45,082 nt of DNA from Sedimentibacter hydroxybenzoicus DSM 7310 (GTDB taxonomy: Bacteria; Bacillota; Clostridia; Tissierellales; Sedimentibacteraceae): assembly GCF_013403245.1 (NCBI RefSeq), contig NZ_JACBNQ010000026.1, forward strand, positions 1 through 45,082, given 5' to 3'. Under the pieces are notes generated by a model. It did no database searches, was not told where the DNA came from, and worked only from the letters and a program-made list of their open reading frames with translations. Position 1 is the first letter of the stretch; each line of letters begins with the position of its first letter. A program made the position numbers and the translations under genes. Of the stretch, positions 1-45,082 are shown in pieces.

Positions 1-5
1 GATTG

Positions 6-75
6 ATTTTTCATGTGTCTTTCCTTAATTATTATGAAAACCCGCTAATTTTTAGCGGGTTTGTCAATAACCTGA
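6..75 (+). repeat. 70-bp inverted terminal repeat, left copy
   Basis: Positions 6-75 are the exact reverse complement of 45013-45082. The identity covers more than the hairpin at 38-62, because both unique flanks also match. It stops at base 75, the first base of the GC-rich hairpin at 75-95. There is no transposase and no visible target-site duplication. A repeat at a contig boundary, or an inverted repeat flanking the whole segment, are the two readings. Confidence 0.95.
38..62. terminator. Bidirectional terminator hairpin inside the left repeat
   Basis: There are 11-bp perfect arms (AAACCCGCTAA / TTAGCGGGTTT) around a TTT loop. The hairpin lies downstream of hypD (which reads leftward) and can serve either strand. 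An identical copy lies at 45026-45050 because it is part of the terminal repeat. Confidence 0.75.
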
Positions 76-98
76 GGCGCCGGATACCGGCGCCTTTT
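75..98. terminator. GC-rich hairpin downstream of hypD
   Basis: The 9-bp perfect arms AGGCGCCGG / CCGGCGCCT enclose an ATA loop. TTTT follows on the + strand, so it is best formed as a terminator for transcription entering from the left. It sits 6 bp beyond the hypD stop codon and probably also stops hypD transcripts together with the hairpin at 38-62. Confidence 0.7.
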
Positions 99-103
99 GG
101 TGT

Positions 104-2473
104 TTAAAAACTTTGCTCTGTTCTGTCAATTATTTCATCCTGCAATGCTTTTTCAAGATTGTTGAAATGATCTGAATAGCCTGCAACTCTTACTATTAAA
201 TCCTTGTATTCATCAGGATTTTTTTGAGCATCAATCAATGTACTTCTGTCTACAACGTTAAATTGGATATGGTGTCCCATCATCTGGAAGTAAGCTCTTA
301 TTAAAGCTGATACGTTTGCTATTCCTTCTTCTCCCGCGATTGACGACGGTGTAAACTTCTGATTTAAAAGAGTTCCTCCCGTAGAGGTATGGTCCATTTT
401 TGCACAGGACTTAATTACTGCCGTAGGACCATTCCTGTCTGCTCCTTTTTCAGGTGAAATACCGTCGGTAACAGGTTTTTCTTTTAATCTTCCGTTAGCT
501 GAAGCTGTCATAACCGAACCGAAATATATATGGCATGTGGTAGGAAGCATATCTATATGATACGTAGCACCGCATACAGATTTTCTGCCTCTTATTCTGT
601 CTCTGACATTCAAAAACACATCAACCATTATTTCATCGGCATAATCATCGTCGTTCCCGTATTTAGGAGTATGGTTCAATACCAGGTTGTGTATCATTTC
701 ATATCCTGCAAAATCAGCTTCCAATGCAGATAATAAATCCTTCATGGTGAATCTGTCTTGCTCATATACGTTATATTTCACAGATGCAAGGCAGTCTGTA
801 ATAGTTCCGATACCTACTACCTGAATGTATCTGGTATTATACTTGGATCCACCGGCATTATAATCCCTGCCGCTTTCCTTGCAGCCCGTTGTAAGAACAG
901 ACATAAACGGTGTAGGCATGTGTTCGGCGAATATTTTTTCTATTACATTGTTTCCTGTAATTTTTACGTCGATTATATGCTGCAGCTGTTTGTAAAATGC
1001 ATCTCTAAGCTGTTCATAAGAGGTAAAATCCTCAGGATTTCCGGTTTTTATACTTATTTGCTTGTTTGTGTAGTTATCAAAGCCATTGTTCATCGTAAGC
1101 TCAAATATTTTAGGAACATTCAAGTATCCCGTTAAAACGTACGCCTCTCTTCCATGACAGCCCGTTTCAACGCATCCGCTGGAACCGCCGAATCTCGCAT
1201 CCTCTAATGTCTTGCCTGAATTTAACAGCTCCTGAATCAACTCTTCAGTATTGTAGAACGCGGGTTGACCCCAGCCCTTCCTTGATATTTCAACTGCTCT
1301 TCTTAAAAATTCTTCAGGAGTTTTTTCACTTATCTGAACGTTGGAGCTTGGCTGTAACAATCTCATTTCATCCATTGCGTCAAGGATGATGTATGAAACG
1401 TCATTTACTCCATCCTCTCCTGTATAAGGATTTATACCTCCTGTATTAAGATTCGCAAAATCAGTGTATGTTCCGCTTTCTTTTAACGTAATACCAACCT
1501 TTGGAGGTGCAGGTTGATTGTTGAATTTAATCCACAAGCATTCCATCAATTCTCTTGCTTTATCATAGTCAAGAGTTCCTTCCACAACCTCTTTTTTGTA
1601 GAATGGATACAGATATTGGTCAAATTTACCCGGCGAAAAGGCATCCCAAGTATTAACTTCTGTCGTTACACCGATGTGTACGAACCAATACATCTGAATT
1701 GCCTGAGCGTATGTTTCCGGTTTATGAGCAGGAACCACATCACAGTTAGATGCAATCCATAAAAGCTCTTCTTTTCTTTCGGTATTTGTTTCTTTTTCTG
1801 CTAATTCTCTCGCATAGGCAGCATATCTTTTACCGTAAACCATGACTGCGTCGCAGGATATTGCCATTGCCTGAAGCTGAGCCTTTTTATCATAAGCATC
1901 GCGATCATTTAAAAAATCCAGCTTTTCTATTTCTTCTTCTATTTCTTTTTTTAATTCCAAAAATCCCTTGTTGTAAAATTTATCATCAGCAACAGTATGG
2001 CCCGGAGCTCTTTGTTCCATAAATTCAGTGAACATTCCTGCCGCATAGCAGTCCTTCCACTCCTGCGTCATGGATGATAATATTTTATCTCTCGTTGATT
2101 TACCCTGCCAATAAGGAAGTATCTTTTCTGCCTGAATTTTTTTGTCTTCTTCCTTTACCTTGAAGTTTATATATTCTCTGTCATTCATAACCGTCATATC
2201 TTCTACGGTGTGCGCGCAAAGCTCAGGGAAAGTAGGAACAACCTGAGGTCCTTCACTCTTCTCACCTACAATTAATTCACCCTCTCCGATATAAAGCTTT
2301 CTGTTTTCCATGTAGTACTTAAAATTCATAGCGCGAAGAACAGGTGTTTCTACAGTACCATAATATTTATTATAAAATTCCGTTTCTAATAAAGCCCTTT
2401 CAAGAGAAACACCCGGCTGTGTAGATACGCTTACTTGTCTTAACATTTTTGTTCTTTCAGTATAACCTCTCAT
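104..2473 (-). CDS. hypD: trans-4-hydroxy-L-proline dehydratase (glycyl radical enzyme)
   Basis: This 789-aa glycyl radical enzyme dehydrates trans-4-hydroxy-L-proline to pyrroline-5-carboxylate in the cytosol. The length equals Clostridioides difficile HypD, and the sequence as I recall it aligns nearly throughout. Seen directly: the thiyl-radical loop SGCVETGC with Cys434 and Glu436, the C-terminal glycyl motif RVAGYSDHF with Gly765 exactly 24 residues from the end, the APGHT motif (His159, matching HypD His160), Asp277 in NTWDAF and Tyr450. These match the HypD active-site set and the GCVETG loop rather than pyruvate formate-lyase (adjacent Cys-Cys). 4-hydroxyphenylacetate decarboxylase is about 900 aa and has a small Fe-S subunit, which is absent here. 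It lies 1 bp downstream of the activase gene and shares its sigma-54 promoter. The start follows AGGAGGTTAATATG. Confidence 0.95.
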   Translation of the reverse strand: MRGYTERTKMLRQVSVSTQPGVSLERALLETEFYNKYYGTVETPVLRAMNFKYYMENRKLYIGEGELIVGEKSEGPQVVPTFPELCAHTVEDMTVMNDREYINFKVKEEDKKIQAEKILPYWQGKSTRDKILSSMTQEWKDCYAAGMFTEFMEQRAPGHTVADDKFYNKGFLELKKEIEEEIEKLDFLNDRDAYDKKAQLQAMAISCDAVMVYGKRYAAYARELAEKETNTERKEELLWIASNCDVVPAHKPETYAQAIQMYWFVHIGVTTEVNTWDAFSPGKFDQYLYPFYKKEVVEGTLDYDKARELMECLWIKFNNQPAPPKVGITLKESGTYTDFANLNTGGINPYTGEDGVNDVSYIILDAMDEMRLLQPSSNVQISEKTPEEFLRRAVEISRKGWGQPAFYNTEELIQELLNSGKTLEDARFGGSSGCVETGCHGREAYVLTGYLNVPKIFELTMNNGFDNYTNKQISIKTGNPEDFTSYEQLRDAFYKQLQHIIDVKITGNNVIEKIFAEHMPTPFMSVLTTGCKESGRDYNAGGSKYNTRYIQVVGIGTITDCLASVKYNVYEQDRFTMKDLLSALEADFAGYEMIHNLVLNHTPKYGNDDDYADEIMVDVFLNVRDRIRGRKSVCGATYHIDMLPTTCHIYFGSVMTASANGRLKEKPVTDGISPEKGADRNGPTAVIKSCAKMDHTSTGGTLLNQKFTPSSIAGEEGIANVSALIRAYFQMMGHHIQFNVVDRSTLIDAQKNPDEYKDLIVRVAGYSDHFNNLEKALQDEIIDRTEQSF

Positions 2474-2474
2474 A

Positions 2475-3377
2475 TTAACCTCCTATTTTTACTTCATAAC
2501 CCTTACTTTCAAACATAGACATAAAACGTTGCATTTTTTCTTCTGAAGGCTTAGACATATTTTCTTCTTCATAATCCATGTCTAATTTTTTATATTTGTG
2601 CTTTGCTATGTCGTGATATGGAAGCAAATTAACTTTTTTGATATTTAGATCCTTTATAAAATCAATTATTCGTTCAATGTGATCAGTATCAGCATTTACT
2701 CCTTCAATAATTGGTAATCTGATATTTATGTTGTTATGAATTTTTGATAGTTTTTTCAGATTATCTAAAATTGTTTTATTAGAAGCTTTAATATACTTTT
2801 TGTGTATTTCATCATCCATAAGCTTGATATCATACAAAAACAAATCCGTATATTCAGCAATTCTTTCTAAGCTTTCGAAATTAACCGCTCCGCTTGTATC
2901 GACAGCAGTATGTATATTTTCTTCCTTTAATTTTTTGAACAGTTCCTCAACAAAATCTATGAACATTAATGGTTCACCACCTGAAACAGTAACTCCTCCG
3001 CCGGATTTTTCATAAAAAATCCTGTCCTTCAGTACTTCTTTCAATACTTCTTCTACACTATAGTGCTTTCCGACAACCTGTCTTGCCTCCTGAATGCAGT
3101 ATATTTCACAAAGACCGCAAAAATCACACTTATCCATATCGGTTGTAAGTATATTGCCTTCAATTTTAATGGCATTTTTGGGACATACTTTTACACATGT
3201 TCCGCACAGAACACATTTTTCAGCATCATATAATATTTGCTTTTCATATTCTTGACTTTCCGGATTATGACACCATAAGCATTTTAAAGGACATCCCTTT
3301 AGAAATACCGTTGTTCTTATACCCGGACCATCATGTATTGAAAATTTCTGAATGTTAAATATAGCGACTGTATTCAT
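2475..3377 (-). CDS. hypE: HypD-activating radical SAM enzyme (glycyl radical activase)
   Basis: This 300-aa activase uses S-adenosylmethionine and a [4Fe-4S] cluster to place the glycyl radical on HypD. The radical SAM motif is C29-x3-C33-x2-C36 (GCPLKCLWCHNP). Two ferredoxin-type four-Cys motifs follow (C55/58/61/65 and C84/87/90/94), the insert typical of activases of dehydratases and decarboxylases but absent from PflA. SGGEPL, the SAM-binding GGE motif, follows near residue 130. The start is preceded by TTTGGAGAGAAA. It is first in the hypE-hypD operon. The C. difficile locus also carries a pyrroline-5-carboxylate reductase gene, and none is adjacent here. Confidence 0.94.
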   Translation of the reverse strand: MNTVAIFNIQKFSIHDGPGIRTTVFLKGCPLKCLWCHNPESQEYEKQILYDAEKCVLCGTCVKVCPKNAIKIEGNILTTDMDKCDFCGLCEIYCIQEARQVVGKHYSVEEVLKEVLKDRIFYEKSGGGVTVSGGEPLMFIDFVEELFKKLKEENIHTAVDTSGAVNFESLERIAEYTDLFLYDIKLMDDEIHKKYIKASNKTILDNLKKLSKIHNNINIRLPIIEGVNADTDHIERIIDFIKDLNIKKVNLLPYHDIAKHKYKKLDMDYEEENMSKPSEEKMQRFMSMFESKGYEVKIGG

Positions 3378-3411
3378 TTTCTCTCCAAATAATTTTAATC
3401 AATTATATATA

Positions 3412-3427
3412 TGCAATTTTCTTGCCA
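3412..3427 (-). promoter_or_regulatory. Sigma-54 (-24/-12) promoter of hypE-hypD
   Basis: Read on the minus strand the element is TGGCAAGAAAATTGCA. This matches the consensus TGGCAC-R-N4-TTGCW at all key positions, with GG and GC at the required spacing. The expected transcription start is near 3401, about 24 nt before the hypE start codon. Expression should therefore need a bacterial enhancer-binding protein. Confidence 0.85.
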
Positions 3428-3484
3428 ATTCAAGGTGGCTTGAATCCCTATAAAATATTGTTGACTTGAAATATATTGTACAAC

Positions 3485-3528
3485 ATTTTTGCACAGTTGT
3501 CATAAATTTATGACAACTGTGCAAAAAT
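3485..3528. promoter_or_regulatory. 44-bp perfect palindrome, probable enhancer-binding-protein site for hypED
   Basis: Two 22-nt arms without a spacer form a perfect palindrome; the core is TTGTCATAAATTTATGACAA. Its centre lies about 105 bp upstream of the expected hypE transcription start, the usual place for a sigma-54 activator site. A-runs rather than T-runs follow the stem on both strands, which argues against a terminator. It could also influence the divergent MATE gene promoter at 3561-3589. Confidence 0.75.
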
Positions 3529-3560
3529 ATGCCATTTTATATTTTAGAATTGCAATAAGC

Positions 3561-3589
3561 TTGATAAGGGTGCGGAGTAATTTTATTAT
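3561..3589 (+). promoter_or_regulatory. Sigma-A-type promoter of the MATE gene
   Basis: TTGATA and TATTAT are separated by 17 bp, about 75 bp before the MATE start codon. The leader is AT-rich, and I see no riboswitch fold that I recognise in it. Confidence 0.5.
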
Positions 3590-3666
3590 TATCAACAAAT
3601 ACAGGCTTGTATAAATAAAGTTTATCAGTTAAACTAAATAATATATTTTTAAGAAAAGGAAAACAA

Positions 3667-5019
3667 ATGAGCAATAATACAAGTTTAACAGAAGGCAAAA
3701 TACTGAGTACGTTGGTTAAATTGGCGCTGCCTATAATGGGCACTTCCTTTATACAGATGGCGTACAACCTAACCGACATCATATGGCTGGGACGACTCAG
3801 CACAAATGCTGTTGCCGCTGCCGGAGCAGCCGGATTCTTTTTATGGTTCGGCTCAGCTTTAGTTATGATTACGCAAATCGGAGTTGGAGTAAATGTAGCA
3901 CAAAGCTACGGAAGAAATGATTTAGATGGTGCAAAAAAATATATTTTTAACGGTTTTCAATTAGATATTACAATAGCACTTTTGTACTCTTTATTTTTAT
4001 TTGTCTTCAGGCACAATATAATAGGTTTTTTTAATTTACAGGATACAGAAGTGATAAAAATGTCAGTTGAATATTTGACTATAATCTCCATAGGAATAAT
4101 ATTTCATTTTTTAAATCCGATATTTTCAACTATTTTAAACAGCTCGGGCAACAGTATAACACCTTTTAAAATTAATACAATCGGAATGATTGCCAATATA
4201 ATAATAGATCCCCTATTAATATTCGGGCTTGGTCCCGTACCTGCATTAGGTATAAAGGGGGCTGCGTTAGCAACTATATTGTCGCAATTTTTTGTATCAT
4301 TACTATTTTTTATAATCGGAAAAATGAATAGCACTGTTTATTCTAATGTAAATTTATTTTCAAAGCCTGAAATAAGCATAATAAGAAACATTGTAAAAAT
4401 AGGCATACCGCCTGCTATGCAAATGGGATTGCACGCTGTTATAAGTATGCTTATAACTAAAATTATTGCCGGATTCGGACCCGTAGCCGTTGCTGTTCAA
4501 AGCATCGGTTCGCAAATAGAATCTATAACATGGATGACCGCAGAAGGTTTTTCTGCCGCCATATCTGCCTTTACAGGCCAAAACTACGGCGCAGGTAAGC
4601 TGCAACGTATAAAGGATGGATATCATAAGGGCATTCAGGTGTTGGGAGGCTTGGGAATTATATCTACGCTGCTTTTAATTTTCGGAGCTGAAGCGTTGTT
4701 TACTTTATTTGTCCCACATGACCCCGCAGCAATTAAAGAAGGTATAACTTATTTGAAAATTTTGGGACTTTCACAATTTTTTATGAGCATAGAAATAGGA
4801 ACTACAGGTGCATTTAACGGCTTGGGCAGGACCGTTCCTCCAACCATTAACGGCATTATCTTAAATGCATTAAGAATTCCTTCAGCAATATTACTCGGAT
4901 CTGCAATCGGACTTTCGGGAGTATGGTGGAGCATAAGCGTAACATCAATTTTTAAAGGAATTATATTGTATGTATGGTTCAAGATAGCATTTGTTAAAAT
5001 AATGCAAGGAGAAAAATGA
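3667..5019 (+). CDS. MATE family multidrug/metabolite efflux transporter
   Basis: A 450-aa polytopic membrane protein with about twelve hydrophobic segments in two similar halves, the usual MATE size. Sequence hallmarks include the N-terminal LALPIMGTSFIQMAYNLTDIIW stretch and, at the start of the second half, IGIPPAMQMGLHAVISM. Members export cationic drugs or metabolites using a Na+ or H+ gradient; the substrate here is not readable. The start follows AAGAAAAGG. Its stop codon overlaps the start of the next gene (ATGATG), so the two are translationally coupled. This suggests that the transporter may export a compound related to the downstream PLP enzyme, which is an inference. Confidence 0.9.
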   Translation: MSNNTSLTEGKILSTLVKLALPIMGTSFIQMAYNLTDIIWLGRLSTNAVAAAGAAGFFLWFGSALVMITQIGVGVNVAQSYGRNDLDGAKKYIFNGFQLDITIALLYSLFLFVFRHNIIGFFNLQDTEVIKMSVEYLTIISIGIIFHFLNPIFSTILNSSGNSITPFKINTIGMIANIIIDPLLIFGLGPVPALGIKGAALATILSQFFVSLLFFIIGKMNSTVYSNVNLFSKPEISIIRNIVKIGIPPAMQMGLHAVISMLITKIIAGFGPVAVAVQSIGSQIESITWMTAEGFSAAISAFTGQNYGAGKLQRIKDGYHKGIQVLGGLGIISTLLLIFGAEALFTLFVPHDPAAIKEGITYLKILGLSQFFMSIEIGTTGAFNGLGRTVPPTINGIILNALRIPSAILLGSAIGLSGVWWSISVTSIFKGIILYVWFKIAFVKIMQGEK

Positions 5020-6113
5020 TGAAATATATTTGTTCGAAATGCAATGCTGAAGAAGAAGTTACAACTTATAAAGCAAAATGTGATTGCGGAGGTTTGTTTA
5101 AGCTTGATTATAAGCCTCCTAAATTTGATTTGTCATTAATCGATAGGAACACATGGAGCATTTTCCGTTATCGTAATTTTATGGCTTTAATGGATGAACA
5201 GTGGAGAAATATTTCACTTGGTGAAGGTATGACTCCAACTATTAAGTTTGATGATGATGTAATTCTAAAAATGGATTACTTCATGCCCACACTGTCTTTC
5301 AAGGACAGAGGTGCAGCCGTTTTAATATCTCATTGTAAATCAATAGGTGTAGAGTCCGTGGTGCAGGACTCAAGCGGCAATGCGGGAAACAGCATAGCTG
5401 CCTATTGTGCCAAAGCAAATATTGACTGTGAAATTTTTGTTCCGGAAGGAACATCTCCTAAAAAAATAGATATGATTAAATCCCATAATGCACGTGTAAA
5501 TGTGGTTCCCGGTTCAAGAGATAATTGTGCGGATGTATGCAGAGCAAAGGTTGAAACTGAAGGAAAATATTATGCTAACCACGTCTACAATCCGTTTTTC
5601 TACGAAGGAACAAAGACATATGTATACGAGGTATATGAACAGCTCAACAGAATTCCTCAAAATATATTTGTTCCGTTGGGAAATGGTACGTTATTTATTG
5701 GAATAATTAAGGGTCTGGAAGAATTAATCGAAAGTAATATCATCAACAAAATGCCGAACATTATAGCCGTACAAGGCGAAAACTGTGACCCTTTCATAAA
5801 AGCTTTTGAAAACAAGGAAAAACAACCTGCTTTAATAACACCTCAACCAACCATGGCGGAAGGAATTGCAATAGGCATTCCCATGAGGGGTGAAGAAATT
5901 TTAGAATATATCTATAAATATAATATAGAAATGATTACCGCACCTGAAAATCAAATTTTAAATGCACGAGCTTCCCTTGCTGCAAAAGGTATTTACTGCG
6001 AGCATACGACAGCGGCAACCTATGCAGCGTATTTAAAATATTGCAAGCTGTACGGAAAGACACCTGATTCCTTGATTCCGATGTGCGGAGCAGGACTCAA
6101 GTCAGACCATTAA
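5016..6113 (+). CDS. Threonine synthase-like PLP-dependent enzyme
   Basis: This 365-aa protein belongs to the fold-type II PLP family. A short zinc-ribbon-like N-terminus (C6, C9, C22, C24) is typical of class II threonine synthases. The PLP lysine is K96 in SFKDRGA, followed by the phosphate/substrate loop SSGNAGNS and a C-terminal GAGLKSD. Threonine synthase makes threonine from O-phosphohomoserine, but no threonine-pathway genes are nearby and the gene is coupled by overlap to a MATE exporter. A different beta-elimination or replacement reaction is therefore possible. GGAG lies just before the ATGATG start; either ATG could be used. Confidence 0.78.
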   Translation: MMKYICSKCNAEEEVTTYKAKCDCGGLFKLDYKPPKFDLSLIDRNTWSIFRYRNFMALMDEQWRNISLGEGMTPTIKFDDDVILKMDYFMPTLSFKDRGAAVLISHCKSIGVESVVQDSSGNAGNSIAAYCAKANIDCEIFVPEGTSPKKIDMIKSHNARVNVVPGSRDNCADVCRAKVETEGKYYANHVYNPFFYEGTKTYVYEVYEQLNRIPQNIFVPLGNGTLFIGIIKGLEELIESNIINKMPNIIAVQGENCDPFIKAFENKEKQPALITPQPTMAEGIAIGIPMRGEEILEYIYKYNIEMITAPENQILNARASLAAKGIYCEHTTAATYAAYLKYCKLYGKTPDSLIPMCGAGLKSDH

Positions 6114-6120
6114 TAACAAC

Positions 6121-7002
6121 TTAATTTTCAGTAAAAATATAAGTAATGTAGCTTGTTGTTTCATCCATCCTCTGTTGGACAATAAGCTCCGAATTGCTGT
6201 GATTTAACATATGTATATCGGCTTCATACAATTTGTCCATCAATTCGAGTATTGTTACAATGCTTACAGGTGAATCCAGATTGTCATTGGTGAAGGACAT
6301 AATTTTATTAATGTCCTTATTTTGGATTGCTTCCATGCTTATTAAATCCATTTGGTTCGCACGTTCCAAATCAAGGTAATGGGAAAAATCCACCGATGCA
6401 ATAAACAGTGTTTTTTCAATGTCCACCATATCACTCAGGTCACCAACCAATTTTTCTATATCCTCCGGCTTTGTCTGCTTAGACATTGCCAACCCCACTA
6501 TTTTTGCATCATTCAGATAATATTTTATGAAGGGAACAATACTTGAAACGGAATGCTCCCTTGTCATTTTGTCGTCGTCCTCTATCATAAAATCATTTTG
6601 TAAAAGCTTTCTTGTTATATCTTTCTCCGTTTTAAGTACGCCCATAGGTGTTTGCCAATCCTTCAGGGTTGTAAAAACCTTCCCCATTAAAATACTTTCA
6701 TGGTCGGGGCCTATTAAAACTACCGTTTCATATTGCTGCTTTTTTACATTCTGAAAAACCTCATGTATCAAGTCGCTTGCAAGAAGATGATGAGGTAGTA
6801 TGGAGCCGCGTATAGCGGCTCCGTGATTGTATAACTCAAATTGTTTTATATTGACGAAATAAACAGGATCATAATATAGGCATTCTATATTATTTTCACT
6901 ATAATAATTACCGTCATAGCTTTCCGGCTGCTGAGAAGGCTTTAAATCGGTTATTACGAATGCTGCTATTATTAAAAAAACTGCTAAAAATATTTTCTTC
7001 AA
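6121..7002 (-). CDS. Exported Memo-family protein (AmmeMemoRadiSam protein B-like)
   Basis: This 293-aa protein has an N-terminal signal or membrane anchor (about residues 4-20, very hydrophobic) followed by a Memo domain. Family motifs seen are LPHH, IGPDHES, REHSVSSIVPFIKYY and ASVDFSHY. The histidines and aspartates correspond to the metal-binding pocket of Memo proteins, which are related to extradiol dioxygenases. Its biochemical function is not established. It starts with TTG after GAGGAAACCA and lies 46 bp downstream of the macroglobulin-like gene on the same strand, so the two probably form an operon. The cytosolic AMMECR1 and radical SAM partners usual for this family are not in this window. 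The 3' end converges on the PLP gene with a 7-bp gap and no clear terminator. Confidence 0.82.
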   Translation of the reverse strand: MKKIFLAVFLIIAAFVITDLKPSQQPESYDGNYYSENNIECLYYDPVYFVNIKQFELYNHGAAIRGSILPHHLLASDLIHEVFQNVKKQQYETVVLIGPDHESILMGKVFTTLKDWQTPMGVLKTEKDITRKLLQNDFMIEDDDKMTREHSVSSIVPFIKYYLNDAKIVGLAMSKQTKPEDIEKLVGDLSDMVDIEKTLFIASVDFSHYLDLERANQMDLISMEAIQNKDINKIMSFTNDNLDSPVSIVTILELMDKLYEADIHMLNHSNSELIVQQRMDETTSYITYIFTEN

Positions 7003-7048
7003 TGGTTTCCTCTATACTCTTAAGCTGTTAAAAAAGTTCATCAGCCTG

Positions 7049-10000
7049 CTAATTTATGGTTAAATTTGTTTTGTCAACATAATTCAATTTAGCTTCCATA
7101 CTTTCCTTTATTACGGCGTAATCAACGGTATATTCTCCTTTTTGTGCTGCCTGCATATAGAATTCAATCGGTCTTACGGGCAGATCCTTGTCGTAATAAT
7201 AGTAAAATGTAAGCTTTTGACCGTCAGCATAAGCCCGGTAATCCTCAATTCCCGCTCTGACATATCTGAATCCGGTTGGAACTACATAGGTTATTTCGTA
7301 GCTTCCGTATTCAACAGCAGGAGCAATGCTTGGAGTTATGGTCACTGTTACAAGGTCTGACTGATTGTATTCTTTTTGTTCCGATGCCGTACCACTAAGC
7401 TCATAGCTTATATTAATGGACATTTCATCGGATTTGTTTTTATCCAGATCATCCTTGTTTCCCAATGCATCGACTTTACACGCAATACTTCCTTTGATAC
7501 CGCTGAATTTAATATCCTTTATTTTATCCTTAGCGATTGCAAAGCTTTCTCTGTCAAACAGCTTCAATTTATATGTTTTCTTGGTACCATCTGCTGTTAC
7601 CGTCACTTCTCCGGACAAATCCTTGATTTCATCTAATTTCATGATATCCCTGTTCATAATGTAAATTAATTGTTCAAAGTTGCTCAATGTCATTTTAGAT
7701 GGATTATTATATATATATCTGAACAGCTTATCCCCGGTATCAAAGTTATTGAGCTTTACACCCAGCACCGATAAAAGTGCGGTTATTTCATAATTGTCCG
7801 CATCATTCTGTTTGTTGTCATAATACAAATAATCACCTGATTTTGATGAACCGTTTATAAATTCCTTATAATACTTGTTTGCCGTTTTCTTATCTCCCAG
7901 CTCTGCCAAAGCCAATGACAGATATATCTTATCTCTGTTCTCCAAGCCGGATTCATTATTCTCCAGCAAATCATAAATTTTAAGCAGAACAGGCTCCTTG
8001 TATTTGCTGAGTCCCCATAATGCTGCGGAAACATCGGTATTATAATCCTCAGTTCTTTTCAACGTATTTTCAAAGCAAATCTTGAATTTAGTATTTAAGT
8101 ATTCGTCATCAACTAAATTGGCTAATTTGACCGTTATCTCAATATCCTCTTCAGAATACGGCAACAGCTTATATCCCATGTATCCCTGATTGATTGATGA
8201 TTCATATTCGCTTATTTTAGCCCTGAGCTCCTCCTCAGAAAAGTCTATATTCGTTTTAAAGTAATCATTTATATATTTTTTAGCAATCAATGAACAAACT
8301 GTCTGGTCGATTCTTCTGCCTCCACCTGAAGAAATCAAATCCAAGCTGTTGTAAAAATCGGAGCGGCTTTCATTAAACAAGGTTATAACAGGATTAGAAT
8401 ATACCTCATCAAATACCGTTTGTTCGGTAAGCTTGTAGTAATCCGTATTGTTAAAATAAACGTAAGATTCCACGACTGAGAATTCTTCCTTTATAGCATC
8501 CTTATTATTTTTACTGCCTGCAGTCACATATATTTCATAAATTCCCTCATCCTGCTTGCCCAACAAAACATTGGTATAGTCACCTATTATCCCTTTTGTA
8601 TTTACATCCGTTTTTTTACCTGTTTCCTTATTTACAACGCTTACGCTGTACTCCACCTCTTCACCTGCAACAGCAGCGGTTCCAAAGGTTCTTAACGATA
8701 CGTTGATGTTATCATCTTTCAGATACTCTTCACCCATTATTAAATCCACGAAAAACGGCAATCCGACAGTTATATTTTTTTTACCGCTGCCGACGTAAAG
8801 CTTATCTGATATACCCTGGTACGTTATCCTCCAGGATGTCAGATTGTCAGGCAGCTTAAATTTTACAGCTGCTTTACCGTCCTTGTCGGTGGTTACGGAT
8901 GTGAAAGCAGTCGTGTCGTCAAAATCATCTCTGAACGTATTGTCATTGCCGCCGCCTCCTCCCATTTCTGCCATGCCGGGACCGTCGGTGTACGGGTCAA
9001 CATTAGAAAGATATGATTTAATAACCCCGAGATACCACGCATATCTGTATGGACCAAAATACAAATCATTTAAGGTATTTACATTCTTTTCAAATACGGC
9101 AAAATACGCTTCATCTACGACACTTATATTTATATCCGCTACACATGGTCTGTTGTTCTCATCAAATGCACGTATGCTAAAGGTCGCTTCCTCCCCCGGC
9201 TTGTATTCCTCCTTATCGGTTGCAACATCAAAATACATTTGTCTTTCCGTCACATCATATGCTATATAATTATCAACAGGATACATATATCCGTTCTTGA
9301 TATATATCCCTTGTATTGATACTCTTGAAATATAATCCTCTTTGAAAGGGAATTGTATTTTTGTACTGTCAAAATTAATGTAGTCAACCAGACCGTTACG
9401 TGCAAACAGCAATATGAGATTGTCGTTATCAATGTCATTTACGGCGGCATTATCATATACTAACTCCATGCTTACATTTTCGTTTAACCTGTAGTATTCC
9501 TTATCGTCATTTTTTTCTAAGCTGTAGGATAATCTATTGTATGGTCTGAATCTTCCGTTAATATTCGCTTCCTCTTCAATAGTTCCGTTTTTATCACCGT
9601 AATATGATGCAATTATTTTGTAGCTTCTATCCCTATCAAAATTAGGTATCTGTACATTTGCAATGCCGTCAACAACATTCACATTTTCCCAGTAGACTGT
9701 ATTTTGAATCTTTTTGTAATCATAAATTACCTGATTAACCTTGTTTATATAGTCGTAATGCTCCCCGATTTTTTCTTTTTCATAATAATATTCTGTTATC
9801 ATTACGTTGACTTCGCCATCTAAGGGATTGCCTCTGAGAGAGCTTAAATCAATGTTATCTTCATTGTAATTCTTGATTACCAAATCATGCAGCATAATGT
9901 CTATCGTCGTTGGATTATCAATTCCCCTATCTACCTCAAGCATTTTATTTTTTGGGAAAACACTGAAGCTGTCATATAGGTTTACCGCCATATCCTCCGC

Positions 10001-11905
10001 TTCCTTGTTGTAGCTGCTGATATTTACAGTTACAGGTCTCCAACCCATACTATTAACTGCAGTATTTATATTGAAGATTTTTTCTCCGTTTTCACTTAAT
10101 ATTACTTCCTGTTCCGTATTGCTGTAATCTATAAATCCGTATCCGCCATAACCATATGTATTCACTTTCACTTTTAAATCAGGAACGGGATTCCCGTCAA
10201 AGAAGTTAGCATTAATTTTATACGTTAAGTCATCACCACTGTACATAATTTTCTTGCTCAGCTCACCGTTCATTGTATACAAGGGCTTAGTGTATTTTCT
10301 TACTTCAACATATTCCGAGGATATCTGAAAATCATTGTCATATACCTCAATCCTAAGTCCGCCTGATGCCGCATTTTTTAATTCAAATTGCGTTTCATAC
10401 GTACCGATATCCGTTAAGTCAACCTCCTTGCTGTCTACGGCCAATCCCGTATATGTTTCCACAAGATCTATTCTGACCTTATTTACGGCACCCTCGTGCC
10501 TGCGTCTTGCAAATCCCCACACATTGACAGTGTCCGTAGGCATGTATACGGGTCTGTCCGTATCTATATACCTGAAATATTCTGCCGCGTAATTCATATC
10601 TCTGTAATAATAATATTTAAACAATTCACCGTCGGCATAAATAAAATCATTGTAGCCGTCAGCTTCAAGCCTCATAAATACCGTTTTATAATCCTCAGCT
10701 TTTTTGTTTACTGCCAACGCTCCGTTTTCGTCAGTCACGCCTATCTTTTCACCATTTAAAAATACGCCGGCATTTTTAATACCCTTGCTGGTAATGCTGT
10801 CTATTGCATACACTAAAATCTGCTCCCCAAAAATTGCGTTATACAGCATCATGTCGTTTATCTGCATAAACAAATAGGAGCTCGTACCTTCTACGCTGAA
10901 TTCCAATAAATAATAGCCTTTTTTCAATTCATCCGGTAATTCAAACAAGGCCTTGGAGCTATAAGAAAATTCTGTATCTACAAATGGCTTTTGATTTATT
11001 GTATTTATATTGGTTAATCTGCTGTCATTTTTGGCATCCTCGGGAAACTTGCCCGTTTCGGCATATGTATTTATATCATTGGCAAATTCATCATTGTTAC
11101 TGTACTGATATATATTTATCGTAAATTCCACATCATCGTATTGATTGTTTATATTAGCACCTACTGCCTTTACGTTGCCTTCTGCAATGTTAATCAGAGG
11201 ATTTTCGAAGTAAATTTTAGCAAGTTCATCAGACTCAGTCATAAAGCTGAAAACATAATCCTCCTTCAGCTCCTCGGAACCGTCATCCAGTCCGAAACCT
11301 TTTTTTATTGTTACGGTATACCTCGTATTGTAATCTAATTTTTCGGGAGCAAAAATAACAGAGTTTTCATTTTTTATGAATCTGCCCTCCACTTCAGGTA
11401 CAATTTCAAAGTATTCATCTATCTCCTTAAGGTTGCTGAGGGAAAAATACATTTCTATGCCGGAATGAACAGGAACATAATTGCTATCACTGCCGGGAAT
11501 CGTACTTTCAACCTTAAATTCTTTCTTCGTTTGAAACGCCCACGAATATTCGTAAGGCTCGTCATTTAACTTTACCTGATAAATTTTATCATTCTCTAAG
11601 CTGTTTAACGGAATGATATTAAAAACAGTATTGGATATTTCTTCAATTTTAAATTCTTCTTCCGGAACTATCTGAAGGTTTTTATTAACATAACTTTTAC
11701 TTATGTTATCCTTACTAACCAACTGAAAGCCTGTAGAATTATCAATTCCCTGCTTATCTGATTTCAATGCAGTAAGCTCAAATTTATTCTCATCATATTC
11801 CTTTTCAACCTCGACAGGCTGATTAACCTCAGTATTATCCTTCTTAGTACATGCTGTTATTATTAAAATGATACACAAAAGTAACGCTAAAATTCTTCTA
11901 CTCAT
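7049..11905 (-). CDS. Alpha-2-macroglobulin-like lipoprotein lacking the thioester
   Basis: A 1618-aa lipoprotein with signal peptide and lipobox ITAC (Cys19). An Ig-like N-terminal region is followed by macroglobulin domains (MG2-type motif RPVYMPTDTVNVWGFARRR near residue 450). An A2M-domain segment (LTSWRITYQGISD, near residue 1030) leads into an alpha-helical thioester-domain-like region and a C-terminal receptor-like domain. Where thioester-type homologues have GC(G/L)EQ, this protein has SGGGRRIDQ (near residue 1190). It has no Cys there, so covalent protease trapping by the thioester is not expected, as in E. coli YfaS-type proteins. The likely place is the outer face of the membrane. 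The start at 11905 was chosen for TTGGGGGATATCATG; a slightly longer frame begins 12 bp upstream. It is followed by the Memo gene. Confidence 0.85.
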   Translation of the reverse strand: MSRRILALLLCIILIITACTKKDNTEVNQPVEVEKEYDENKFELTALKSDKQGIDNSTGFQLVSKDNISKSYVNKNLQIVPEEEFKIEEISNTVFNIIPLNSLENDKIYQVKLNDEPYEYSWAFQTKKEFKVESTIPGSDSNYVPVHSGIEMYFSLSNLKEIDEYFEIVPEVEGRFIKNENSVIFAPEKLDYNTRYTVTIKKGFGLDDGSEELKEDYVFSFMTESDELAKIYFENPLINIAEGNVKAVGANINNQYDDVEFTINIYQYSNNDEFANDINTYAETGKFPEDAKNDSRLTNINTINQKPFVDTEFSYSSKALFELPDELKKGYYLLEFSVEGTSSYLFMQINDMMLYNAIFGEQILVYAIDSITSKGIKNAGVFLNGEKIGVTDENGALAVNKKAEDYKTVFMRLEADGYNDFIYADGELFKYYYYRDMNYAAEYFRYIDTDRPVYMPTDTVNVWGFARRRHEGAVNKVRIDLVETYTGLAVDSKEVDLTDIGTYETQFELKNAASGGLRIEVYDNDFQISSEYVEVRKYTKPLYTMNGELSKKIMYSGDDLTYKINANFFDGNPVPDLKVKVNTYGYGGYGFIDYSNTEQEVILSENGEKIFNINTAVNSMGWRPVTVNISSYNKEAEDMAVNLYDSFSVFPKNKMLEVDRGIDNPTTIDIMLHDLVIKNYNEDNIDLSSLRGNPLDGEVNVMITEYYYEKEKIGEHYDYINKVNQVIYDYKKIQNTVYWENVNVVDGIANVQIPNFDRDRSYKIIASYYGDKNGTIEEEANINGRFRPYNRLSYSLEKNDDKEYYRLNENVSMELVYDNAAVNDIDNDNLILLFARNGLVDYINFDSTKIQFPFKEDYISRVSIQGIYIKNGYMYPVDNYIAYDVTERQMYFDVATDKEEYKPGEEATFSIRAFDENNRPCVADINISVVDEAYFAVFEKNVNTLNDLYFGPYRYAWYLGVIKSYLSNVDPYTDGPGMAEMGGGGGNDNTFRDDFDDTTAFTSVTTDKDGKAAVKFKLPDNLTSWRITYQGISDKLYVGSGKKNITVGLPFFVDLIMGEEYLKDDNINVSLRTFGTAAVAGEEVEYSVSVVNKETGKKTDVNTKGIIGDYTNVLLGKQDEGIYEIYVTAGSKNNKDAIKEEFSVVESYVYFNNTDYYKLTEQTVFDEVYSNPVITLFNESRSDFYNSLDLISSGGGRRIDQTVCSLIAKKYINDYFKTNIDFSEEELRAKISEYESSINQGYMGYKLLPYSEEDIEITVKLANLVDDEYLNTKFKICFENTLKRTEDYNTDVSAALWGLSKYKEPVLLKIYDLLENNESGLENRDKIYLSLALAELGDKKTANKYYKEFINGSSKSGDYLYYDNKQNDADNYEITALLSVLGVKLNNFDTGDKLFRYIYNNPSKMTLSNFEQLIYIMNRDIMKLDEIKDLSGEVTVTADGTKKTYKLKLFDRESFAIAKDKIKDIKFSGIKGSIACKVDALGNKDDLDKNKSDEMSINISYELSGTASEQKEYNQSDLVTVTITPSIAPAVEYGSYEITYVVPTGFRYVRAGIEDYRAYADGQKLTFYYYYDKDLPVRPIEFYMQAAQKGEYTVDYAVIKESMEAKLNYVDKTNLTIN

Positions 11906-11939
11906 GATATCCCCCAATTTTATTTACTAATATAGCAAC

Positions 11940-11968
11940 ATTATACTTCAGAAAATTTTCTACCACAA
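11940..11968 (-). promoter_or_regulatory. Sigma-A-type promoter of the macroglobulin-Memo operon
   Basis: On the minus strand, TTGTGG (11963-11968) and TATAAT (11940-11945) are separated by 17 bp, about 35 bp before the start codon. A divergent TATAAT at about 12012-12017 may serve the + strand gene at 12034. Confidence 0.6.
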
Positions 11969-12033
11969 TATGTAATTTATTTAATCCGTACCTTTATTAA
12001 TTATCCGCATAGTATAATGCAGGAGGGATTTAA

Positions 12034-12714
12034 ATGAATAAGTCAAAAAAAGCTGAAATTAGAATGCAAAATTTCGAGGAAACATTTAGATACGGCAATG
12101 TTGATGTCATGAAGCTCACCATCAAATATCCGGTGGTAAAGCTTCAGAATAACCCCGATGCACAAGCAATGATAAATAACCAGATAGCAATTGAGGTAAA
12201 CGAATATCACAGACATGTTTCCGACTTTTTATACAATCAGGCAGTAAATGACTATAGAGAAGCACAAGAAAATAACTACCCGTTCCACGGCTATGAAGCG
12301 TATATGGAATATGTAATTACCTACAACGACAATTGCTTTTTAAGCTACTATTATGACAAATACGAGTATACCGGAGGAGCTCACGGCATGACTCTGAGAA
12401 GCTCGAATACATTCGAGCTGTGCAGAGGTACAATGATTCCGCTGTACTGTTTTTTTAAAAAAGGTTTAAATTACAAACGTAAGCTTATATTTGAAATTAT
12501 TAAACAGGCAGACGAAAGGTTAAAGGAAGAGCCCGGTATTTTCTTCGATGATTACGAAACATTAATCATTAAAAATTTTGATGAAGATAATTACTTTCTT
12601 TCACCGGATGGATTGTCCATATATTATCAGCACTACGATATAGCTCCTTATTCAACGGGAATAGTGGTATTTACAATTCCATACAAAACGATAGGATGGT
12701 ACCCATCCTGCTGA
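12034..12714 (+). CDS. DUF3298/DUF4163-type (RsiV/PdaC-like fold) protein
   Basis: This 226-aa protein has the pattern of an N-terminal DUF4163-like strand region (VMKLTIKYPVVKLQNNPDAQAMINNQI) followed by a DUF3298-like half with EYTGGAHG and a C-terminal strand region ending VVFTIPYKTIGWYP. In RsiV and PdaC this module is extracellular and can bind lysozyme. Here there is no signal peptide or membrane segment, so the protein appears cytosolic, or is a spore/mother-cell protein. It starts after GCAGGAGGGATTTAAATG. Function unknown. Confidence 0.72.
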   Translation: MNKSKKAEIRMQNFEETFRYGNVDVMKLTIKYPVVKLQNNPDAQAMINNQIAIEVNEYHRHVSDFLYNQAVNDYREAQENNYPFHGYEAYMEYVITYNDNCFLSYYYDKYEYTGGAHGMTLRSSNTFELCRGTMIPLYCFFKKGLNYKRKLIFEIIKQADERLKEEPGIFFDDYETLIIKNFDEDNYFLSPDGLSIYYQHYDIAPYSTGIVVFTIPYKTIGWYPSC

Positions 12715-12738
12715 TATAGGGGGTTTATCCCCCTATAT
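12714..12738. terminator. Bidirectional terminator between convergent genes
   Basis: The arms ATATAGGGGG / CCCCCTATAT enclose a TTTAT loop. The hairpin fills the 24-bp gap between the stop codons of the DUF3298-type gene (+) and the superoxide dismutase gene (-), touching the first of them. Confidence 0.75.
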
Positions 12739-13272
12739 TCACTGCAACACTATCTCTCTTATAACTCCGCAGGCCAGCCTCTTTCCCGAATTTCCTGACG
12801 GCTGGGTCCTTGAATCATCAGGGTTCTGGTGAATGATAATTGATTTTCCGATTATATCGGATACGCTAAATCGGTCTGTAAAAAATACCACCCTTGAGTA
12901 ACCGTCATTAGAAAATAAATTGGGAAAATCCCCCGCATGGTTCCCGTGAGGTTGATTGTCGGGATTCCAGTGTTCTCCTGCTGCTGTAAATGGCTCCTCA
13001 GGATTTCCTGCATCACACGTTCCGTTTTCATGAATATGAAAACCAAGTGGACCTATCGGGCTATTTCCGTTTGTAGCCGGGCTATATGGCGGGAGACCGT
13101 ATACTTCTACGGAAACCTCCGTTCCCCCCGGAACATCTGTAAATACTACAATCCCTTCTATACCCGGTGCTAACGGTCCTCCGGATATAAATGTTGCCGC
13201 TCTGCGTTGCTTATTAATACTATCAGCCATAATATCATTTTTTAAAAAATTGCATTTATAATTGTTGTACAT
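12739..13272 (-). CDS. sodC: Cu/Zn superoxide dismutase family protein, no signal peptide
   Basis: A 177-aa protein whose metal site is intact. Candidate copper ligands are H79 and H81 (FHIHENGTC), bridging H101 (GEHWNP) and H148 (IIHQNPDD). Candidate zinc ligands are H109, H112 and D115 (PHGNHAGD). The Cys pair that forms the family disulfide is present (C86, C168, the latter in RLACGVI). The zinc loop is shorter than in the eukaryotic enzyme. Unlike most bacterial SodC it has no signal peptide; the N-terminus is polar (MYNNYKCNFLKND). The start at 13272 follows TTGGAGGATAGC. Activity is predicted from ligand conservation only. Its nearness to a Tyr/Pro-rich cupin raises a spore-coat possibility, which is inference. 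Confidence 0.88.
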   Translation of the reverse strand: MYNNYKCNFLKNDIMADSINKQRRAATFISGGPLAPGIEGIVVFTDVPGGTEVSVEVYGLPPYSPATNGNSPIGPLGFHIHENGTCDAGNPEEPFTAAGEHWNPDNQPHGNHAGDFPNLFSNDGYSRVVFFTDRFSVSDIIGKSIIIHQNPDDSRTQPSGNSGKRLACGVIREIVLQ

Positions 13273-13428
13273 GCTATCCTCCAATTTTCAATATATAATA
13301 TAGTATGGAAAATTAAAAAAATAGTTACGTAATTAACAGACGAACCGCTAATTTCAAAGTCCAATTTATACCACGGTTAATTTGTTCTGATAAATGAAAA
13401 AATAAAAATAAAAACAACGAGGTAATCA

Positions 13429-13593
13429 ATGAAGAAATTTAATGAAATACTATTGACAGAAGCAAAGCAGCCTATGGATCAAATAAGAGCTGATGCTGAT
13501 AAGCATATGAAATTAAATGATTTTATGGAATTGGAAGGAAAAAAGTATAAAAAAACAGATGACATTGATGATATATTAAATGAATTAAAATAA
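13429..13593 (+). CDS. Small hypothetical protein (54 aa)
   Basis: A short charged reading frame beginning MKKFNEILLTEAKQ and ending DDILNELK, with the ribosome-binding site CGAGGTAATCA before the ATG. It has no Cys, no hydrophobic segment and a high Lys/Asp content, and is probably helical. A weak hairpin (AAGGT...ACCTT then TTGGTTTT) follows the stop. I do not recognise the family. Codon use and the ribosome-binding site support a real gene. Confidence 0.6.
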   Translation: MKKFNEILLTEAKQPMDQIRADADKHMKLNDFMELEGKKYKKTDDIDDILNELK

Positions 13594-13668
13594 TATGAAG
13601 GTTTATCTCACCTTTTGGTTTTATATAACATAAGATATTATGATATAAAAAGAAAGGAATGAGTAAAT

Positions 13669-14241
13669 TTGTATAACAGAGCTTATCAACACCCATATTA
13701 CAGCAATTGCCACAGATATAATCCGCCCATTTATAATCCGTATTTTATGAATGAATATGTTTTTCCCTATATGCCGACGATTACTAAAATTAATGACTAC
13801 ATTGTTCATACACAAAATAACAGGGTGCTTGAACTGACAGACTACGGGCCTAATCCATTTGTAATAAATATAGATGAAGCGACTGAACAGAACAATAATT
13901 TTCGTACTGCATTATGGACAGGAGATAACCTGCAGCTTACTTTAATGAGTATTCCCGTAGGAGAAGAAATCGGTCTGGAAATGCATCCGGATACTGATCA
14001 ATTCATCAGGATTGAAGATGGTCGAGGACTTGTACTGATGGGAGATACCGAAGATAATTTAGATTTCCAGGAGATGGTTTACGATGATTTTATATTCATA
14101 ATCCCTGCAGGAAAATGGCATAACTTAATCAATATGGGCAACGAACCTTTAAAGCTGTATTCAGTATACGCGCCGCCTAATCACCCACACGGCACGGTAC
14201 ATGAAACAAAAGCAATTGCAGAACAAGAAGAAACTCTTTAA
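13669..14241 (+). CDS. Cupin-domain protein with Tyr/Pro-rich N-terminus
   Basis: This 190-aa protein has an N-terminal tail (about residues 1-30) rich in Tyr, Pro, Asn and His. A single cupin domain follows. Motif 1 is the G(X)5HXH-like stretch EIGLEMHPDTDQFIRIEDGRG and motif 2 is FIIPAGKWHNLINMG. The likely metal ligands are H in EMHPD, D/Q in DTDQ and H in GKWHN. It starts with TTG after AGAAAGGAATGAG. Small cupins of this type occur in spore-forming Firmicutes, and the N-terminus looks like a spore-coat-type tail. The substrate is unknown. Confidence 0.8.
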   Translation: MYNRAYQHPYYSNCHRYNPPIYNPYFMNEYVFPYMPTITKINDYIVHTQNNRVLELTDYGPNPFVINIDEATEQNNNFRTALWTGDNLQLTLMSIPVGEEIGLEMHPDTDQFIRIEDGRGLVLMGDTEDNLDFQEMVYDDFIFIIPAGKWHNLINMGNEPLKLYSVYAPPNHPHGTVHETKAIAEQEETL

Positions 14242-14287
14242 ATAAAGTATAATCAGACCCAATTGTGGTCTGATTATACTTTATTTA
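14239..14287. terminator. Bidirectional terminator, 21-bp stem
   Basis: A perfect 21-bp stem (TAAATAAAGTATAATCAGACC and its complement) with a 7-nt loop covers the stop codons of the cupin (+) and the HlyD-like gene (-). The stem runs AT-rich at its base on both strands. Confidence 0.85.
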
Positions 14288-15315
14288 GCTTCAATATACA
14301 CATCTATATTATAGTTAGGCAATAAGAACGAATCGTTGTTATCTATTGAGATCTTAATGGGAACTATAGTTTCACCATTATTCTTAAAGGCCATTTGGGA
14401 AATATATTTGACACTACCTTCATATTCACGCATTCTGTCAGCCACAGGAACAATTCTTACCCTTGCTCCTGTCTGTATATCCTTAATAAATTCTTCTACA
14501 ACCTCAGCTTCAATTATTAAGCTGTCAAGATCAGCAATGCTGAATGCTTTTTTTGAGACGTCGGTAATGTGCCCTGTATCATATTGAATATCATAAATTA
14601 CTGCATTGTTGTAATGTGAAACAATTTGATTTTCTCTGATATACTGTTTATTCAGTTTGTTTTCCAAAGCTTCCAGTTTGCTTTTTAATTGCATGATGTT
14701 TTCCATTTGAACAGCTTTCTCAATAATTTCAGATTCAGCCTTTTTATTTATTGAATCTAAAGTATTACGGATTTCAAATTTAATATTGTCCACTTTGTTT
14801 TTACTTTCATTTAGATTCTTCTTAGATTGATTGTAGGTATCCTCTGTAATTGCTCTCTCTTTATACAGACTTTCGTTATTGTTAAATTCACTGACTGCTG
14901 TTGAATATACCTTTTCGGCAAATTCTAAGTTGCTTTTAAGCTTATCCATTTCCGTCTGCTGATTGTCTTTACTGTTCAGCTTAATTTGTTCATACTCTAA
15001 TTCTGCTATGTTAAGCTGGCTTTTAATATCAGAAACCTGCACTTCATACTGAGACATATCCAAGATCAAAATTGGTTCATCAAGCTTGATATGCTGACCG
15101 TTACTTACCAATATATCTGTGACAACAGATGTAAAATCAATGATAATATCCATTGAATCCTCTGCTTTTACAACGCCAAAGCTTTCAATTATTTTCTTAT
15201 CCTGTGATAAATCAATCTCTTCAACGGGAGCTGCCGATTCCTTGGGGGTACACCCGTACATACTTAAGCTTAATAATATAATCAAAAATATCAAAATAGA
15301 TTTTTTTAATATCAT
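14281..15315 (-). CDS. HlyD/MacA-like periplasmic adaptor lipoprotein of an ABC exporter
   Basis: A 344-aa protein with signal peptide and lipobox SMYGC (Cys22). A lipoyl-like half (residues about 60-85) is followed by a long heptad-rich coiled coil (about 85-215), a second lipoyl half and a beta-barrel domain (GARVRIVPVADRMREYEGSVKYIS). This is the architecture of membrane-fusion adaptors of MacAB-type pumps. In a Gram-positive cell there is no TolC partner, so it probably works as an extracytoplasmic extension of the permease. Its ATG directly follows the TAA of the ATPase gene. It is last in the permease-ATPase-adaptor operon and ends in the strong hairpin at 14239-14287. Confidence 0.88.
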   Translation of the reverse strand: MILKKSILIFLIILLSLSMYGCTPKESAAPVEEIDLSQDKKIIESFGVVKAEDSMDIIIDFTSVVTDILVSNGQHIKLDEPILILDMSQYEVQVSDIKSQLNIAELEYEQIKLNSKDNQQTEMDKLKSNLEFAEKVYSTAVSEFNNNESLYKERAITEDTYNQSKKNLNESKNKVDNIKFEIRNTLDSINKKAESEIIEKAVQMENIMQLKSKLEALENKLNKQYIRENQIVSHYNNAVIYDIQYDTGHITDVSKKAFSIADLDSLIIEAEVVEEFIKDIQTGARVRIVPVADRMREYEGSVKYISQMAFKNNGETIVPIKISIDNNDSFLLPNYNIDVYIEAK

Positions 15316-15990
15316 TTATTCCCACACCCTTCCATCTCTTACATTAATTATCCTATTGCCGTATTTAGCCGTTTCATGCGAGTGGCTGACCTGCAAAATT
15401 GTTTTTCCTTTATCTTTATTTATGCGTTGGAGTAATTTCATAACCTCATCAGATGTCTTACTGTCTAAATTTCCCGTTGGTTCATCAGCCAGAATTATAT
15501 CCGGCTCATTAATCAATGCACGGGCTATTGCAACCCGTTGCTGCTGTCCGCCTGATAACTCTCTGGGCGTATGATTTTTTCTGTCTGACAGTTCAACTAC
15601 TTCAAGTATTTCATCTAACTTGCTTCGATAATTTTTTATTTTTTTACCGTCCAGCAATATCGGCAGCATTATATTATCCTCCACCGTCAGATTGGGTACT
15701 AAATTATAAAACTGAAATACAAATCCAACCTCTCTGCGCCTCATTATGCTTTGTTCTTCATCTGATAAAACAGAAATGTCATTTCCCTTTATAGATATTT
15801 TGCCTGATGTAGGTTTATCCAAGCCTCCTATCAAATACAACAATGTACTTTTTCCCGAGCCGGATGGACCCATTATCGTAATAAAATCTCCTTTGTCAAC
15901 AGAAAGATTTATTTCCTTCAATATCTCTACCGGTACGGTACCCAGCATATATGTTTTATAAAGCTCTGCAACCTCTATTATTTTCTCCAT
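15316..15990 (-). CDS. ABC transporter ATP-binding protein (LolD/MacB type)
   Basis: A 224-aa ATPase. Seen are Walker A GPSGSGKST, the Q-loop in FVFQFYNLVPNLTVEDN, signature LSGGQQQR, Walker B IILADEPT and the H-loop VSHSHE. The region after the Q-loop resembles the LolD/MacB/FtsE family, which drives lipoprotein or macrolide/peptide export by mechanotransmission. The start at 15990 was chosen for GGGAGGATTCCATG; this ribosome-binding site overlaps the stop codon of the permease gene, indicating coupling. A longer frame would begin inside the permease gene. Confidence 0.92.
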   Translation of the reverse strand: MEKIIEVAELYKTYMLGTVPVEILKEINLSVDKGDFITIMGPSGSGKSTLLYLIGGLDKPTSGKISIKGNDISVLSDEEQSIMRRREVGFVFQFYNLVPNLTVEDNIMLPILLDGKKIKNYRSKLDEILEVVELSDRKNHTPRELSGGQQQRVAIARALINEPDIILADEPTGNLDSKTSDEVMKLLQRINKDKGKTILQVSHSHETAKYGNRIINVRDGRVWE

Positions 15991-16000
15991 GGAATCCTCC

Positions 16001-18523
16001 CTATTCATATTTAATTGCCTCAATAATATCAAATTTAGACGTTTTTAATGCAGGACTTATAGAAGCAATTACAGAAATTATTATTCCGCCGATTAAGGAT
16101 ATAACGAACAAATCAAATTTATAATGTATGGTTAACGGAACCTTTATTGCCAGCATAATTTTAGGTACTGTCCAAAGCATCAGCAAGGCTCCCACAATTC
16201 CAACTATTGCACCTATGCATCCTCCCGTCAACGCCTCAATGAATATCATTTTCAGAGTTTGTCTTTTGCTGAGTCCTACGGAACGCTGTATCGCTATGGT
16301 GCGCTTTCGTTCAATAAAACTTATCATGTAGTTGTTAAAAACTCCAAAAATACCTATCAGCATGGCTAAGACCGAAAATGCTTTCAGAATAATCATAAAT
16401 TGATTGTTTGATTCATAATTCATTTTTTCCATGTTTCTGATTGTATTTCCCCATACGCCGCGTCTCATGAATTTTTCCTTTACGGATGCGAGAACAAGGT
16501 CGGGATCCTTAGATGTTTTTACGAAAAACCTGTTATAATACGGCTGATTCATATCGGACTTAAAATATTTTTGAGAAATTATTGCATTGCTGCCGTTTTG
16601 CATTATTGAGTCAAAAAAACCTATTACCTCATATGTTTTTTTGCCTGCATTCATTTCCAATATCAGCTCATCTCCGACTTTCACATCCAGGCTTTCCTTT
16701 GCCATCATAGCAATCAGAATATATCTGCCTTCATCAAGCTTTTTAAATATTTCATCATAATCATTTTTACCATCCAGTCGAAAAGCTACATAATCTCTGT
16801 ACTTACTTATATCAATTCCCTGCAAATATCCTATACTGTAATCGGTATCCGCAACCTTAATCCCCTGCCAGCTTTCAAAAGCTCCGTATGTACCTTCCAC
16901 ACCATCAATGCTTCGAAGTACTTGTTCTGAATTCCTGTCTCCGTTTAAGCTGACCATTATATCAAATTTCCAGTCCTTATATCCGTTCAGCACTTCAATA
17001 CCTACGCTGTAGCTTATTGTATTAATCATAAGAATCACCGAAATTCCAATTGCCAAAAGGGATATGTTATTTAATATATTCTTATTGTCCTTTAAATTTT
17101 TAACTGCAAGATAACCAATGTTTCCAAATATAAAGCTATAAATATTTTCAAACATTTTCAAAATATATGTTGTAATGAAAGGAACACATATAATTACTGC
17201 CGCAAATGTCACAATAAGTGATACAACATTGATAATAATTGATACTGATTTCGGTGTGATAAGCGGCAAAACAAAAGATAAAACCAGCATCAACGATACA
17301 ATAACAGCTTTTTTGCCTTTTTTAACAGTTTTGCTTTCAGTTTGATTTAACACTAAATCCTTTATTGGAATCTTGGATGCTTTGCTTATAGGAATCCATG
17401 AGCTGATTATCGCAACTAATAATGCTAAAAGAAAGGTTGTTATTATTTGTATGAATCCAAATTTAATTGATACCTCTAATTGTCCGTTGTATGGATCCGA
17501 AGCCATAATCATTGCTATAAGATATAAAACCGCAATTCCTGCAAATATTCCCAGGATACCTCCGATAATTCCATATGCAATACTTTCTCCGATAAGCACA
17601 ATATCAGTCATACGCTTTGTAGCACCGATACTCCTGAATGTACCTATAACCGGAAGCCGCTCTGTTGTTATAACCTTGAAGGTAGAATAAATAATAAAGA
17701 TGCTTATGAAAAGAACCATAACCGTCATCAGATACAGGGGCACAACAATAAACTGCATATATTCTCTGATTTCTTCAACGGTAAACGGCTCTCTGACAGT
17801 ATACCTTGTATATAAATCACTGAGCTCATTTTTAACATTTTGTATATCGGACCCTTCTTCAAGCACCACATATGCATTATGAACTTTTCCTCTCATATTA
17901 AACATTGAGGCAAGGGTATCCAGAGGCATTACCGACATCATGCTGTCAGATTGGGGAGAATGCTGAAATATGCCGGTTGGTCTTGAAATTCCCCAGACGG
18001 TTAATATCTTATTGATACCGCCTATTTCTATTTCAATCCTGTCCCCTACCTTGTAGCCATACTTATCTGCAAATAATTTACTTAGGATAATGCAATTATC
18101 TATAAAACCTTTGCCGACCGCCTTTTGGCTGTAATTTACAGGGTTCAGCTTTTCTAATTCTTCTAAATTAAATCCCTTAATATAGAGCTTTTCTGTTTTC
18201 GTTCCTGATATCTTACTTTCTCCTTCGGATAATTTATAGACTCCACCGACAGATAAGTCTCCGACGGTATAAGCAACTCCGTTAATTTTATCATTTTTAA
18301 TTTTAAATGTATTGGATGGGGAATTTCTGTCAGGAAAGATAATAAGGTCTGCCTTACCTGTCTGCATCTTGATCAAGGCTTCATACATACTGCTCATAGT
18401 TCCGGCTAAACCGCTTGATGCAAAAAAGAGAGCCGCAGATACAGTAACAGAAAATATAATAATAAATGATCTGAACTTTTTTTCAATAATACTTTTTGAT
18501 AAAAACTTAACAATAATGTTCAC
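16001..18523 (-). CDS. ABC transporter permease with two FtsX domains
   Basis: An 840-aa membrane protein. An N-terminal TM segment (about residues 18-40) is followed by an extracytoplasmic MacB-like domain. The first FtsX domain is near residues 255-385 (IYSTFKVITTERLPVIGTFRSIGATKR). A central TM pair, a second extracytoplasmic domain and a second FtsX domain (FIERKRTIAIQRSVGLSKRQTLKMIF, near residues 725-840) follow. It starts with GTG after TTTTGGTGGTATTTT. Together with the ATPase and the HlyD-like lipoprotein it makes a complete export or membrane-remodelling complex. The substrate (peptide, lipid or drug) is not readable, and no two-component system of the Bce type is adjacent. Confidence 0.9.
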   Translation of the reverse strand: MNIIVKFLSKSIIEKKFRSFIIIFSVTVSAALFFASSGLAGTMSSMYEALIKMQTGKADLIIFPDRNSPSNTFKIKNDKINGVAYTVGDLSVGGVYKLSEGESKISGTKTEKLYIKGFNLEELEKLNPVNYSQKAVGKGFIDNCIILSKLFADKYGYKVGDRIEIEIGGINKILTVWGISRPTGIFQHSPQSDSMMSVMPLDTLASMFNMRGKVHNAYVVLEEGSDIQNVKNELSDLYTRYTVREPFTVEEIREYMQFIVVPLYLMTVMVLFISIFIIYSTFKVITTERLPVIGTFRSIGATKRMTDIVLIGESIAYGIIGGILGIFAGIAVLYLIAMIMASDPYNGQLEVSIKFGFIQIITTFLLALLVAIISSWIPISKASKIPIKDLVLNQTESKTVKKGKKAVIVSLMLVLSFVLPLITPKSVSIIINVVSLIVTFAAVIICVPFITTYILKMFENIYSFIFGNIGYLAVKNLKDNKNILNNISLLAIGISVILMINTISYSVGIEVLNGYKDWKFDIMVSLNGDRNSEQVLRSIDGVEGTYGAFESWQGIKVADTDYSIGYLQGIDISKYRDYVAFRLDGKNDYDEIFKKLDEGRYILIAMMAKESLDVKVGDELILEMNAGKKTYEVIGFFDSIMQNGSNAIISQKYFKSDMNQPYYNRFFVKTSKDPDLVLASVKEKFMRRGVWGNTIRNMEKMNYESNNQFMIILKAFSVLAMLIGIFGVFNNYMISFIERKRTIAIQRSVGLSKRQTLKMIFIEALTGGCIGAIVGIVGALLMLWTVPKIMLAIKVPLTIHYKFDLFVISLIGGIIISVIASISPALKTSKFDIIEAIKYE

Positions 18524-18569
18524 AAAATACCACCAAAAGATAGATTAGTTACAACAAATTTCCAGCGAA

Positions 18570-18599
18570 ATTATACCATATATATTTATGTTCACACAA
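18570..18599 (-). promoter_or_regulatory. Sigma-A-type promoter of the ABC export operon
   Basis: On the minus strand, TTGTGT (18594-18599) and TATAAT (18570-18575) are 18 bp apart, with TGG just before the -10. It lies about 47 bp upstream of the GTG start of the permease. Confidence 0.6.
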
Positions 18600-18660
18600 T
18601 AGTTTTATACGTTTTTTAATGCATTTTTAATTGATTTTTAATATAATTACTGCCTTCCGT

Positions 18661-19560
18661 TCAACGTTTCATATTTAACAAAACTATAGCAATAAAAATG
18701 AGTATTATTCCAATAACATTCTGAGCGGTCAAAATTTCTTTAAAAACTATAATTCCGGTCATGGTTGCAACCATCGGCTCCACAAAAGCTACGACGGCAG
18801 CTTTACCTGCCTCTAATTTTTCCAATCCCTTTGTATATGCTAAAAACGGTATAAGTGTCGATATAATTCCAATCTGTAATATATCCAATAATAAATCACT
18901 GTTGTTCATTACTGCTTCGGTTAATGTTCCAACCTTGCAAAAGGGTAAAATTGCAACGGATGCAACAATAAATGTATATACTGTAACTGTCATAGGATGA
19001 TATTTTTTAAGTGCAACGCTTCCGAATATACTGTAAAGGGCATAGAAAAATCCGGATGCAACTCCGGTTGCAATGCCCATACCTGATATGCTTATTTCAT
19101 TATTTGAAATTATGCCTGTTGTAAATACACATCCGGAAAAGGCAAGGCATAGGGCAATCAATTTCTGCTTTGTAATCTTTTCCTTAAAAAAGATTGCCGA
19201 CATAATCATTACGAAGCATGGAGCCGTATACAATAAAATTGATGCGAGAGAAAGCGGTGTTTGGTTAATTGTAATAAAATAAAATACATTAAAAAATATT
19301 ATGCTGATTATTCCCGTGCCTGCAAAATACCACAAATCTTTAAAATCAATCACAAACTTTTTTCTGTCTTTTAAAGCCAGATAGATTATTAAGCTGACAG
19401 CTACTACAAAACATCTCGATGCGGTAATTTGTACTGAACTCAATCCATATGCTGACATTGATCTTGTAAACACTCCGATAATACCCCAGCAGCTGCCTGC
19501 AAGCATAATCAAAAAAACAGCTATTAATTCAGATGTTGATTTAAGTTTTTGTTCATCCAT
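18661..19560 (-). CDS. EamA/DMT family transporter
   Basis: A 299-aa protein with ten hydrophobic segments in two EamA repeats. The first contains GSCWGIIGVFTRSM near residue 22 and the second PMVATMTGIIVFKEIL near residue 265. This is the standard size for drug/metabolite superfamily exporters such as RhaT- or YdcZ-like carriers. It starts after GCGGAGGATATT. It appears to be a single-gene unit, since a promoter for the next operon lies at 18570-18599. The substrate is unknown. Confidence 0.88.
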   Translation of the reverse strand: MDEQKLKSTSELIAVFLIMLAGSCWGIIGVFTRSMSAYGLSSVQITASRCFVVAVSLIIYLALKDRKKFVIDFKDLWYFAGTGIISIIFFNVFYFITINQTPLSLASILLYTAPCFVMIMSAIFFKEKITKQKLIALCLAFSGCVFTTGIISNNEISISGMGIATGVASGFFYALYSIFGSVALKKYHPMTVTVYTFIVASVAILPFCKVGTLTEAVMNNSDLLLDILQIGIISTLIPFLAYTKGLEKLEAGKAAVVAFVEPMVATMTGIIVFKEILTAQNVIGIILIFIAIVLLNMKR

Positions 19561-19668
19561 AATATCCTCCGCACATATAACTATTTTGTCTTTAATGTAT
19601 TATATAGTTATTTTTAACGAATATCAATAAAATTGACAGCTATCTCTTAGTTAGAATTTTCTGATTAA

Positions 19669-19698
19669 TTAACCAAATTCAGCATACTTTCATATAAT
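19669..19698 (+). promoter_or_regulatory. Sigma-A-type promoter of the LD-carboxypeptidase gene
   Basis: TTAACC and TATAAT are separated by 18 bp, about 40 bp upstream of the ATG. The ribosome-binding site is ACAGGAGGATATAA. Confidence 0.5.
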
Positions 19699-19737
19699 GG
19701 TTAGATAAACAGATAACATTGACACAGGAGGATATAA

Positions 19738-20664
19738 ATGGCTATAAGACCACCTATTCTGCGAGCCGGTGATACCGTAGGAATAGTTACCCTCGGCAGT
19801 CCCCGGGATGCTGAAACAATTGATTCAAGAATACAAACCCTTCAAGAAATGGGATTTAATGTTTTAGTGGGGGATACTGTATATTCTAATGCCGGTATTG
19901 TTTCTGCATCACCGGCGGAACGAGCATCGGACTTAATGAATATGTTTATGAACCCCGATGTCAAAGCTATTATACCTACAAGAGGTGGTACGGGTGTATC
20001 AGATATTATTCCTTATCTTGATTATAATTTAATAAACCGCAACCCCACAATTATTACCGGATACAGCGATATAACAATATTATTAAACGCCCTATACGTA
20101 TTGGCAAATTTAATTACCTTTCACAGCTTACTTTTAATAGATTTCAGGCCTACCACTCCTGCATATAATTTCAATCAGTTTTTTACGGCAACATCAACAT
20201 TGACTTCACCAAGGCGACTTGAAAATCCTCCCGAGATGCCATTAATAAGCAGGGTTCCGGGAAACGTAATAGGCACAATAGTCGGAGGTAACCTTACATC
20301 ATTTGTCGGCTCGTTGGGAACTCCTTTTGAGGTCGATACCACAGATAAAATTATATTGATTGAAGAAACCCATGAAGCAGCAAGCCGTGTTTACAGAATG
20401 CTTGCTCACTTGATACATGCAGGTAAATTCAGAGATTGTGCGGGAATTATAATGGGAGAATGTTCAGGCTGTTATGCTAATTACGACAGATCGTATGAAG
20501 ATATAATAAATGAAGTAATAGTACCGTTAGGCAAACCGCTCATGACAAATTTAGCTTCCGGTCATGGCATTTACAAAATGGCTATTCCGATAGGTGCAGT
20601 TGCAAACCTTAATACCTTCACCAACTCTCTGACGGTGTTAGAAACTACTGTTTCATTAGACTGA
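19738..20664 (+). CDS. LD-carboxypeptidase (peptidase family S66, LdcA/MccF fold)
   Basis: A 308-aa protein with the S66 serine peptidase pattern: nucleophile Ser110 in GYSDIT, an acid in ILIEETHE (Glu209/Glu210) and His276 in ASGHGIYK. GRGG-like TRGGTG near residue 81 is the oxyanion-side motif. Family members remove the terminal D-Ala from muropeptide tetrapeptides during wall recycling, or cleave microcin C (MccF). There is no signal peptide, so it acts in the cytosol. The gene stands alone between two promoters, and no muropeptide transporter is adjacent. Confidence 0.9.
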   Translation: MAIRPPILRAGDTVGIVTLGSPRDAETIDSRIQTLQEMGFNVLVGDTVYSNAGIVSASPAERASDLMNMFMNPDVKAIIPTRGGTGVSDIIPYLDYNLINRNPTIITGYSDITILLNALYVLANLITFHSLLLIDFRPTTPAYNFNQFFTATSTLTSPRRLENPPEMPLISRVPGNVIGTIVGGNLTSFVGSLGTPFEVDTTDKIILIEETHEAASRVYRMLAHLIHAGKFRDCAGIIMGECSGCYANYDRSYEDIINEVIVPLGKPLMTNLASGHGIYKMAIPIGAVANLNTFTNSLTVLETTVSLD

Positions 20665-20712
20665 ACGACAACGAAACAAGCCGGGCATTTCCTATCAACC
20701 TAAAAACTAATA

Positions 20713-20741
20713 TTGCTAATTTATATAATCTTTTGTATAAT
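20713..20741 (+). promoter_or_regulatory. Sigma-A-type promoter of the ArsR-type gene
   Basis: TTGCTA and TATAAT are separated by 17 bp, with the -10 ending 28 bp before the chosen ATG. This supports a start at 20770 rather than the longer frame that begins inside the promoter. Confidence 0.6.
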
Positions 20742-20769
20742 AACTATGTACCTGTCAATGGAGGTTTAT

Positions 20770-21060
20770 ATGGATAATTTTAAAGATAATGAAAAAATTA
20801 TGATTGAATATGCAGAAATGCTGAAAGCCTTGGCCCATCCCGTAAGATTATGTATAGTACATGGTTTAATAAATTGTGACGGCAGTAATGTGTCTAATAT
20901 CCAGAACTGTTTAAATATGCCTCAATCAACCATTTCCCAGCACCTATCCAAGCTTAGAAGCTACGGTATTATAACAGGCGAAAGAAACGGATTGGAAATT
21001 ATTTATAAAGTAAGCAATGAAAAAGTAAAGGCTTTAGTTGAATCCCTTTTTGAAGAATAG
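20770..21060 (+). CDS. ArsR-family winged-helix transcriptional regulator
   Basis: A 96-aa protein with the ArsR/SmtB winged helix: KALAHPVRLCIVHGL (helix alpha-2 region), MPQSTISQHLSKLRSYGII (recognition helix) and ERNGLEIIYKV (beta wing). The metal-sensing CxC motif of classic ArsR (ELCVCDL) is not present. Cysteines occur at RLC, NCDG and QNC, so a thiol or metal role is possible but unproven. The start follows AATGGAGGTTTAT. There is no obvious target gene beside it; it is convergent with the large surface-protein gene. Confidence 0.85.
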   Translation: MDNFKDNEKIMIEYAEMLKALAHPVRLCIVHGLINCDGSNVSNIQNCLNMPQSTISQHLSKLRSYGIITGERNGLEIIYKVSNEKVKALVESLFEE

Positions 21061-21096
21061 AAAGACATAGGGGCGATTCTCGTCCCCTATGTCTTT
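21061..21096. terminator. Bidirectional terminator
   Basis: The 13-bp arms AAAGACATAGGGG / CCCCTATGTCTTT lie between the ArsR-type gene (+) stop and the SLH protein (-) stop. The stem is strong, but the T-runs are only CTTT on each strand. Confidence 0.7.
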
Positions 21097-21098
21097 GA

Positions 21099-24000
21099 TT
21101 ATCTGTTTCCTTCTATAAATCTCTGCAGTATCATAGCTGTTTCTGCTCTGGTCGCATTTCCCTTCGGTGCAAGAATAACCTCTCCTCTTCCTTTGATAAG
21201 CCCTTTTCCTACCGCCCATCGCATCGCTGATAATGCATAATCCGATATCAAATCATTATCCTTAAATTCGGATAAATCTGCTCCCATATCTTCTGCTTCG
21301 AAGCTTATATATAGGAAGTATCTGTAAAGAATAGTTACAAGCTGCTCACGGGTTATATTTTCATCGGGACCGAATATTGTATCATCAATACCCATGACTA
21401 TGCCGTTTTGTTGAGCCCATGCTACCGCATCATGGTAATAATCCCCCGGCACAACATCTGTGAAATCACAGTTTGCTACCGACGGTTGTTTTTCCAATCT
21501 GTGGAGTATTGTGACAAGCATACCTCTTGTGACTGACAATTCAGGACTAAAGGTATCCGCTCCTGTTCCGATCATAAGTCCATTCTCTAATACAAATTTA
21601 ACTGCATCATAGAACCAGTCCGTTTCCCTGACATCCTTAAACGGATTTACATACTCTTCAGGTATATTGCCAGCCCTTGTCTTATCAGAGTAATCCTTAC
21701 CGTCATCCGGATTTTCCGCAGTATATACTGCCTCAAACGAAGCACCCTCACTATTAAAGTCAAATGTAGTGCTGAAGGTTTCTTCTCCACCTACAACCAA
21801 TGAAGTCTTGCCGCCAAAACTCTTCGTTTCAATTATATTGCCGTCTTCATTCTTCAGACTTACCGCAATAGTTCCGCCGGATATTTCATTCATGGAATTA
21901 TTAGTAAGCTCAACCTGCACCGATGAATGTCCTGATTGGGATTTCATCCTGCTTGCAAGTGAAGCTCTCTCCATGTTTTTACTGATAAGTCCTCTGATTT
22001 TAATGTAGTTCCAATCGTTGGAAATGTTTGAATCCTCAATTTCTTCATTGTTTTCTTCTATAGCTGTCTTAAAAAATATCCGGGCTCCGTCATCGGGTAT
22101 CTCGCCTTCATCGTTAAGTATGCCCTGCAATGCTTCCTCATTCAACAAAATATTCTTGCTGAACATACCATTGTTAATCATATTAAGTGAATCCGCATCA
22201 CTTATGGTTTCTGTCACAACGGGCGTTGCTTCAGAATCGGGATTATCATACACATAAAGCTTCACCCTGTGTTTACCATCTGTCAATTTTGAGCAGGTAT
22301 TGTTGTGAAGCATCACACTGAACACTCTCTCCCGTTGTGCTTCCTTGACAACATCAATACCGTATATCCCCACATCCGGAACATCCAGCTTTATCGTACC
22401 TGAAACGGTATCCGAATCTGAAGACAGATATTCTGCTGTAACAAAGTATGAGGGATCTGTAATATTCTCGGGAACCGGATAAAATATATTGATATCCTTA
22501 TACTGTCCCGGCATGATGTAATCTCCGGCTCCAAATTCATGAACTATTCCTCCGAAATTAATATTTAAACTATTAATTGGCTCTATTCCGCTATTGTAAA
22601 TTCGGAACATAAAAGGCATTTCATTGCCGGGAAGTATTTCATTGCGATTATAATAAACTTGTTCAACCGATATCTCATTTTTATATTCTGTCTGTCCGTA
22701 AATTATATTGCTGTGCTCCTCTTCTGCATTGTAATCAGTTGTCTGAAGCACAAAATTTATTTTTCCCTCATGTCCAACATATGCATCGTAATGGTCTGTC
22801 AAATTATTATCATCAAGTTTTAACAGCCTGATTTCGGGAGAAACTGTTAAGCCGTCACCCTTCGGTAAAAACTTCCTTCCCCATAATGCATGGCTGTAAT
22901 TATCCTCTGAGTCAAATTCCGGTTGAACCCATACAACTGACAAATCCTGCAGCCGTTCTGCCCCCTTTGTAAATTTAAAGCTGCCGTAATCCGTCGTATA
23001 AGAGCCTTCAATTTCAGTTTCAAGCTGAGTATAAACATTTCCGTTACCGTCAACGACAGCAATTCTGATTGTACTTGTTTCTATAAACGAGTTCCAGCCT
23101 ATAACAAAGCGTTCCTCATTATGGTCATCAGGAAATAACACAGATGTTATCTGCGGATTTCTGTCTGTGTCTTCGTTGTTGCTTAATCTTATGTTTTTTA
23201 AAATGCTGCCGTCCTCATCAATTACCGTGCAGAATATTTCGGTATTGTCTGTATCCTCCATTGTTACTTCATAGACTATGGCTGAGGTGCCGTCCGAAAG
23301 CATCTTTGCGTTAAGAGTGTTTACCCTGTCCGTACTTCCGTCATACAGGCATTTTTCCTCACTCCATGAGCTGCCGTCGTACACCCTGTACATTATATTA
23401 TCTCTGCCGTCAAAGCTTAAAAGGCTTGACATATCCCCTGCATAGAGGCTTCGCCATGCAACTATGGCTTTTTCTCCGTTTGAAGCAACTACAGGAGACA
23501 TATCAGCCGTGGAATTGTCAGTCAGACGTGTTGAAGTAAATTCAGAGCCGTCATATATACCGGCCATAATTTCCGTGCCTGAAATCATATTTTGAATATC
23601 TTCTGCCGCAGCTTCACTTCCCTCTTTTAACTCCATATCCGTTATAACTCGTGTCCATGCCACTGCCGCACCGCCTTTTGTACCGTCAATCACTGCCTCC
23701 GTATCAGCATATCCGGAGGCATCTATTTCTGTACCCTCAGGAAATACTCCTGCCGACTTCAGGGAGAAGCACACGGACGCTTCATTTAAGTCATGGCTGT
23801 CCATATCGGATATATATACCATCATATCTCCATCGGTGCTGAATACAGGATTTGAATCAGGAAATTCAAAGTCTGCCTTTCCTTCAAACTCTTCACTCGC
23901 TAATCCCATGTGTTTATCCAATACTAAATTATATTTTATAGAATCATATTGCTTTTTTATGTTATTGTAGTCATTGAATGTCCACGTCTTACTTCCCGCT

Positions 24001-27000
24001 CCTATTTCATATGTACCTTCAATGTTTACAAGTACAAGCTTTATTTCATATTCAATTCCTGTTTCTCCCGCCAATACTATCCTTTGACCGTTGCTGTTTT
24101 TTTGTTCACTCCTGAGCCACAAATACTGCTGGTCAAGTGATACTTTTCCGTAAACCCCTGCCTTTAAGCTCACAACCTTATAATCACGACCGACACCGCC
24201 AAATCCACGGATATAAATATATGGACTAAGCTCCGTTATATATGTACTGCCCGCACCGCTTCCGTCGGAAACCATCTTTAAATTCAGCTGACCTGTTCCC
24301 CCTGCCAGAAATTCTGCCGTTACCGGAACCGGTCCAATCCATGTATTGTATATCCTTTTATAATGATAACCCCCTCCTACATGTACAAATGACTTCAATA
24401 CAACGATTTTCCACTCACCGTCATCGATATCATAAAATATTTCACAGTCAAAATATGCTCCCCCGCCGTATGTTTTGCTGTTGGAACCGTACCCGCCCAT
24501 GTAAGCGTCCATATATATTTTACTGTTACCAATAAAACTGCTGCTGTCAAACGTTTCGTAGTCAGGCATGTAGTCATACAGGAGTGATGCCTTCTCATCC
24601 CTGCTGTGCACACCCGGTCTCATATATTGACTCATCTGCCCCACTCCCATCGTTATAACCCCTTTGAACACAAGAGGGTTATCAGTAGGAGTAATTTCAA
24701 GGCGCAGCTTATCAGAATCCACTTTAAATCCGCTTAAATAGCCAAGCGCTGTTTGAATATAATCAGCATAGCCATCAGAATTTATCATAGACGGTCCGTT
24801 GATTGAGCTTCTGACGTCCTGTTTGAGCTTATTGAGATTTCCTGATTCCAGAGTGCTTAATTTGCTGATGCCGTTTATCCTGCTCATATTGTAATTTGAA
24901 GGAAGATTTATAATCTCAAGACCATCATCATCTTCAACGGTAATTTGCATGCTTAAGCTTCTTACTTCACCAAACTCCAGCCCGGAAACGTAACGCTGCA
25001 CATCCAAGGTGTTTTTAATCAATACGGTATCGGAAAATTCATATACCTCTGCTTCTGTCTTTAATAAATCAGCGGGTAAATTACTTTTTTTATCATAAAA
25101 CCTTACATTGTAGCTGCTGTCCCTGTTACCGTTGAATGCCATTTCGGTACTTATATATGCTGATTTTGATATGTCCTCAATAATAATATTTTCAGGCATA
25201 TCTGTTTCATTTCCATCTGATACAAGCTTTTGTGAAACTATACTTATGCCGTTTTCAATTCTTGACTTATCTCTGCCTTTTAAAAATACTGTTCCTGCAG
25301 GAACCGGAGTATCATAGTATTTTTTGAAAAAACGAATAGTTTCATTATCCACCTTCATAAAGCCTGGAAAATGACCGGGAATTCCTACCTCGAAAATGTA
25401 TTCTATTTTGTCCTCCGCCGTAACAGGACTGTCATATTTATCATTAACAAATTGATTCTGGTCGAACTTCAATATATACTCATAGCCTGTCTTACTTACA
25501 ATTTGTTCTTCCTGTCCGCTTTTCCCGTTAATTGCTGCATCGGGACAATATATACCGTTTCTGTACACTCCTCCCTTGATTGTTACATCACCTTCATGAA
25601 GGAATGTTCTTCCTAATGAATCAACACGCCACACATAGAACATTGCTTCATAATCGGATTTTTTAAAAACAATATTATTTTGGGGATATAAACCAGAATA
25701 ATCCGAGCCTTGCTGCTTTGATTTCAGTTCAGTATTTGAAAGTACATACGTGTCATATAAATCACCGTTTTCAGGCTTAAATGTAATATCACCGTCTATA
25801 CCCGATTCTTCAAATATTGCAATCCGGCCTTTTTCGTCGGTTTCGGCTTCTTTGTAGCTGTTATTGCCGTCTCTGTAGGTTACGTTACTCTTCTGAGCAG
25901 GATATACCTGAAACAAGAACAGCTTTTCCTTCAGATTGTCTACGTCAACCTCAACTTTTTCCTCCATGCCTGTCAGTCCGTGTCTGAGCGTTATAGATGA
26001 CTTACCCGGTGACAATCCTTCAAGCAGCAGTTCCGCATCCGGTAAAACCAAGGTATTACCATCCACATTGCTTAACAATCCTCCGTCCTTGTACCTCAAC
26101 GATAAAATGCTGTCATCTTCCGCCGACCAGGTTGTTTTATCAAACAGTCTGCTCCATTTGTATTCGTTGTTAATATTTATATCATCTGTTAAGGCAATAT
26201 TTCTGTTAAGATTTAATATTTCTTCACTTGACATGCTTTTAAGCTTATCATCCATACTCATTGTATGTTTTTCTTTATTCTTGCCGTTAATACTTATTTT
26301 AAGAGCATCAGAGTTATATACATACATGGTATAAGAATCGTATGAATAAGCTTCGTCATATATATTTTTTGCCTGAAGAGATATTGCATATGTATCATAC
26401 AAATTTAAGTCAGGTACGTCTTCTATATTAACCGTAATGTCCTTATCTCTGTCGGAAATGCTGTTTTTGGTAATTATAGTTTCGGCATTCCTGGTTACAG
26501 TCAGCATAACCTCAGTATCAGGGTTATAGTTATCAATATCGAATTTCACAATAAAGCTGTCAGCTTCATCTGTTATATAATAGCTCTCCGGCTTGCTCAG
26601 CATTGCTTTTGCAGGCAGGCTCTTTACACGTATAGATGCCGATGCCGTAAAAAGCATATCGGTTTTTATATCTCTTGCGGATATTTCAAGTATGTAACTA
26701 TATTTTCCTCTTTCGGATACATTGTTTAAGTATTGCTTATCAACCGCATAATACAATTCCTGAGTTTCCTCGGAGAAAACCTTTGTATCACTTAATACTG
26801 ATTCACCCTTTGTAATTTCATCGCCTTCATATTCCGCTTCATATAAATTATAATAGAATGCGGTGGCTGTTCCGTTAACAGCGTGAAGGTTGGTAGAGTA
26901 ATAAATTTTAGCATCATTTCCCTTAATTATCTCGGCATTTTTTGACCACCCGCTGACATTTAAAAACACCTCATCAGTATCAATTACCTGCAGGGTATTG

Positions 27001-29126
27001 CTGTGTACGGTAAACCTTTCATCAGGTTGCCCTGAATTTAAAGCACTTAAGGAAAAATATACGCTTCCCGGCTTTCCCGTTAACGAAATTGCTCCTGAGG
27101 TTGTTATTGCTGCTACCGTTTGGTCACTTGATGTCCACACAAAATCCTCCGGCTTCTGCCAGGTTGCATTGTTTTTAACGTTGTACCCCAATGAAATTAA
27201 ATCAATACTATTTGAAGATACTTTGTTTTCCGCGGGCCAGTTTTCATATAAAATTTCCAAATACGATTCATCATCAATATATATAATCTGGGGCATGGTG
27301 TATTGCTTTGACAAAGAATATATCAATTCAAAATTATTGTCTTCATTTTCATCAAAATAAATTTCACATACATAATTTGTATCGGATATCAGCGAACTTG
27401 CAGGAGCGGTAAATTTACCTCTGAGCTGGGTAATAAGAAGTCCGTCATTTGCATAAAGGTCAATATCAACATCCGTTCCGTTCTCGCCTATTACTTTTGC
27501 TTTGACAGTCTTTATGCGTCCGTCCTCTTTATATAATGTCAGATAGTCAGAAAGCTCATGATTTTCTTTGAGGGATATGTTTATCTCAACCTCAGCATTC
27601 ATGCTTTTGCCTTGATTCACCTTTATTTCTGTAGCTGCACAATAAGACAGCAGTTCTTTCATACTGTATGATTTAAGTTCAGCCTCTTCAATCCTTGAGT
27701 TGTATGTCATATAATCCTGTTCTTTTCCCGACAAATCAACAGCTCCTGTTACATCTTGTATATCAATATAACCATCAAAATCAGGACCTACTTCGTACAA
27801 AAAGCTCACATCTTCTGAAATTGTTCCTTCCCTTTCAACGGGATACAAGACGGTATCATTTGCCTTTATACTTATGTTGTCTGTCAAAACAGCTTCATTA
27901 AAGGTAACCGTAACAGGTACGCTCTCCCCTAAGTGATATTCACCAGCCGGTGCATTAGCGTTTACCGGAAAAGGATTGATTTTATCCTCAAAATTCATCT
28001 GATTTTGAACATAATTACCATATGCATCATGAAACAAGGTATATACATCACCGTTTATGATTGAATAATTCAGGTTTATGCATATGGAATTAACGGCACC
28101 ATTTGCTTCAGAATTACGACCTATACCTAAATCACTCAATAAAGCATCATTAAATTCAAAATCTATTTTATTTTCCCCGTCTCCCGTATCTATGAGTGTG
28201 CTCCTGTTAAATACAATACTTGAGGGATTTTTTATTATATGCAAGTTAACATTCCCGCTTGCCCCTGATTCATTTAAAAAATATCCTATGGGTAAATTCA
28301 GATGAGAAAATGTACCTATGTCTATCATTTTTCTGACATCTGCTGTTATGGCTGTTGCTGTTGCTATATTTATAACGTCACTTTTGTTAATATATTTGCC
28401 GGGAACATCCGGAAAGCTATCAGCATTTTGGATTGACGATATATCCGCCATAAAAACATCCGCAGCCCCCTCATATATATGTTTAAGATTAAGTGCATTT
28501 TCAATCCTTACGGGGACGGTCATCACTTCTTTATCATTTTCAAACAAAGCGTTGCTGATATCATAGCAGCTTATATAAAGCACTCTGTCTCCTGTCCATA
28601 ACTCTCCATATTCATAAATCTCAGGATTTTCAGCATTATAACTGCTGTCAATTTCAGAAATTTCGATATCTATGCTTTTTTCTGTTTCTCCGGCTTCAAA
28701 TGTTATTCTTCCGTTTGCAACATCTTCATAATGTTTATCTGAAAATGCACTTCCCGGATACACCCTGTAGTAAAAGGATACTTCTCCGGCATTCGGAGAA
28801 TTTAACCTGAATGTAATTGTAGCTGTTGTCTCATGGTCAGAATCAACGTTTATCGGTTCATTAATTTCACAAGACACTCGCGTTCCAAAATCATATCCCG
28901 AAGGTGAGATAACGATATCATCACCCATAATTGAATACAAGCCTATACCTTTATTGTTAAGCTGTTCGGTCAGGGATTGAAGGGCTGCCTCATGAGCTGA
29001 TAACTGTATTTTGTTATCCGGATTGTCAATATCAGTATAAGCAAGACCCGAATATGAATTAAAAATAATACACATAACCAACACAATACATATAATTTGT
29101 TTGCCTTTCTTAGCATGGCGTTTCAT
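21099..29126 (-). CDS. Giant S-layer-anchored surface protein (SLH, Calx-beta-like, Ig-like domains)
   Basis: A 2675-aa secreted protein. A Sec signal peptide (KKGKQIICIVLVMCII..., about residues 7-30) is followed by a Calx-beta-like domain (about 80-160). Several Ig/BIG-like segments include a Big_2-like one (WTSSDQTVAAITTSGAISLTGKPG, near residue 700). A middle region is rich in Tyr/Gly (about 1550-1750). Repeated blades such as GGAAVAWTR and EKAIVAWRS suggest a beta-propeller (about 1850-2100), and CARDB-like segments come next. Three SLH domains lie at about residues 2494-2675 (FKDVRETDWFYDAV, FTDVVPGDYYHDAV, FKDNDLISDYALSA). SLH domains bind pyruvylated wall polymer. The start at 29126 follows AAAGGGGAATTAATT; a longer frame would overlap the TetR gene. 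It lies 38 bp downstream of the TetR gene and is probably co-transcribed and repressed by it. Confidence 0.9.
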   Translation of the reverse strand: MKRHAKKGKQIICIVLVMCIIFNSYSGLAYTDIDNPDNKIQLSAHEAALQSLTEQLNNKGIGLYSIMGDDIVISPSGYDFGTRVSCEINEPINVDSDHETTATITFRLNSPNAGEVSFYYRVYPGSAFSDKHYEDVANGRITFEAGETEKSIDIEISEIDSSYNAENPEIYEYGELWTGDRVLYISCYDISNALFENDKEVMTVPVRIENALNLKHIYEGAADVFMADISSIQNADSFPDVPGKYINKSDVINIATATAITADVRKMIDIGTFSHLNLPIGYFLNESGASGNVNLHIIKNPSSIVFNRSTLIDTGDGENKIDFEFNDALLSDLGIGRNSEANGAVNSICINLNYSIINGDVYTLFHDAYGNYVQNQMNFEDKINPFPVNANAPAGEYHLGESVPVTVTFNEAVLTDNISIKANDTVLYPVEREGTISEDVSFLYEVGPDFDGYIDIQDVTGAVDLSGKEQDYMTYNSRIEEAELKSYSMKELLSYCAATEIKVNQGKSMNAEVEINISLKENHELSDYLTLYKEDGRIKTVKAKVIGENGTDVDIDLYANDGLLITQLRGKFTAPASSLISDTNYVCEIYFDENEDNNFELIYSLSKQYTMPQIIYIDDESYLEILYENWPAENKVSSNSIDLISLGYNVKNNATWQKPEDFVWTSSDQTVAAITTSGAISLTGKPGSVYFSLSALNSGQPDERFTVHSNTLQVIDTDEVFLNVSGWSKNAEIIKGNDAKIYYSTNLHAVNGTATAFYYNLYEAEYEGDEITKGESVLSDTKVFSEETQELYYAVDKQYLNNVSERGKYSYILEISARDIKTDMLFTASASIRVKSLPAKAMLSKPESYYITDEADSFIVKFDIDNYNPDTEVMLTVTRNAETIITKNSISDRDKDITVNIEDVPDLNLYDTYAISLQAKNIYDEAYSYDSYTMYVYNSDALKISINGKNKEKHTMSMDDKLKSMSSEEILNLNRNIALTDDININNEYKWSRLFDKTTWSAEDDSILSLRYKDGGLLSNVDGNTLVLPDAELLLEGLSPGKSSITLRHGLTGMEEKVEVDVDNLKEKLFLFQVYPAQKSNVTYRDGNNSYKEAETDEKGRIAIFEESGIDGDITFKPENGDLYDTYVLSNTELKSKQQGSDYSGLYPQNNIVFKKSDYEAMFYVWRVDSLGRTFLHEGDVTIKGGVYRNGIYCPDAAINGKSGQEEQIVSKTGYEYILKFDQNQFVNDKYDSPVTAEDKIEYIFEVGIPGHFPGFMKVDNETIRFFKKYYDTPVPAGTVFLKGRDKSRIENGISIVSQKLVSDGNETDMPENIIIEDISKSAYISTEMAFNGNRDSSYNVRFYDKKSNLPADLLKTEAEVYEFSDTVLIKNTLDVQRYVSGLEFGEVRSLSMQITVEDDDGLEIINLPSNYNMSRINGISKLSTLESGNLNKLKQDVRSSINGPSMINSDGYADYIQTALGYLSGFKVDSDKLRLEITPTDNPLVFKGVITMGVGQMSQYMRPGVHSRDEKASLLYDYMPDYETFDSSSFIGNSKIYMDAYMGGYGSNSKTYGGGAYFDCEIFYDIDDGEWKIVVLKSFVHVGGGYHYKRIYNTWIGPVPVTAEFLAGGTGQLNLKMVSDGSGAGSTYITELSPYIYIRGFGGVGRDYKVVSLKAGVYGKVSLDQQYLWLRSEQKNSNGQRIVLAGETGIEYEIKLVLVNIEGTYEIGAGSKTWTFNDYNNIKKQYDSIKYNLVLDKHMGLASEEFEGKADFEFPDSNPVFSTDGDMMVYISDMDSHDLNEASVCFSLKSAGVFPEGTEIDASGYADTEAVIDGTKGGAAVAWTRVITDMELKEGSEAAAEDIQNMISGTEIMAGIYDGSEFTSTRLTDNSTADMSPVVASNGEKAIVAWRSLYAGDMSSLLSFDGRDNIMYRVYDGSSWSEEKCLYDGSTDRVNTLNAKMLSDGTSAIVYEVTMEDTDNTEIFCTVIDEDGSILKNIRLSNNEDTDRNPQITSVLFPDDHNEERFVIGWNSFIETSTIRIAVVDGNGNVYTQLETEIEGSYTTDYGSFKFTKGAERLQDLSVVWVQPEFDSEDNYSHALWGRKFLPKGDGLTVSPEIRLLKLDDNNLTDHYDAYVGHEGKINFVLQTTDYNAEEEHSNIIYGQTEYKNEISVEQVYYNRNEILPGNEMPFMFRIYNSGIEPINSLNINFGGIVHEFGAGDYIMPGQYKDINIFYPVPENITDPSYFVTAEYLSSDSDTVSGTIKLDVPDVGIYGIDVVKEAQRERVFSVMLHNNTCSKLTDGKHRVKLYVYDNPDSEATPVVTETISDADSLNMINNGMFSKNILLNEEALQGILNDEGEIPDDGARIFFKTAIEENNEEIEDSNISNDWNYIKIRGLISKNMERASLASRMKSQSGHSSVQVELTNNSMNEISGGTIAVSLKNEDGNIIETKSFGGKTSLVVGGEETFSTTFDFNSEGASFEAVYTAENPDDGKDYSDKTRAGNIPEEYVNPFKDVRETDWFYDAVKFVLENGLMIGTGADTFSPELSVTRGMLVTILHRLEKQPSVANCDFTDVVPGDYYHDAVAWAQQNGIVMGIDDTIFGPDENITREQLVTILYRYFLYISFEAEDMGADLSEFKDNDLISDYALSAMRWAVGKGLIKGRGEVILAPKGNATRAETAMILQRFIEGNR

Positions 29127-29164
29127 AATTAATTCCCCTTTCTTGATATTCCGGATATAAAACA

Positions 29165-29770
29165 TCAGTTTGCTGTTTGTGTCTTCAACTGGTTCAAAAT
29201 CATGCTAATCAGCTTCATGCCATAGTCAGCAAGCTGAAATGAACCCTTTCTCAGACACCAATCATATATTACGCCCCTGATGCAGGTTGTAAGAATCATT
29301 ACAATTTCTTCAGCTGATAAATCACTGTATATCTCTTCTTTTTTCTTAGCTTTATCAACTAAAAATTTCAGACGGTTATAGTATTCTCTTTCAGGCGATG
29401 TAAGAAATCTGACAGTACTTAAATCCTTTATCTGTGATGAATAAATCACAGACATAAATTCTAATCCTATTTCCTTTTCCATAACGGAAAAAACATAACC
29501 GATAAATGCAGCAATTTCTTCCATTGTATTTTGATAATTTCTATCCGGCTTAAAAAAATCAGTATATACTTCATCAACCATCGGAACCATATTATAAATT
29601 AAATCTTCCTTCGTTTTAAAATGAGTATAAAATCCACCCTTTGATGAATTTGCTTCATTTATAATTTCATCCACTGTTACATTGTTGTAACCCTTTTCAA
29701 CAAACAGCTTTCTGGCACAATCTACAATTCTTTTCTTCGTTTCATTTCCCTGAATAATTTTTTTATTCAA
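29165..29770 (-). CDS. TetR/AcrR-family transcriptional regulator
   Basis: About 201 aa with an N-terminal TetR helix-turn-helix (RIVDCARKLFVEKGYNNVTVDEIINEANSSKGGFYTHFKTKEDLI) and an all-helical ligand domain resembling the AcrR/YxaF type. The TTG at 29770 is preferred as start because AGGAGGAAAAT lies just upstream; a longer frame starting at the TTG at 29788 would contain that ribosome-binding site. It is first in an operon with the giant surface protein, and a palindromic operator overlaps its transcription start, so autorepression with control of the surface protein is likely. The ligand is unknown. Confidence 0.9.
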   Translation of the reverse strand: MNKKIIQGNETKKRIVDCARKLFVEKGYNNVTVDEIINEANSSKGGFYTHFKTKEDLIYNMVPMVDEVYTDFFKPDRNYQNTMEEIAAFIGYVFSVMEKEIGLEFMSVIYSSQIKDLSTVRFLTSPEREYYNRLKFLVDKAKKKEEIYSDLSAEEIVMILTTCIRGVIYDWCLRKGSFQLADYGMKLISMILNQLKTQTAN

Positions 29771-29789
29771 AATTTTCCTCCTGAGCAAA

Positions 29790-29813
29790 ATATACAGACC
29801 GTAGTCTGTATAT
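29790..29813. promoter_or_regulatory. Palindromic TetR-type operator
   Basis: The 10-bp perfect half-sites ATATACAGAC / GTCTGTATAT flank the centre CGTA. The site begins 1 bp after the -10 box at 29815-29820 and covers the expected transcription start of the TetR-SLH operon, a classic repressor position. Confidence 0.85.
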
Positions 29814-29814
29814 A

Positions 29815-29843
29815 ATTATAGCTGTTTATTTTAATCATGTCAA
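29815..29843 (-). promoter_or_regulatory. Consensus sigma-A promoter of the TetR-SLH operon
   Basis: On the minus strand it reads TTGACA (29838-29843), a 17-bp spacer and TATAAT (29815-29820), a perfect consensus. Such a strong promoter directly abutting an operator implies tight repression. Confidence 0.85.
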
Positions 29844-29845
29844 TT

Positions 29846-29889
29846 AAAAACACACATTAATTTAAATAATTTAAATAATTAATGTGTGT
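29846..29889 (-). terminator. Rho-independent terminator of the Ku-LigD operon
   Basis: On the minus strand a 13-bp stem (ACACACATTAATT and its complement) with an AT-rich loop is followed by TTTTT. It lies 6 bp beyond the ligD stop codon and just upstream of the next promoter's -35 box. Confidence 0.85.
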
Positions 29890-29895
29890 ATCATG

Positions 29896-32301
29896 TTATC
29901 TGATCATCTGAGTGTTCCGGAAAAAACCTTCCCAAGGATCATCTCTTTCAATTCTCAAGAGTGCATCCTTCATACTGATACCATCAGGAACAACTGTATG
30001 AAGTTCACCCCAGGATATGGGCATGGATACCTTCGCACCTTCTCTCGCTCTCAGAGAATACGGAGCAATGCTTGTAGCACCTCTGGAATTTCGAATCCAA
30101 TCAATAAATATTTTGTCTTTACGTTGAGCTTTTCTTATATTACTCGTGTAGCGATCCGGCCATTTTTGCTCCATAACCTCTGCAACACGCTTTGCAAAAT
30201 CACGAAATACATCCCAGCCTGCCACAGGTTTTAAAGGAAGCACTACGTGATAGCCTTTACCTCCGCTGGTTTTCAGATATGAATTAAGAGATAGTTCATC
30301 AAGAATACCTTTAATATCTTCTGCGCCCTGACGAACCTTGGATAAGTCCATACCTTCATCGGGATCTAAGTCAAATACCATCATATCAGGCTTCTCAAGC
30401 TGTTCAACAACACTTCCCCAAATATGAAATTCCAGTGTTCCCATTTGTGCTTCGTATATAAGACCTGCCGTATTTTCAATGTAAAAATAATCTTCTATCG
30501 TGCCTGTTCCTATACTTCCAGATTCTGAACGCTTCTTATAAAAACAATTTTGAGATACACCTTTAGGACATCGAACAATACTGAGAATTCTATGTCTTAC
30601 ATAAGGAAGCATTCGCTCAGAAACCTTTAAATAGTACCGAGCCACATCTTCTTTTGTAATTTCCGGTTCATTGAAAATTATTTTATCAGGGCTTGAAATC
30701 TTTACTCCTTCAATAATAAGGTTGTTTGAATTTAATTCAGTTATCTTTTCTTCATTTACGGTTGATTGAAGCATCTCCTCTTCCCTTTCCCTTTTTATTT
30801 CCTTCGGATCCTTGTCTGCTCTTAAGCCCTTGTAGCTTGCCTGCCTTAACAGATTATCCTTCGTCCATTCGGCAAATTTAATTTCAGCAACTAATTCCGG
30901 CTCAAGCCACTTAATCTTTTCATTTGATCTGGTGTCAGGCGGAGTTTTAAAAGCCGGCTCCATCCTCTTTATGCTCCCGAATTTATTTTCAAGCACCGTC
31001 ATATCATTTTCACTTATACCGGTGCCTGCACGTCCTGCATATATTAAGTCATCCCCCTCATAAATTCCCAACAACAGCGAGCTTACACCCCTTGCCCTTT
31101 TATCGGAAAGTGTATATCCTCCGATTACAAATTCCTGTCTCTTATCACATTTAAGTTTAATCCAATCCTCGTTTCTTGTTCCTCTGTAAACAGAATCAGC
31201 CTTTTTGCCTATTATACCTTCCATGCCCGCTTCGCAGGCGGCGGCAAAGCTTTCCTTTCCATGCCCTCTGACATAACGGCTGTAATGCAAACCGGGTGGA
31301 GCTTCTTTCATTATGCTTTCAAGCATTTCTTTTCTCTTAATCAAAGGGTGCTGCCGCAAATCCATTCCGTCAAGTGCGAGCAAATCAAATATAATATAAG
31401 TCAGGCTTAAAGAATTCTGATTTTTCATATAATTCTGTAAAGCCTGAAAATCCGTCCTGCCGGAGTCATCCGTAATTACCATCTCTCCGTCAAAAACCAT
31501 AGACCTGCCGTCAGACCAATCAATAATCGCAGAGCTTACGTCATAAAATTGTCTTGAATAATCATTGCCGTTTCTGGTTACCAGCCTTGCATTATTACCT
31601 TCAACAAATGCCACAATCCTGTATCCGTCATATTTTAATTCATAAAGCCAATCCTTTCCCTCGGGAATATTTCTGACTAATTTAGCGAGCTGTACACTGA
31701 CTTCGCTGAAGGGATTTTTAATATTTCTTTCTTCTTTACCATCTTCTATTTCTGCCATGGTTCGCCCGGTTCTGATACTGACGGTAAATCCGGATATTCC
31801 GTCTGTATTTTGAACGTACTCATCCTTTTCCTTCAGCAAAAGCCAGTTATCATTTTTTTCGACCGCTTTTGTTTTTAATCTGATTAAAGCCCACTTTCCC
31901 TTGAGCCGTCTTCCTTTAAGGACAAATTTCAGCATACCTTCATTGAGCCCTTCATCCACATCAACATATGGCTCCCAATATCCTTCATCCCATATCATGA
32001 CAACTCCGCCGCCATATTCGCCCTTAGGTATAGTGCCTTCGAAATTTCTGTATTCCGTCGGATGGTCCTCAACCTGTATTGCCAGCCTCTTATCACGGGT
32101 ATTGTACGAGGGTCCCTTGGGTACAGCCCAGCTAAGCAGAGCCCCGTTCCATTCCAACCGCAAATCATAGTGCTTACTGCGTGCCAGGTGATATTGTATC
32201 ACAAACCGGAGACCTTCTTCGGAATTTTCTGTTTTTCCTTCCGGCTCTAAGGTTCTTTCAAAATTTCTTTTCAGATTGTATTTATTAAGCTTATTATCCA
32301 T
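29896..32301 (-). CDS. ligD: Multifunctional NHEJ DNA ligase LigD (phosphoesterase-ligase-polymerase)
   Basis: About 801 aa in three modules. The 3'-phosphoesterase domain is near residues 25-150 (YHLARSKHYDLRLE, IPKGEYGGG). The ATP-dependent ligase has nucleotidyl Lys223 in ELKYDGYR, motif EGIIGKK and an OB-fold part to about 490. A primase-polymerase domain follows from about 535 to the end (VRHRILSIVRCPKG, catalytic Asp pair in DLDPDEG near 644-648, TSGGKGYHVVLPL). The order matches Pseudomonas LigD rather than Mycobacterium (POL-PE-LIG) or Bacillus (LIG-POL). It repairs double-strand breaks with Ku, probably mainly in spores or stationary cells. The start at 32301 is 4 bp after the ku stop; a longer frame overlaps ku. 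Confidence 0.95.
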   Translation of the reverse strand: MDNKLNKYNLKRNFERTLEPEGKTENSEEGLRFVIQYHLARSKHYDLRLEWNGALLSWAVPKGPSYNTRDKRLAIQVEDHPTEYRNFEGTIPKGEYGGGVVMIWDEGYWEPYVDVDEGLNEGMLKFVLKGRRLKGKWALIRLKTKAVEKNDNWLLLKEKDEYVQNTDGISGFTVSIRTGRTMAEIEDGKEERNIKNPFSEVSVQLAKLVRNIPEGKDWLYELKYDGYRIVAFVEGNNARLVTRNGNDYSRQFYDVSSAIIDWSDGRSMVFDGEMVITDDSGRTDFQALQNYMKNQNSLSLTYIIFDLLALDGMDLRQHPLIKRKEMLESIMKEAPPGLHYSRYVRGHGKESFAAACEAGMEGIIGKKADSVYRGTRNEDWIKLKCDKRQEFVIGGYTLSDKRARGVSSLLLGIYEGDDLIYAGRAGTGISENDMTVLENKFGSIKRMEPAFKTPPDTRSNEKIKWLEPELVAEIKFAEWTKDNLLRQASYKGLRADKDPKEIKREREEEMLQSTVNEEKITELNSNNLIIEGVKISSPDKIIFNEPEITKEDVARYYLKVSERMLPYVRHRILSIVRCPKGVSQNCFYKKRSESGSIGTGTIEDYFYIENTAGLIYEAQMGTLEFHIWGSVVEQLEKPDMMVFDLDPDEGMDLSKVRQGAEDIKGILDELSLNSYLKTSGGKGYHVVLPLKPVAGWDVFRDFAKRVAEVMEQKWPDRYTSNIRKAQRKDKIFIDWIRNSRGATSIAPYSLRAREGAKVSMPISWGELHTVVPDGISMKDALLRIERDDPWEGFFRNTQMIR

Positions 32302-32305
32302 AAAG

Positions 32306-33079
32306 CTATGCTGATTCCTTGTCCTTCTGCGCTTTTTCCACACTTGCCTTCAACGCATCCATGAGGTCGATTACCTTGCCTGTATTATTGTTCTCAGCAG
32401 CAACCACTTCCTTGCCGGAAATTTTTGCCTCAATCAGCTCACGCAGCCTCGTCTGGTATTCATCCTTGTACTTAGACGGATCGAAGGGTGTATCCATTGA
32501 ATTAATCAGAACCTTCGCCATATTAAGCTCCTGTTCCGATACCTCGGATTTTGTGTAGGGCTTTTGCAGCTCTTTAATTTCATCGGCATAAAACATGGTG
32601 GAAATAAGTATGCCTTCCTGCCGGGGAATGATTGCCATAAGCGTATCCTTCGTGCCCATGACGGTCTTTCCTATGGCTATCTTCTGTTCTGCCATAAGCG
32701 CAGAGCGTAAAAGCTCAAAGGCTTTTTCGCCACCGGCTTCGGGGGCTGCCTGATATGTTTTTTCATAATACACAGGAGAAATTTGATCTAATTGCGCAAA
32801 GTGCAATATCTGAATGGATTTATCTTTTTCTGTCTTAATTTTTTCTATTTCTTCGTCTGTGATAACAACGTATTTATCCTTATCATATTCGTATCCTTTT
32901 ACTATATCCTTGGATGTTATTTCCTTGCCGCAATGCCCGCAGGTTTTCTTGTACTTTATTCGGCTGTTATCTTCCTTGTGTAATTGATTAAAATGAATAT
33001 CATTGTCCTGAGTAGCCGTATACATTGCGATTGGAATTGCCACCATCCCGAAAGTTATTACCGATTTACGTGATATCAT
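32306..33079 (-). CDS. ku: Ku-type DNA end-binding protein
   Basis: A 257-aa bacterial Ku homodimer-forming protein that binds double-strand DNA ends and recruits LigD. Seen are the N-terminal SVITFGMVAIPIAMYTAT strand (SISFGLVNIPVKLY-type), KTCGHCGKEI near residue 45, the KGYEY motif and a Lys-rich C-terminal tail. The start at 33079 follows CGGAGGTGACAATATG. It is first in a two-gene operon with ligD. Confidence 0.95.
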   Translation of the reverse strand: MISRKSVITFGMVAIPIAMYTATQDNDIHFNQLHKEDNSRIKYKKTCGHCGKEITSKDIVKGYEYDKDKYVVITDEEIEKIKTEKDKSIQILHFAQLDQISPVYYEKTYQAAPEAGGEKAFELLRSALMAEQKIAIGKTVMGTKDTLMAIIPRQEGILISTMFYADEIKELQKPYTKSEVSEQELNMAKVLINSMDTPFDPSKYKDEYQTRLRELIEAKISGKEVVAAENNNTGKVIDLMDALKASVEKAQKDKESA

Positions 33080-33152
33080 ATTGTCACCTCCGGGGATATT
33101 ATTTCCCAAACGAACTGTAAGTATTCGGTAAATATAGAAATATAGAAGAACC

Positions 33153-34028
33153 TTATGGTCCTTCTATGTTGATGTCTATAAATCTGTTACCCCTGCCCCA
33201 GACCGACACAATCGGTATTATCTTTACAAATGCGGCTTGGTCTATTTCTTTAATACATTTCTGTATCATTATTGACTGACTGGGTGAACAAACCGTTTCC
33301 ATCTGAACCTTTTCAACGTTTGTATATCCGCCCTTTACCGTAAAAAGAGTTACTCCTCTTCCTAATTTATGCATTATAAATTTGCTGATATCCTCGTATT
33401 GTGAGCTGATTATTTCAAGCTTGTACAATGTAGTACCAAACCCAAACATTACATAATCACAAACCTTTGTTACTATCATCTGACTGATTACGGAATAAAG
33501 GGCTATGTTTCTTCCGAATGCGAATGCGGAAATAATTATTATGATACCGTCTAACATCAGCATAATATAGCTTACATTTATGGCGGGAAAGAGCTTCTTG
33601 TTTAAAATTCTCGCTATGGTGTCAGTCCCTCCGAAGGAAAAGCCTTTCCTTAGTATCATTCCCACACCTATACCGTAGAAAATTGAAAAGTATATTGATG
33701 CGAGGAGTAAATCATTTTCCACAAATTTGAATTCAATATTTTGCATCACCAGCAAAACGGTGGGATACATAATTGAAAGAAATATTATCTTTACAATTTC
33801 CTTTCTGCCCATAAGCAGATAGGCAATAATTAAAATTATAAATGTAAAAAGATAGTAAATATATGAATAGTTAATATTAATATACTTCTCCAAAATAATT
33901 GCTAAGCCCGTTATACCGCTTGTTACTAATCCGTTCGGCTTCAGTATGTAATTAACTGAAAATGCCGTAATCACACATCCTGTGATTAAATAAACCATGT
34001 TGTAAAATAGCTTCTTTATATTTTCCAT
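33153..34028 (-). CDS. YitT family membrane protein (DUF161/DUF2179)
   Basis: A 291-aa protein with about five or six N-terminal TM segments and the YitT signature GFSFGGTDTIARILNKK near residue 130. A C-terminal cytosolic DUF2179 domain follows (LGRGVTLFTVKGGYTNVEKVQMETVC...FVKIIPIVSVWGRGN). Its role is not established; related proteins are suspected transporters. The start at 34028 was chosen for GAGGAAAGAATG; an in-frame ATG 15 bp upstream overlaps that ribosome-binding site. A decayed small ORF and its promoter lie directly upstream and may supply the transcript. Confidence 0.9.
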   Translation of the reverse strand: MENIKKLFYNMVYLITGCVITAFSVNYILKPNGLVTSGITGLAIILEKYININYSYIYYLFTFIILIIAYLLMGRKEIVKIIFLSIMYPTVLLVMQNIEFKFVENDLLLASIYFSIFYGIGVGMILRKGFSFGGTDTIARILNKKLFPAINVSYIMLMLDGIIIIISAFAFGRNIALYSVISQMIVTKVCDYVMFGFGTTLYKLEIISSQYEDISKFIMHKLGRGVTLFTVKGGYTNVEKVQMETVCSPSQSIMIQKCIKEIDQAAFVKIIPIVSVWGRGNRFIDINIEGP

Positions 34029-34059
34029 TCTTTCCTCATACAATATCTGTTTATCAGAT

Positions 34060-34169
34060 TTACTCTATAATCACTTCTTTATTGTTAATATCAAGAATTG
34101 AAGTTTTGCACGTTCCGCCTAAACTATCCTGAACTATTAAAAATCATCATCTATTATGATTTTTTTTAT
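34060..34169 (-). pseudogene. Decayed 36-codon small-protein gene upstream of yitT-like gene
   Basis: A GGAGG ribosome-binding site (34177-34181) is followed after 7 nt by ATA where an ATG would be expected. The frame then reads IKKIIIDDDF before a stop. A -1 shift at the run of five T continues into IVQDSLGGTCKTSILDIN and ends about 7 codons later at TAA. One lost T plus one ATG-to-ATA change would explain it. Alternatives are sequencing error in the T-run, a programmed shift, or chance. The peptide family is not recognised. The stop codon lies about 30 bp before the YitT-family start. Confidence 0.4.
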
Positions 34170-34187
34170 TTTAATACCTCCATAATA

Positions 34188-34216
34188 AATATAACTTTTT
34201 TTCTATAATTTGTAAA
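34188..34216 (-). promoter_or_regulatory. Sigma-A-type promoter upstream of the decayed ORF and YitT-family gene
   Basis: On the minus strand, TTTACA (34211-34216) and TATATT (34188-34193) are separated by 17 bp. The predicted transcript would begin at or next to the GGAGG of the small ORF, leaving almost no leader. Confidence 0.6.
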
Positions 34217-34220
34217 CTCA

Positions 34221-34256
34221 ATTATAAGCAAAATTCATATGAATTTTGCTTATAAT
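34221..34256. promoter_or_regulatory. 36-bp perfect palindrome abutting a -35 box
   Basis: Two 18-nt arms without a spacer (ATTATAAGCAAAATTCAT and its complement) end 4 bp upstream of the TTTACA -35 element. No T-run follows on either strand, so a protein-binding site is more likely than a terminator. The rest of this gene-free stretch, 34257-34381, is AT-rich with nothing I can identify. Confidence 0.6.
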
Positions 34257-34381
34257 AGATCGTATCATCTCCCTACAATTTAAAGTATGTTTTTTTACTT
34301 TAGTTAAATCATTATATTATTTGAGACCTTCTATTTCAAATGTTACGTTAAAATTGTATCATATTTGTTTCGTTTGCTGAT

Positions 34382-34437
34382 AAAAAAATGAACTGATGCC
34401 CAAAATTAATATACTTTCAGCAACAATTCACTTTTTT
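34382..34437 (-). terminator. Probable terminator of the KAS/CoA-transferase operon
   Basis: On the minus strand AAAAAAGTGAATTG can pair (with two G-U pairs) with CAGTTCATTTTTTT across a loop of about 28 nt. It starts 35 bp beyond the alpha/beta hydrolase stop. The loop is long, so the call is moderate. Confidence 0.5.
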
Positions 34438-34471
34438 AAATTTTATTTTTAAATATAAGCCTTGCTCATCA

Positions 34472-35290
34472 TTATAAAATTTTAAATTTTTTATCGTAAA
34501 TTCTGGTGAATCCAAGTACTGCTGCGGCAAATTCATAAGGCTTTTCATACATAGCTGCATGTCCGGAATCCTTAATCATTATAAGCTTAGAATTCTCAAT
34601 TCTTTTTTGAATTTTTTCCTGATTTTTGACAGGAGTAGTTGCATCATATTCTGCACCTATAATAAAAGTCGGAACCTTGATTTTACTTAACTCATCCGTA
34701 ATATTCAAATCTTCCGCTGACCTTACTAATCTAACGAACCCATCATACCATTCCTGTTTGAGTGACACTCCAAAGCTTTTTTCTCTTTCCGTCAGCCAAT
34801 GAATATTATCTTCGTAGAACTTCCTTGAGTATATATATGGCATTGTGGCTTTAAAAAAGGTACTTCCGTCATAGGTTTCAGCCGCTTTTATCCATCCTTC
34901 ACCAATATCTTTTAACATACGGTTTGTGTAGCTGGTGGTATTTGATAATATAAGCGACAGAAGTCTGTGTTCATATTTCAGTGCAAATCTTTGAGCTACC
35001 TCTCCTCCATAGGATATACCTACCAAATGAACCTTTTCAATATTCAACCTGTCGAACAGCTCATTTAACATTTCCACATGGAAATCCTGAGTGTATTGAA
35101 CCTCCATTTTGTCAGATTTTCCTTGATCCACAAAGTCTATTAGTATTAATTTATTGTTTTTAGAAAATGCATCTATAAACGGCATCCATGATGCAGTGCT
35201 CATCATAATTCCATTTAGAATAACAATTGGCTCTCCTTCTCCATGTATTTCATAAAACATATTTTTTCCCTTAATCAATAATTTAGGCAT
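34472..35290 (-). CDS. Alpha/beta-hydrolase (C-C bond hydrolase/esterase-like)
   Basis: A 272-aa single-domain alpha/beta hydrolase with a complete triad: Ser93 in GISYGG, Asp216 in GAEYDATTP and His244 in DSGHAAM. The first oxyanion segment is ILNGIMMSTASW. There is no signal peptide, so it is cytosolic. This subfamily covers esterases, lactonases, thioesterases and the meta-cleavage-type C-C hydrolases; which applies cannot be read. It is the last gene of the operon, 12 bp after the CoA-transferase gene, with GGGGAGGAAGT before the ATG. A remnant of a related hydrolase lies at 42470-42610 in the same operon. Confidence 0.88.
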   Translation of the reverse strand: MPKLLIKGKNMFYEIHGEGEPIVILNGIMMSTASWMPFIDAFSKNNKLILIDFVDQGKSDKMEVQYTQDFHVEMLNELFDRLNIEKVHLVGISYGGEVAQRFALKYEHRLLSLILSNTTSYTNRMLKDIGEGWIKAAETYDGSTFFKATMPYIYSRKFYEDNIHWLTEREKSFGVSLKQEWYDGFVRLVRSAEDLNITDELSKIKVPTFIIGAEYDATTPVKNQEKIQKRIENSKLIMIKDSGHAAMYEKPYEFAAAVLGFTRIYDKKFKIL

Positions 35291-35302
35291 ACTTCCTCCC
35301 CT

Positions 35303-36622
35303 TTACCAGATTTTTAACTCTTCAGCTTCTTTCTTAAGTTGATCTCTAAAATCCGGGTGAGCAATATTTATCAAAGCTTCTACTCTGTCTCCGATGGATG
35401 TACCTCTTAAGGACGCTACCCCATATTCTGTCACTACATAGTCTACATCATTTCTCGAAAGAGATACGGCAGCTCCCTGAGCTAATCTGGTTACTATTTT
35501 GGAAACAGTCTGCTTGTCTGCTTGCCCAGATACTCTTGCCTTAGTTGTAGAATATAAAGCTATAATGGATTTTCCGTCTCTTGACATCTGAGCGCCTATT
35601 GCTGTATCAGCCTGCCCTCCTGTACCGCTAAACTGAATATGTCCTAATGATTCCGAGCAGCATTGTCCTGTTAAATCTATTTCCAATGAAGTATTTATGG
35701 ATACCATCTTATGGTTTTTTCCTATTACGTATGGATCATTTACCCAGGAACCCTTCATTAAGCTAACTGCCGGATTATCATTAATAAAATTATACAATTT
35801 TTGGGTGCCCAAAGCAAAGGTAGCTACCATTTTTCCGGGCATCAAGGTCTTGCGTTTTCCTGTAATAACTCCCGCATTATATAAATCCACTACTCCGTCG
35901 GTAAGCATTTCTGTGTGAACTCCTAAATCTTTTTTGTTCATAAGCTCCGCAGCTACCGCATTTGGAATGCCGCCTATTCCCAATTGTATAGTTGAACCGT
36001 CTTCTATTAAATCTGCTATATATTTACCGATTTTCTTATCTTTTTCCGTTATCTCTGCTTCAGCTAATGCAGGTACATTATAATCCACTTCAATAACATA
36101 ATCTATATCATTTATATGAACCGTTGTATCTCCAAAGGTTCTGGGCATATTCGGATTAATTTCTATTATAACTATATCTGAATTCTCCATTATATCCCTT
36201 TCATAAGTAGCGGATAATGATAAAGAAATGTACCCGTGCTTATCCATTAACGAACCTGACCCTATATATATGTTTGGTTTTCTGTGGAAAAGCCTTTTTT
36301 TTGCTGCAAGATGCAGGTGGTTAGGTATAAAGGAGATGTTGCCGGTTTTATGAGCTTTCCTTATTGCAGGGCTGTAAAACCATCCATCCATCTTGAAGCT
36401 ATCCTTGTAATCAGGATTCATATAGTATTCATAATCACCCATTGGTAAGCAGGTTGTAACATTTACGTCTTTAACAGCACCTGCTATTGTATGGAGATTC
36501 TTTAAAAATTCCCTTCCTTCAGCAGCAGCCATACCCGATACTATACTATCGTTTGATTTAATCTTACTCAATGCTTCCTCAACAGTTATAAGCTTGTTAT
36601 TATAAATTTTATTTACGTCCAT
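35303..36622 (-). CDS. Acyl-CoA:acetate CoA-transferase (4-hydroxybutyrate CoA-transferase family)
   Basis: A 439-aa protein of the acetyl-CoA hydrolase/transferase family (AbfT, Cat1/Cat2, butyryl-CoA:acetate transferase). The catalytic glutamate is Glu238 in HTEMLTDG, the same number as in 4-hydroxybutyrate CoA-transferase. GIGGIPNAV (near 215) and the CoA-binding GGQADTAIGAQ (near 335) are present. It moves CoA from acetyl-CoA or another donor onto a carboxylic acid without using ATP. In this operon it probably activates the imported substrate, or recovers CoA from the product of the KAS-like enzyme; both are inference. It lies 10 bp downstream of the KAS-like gene. Confidence 0.9.
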   Translation of the reverse strand: MDVNKIYNNKLITVEEALSKIKSNDSIVSGMAAAEGREFLKNLHTIAGAVKDVNVTTCLPMGDYEYYMNPDYKDSFKMDGWFYSPAIRKAHKTGNISFIPNHLHLAAKKRLFHRKPNIYIGSGSLMDKHGYISLSLSATYERDIMENSDIVIIEINPNMPRTFGDTTVHINDIDYVIEVDYNVPALAEAEITEKDKKIGKYIADLIEDGSTIQLGIGGIPNAVAAELMNKKDLGVHTEMLTDGVVDLYNAGVITGKRKTLMPGKMVATFALGTQKLYNFINDNPAVSLMKGSWVNDPYVIGKNHKMVSINTSLEIDLTGQCCSESLGHIQFSGTGGQADTAIGAQMSRDGKSIIALYSTTKARVSGQADKQTVSKIVTRLAQGAAVSLSRNDVDYVVTEYGVASLRGTSIGDRVEALINIAHPDFRDQLKKEAEELKIW

Positions 36623-36632
36623 TTACTGCCTC

Positions 36633-37655
36633 CTAACTACCCCATCTGATGACATTAGCAGCCCATGCATATCCGATCCCTGCGGCTATCATGGATATTA
36701 CGGTTCCATTCTTTACTTTTCCTTGTTCTAATGCCAATTGCAGAGAAAGAATTTGATCTACCTGACCCATATGTCCGTAGCTTGAAAGATAATTAGACTG
36801 TTCCTCAGTTATGCCTAAAGATTCCACCATAGCCTTATGCTGAGAATATTTAAAGTGAAGTACCGCTAAATATCCTAATTCAGCCTTTGATACGCCTGAC
36901 TTTTCAAAGGCCTTGTCTATGCAATAATACCAGTTATCCATCGACACTTCATTCAGCCTGTCCTTCATATGCTTTGAATCAAACAATCTTAAGGACTTAT
37001 ATGCTTCGTCAAGATTGCTCTTGTTTATTGGTTTTTCCGTACCTCCATATTCTACTCCGGCATCTCTGGCCATGGTTCCGTCAGTCATTATATGTGTGCC
37101 TAATAATAAATTTTTATTATAGTTTTTTTTGAGTATAATAGCTCCTCCCCCTGCGGAAAGATTATACATCATGGACATACTCTTGTCGGAATAATCAACA
37201 AAATCACCATTTCTGTAACCGCCTACTACCATTACAGTATTGATATCTTCATCTGCTATCATCATATCCTTCGCTATTTTCATAGCTGCTACAGTAGTAC
37301 AGCATCTTTGCTGCAGATCTATTGCCCAGGCATTTACAGCCCCTATTTTTTCCTGAATATAAATACCTGATGTGGTCAGAGGATACTCCTTCCATTCTTC
37401 TCCCATGCACAGTATTAAATCTATCTCTTTAGGATCTATTCCCGTTCTTTTAATTGCATCTAATCCTGCTCTGACACCCATTTCTTGAGTTCCGTCTTCT
37501 TTTCCCGGTATTGATTTTTCCACTATGCCAAGCTTTTGCACAATAGCTTTTTCTGTCCAAAGCCCGTTAGTGGCATCTGAGATCTCCCTAGCTGTCATTC
37601 TTTTTTCAGGAATATATATACCCGTTCCTACAATACCTATATTTACATTAGTCAT
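36633..37655 (-). CDS. KAS III/thiolase-fold condensing or retro-Claisen enzyme with Cys-His-His triad
   Basis: A 340-aa thiolase-superfamily protein closest in layout to FabH/HMG-CoA synthase-like enzymes. Residues placed by alignment to FabH are nucleophile Cys118 (DLQQRCCTT; FabH Cys112), His267 (AVLHFKYSQHK; FabH His244) and His295 (SYGHMGQVD, where FabH has Asn274). The C-terminus IAAGIGYAWAANVIRW matches the FabH GGGLTWGAALLRW end. Cys119 follows the nucleophile directly. It is probably not housekeeping FabH: no fab genes are near, and the gene is embedded with an importer, a CoA-transferase and a hydrolase. The reaction could be Claisen condensation or thiolytic cleavage of a beta-keto acyl-CoA. 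The start at 37655 follows GAAGGAGGGATATA; a 12-codon-longer frame contains the ribosome-binding site. Confidence 0.8.
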   Translation of the reverse strand: MTNVNIGIVGTGIYIPEKRMTAREISDATNGLWTEKAIVQKLGIVEKSIPGKEDGTQEMGVRAGLDAIKRTGIDPKEIDLILCMGEEWKEYPLTTSGIYIQEKIGAVNAWAIDLQQRCCTTVAAMKIAKDMMIADEDINTVMVVGGYRNGDFVDYSDKSMSMMYNLSAGGGAIILKKNYNKNLLLGTHIMTDGTMARDAGVEYGGTEKPINKSNLDEAYKSLRLFDSKHMKDRLNEVSMDNWYYCIDKAFEKSGVSKAELGYLAVLHFKYSQHKAMVESLGITEEQSNYLSSYGHMGQVDQILSLQLALEQGKVKNGTVISMIAAGIGYAWAANVIRWGS

Positions 37656-37710
37656 TATATCCCTCCTTCTTATATCCTTGCTTGCACCCAAGCCTTTTTT
37701 TCAAAAGTTC

Positions 37711-38745
37711 TTATTCTCCGGGTGCTTTTTCGGTTTTAGATGATTTCTCATTATCTGATTTTACTTTTCTGTTTTCTATAAAATGACGCAGAGTACCAAC
37801 GATGCCTTTCGGCATGAACAGTATTACAGCGATGTATAAAATTCCCAAGAATATTAACCATCTTTCAAATATAGGGTGAATGCTTCGAAGATTTAACAGC
37901 ATATTCTGAAAAACATTAACCACTATGCTTCCGACAATTCCTCCGTATAATGTTCCGGTACCTCCTATCAATGTATACAGGAGGGCATTGGTAGAATAAG
38001 TTATACTTAAAAGTTCAGTATTGGCAAATCTGTTAAACGTCCCAAATACCAGTCCTGCAAGACCTGCAGAAACACCTGAAACTAAAATTGCAATCAACTT
38101 ATAATTTTCTATCCTAAAGCCTAAAAATTCAGCTCTTTGTTCATTTTCACGAATGGCTATTATTACTCGTCCTGTAGGGGATAAAATAAACTTTCTTAAA
38201 ATAATAAACATAACAATTAAAAATATCAGTGAAAAATAGTAGAAAAAAATTCTGTTTGACAGTATGGATGGAACCTTAAAAATCAGACCGTCAGTTCCAT
38301 TGGTCACATCTCTCCAGCTTTCAGCTATATTTCTGACTACTTCTGCCAATGCCAGAGTAAGCATAGCTGCCGCAAAAACGGAAGTTCCTTTTTTAAAAGA
38401 CAGCTTTCCCATTACCAAGGCACAGATTACCGAGTACAATACAACTACTGCAATTGACAGAATAAATACAGGTATCGTGGTTCCAAGCTTATTGTAGAGT
38501 ATTCCTGCAACATATGCTCCACCTCCGAAGTAAACGGCATGTCCCAAATTTATAAAGCCCATGTACCCTCTTAATATGTCATAGCTCATTGCAAATACAG
38601 AAATTACAAATATTCTTGTGAGTAAATTCAGCATTGTATATGAAGAAAATTTAGGAAATATAAGCAAAGCAATCAATAATACAGATAAAGCTATTATTAC
38701 ATTTTTACTAAAGTCTCTCTGAATGTGTTCTCTTAGTGATTTCAT
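37711..38745 (-). CDS. Branched-chain amino acid-type ABC permease (LivM family)
   Basis: A 344-aa membrane protein with about nine hydrophobic segments and the LivM motifs GYMGFINLGHAVYFGGGAYVAGIL (near residue 60) and AIRENEQRAEFLGF (near 195, the coupling helix). LIGGTGTLYGGIVGS is near residue 265. The C-terminal tail is charged (KSDNEKSSKTEKAPGE). It forms the membrane channel with the LivH-family protein, whose stop codon overlaps this start (ATGA). It is followed 55 bp downstream by the KAS-like gene. Confidence 0.92.
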   Translation of the reverse strand: MKSLREHIQRDFSKNVIIALSVLLIALLIFPKFSSYTMLNLLTRIFVISVFAMSYDILRGYMGFINLGHAVYFGGGAYVAGILYNKLGTTIPVFILSIAVVVLYSVICALVMGKLSFKKGTSVFAAAMLTLALAEVVRNIAESWRDVTNGTDGLIFKVPSILSNRIFFYYFSLIFLIVMFIILRKFILSPTGRVIIAIRENEQRAEFLGFRIENYKLIAILVSGVSAGLAGLVFGTFNRFANTELLSITYSTNALLYTLIGGTGTLYGGIVGSIVVNVFQNMLLNLRSIHPIFERWLIFLGILYIAVILFMPKGIVGTLRHFIENRKVKSDNEKSSKTEKAPGE

Positions 38746-39632
38746 TTCTTCACCGCCAATCTGAGTATACTTTTTCTGCCTTCACTAAACAGCCCCTCCG
38801 GCTTAAATGCCAATACAATTGCCATTACAAGGACATTTGTCACTACTGCGAAGGACGGAATAAACCACGCTACAAATGCGTTCATCAAGCCTAACAAAAA
38901 GCTTGCCTTTGCAGTTCCGGAAAAGTTGCCAAGTCCTCCTATGACTATTGCTATAAAAGCCAGTATCTGATTGTTGGCTCCCGCTGTAGATATTACATTG
39001 CCTGCCAAAGGCGCATATAATGCTCCGCCTAATCCCGCCAATGCTGCACCTGCCGCAAATACTATTGTAAAATAAAGCCTGATATTAATACCTAATGCCT
39101 GAACCATATCCGATCTTTGTACTCCGGCTCTTATTACCATGCCTGTCTTGCTGTTCTTCAAAATGTAATTTACAATAATAAGAACGGATATCCCTATTAT
39201 TATCAGCAATATTCTATAGTGACTTATTGTAACTCCGTTGATTATCGTTGTTCCTGAAATAAAGTCAGGTTTTTTTATTGCTATAGGAGTGTTTCCCCAA
39301 ATTAAGCGAATTATTTCAATAAAAACAATATTAAGCCCCAAGGTAATTAAAATTTGTGCAGGAGCATTTCCATACAATCTGCTTACGAAAAATTTTTCGA
39401 ATATTATACCAAGAATAAATACGATTAGCATTGCTGCTAATATTCCCAATATAAAGCTGTTTGTCATCTGATATATCCACACATATGCATATCCGCCCCA
39501 GACAAATAAAGCTCCGTGTGCAAAATTAACAACTCCCATTAATCCCAATATAATTGCTAAGCCTGAAGAAACTAAAAATATCAGTGCACCTTCAGATAAT
39601 CCATTAATAAAAAGTGTTAAGAAAATATCCAT
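38742..39632 (-). CDS. Branched-chain amino acid-type ABC permease (LivH family)
   Basis: A 296-aa membrane protein with about eight hydrophobic segments. LivH-family motifs are GLMGVVNFAHGALFVWGGYAYV (near residue 35), IRAGVQRSDMVQALGI (near 170) and AIVIGGLGNFSGTAKAS (near 225). The start at 39632 follows AAGGGAGGAACT; a frame seven codons longer would overlap the ATPase gene upstream. It pairs with the LivM-family permease. Confidence 0.92.
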   Translation of the reverse strand: MDIFLTLFINGLSEGALIFLVSSGLAIILGLMGVVNFAHGALFVWGGYAYVWIYQMTNSFILGILAAMLIVFILGIIFEKFFVSRLYGNAPAQILITLGLNIVFIEIIRLIWGNTPIAIKKPDFISGTTIINGVTISHYRILLIIIGISVLIIVNYILKNSKTGMVIRAGVQRSDMVQALGINIRLYFTIVFAAGAALAGLGGALYAPLAGNVISTAGANNQILAFIAIVIGGLGNFSGTAKASFLLGLMNAFVAWFIPSFAVVTNVLVMAIVLAFKPEGLFSEGRKSILRLAVKK

Positions 39633-39642
39633 AGTTCCTCCC

Positions 39643-40347
39643 TTATATTCCAAGATGTGTGGCTTGCAGCTGTGTATCCTGTATCAAATCTTCTATTTTA
39701 CCGTTTACTACAGTCCTGCCCTCATTGATTATATAGTATCTGGATGCAATAGCACATGCTAAAGAAAAGTTTTGCTCAACCAATAATATGGTGCTTTCCT
39801 TGCTTATTTCCTTAAGGGCAACTGCTAATGTCTCTATAACTACAGGAGCCAATCCTTTGCTGGGCTCATCTATTAAAATTATCTTATTATCATTGACTAA
39901 TGCTCTCGATATTGACAGCATCTGACGCTGCCCGCCGCTAAGAGTTCTGGCCATCCTTTCAGATGCCTTCCTTAAATCCGGAAAAATATCATATACCTTA
40001 GCTATCCTGTCATCTCCATCCTTTGTATCATTTCTTATTGCTAACTTTAAATTTTCTGCAATCGTCAAATAATCAAACACTCCATAATCTTCAGGTACAT
40101 ATCCTATTCCCTTGTTTGCAATATCATAAGTAGGAATTCCCACCAGGGAATCCTCACCCAGAAGAATGGAGCCGCTTCTTGTATTTACTAATCCCATTAT
40201 AGTTTTCAGCAATGTGCTTTTACCTGCACCGTTCCTGCCTAATATTGCTATGGCCTCTCCTTTTTTAACTTCTATGTCGACCCCTTGCAATATGGTGTAT
40301 TGGCCTATATAGGAATTCAAATTTTCCACTTTAAGTATTGATGCCAT
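39643..40347 (-). CDS. Branched-chain amino acid-type ABC ATPase (LivF family)
   Basis: A 234-aa ATPase with Walker A GRNGAGKSTLLK, the LivF-type YVPEDYGVFDYLTIAENL segment, signature LSGGQRQML, Walker B IILIDEPSKGLAP and the H-loop residue replaced in the usual LivF way (LLVEQN). Its start follows GGGAGGAGGGGTTATAG and overlaps the end of the LivG-family gene by 17 bp. Confidence 0.93.
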   Translation of the reverse strand: MASILKVENLNSYIGQYTILQGVDIEVKKGEAIAILGRNGAGKSTLLKTIMGLVNTRSGSILLGEDSLVGIPTYDIANKGIGYVPEDYGVFDYLTIAENLKLAIRNDTKDGDDRIAKVYDIFPDLRKASERMARTLSGGQRQMLSISRALVNDNKIILIDEPSKGLAPVVIETLAVALKEISKESTILLVEQNFSLACAIASRYYIINEGRTVVNGKIEDLIQDTQLQATHLGI

Positions 40348-41104
40348 CTATAACCCCTCCTCCCAGATATGCCTTAAGAACTTCAGGGTGTTTCGAAACA
40401 GCCTCCGGCTCTCCCTCAATAAGCTTCATTCCGTTAACTATAATTATGAGCTTATCTGACAAAGCCTTAACCATGTCCATTTTGTGCTCAATCAATATAA
40501 CTGTGGTGCCGGTCTTTTTAATTTTTGCAAGAATTTCTATCATCGTCGGAACTTCTTCAATGGCCATACCTGCCGTAGGTTCATCTAACAGCAATGCCTC
40601 AGGCTCAAGTGCCAATACCATGCCTAACTCTAATTTTCTTTGCTCCGTATGGCTTAGCTTACTTGCAATGAAACTTTTCTTATCTGATAAAAGGACTTTT
40701 TCTAATAATTCATCTGCCTTTTGATTAATACTTGTATAATTTCTATGGTCAACAAAAATCCTGTATCCAATATTCTCCTTTGATTGTACAGCCAACCTTA
40801 CATTTTCATATACTGTAAGATTAGGAAAAACATTAGTCAGCTGAAAGGACCTGCCCATTCCCATCTTTACACGTTCAACAGGGGACAGACAGGTAATGTC
40901 CGTCCCTTTGAAATATATTTTCCCTTCTGTTGGCTTTAAAAGACCGCTGATTAAGTTGAATAAGGTTGTCTTTCCGGCACCGTTTGGTCCAAGGATGGTA
41001 GTAAATACTTTTTCTTCCAATTCAAGATTCATGTTGCTTACTGCTTTATGGGCTCCAAAGCTAATGCCTAAATTTTCAGTTTTAATTAATACTTCACCCA
41101 TCAT
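40331..41104 (-). CDS. Branched-chain amino acid-type ABC ATPase (LivG family)
   Basis: About 257 aa with Walker A GPNGAGKTTLFN, the LivG-type MGRSFQLTNVFPNLTVYENV segment, Walker B ALLLDEPTAGMA and IEHKMD. The ABC signature position reads KLSHTEQRKLELG, where the usual LSGGQ/LSYGQQR is replaced by LSHTEQRKLE, seen in several LivG proteins. The ATG at 41104 is preferred because AAAGGATGTAT precedes it; an upstream ATG is part of that ribosome-binding site. Confidence 0.92.
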   Translation of the reverse strand: MMGEVLIKTENLGISFGAHKAVSNMNLELEEKVFTTILGPNGAGKTTLFNLISGLLKPTEGKIYFKGTDITCLSPVERVKMGMGRSFQLTNVFPNLTVYENVRLAVQSKENIGYRIFVDHRNYTSINQKADELLEKVLLSDKKSFIASKLSHTEQRKLELGMVLALEPEALLLDEPTAGMAIEEVPTMIEILAKIKKTGTTVILIEHKMDMVKALSDKLIIIVNGMKLIEGEPEAVSKHPEVLKAYLGGGVIDGINT

Positions 41105-41149
41105 ATACATCCTTTCTATTCATTTCTGCTTGCAAATACTCGTCTCTTT

Positions 41150-42424
41150 TTAGCGTCCGGGTGCATTTATAGGTGGTGCAATGTCCTCAGCCGGTATTTC
41201 ACGAACAAATTCAGGTACAGGGTAGTCTACCCCTTCAACTTCCATCAATATTACTTCATAAAGAGGCTGAATAGATTGATGGTCCTCTGTACGAAAATAC
41301 CTTGTTCCTGTAGGGCTTTCATACTCCATTCCTTCCATTGCCTCTATAAGAGTATCTGCATCTGTACTGCCATCTGTTTTTTCCAATGCTGTTATAATTG
41401 CAGATGCTGCTGCCATGCCGCCCGGTGTAAATAAGTCCGGAACCTCATTATATTCTTCCATGTGTTTTTCTTTCAGCCACTCATTCATAGGATTGTTTTG
41501 CGGCAATGTATGATGGTATACACAAAAGCCTTGCATTCCTATCATCGGTGTCATGGATTTCAATGCTGCAATTTCCGGAGCACCTGTCGTTATATTGATA
41601 CCATAGCTCTCTAAGTCATATTCCATCAATTGTCCCCAAGGATTGTTGGCACCTGCCCAGATTACATACAGGTAGTCAGGTTTTGCTTCTCTTATCCTCA
41701 TTATATACGGTGAAAAGTCAGTAGTATCGGTCGGTGGGAATTCTTGGTGCACCAACTCCCCTCCACGCTCAATCAGCTCATTAACAATGGGTTGTACCAT
41801 TGAAGTACCAAATGAGCTGTCCGGTGCTAATGTTGCAACCTTTGCCCCCGGCTTACTGTTTATAATAACATCTGCCATTGCTGCCGCATCCTGTGCGGAA
41901 TTTCTTCCTGTACGGAATATATATGGGTTCCAGCTTTCACCTGTCAGGAAATCTGCTGCCGCAGGCTCAATTACGTATACGGTTTTAAACTCTTCCGCAA
42001 TATCTAATACAGCCGCTGCATCTGATGAGGAAGCTGCACCTACTAAAATATCAACCTTATCCACGTCAAGAAGCTTTATAGCTCTTTCTCTTGCTACATC
42101 CGGTACATTTGTTGTATCTTCCCATATTACTTTAATAGGTCTTCCCGCTACTTCCATAGTGCCGTCTGTAAGATATTCCAAGCCTAACATAAATCCTTTT
42201 TGGTTTTGTTCACCATAATCTTGCAATGCACCACTTAATGAAGTAAGTGCTCCTATCACTATTGGTTCTTTTGATTCTGAACCGTTATTACCGGTATTTT
42301 GTTCCCCACCGTTTGGGGCAGGACTGTTTGCTCCTGTACTGTCATTTCCATTGCTTGTACATCCGGTTGCAAATATACCGATTGCAAGTATTAATACTAA
42401 CAATAAACTTACTGTTTTTTTCAA
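41150..42424 (-). CDS. Substrate-binding lipoprotein of the LIV-type importer
   Basis: A 424-aa lipoprotein with signal peptide and lipobox FATGC (Cys22). A low-complexity Asn/Gly/Ser/Pro linker (about 23-50) and a periplasmic-binding-protein type I leucine-binding domain follow (IVIGALTSLSGALQDYGEQNQKGFMLGLEYL..., GAASSSDAAAVLDIAEEFKTVYV). This family binds branched-chain amino acids but also amides, urea, aromatic acids and other small carboxylates, so the ligand is open. It starts with TTG after AGGGAGGTATTTAC. It is the first transporter gene after the sensor gene and the hydrolase remnant. Confidence 0.92.
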   Translation of the reverse strand: MKKTVSLLLVLILAIGIFATGCTSNGNDSTGANSPAPNGGEQNTGNNGSESKEPIVIGALTSLSGALQDYGEQNQKGFMLGLEYLTDGTMEVAGRPIKVIWEDTTNVPDVARERAIKLLDVDKVDILVGAASSSDAAAVLDIAEEFKTVYVIEPAAADFLTGESWNPYIFRTGRNSAQDAAAMADVIINSKPGAKVATLAPDSSFGTSMVQPIVNELIERGGELVHQEFPPTDTTDFSPYIMRIREAKPDYLYVIWAGANNPWGQLMEYDLESYGINITTGAPEIAALKSMTPMIGMQGFCVYHHTLPQNNPMNEWLKEKHMEEYNEVPDLFTPGGMAAASAIITALEKTDGSTDADTLIEAMEGMEYESPTGTRYFRTEDHQSIQPLYEVILMEVEGVDYPVPEFVREIPAEDIAPPINAPGR

Positions 42425-42469
42425 AGTAAATACCTCCCTAAAATTTTTTATTTATTAATTAATAGCCAC

Positions 42470-42610
42470 TTATTCCATGAAAGACAATATTATATTCATA
42501 AATCTTTGCAAATCATCTGTCATAGCTTCATGACCACCAAATTCCAATAATTCTAATTTTGCATTTGGGCCTATACCTTTAGAAATGCCTGCACCCATGT
42601 CTAATTGAAT
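42470..42610 (-). pseudogene. C-terminal remnant of an alpha/beta hydrolase
   Basis: A 46-codon open stretch (42 codons from an internal ATG at 42598) ends in NAKLELLEFGGHEAMTDDLQ and then RFMNIILSFME. This is the typical last strand, catalytic-His loop and final helix of alpha/beta hydrolases (compare DSGHAAM in the hydrolase at 34472-35290). No nucleophile region exists upstream, because the sensor gene ends 15 bp away. No ribosome-binding site precedes the ATG. It looks like what is left after deletion of a second hydrolase gene. Confidence 0.7.
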
Positions 42611-42624
42611 TTAACTTAATCAAT

Positions 42625-43236
42625 TTAATCCTCCTTGCTTAATAATTTTGCATTCTCTTTTAACTTTTCTGCTCTATCATTTAAGTCAATGGCCAATTTG
42701 CTGATAAAACTACTCACTTCTATCTGAAATAATGAAATATTTAAAATCTCATCGAGTTTTTCAGAAATGTTTATCTCGGTATTTTTTACATATTCGTTTA
42801 AATCTCTTCCAAGTTCCTTAAGTTTTTTTGAATTAAAGGAGATTGTTTCTGTCATTGATACTAATTGCTGCACTGTAGCATGCAGGTTATCAGCTAAGGC
42901 CAACATTAAATCTTGCTTATCTACAGCCTCGGTAAAGGATACGGACCCAATAATTTTGCCGGCATTATCCCTTATTGGTATTGCAATTGCAATATAAGGA
43001 AATCCAAACACCTCCGGTCCTACTCTTCTTACAACCCTTCTGCCTGTAATAACGCTTTCATAATTGACAGATCCCTTTATGTGAGGAACTCCTTTCCTGA
43101 TATTGTGATCCTGCCTTTTACTTGGCACATATATAAGGCATTTTTCAAGATCACAAACCGATACAGCAAAGTCCGTATTAGTAAGTTCATTTATATAGGG
43201 GGCTACGTCCACAAAGGAATTAAGTATATCACCCAT
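42625..43236 (-). CDS. Cytosolic MCP-like sensor-domain protein without signalling tip
   Basis: A 203-aa soluble protein. Residues about 1-115 form a PAS/Cache-like domain of the kind found at the N-terminus of soluble clostridial methyl-accepting proteins (FVDVAPYINELT...VSVCDLEKCLIYVPSK...FGFPYIAIAIPIRDNAGKIIGSVSF). A helical region (about 120-200) with heptad-like spacing follows. The conserved hairpin tip that contacts CheA/CheW is absent. It is first in the operon under the sigma-54 promoter and may sense the substrate or modulate the activator; this is inference. The start at 43236 follows GAAGGAGAAGAGC. Confidence 0.75.
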   Translation of the reverse strand: MGDILNSFVDVAPYINELTNTDFAVSVCDLEKCLIYVPSKRQDHNIRKGVPHIKGSVNYESVITGRRVVRRVGPEVFGFPYIAIAIPIRDNAGKIIGSVSFTEAVDKQDLMLALADNLHATVQQLVSMTETISFNSKKLKELGRDLNEYVKNTEINISEKLDEILNISLFQIEVSSFISKLAIDLNDRAEKLKENAKLLSKED

Positions 43237-43274
43237 GCTCTTCTCCTTCATTCTCGGTTATATTAAATTACATA

Positions 43275-43290
43275 TGCAACTACTATGCCA
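43275..43290 (-). promoter_or_regulatory. Sigma-54 (-24/-12) promoter of the importer/KAS operon
   Basis: On the minus strand the element reads TGGCATAGTAGTTGCA, matching TGGCAC-R-N4-TTGCW at all but one position, with correct spacing. The expected start is near 43264, 28 nt before the sensor-gene ATG. The sigma-54 activator gene lies immediately upstream. Confidence 0.88.
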
Positions 43291-43351
43291 ACATAGCAGA
43301 AGTAATCTTAAGTGTTTTTTACTGAAATTTTTCTTTTATTTCATTTTTTGC

Positions 43352-43385
43352 TGTACATTTTTTGGACATGTGCATTTTTTGGACA
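43352..43385. promoter_or_regulatory. Two abutting 17-bp repeats, probable activator-binding sites
   Basis: TGTACATTTTTTGGACA and TGTGCATTTTTTGGACA follow each other without a gap and differ at one base. Each is a partial inverted repeat (TGT...ACA ends). The pair is centred about 105 bp upstream of the expected sigma-54 start, as expected for enhancer-binding-protein sites. Confidence 0.75.
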
Positions 43386-43418
43386 GACACTTTATGAACA
43401 CTGAGGATATTCAAATGT

Positions 43419-43444
43419 AAAAAACTACCTCATTCAGGTAGTTT
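43419..43444 (-). terminator. Terminator of the sigma-54 activator gene
   Basis: On the minus strand the arms AAACTACCT / AGGTAGTTT with a 5-nt loop are followed by a T-run. It overlaps the stop codon of the activator gene and separates it from the operon it probably controls. Confidence 0.8.
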
Positions 43445-44873
43445 AGTTTATTCCATATCTCTCCATTTTATTGTATAGGGATGAGCGGCTGATGTCTAAA
43501 AGCTCTGCTGTCTTCAGCTTGTTACCTTCTGTATATTCAAGGCACCTCATTATTGCCTCTTTTTCTGTATCTTCTATTAAATATTTTAGTGGTCTTACCG
43601 GTCCGTCTAAGCTTATTTTTGAGCTATTGTTTATATATACCGGCAGATGTACGGGCAGGATAGTGTCCGAGTCCGTAAGATTAATTGCCCTTTCCAATAC
43701 ATTCTCCAGCTCTCTTACATTTCCGGCCCAGTTATGACCTCTCAAAATGTCCATAGCTTTGTCGGAAATTTTGATTACATACTTTCCCAGCTGGCTTGAA
43801 AGCTTTTTAAGAAGCATATCCAAAAGTGTATCAATATCTCCGGTTCTCTCTCTTAAGGGTGGTATTTCTATGGTCATTACATTGAGCCGGTAATATAAAT
43901 CCTCTCTGAAGCTACCTTCTTGAATCAGTTTTTTTAAATCCTTATTTGTGGCTGCTATTACTCTTACATCTGTTTTTATTATCTTATTTCCCCCGACTCT
44001 TTCGAACTCTTTTTCCTGTAATACTCTTAGCAGCTTTGCCTGCATCTTAATCGGCATGTCTCCAATTTCATCTAAAAAAATACTTCCGCCGTTTGCCAGT
44101 TCAAATTTACCTATTTTGCCTCCCCTTTTAGCTCCTGTAAATGCTCCCTCTTCATAACCGAACAGCTCAGATTCCAAGAGCTCAGAGGGTATGGCTGCGC
44201 TATTAACTTTTACAAATGGCGAATGAGACCTTGAGCTGTCTTTATGTATGGCATGTGCAAACAATTCCTTTCCTGTCCCACTTTCTCCCAATATCAATAC
44301 ATTAGAAATCGAATTGGAAGCTCTTCGACCTATAAACTTTGCTTGCGCCATTTTTTCACTGTTTCCTATTATGGTGTCCCATGAATATTTGGCTCCGTGT
44401 ATTTCCTTAAGTTGATTTTTATATAAATTGATTTCCGTTTCCAAAAGCTTGTTTTTTTCTATAATATCCTTAAATTTTTCTATATCTGCAAACAATACCA
44501 TACCGACCCCATATTTGACCTCATCCTTATCGCCTAATACAGGTATCCTGTGAACTATTGCAGTATGCCCGTTTTCAAAGGTATGCTTCCAGGCTATTTC
44601 CGCTTGCTTTGTTTTAAGAACATAAGGGAATCTCGAGTATTTATCTACCTCTAATACAGGTCTGCCAATTATTTCTTCCTTTTTTAATCCGAGAAAGTCT
44701 GCAAATACCTTGTTTATCATTCTGATCTTACTTTCCTTATCTATCATGATTAAGGGTACGGGAATTGGATCAAATATTTTATGCATCATTGAAACCAAGT
44801 ATTCATTTAAATTGGTATCTTCATCAATTTCGATACTGCTTTCAATCTTTTCACTATATACATCAGTATTCAT
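43443..44873 (-). CDS. Sigma-54-dependent transcriptional activator (PAS-AAA+-Fis)
   Basis: A 476-aa enhancer-binding protein. A PAS domain spans about residues 30-135 (IPVPLIMIDKESKIRMINKVFADFLGL). A linker helix leads to the AAA+ domain with Walker A GESGTGKE (196-203), the sigma-54-contacting GAFTGA (243-248), Walker B GSIFLDEIGD (263-272) and the sensor RFREDLYYRLNV-type motif (FREDLYYRL). A Fis-type helix-turn-helix is at the end (NKLKTAELLDISRSSLYNKM). There is no receiver domain, so a small ligand bound by PAS is the likely signal. The ATG at 44873 follows ACGGAGGTGGCTTT. It probably activates the sigma-54 promoter at 43275-43290. Confidence 0.93.
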   Translation of the reverse strand: MNTDVYSEKIESSIEIDEDTNLNEYLVSMMHKIFDPIPVPLIMIDKESKIRMINKVFADFLGLKKEEIIGRPVLEVDKYSRFPYVLKTKQAEIAWKHTFENGHTAIVHRIPVLGDKDEVKYGVGMVLFADIEKFKDIIEKNKLLETEINLYKNQLKEIHGAKYSWDTIIGNSEKMAQAKFIGRRASNSISNVLILGESGTGKELFAHAIHKDSSRSHSPFVKVNSAAIPSELLESELFGYEEGAFTGAKRGGKIGKFELANGGSIFLDEIGDMPIKMQAKLLRVLQEKEFERVGGNKIIKTDVRVIAATNKDLKKLIQEGSFREDLYYRLNVMTIEIPPLRERTGDIDTLLDMLLKKLSSQLGKYVIKISDKAMDILRGHNWAGNVRELENVLERAINLTDSDTILPVHLPVYINNSSKISLDGPVRPLKYLIEDTEKEAIMRCLEYTEGNKLKTAELLDISRSSLYNKMERYGIN

Positions 44874-45012
44874 AAAGCCACCTCCGTTTATTACCGCATC
44901 ATGCATAACTATTTTACCATACAAACGAACAAAAATGTTATTTTTTTATAATTTGATGTAAATCGCTTATGCTGTAGGTATAAAACAAAGCCATTACTTT
45001 TTAAGGTAATTG
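44874..45012. other. Upstream region of the activator gene
   Basis: AT-rich. A weak sigma-A candidate on the minus strand is TTTACA near 44965-44970. No sigma-54 promoter and no clear palindrome were found, so the activator gene is probably expressed from a vegetative promoter. Confidence 0.3.
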
Positions 45013-45082
45013 TCAGGTTATTGACAAACCCGCTAAAAATTAGCGGGTTTTCATAATAATTAAGGAAAGACACATGAAAAAT
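45013..45082 (-). repeat. 70-bp inverted terminal repeat, right copy
   Basis: This is the exact reverse complement of 6-75, including the hairpin AAACCCGCTAA-AAA-TTAGCGGGTTT at 45026-45050. It runs to the last base of the window. The left copy has 5 further bases outside it, so the match is not trivially the whole end. Confidence 0.95.

Follow-up and report, generated by a model that had tools for sequence, protein, structure and literature searches.

PHB is a common storage polymer of bacteria, and 3-hydroxybutyrate (3HB) represents its building block. The degradation of PHB and 3HB, in the portion of a published account drawn on here, proceeds through PhaZ/PhaY, Bdh, AacS or ScoAB, and thiolase (PMC7830162). 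The way in which anaerobes take up and use PHB fragments seems, as an impression, to be little mapped. The gene cluster described here shares with that portion of the known pathway, through its relatives, a depolymerase or esterase, activation by a CoA-transferase or ligase, an SDR and a thiolase. It differs in that activation of its acid seems to precede oxidation, that its CoA-transferase is of the 4-hydroxybutyrate type and not ScoAB, and that it carries a built-in LIV importer together with a KAS-III-like enzyme as constant partner. Judging from gene content and gene company, we hold with moderate confidence that the operon would scavenge 3HB, or short esters of it that come from PHB, via CoA esters. 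The original prediction knew of no described pathway with this gene set, a statement that is softened here, as the surroundings point to PHB/3HB catabolism, which is an established type of pathway.

The window, meaning the whole stretch of DNA analysed, is 45,082 nucleotides long and represents one entire contig (C19). The cluster within it comprises ten minus-strand genes, including a sensor-like gene, a LIV-type importer, the KAS-III-like enzyme, a CoA-transferase and a hydrolase, and all coordinates below refer to the minus strand. ORF reading and family searches recovered the ten genes and the families originally assigned to them, except for the sensor, whose gene (42625..43251, from ORF reading) is present and whose protein has no match in Pfam or NCBIfam. 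The short gaps and overlaps described before are found from the binding-protein gene onward, at 39, -17, -11, -4, 19, 10 and 12 bp, but the sensor-like and binding-protein genes stand 200 bp apart. This spacer contains what a deletion has left of a second alpha/beta hydrolase gene, of the intracellular PHB depolymerase type (42461..42640, by similarity to relatives), with roughly the first 12 codons adjoining the last 46. The C-terminal part is 67% identical over 46 aa (E 2e-20) and the N-terminal part 75% over 12 aa, at an E of only 4e-4. The remnant sits where the close relatives L039 and L040 have an intact gene, and its intact relatives match the depolymerase model NF050089.

The CoA-transferase (35303..36622, by domain search) belongs to the 4-hydroxybutyrate/butyryl-CoA:acetate group. 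The Glu of the HxEM motif is the catalytic residue of such transferases, and it is kept here as HTEM. The best solved match is 4-hydroxybutyrate CoA-transferase (3gk7), end-to-end with E 5e-109, whereas the butyryl-CoA:acetate equivalog scores below cut-off (315 vs 675 bits). The intact alpha/beta hydrolase (34472..35290) is esterase-like, with a GISYG nucleophile motif, and is closest among solved structures to 4q3l MGS-M2 (E 8e-63). As a PHB depolymerase it was rejected, at 77 bits with NF050089 against a cut-off of 300.

The company of the KAS-III-like gene was surveyed in 80 related loci, some on short contigs, and the counts are without a random-locus control. An acid-activating enzyme (CoA-transferase or AMP-ligase) lies nearby in 76 of the 80, a transporter in 64, an alpha/beta hydrolase in 60, and SDR, thiolase, MaoC or Hbd genes also in 60 (by class, SDR 55, thiolase 39 and MaoC 8; SDRs are common genes). 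In the available DNA, 20 loci are without any of these four classes, and 20 are without a hydrolase. Crotonase and Hbd are found in one locus (L048) and Ter in another (L053), while a third (L068) has MaoC together with a CoA-transferase pair and an SCFA transporter. The module extends over Firmicutes, Bacteroidota, Chlorobiota/Ignavibacteria, a Bacteriovoracaceae bin and haloarchaeal plasmids; MaoC occurs at haloarchaeal loci too, and on all four haloarchaeal plasmids examined (10 found) the KAS-III-like gene is directly 3' of LIV permeases. Together with the activating enzyme in 76 loci, this upholds uptake, CoA activation and the KAS-III-like enzyme as a recurrent module, and the gene set stays together across relatives, though the importer type varies. 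The remaining LIV importers of this survey match the permeases of the window at no more than about 25-32%, which counts against the 3HB reading.

The original prediction had excluded beta-oxidation for want of a dehydrogenase or hydratase, and this found no support in the comparison, as genes for SDR, thiolase, MaoC, crotonase, Hbd and Ter occur near the KAS-III-like gene in relatives. The absence of a dehydrogenase is correct for the gene run itself, but a close match to the relatives' SDR is located at the end of another contig, away from the activator, which weakens the 3HB reading. It is 84% identical to the SDR upstream of the activator in L039 and L040, at a distance of some 0.15 kb from where contig C17 ends; the next best SDR of the source genome reaches 50%.

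A second line of evidence comes from the depolymerase. One hydrolase group, in 16 of the 80 loci, matches the NCBIfam equivalog NF050089, 'intracellular short-chain-length PHA depolymerase', 16/16 at E <= 1e-30; bit scores, read for five proteins (four of the 16 plus that of L136), are 348-417 against the cut-off of 300. Two further hydrolases checked among the 80 loci fail the model, at 92 bits (L046) and 89 bits (L050), and that of L055 reaches 111 bits. Among 249 genomes, order-wide, a depolymerase over cut-off occurs in 22 of 26 genomes with a close KAS-III-like gene and in 3 of 223 others (Fisher 1.8e-24). Kinship is allowed for only through counting by genus, which gives 14/17 vs 3/75 (3e-11); at a looser E <= 1e-70 the genome counts are 22/26 vs 12/223. 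In 18 of the 22 double carriers, with coordinates read by eye, both genes are on one contig at most 10 kb apart. The source genome is one of the four carriers without a depolymerase over cut-off, with the remnant kept. Against the 3HB reading, the depolymerase group is limited to 16 of the 80 loci, in the window the gene is broken, and the intact hydrolase there falls short of the depolymerase model; the loci without a hydrolase or without SDR, thiolase, MaoC and Hbd weigh the same way.

If the operon does serve 3HB, the sensor-like protein and the sigma-54 activator would turn it on, the LIV-type importer would take the acid in, the hydrolase would release monomers from esters, and the CoA-transferase would form the CoA ester. 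The SDR, upstream in relatives and at another contig's end here, would oxidise 3HB-CoA to acetoacetyl-CoA, and a thiolase with AtoDA-like genes elsewhere in the genome would complete catabolism. Substrate, direction and every catalytic step are predicted, from observed genes, promoter motif, conserved company and depolymerase-type co-inheritance. In Clostridium homopropionicum, the locus reads hydrolase-activator-KAS-CoA-transferase-MaoC-CoA-transferase pair-SCFA transporter. Growth of this species on 3HB favours the reading, and its growth on 2- and 4-hydroxybutyrate counts against specificity for 3HB (PMC4591306). Further support comes from an importer copy of the same type (L170, binding protein 81%) beside thiolase and SDR, and from a more distant importer (L171, 39%) beside an activator and SDR. 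Additionally, the KAS-III-like enzyme as a module marker would allow PHB-fragment users to be found in genomes.

The KAS-III-like enzyme (36633..37691) is a full member of NCBIfam NF005308 (PRK06840), at 459 bits over a cut-off of 315. It belongs to an uncharacterised enzyme family, to which the module would assign a function and which currently bears the annotation '3-oxoacyl-ACP synthase'. Fatty acid synthesis of the bacterial type is, to our knowledge, not known from haloarchaea, which makes that name doubtful on their plasmids. The key residues are Cys117, His266 and His294 (numbered from Thr at 37652), present in 94, 91 and 94 of 94 aligned members. His294 takes the position of FabH's Asn in all 94, and a congener's FabH (L152) keeps the Asn. 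The protein was rejected as FabH for want of the Cys-His-Asn triad and by model (110 bits with TIGR00747, cut-off 292), and as a thiolase on showing only ACP_syn_III domains at E <= 0.001. FabH, BioZ, PqsC and OleA share its KAS III fold (TM, query, 0.77-0.86 among the 50 matches listed) and the position of the Cys nucleophile, with only 15-24% identity among those 50. PDB sequence searches for PRK06840 relatives of tested function returned only FabH-like and other distant relatives, and the literature searched held no mention of 'PRK06840' by name. The chemistry may be retro-Claisen cleavage, ester thiolysis or acyl transfer. The substrate is probably an acid already, or currently being, activated to its CoA ester, because the activating enzyme is the most constant partner.

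Plain oxidation of 3HB offers this enzyme no obvious task, which counts against the 3HB reading. A tentative proposal is that it represents a new enzyme of PHB metabolism, in which Cys117 would transfer the 3-hydroxybutyryl groups of oligomer esters to CoA by thiolysis, or, in reverse, it would act as an oligo-3HB synthase. Such thiolysis, if true, would spare the cell an ATP or CoA donor that it would otherwise require. The proposal would explain why the gene is co-inherited with a depolymerase of intracellular type, although 22 of the 26 carrier genomes are without class III PhaC over cut-off (4 of 26 have one). The class III model (TIGR01836), the only one used, has no match in the source genome. 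We know of no PHB-thiolysing enzyme with a KAS fold. In the part of the source used, Ralstonia PhaZ1, a depolymerase, is reported to convert PHB to 3HB-CoA by thiolysis (PMC3430594). The phaEC genes reported for Clostridium homopropionicum (PMC5159582), itself a KAS carrier, count against the synthase half.

It is unlikely, on balance, that the operon imports some beta-keto acid, or a beta-hydroxy acid different from 3HB, which after CoA transfer would be cleaved by the KAS-III-like enzyme in a thiolase-like retro-Claisen reaction, a step named in the original prediction. The FabH fold with its conserved Cys117 and His266 would suit this, and the KAS and CoA-transferase genes adjoin in many Firmicute loci. 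Of the 11 Fusibacter-type loci (activator, KAS, CoA-transferase), 10 are without SDR, thiolase, MaoC or Hbd in the available DNA, again in favour; hydrolases and transporters of the groups counted are missing from all 11, and loci of this type weigh against the 3HB reading. Against it, a thiolase-family gene lies near the KAS gene in 39 of the 80 loci, and the enzyme therefore does not simply replace thiolase; the depolymerase association points to 3HB units.

The importer is a complete LIV/HAAT ABC set (Peripla_BP_6, two BPD_transp_2, two ABC_tran), with a substrate-binding protein (41150..42424, by domain search), ATPases of the LivG/UrtD (40331..41110) and LivF/UrtE (39643..40347) types, and two permeases (38742..39653 and 37711..38745), the last four by Pfam/NCBIfam. 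Assignment as a Urt importer of urea or a Liv importer of amino acids was rejected, as the best Urt and Liv models stay below equivalog cut-offs for all five proteins. In support of the 3HB reading, a Mariluticola plasmid has a binding protein of 44% identity between a 3-hydroxybutyrate dehydrogenase (TIGR01963, 370 bits vs cut-off 307) and the remaining importer genes, behind a sigma-54 activator. The importer family is not substrate-specific, which counts against that reading: of six alphaproteobacterial plasmid relatives examined (14 found), four adjoin AMP-ligase, crotonase, MaoC and hydrolase genes, one adjoins fatty-acid genes, and none has an annotated KAS gene. These neighbours would fit the degradation of another imported acid (hydroxycinnamate-type, a 2- or 4-hydroxy acid, or another carboxylate), as would the 4-hydroxybutyrate CoA-transferase match and the best solved binding proteins, 3n0x (E 4e-85) and 3nnd, listed without a ligand name. 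We consider this distinctly unlikely given the depolymerase profile and the presence of neighbours of C4 type (Hbd, crotonase, Ter, SCFA transporter).

A Cys-His-His triad is known from the decarboxylating condensing enzymes KAS I/II, with which the KAS-III-like protein is compatible. It could accordingly be imagined as a decarboxylating acetoacetyl-CoA synthase, condensing the CoA ester of imported malonate or a relative with acetyl-CoA ahead of SDR, MaoC and thiolase, which, with Ter, suit a C4 product. Five AMP-ligases of related clusters reach 260-316 bits with the model for malonyl-CoA synthase, but its cut-off is 558 and all five score higher with general acyl-CoA ligase models; the depolymerase and esterases would be left unexplained, and the idea is quite improbable. 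Least credible of all is that the protein serves as the FabH of the source genome, where it is the only FabH-fold gene found by the FabH model, a thiolase-like fragment apart, and where the fab cluster (acpP-fabK-fabD-fabG-fabF-fabZ, named from translations) is without fabH, since, beyond its low score and His for Asn, it lies inside a sigma-54 operon with an importer and has relatives on haloarchaeal plasmids, canonical FabH is over cut-off in only 1 of 25 genomes of the genus against FabF in 23, and 13 congeners, as we read the listing, have FabF over cut-off with FabH matches weak, thiolase-like or absent.

Regulation of the 3HB-type operon would depend on a PAS-AAA+-Fis sigma-54-dependent activator (43443..44924, by ORF and domain search; likelier start ATG at 44873, after GGAGG). 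Its best NCBIfam model is PrdR, at 459 bits below a cut-off of 795, and it is 41% identical to the Mariluticola activator adjoining 3-hydroxybutyrate dehydrogenase. The single TGGCAYN5TTGCW match, TGGCATAGTAGTTGCA at 43290-43275, is the putative promoter; 0.13 such matches per window are expected by chance, and at least one turned up in 12 of 100 shuffles. The call is supported by conservation, as 22 of 26 related loci have the strict motif no more than 450 bp past the activator, against 0/26 for the reversed pattern and a mean of 0.01 for letter shuffles. Both marks of a sigma-54-activated operon, a -24/-12 promoter and an activator gene, are present at the sequence level. The idea of one operon behind one such promoter stands for the genes from sensor to hydrolase, but the activator gene lies upstream of the promoter. 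It is probably a separate transcription unit, because it ends before the promoter and a terminator-like hairpin then follows (43422..43444, 9 pairs with a T tail; the scan found 9 sites in the region vs 6.3 expected).

Two 17 bp sites in tandem, TGTCCAAAAAATGCACA (43369..43385) and TGTCCAAAAAATGTACA (43352..43368), are candidate activator binding sites; no shuffle of 100 contains two, with the pattern having been written from these same sites. TGTC...ACA sites of similar length follow the activator in 6 of 26 relatives, a count without control. The sensor-like protein is small and soluble, with a likely start at ATG 43236 after a GAAGGAG box. In L136, a different protein in a similar place carries an MCP signalling domain.

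A cluster centred on a KAS-III-like enzyme (36633-37691, minus strand; NCBIfam NF005308) is proposed to import and break down 3-hydroxybutyrate (3HB) or its oligomers. The route would begin with uptake and ester cleavage, followed by CoA activation, oxidation to acetoacetyl-CoA and thiolysis. As an alternative to the oxidation, a MaoC dehydration and a subsequent reduction could serve, as they could in relatives. PHB and 3HB catabolism is already known, and the titles and opening abstract lines returned by literature searches on the module or its chemistry contained no LIV-importer version built around a KAS-III-like enzyme.

The ten genes named in the original prediction were all found on the minus strand, and Pfam and NCBIfam models agree with the families assigned, apart from the sensor-like protein (42625-43251), which matches neither. 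The single operon behind a single sigma-54 promoter stands in part. A -24/-12 motif is present on the minus strand (43290-43275), between activator and sensor, with two tandem 17-bp sites upstream of it, and spacing is tight from the binding protein onward (39, -17, -11, -4, 19, 10 and 12 bp). The sigma-54 activator gene (43443-44924) closes in a terminator-like hairpin upstream of the motif and, because the promoter motif comes only after it, is probably a transcription unit of its own. The layout is recurrent: in 22 of 26 related loci a strict -24/-12 motif follows the activator gene at a distance of no more than 450 bp, against 0/26 for the reversed pattern and a mean of 0.01 for letter shuffles.

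Within the order Tissierellales, 41 of 249 genomes hold a KAS-like match at E <= 1e-40. Twenty-six of these have the close type (best match E 5e-140 or better, 60-100% identity), and the best match in the remaining 15 is 31-37% identical. Among 25 Sedimentibacter genomes the close type occurs in this one only, so the gene was probably acquired laterally. A scan of 84,980 species genomes returned 455 KAS-like relatives, and the best 80 were kept together with flanks of up to 10 kb. Importer, activating enzyme and hydrolase do accompany the KAS-like gene elsewhere, although the type of importer varies: a transporter is present in 64 of the 80 loci (LIV binding protein 25, SSS symporter 35, AtoE-like 2), a CoA-transferase or an AMP-ligase in 76 (70 and 6, respectively), and a hydrolase from one of four groups in 60, counted anywhere in the DNA compared, on contigs that are sometimes short and without a random-locus control. 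SDR (55/80), thiolase (39/80), sigma-54 activator (26/80) and MaoC (8/80) genes were counted likewise. All these counts use sequence clusters named after few tested members and miss some truncated or divergent genes; L097, which has a piece of a CoA-transferase, and L052, which has an importer, are scored as lacking them.

Gene order differs among lineages. A frequent Bacteroidota order is thiolase, SDR, SSS symporter, CoA-transferase, KAS2 (a second FabH-like gene), KAS, lipoprotein, porin-like protein and lipoprotein esterase, where the porin match is weak and the lipoproteins were assigned by eye. The AMP-ligase, of which one member was tested, belongs to six Bacteroidota/Ignavibacteria loci. 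In Clostridium homopropionicum the order is hydrolase, activator, KAS, CoA-transferase, MaoC, a CoA-transferase pair (one of the pair tested) and an SCFA transporter. Ten haloarchaeal plasmids hold a KAS-like relative, 29-31% identical; in all four examined, LIV permeases lie immediately upstream, joined there by an AMP-ligase and an alpha/beta hydrolase in three and by MaoC in two, with one having none of these.

A clue to the substrate comes from a hydrolase group found in 16 of the 80 loci, all 16 members of which match the NCBIfam equivalog for intracellular short-chain-length PHA depolymerase (NF050089) at E <= 1e-30. Five proteins checked, four of the 16 and one from L136, score 348-417 bits, above the cut-off of 300; other cluster hydrolases fall below it (window 77, L055 111, L046 92 and L050 89 bits). 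Depolymerases over the cut-off occur in 25 of the 249 genomes, namely in 22 of 26 with the close KAS type versus 3 of the remaining 223 (Fisher p = 1.8e-24). Counted by genus, the figures are 14/17 versus 3/75 (p = 3e-11), this count being the sole correction for relatedness, and at a looser E <= 1e-70 the depolymerase appears in 12 of the 223 genomes without a close KAS-like gene. The four exceptions among close-KAS genomes are this one, a genome that is 97% complete and two less complete ones (71% and 85%). With coordinates read by eye, the depolymerase and KAS genes are no more than 10 kb apart in 18 of the 22 genomes and on different contigs in four. Class III PHB synthase, the one PhaC class modelled, shows no association with the close KAS type (4/26 versus 29/223, p = 0.76). 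A depolymerase in most carriers and class III PhaC in few fits scavenging, and most close-KAS carriers of the order can probably cut 3HB polyesters while lacking class III PhaC. Outside the 249-genome set, phaEC is reported from C. homopropionicum (PMC5159582).

Judged against its relatives, the window cluster is a damaged copy. L039 and L040, which are close relatives, have a depolymerase gene between sensor and KAS. In the window, the 200 bp that separate sensor from binding protein contain about 12 codons from the beginning and the last 46 codons of a depolymerase-type gene (75% over 12 aa, E 4e-4, and 67% over 46 aa, E 2e-20), the two parts in different frames, and the importer follows. 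In L039 and L040 an SDR gene stands upstream of the activator. Its best match in this genome, at 84% identity, is on contig C17, about 0.15 kb short of the contig end; the second-best SDR reaches 50%. The window is the entire contig C19 of a 3.8-Mb, 98.9% complete genome, and its end (window 45082) shares a repeat of about 22 bp with the end of C17 (L140). The repeat is probably the point where the assembly broke, and could signal a small mobile element or repeat lying between the SDR and activator genes; from synteny with L039 and L040, we infer that the SDR adjoins the activator here. Thiolase genes lie beside AtoDA-like genes, so named through BLAST to related loci, on contigs C14 and C6.

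In the standard 3HB route Bdh acts first on the free acid and CoA then joins the oxoacid (PMC7830162). The KAS clusters differ from it: no partner accompanies KAS more constantly than the activating enzyme, so CoA probably joins the hydroxy acid or an ester. Plain 3HB oxidation offers the KAS-like enzyme no obvious place; the options for its step are retro-Claisen cleavage of a 3-oxoacyl-CoA, 3HB-ester thiolysis, ester synthesis and decarboxylating condensation. Also against the 3HB reading, 10 of 11 Fusibacter-type loci are without a nearby SDR, thiolase, MaoC or Hbd, the counted hydrolase groups are absent from all 11, and importer relatives have been placed in other acid pathways too.

The importer is an exchangeable part of the KAS clusters. 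Identity between the window permeases and the LIV importers elsewhere among the 80 loci is only about 25-32%, and the 249 genomes hold seven binding proteins of the window type (41150-42424; E <= 1e-70), spread over six genomes. Five of the seven are near a KAS gene, which in one case is a 40% paralogue. One binding protein of this type, 81% identical (L170), is accompanied by the rest of the importer, a thiolase and an SDR, and one of 39% identity (L171) lies between an activator and an SDR. The best solved relatives of the binding protein, 3n0x and 3nnd, were set aside as a guide to the substrate, being listed without a ligand name, and a literature search on these structure codes gave nothing relevant.

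The predicted structure of the KAS-like enzyme (mean pLDDT 83) has the FabH fold, with TM 0.77-0.86 among the 50 matches listed; PDB sequence searches returned distant relatives only. All 94 aligned members share Cys117 and His294, and 91 of them share His266; His294 stands at the position of the FabH Asn when a congener FabH is compared. The enzyme passes its own family model (459 bits, cut-off 315) and fails that of FabH (110 bits, cut-off 292). The fab cluster of this genome on contig C3 (L156:4712-9435) has no fabH, which would leave room for the KAS-like gene as its FabH; FabF is present. That role is weakened by the congeners: over the 25 genomes FabH exceeds its cut-off in one and FabF in 23, so the genus seems not to rely on FabH, and the KAS-like gene need not fill that role. 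HMG-CoA synthase models score 65-77 bits on the N-terminal half. A catalytic Glu in the GEE motif, considered as a counterpart of that in HMG-CoA synthase, was dropped, as the motif varies among the 94 members (Ser at residue 85 in six, Thr at residue 86 in three). KAS2, present in 40 of the 80 loci (e.g. L055:8980-9987), keeps the Cys and lacks both His in four aligned members; our guess is that it is a partner subunit.

The sensor-like protein of L042 gave a weak PhaE match (E 0.007, below the cut-off), which was set aside; a protein in a similar place in L136 carries an MCP domain, which leaves the L042 match itself unexplained. In L139 (1785-5714) two chemoreceptor-like genes of 662 and 567 aa, the larger with dCache and MCP domains, adjoin the KAS cluster, and chemotaxis toward its substrate is possible. 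In nine loci from Fusibacter and unnamed Clostridia (L066, L083, L085, L090-L092, L105, L110 and L118), arcA-arcB-arcC lie upstream of activator, KAS and CoA-transferase, the arc genes being named in L066 and assigned by clustering in the other eight. Elsewhere on the minus strand of the window are a 1622-aa bacterial alpha-2-macroglobulin-like protein (7049-11917), a protein of 2688 aa carrying S-layer homology domains close to its C terminus (21099-29165), and overlapping Ku and LigD genes, the latter with 3'-phosphoesterase, ligase and primase-polymerase domains (29896-33109), a bacterial non-homologous end joining pair.
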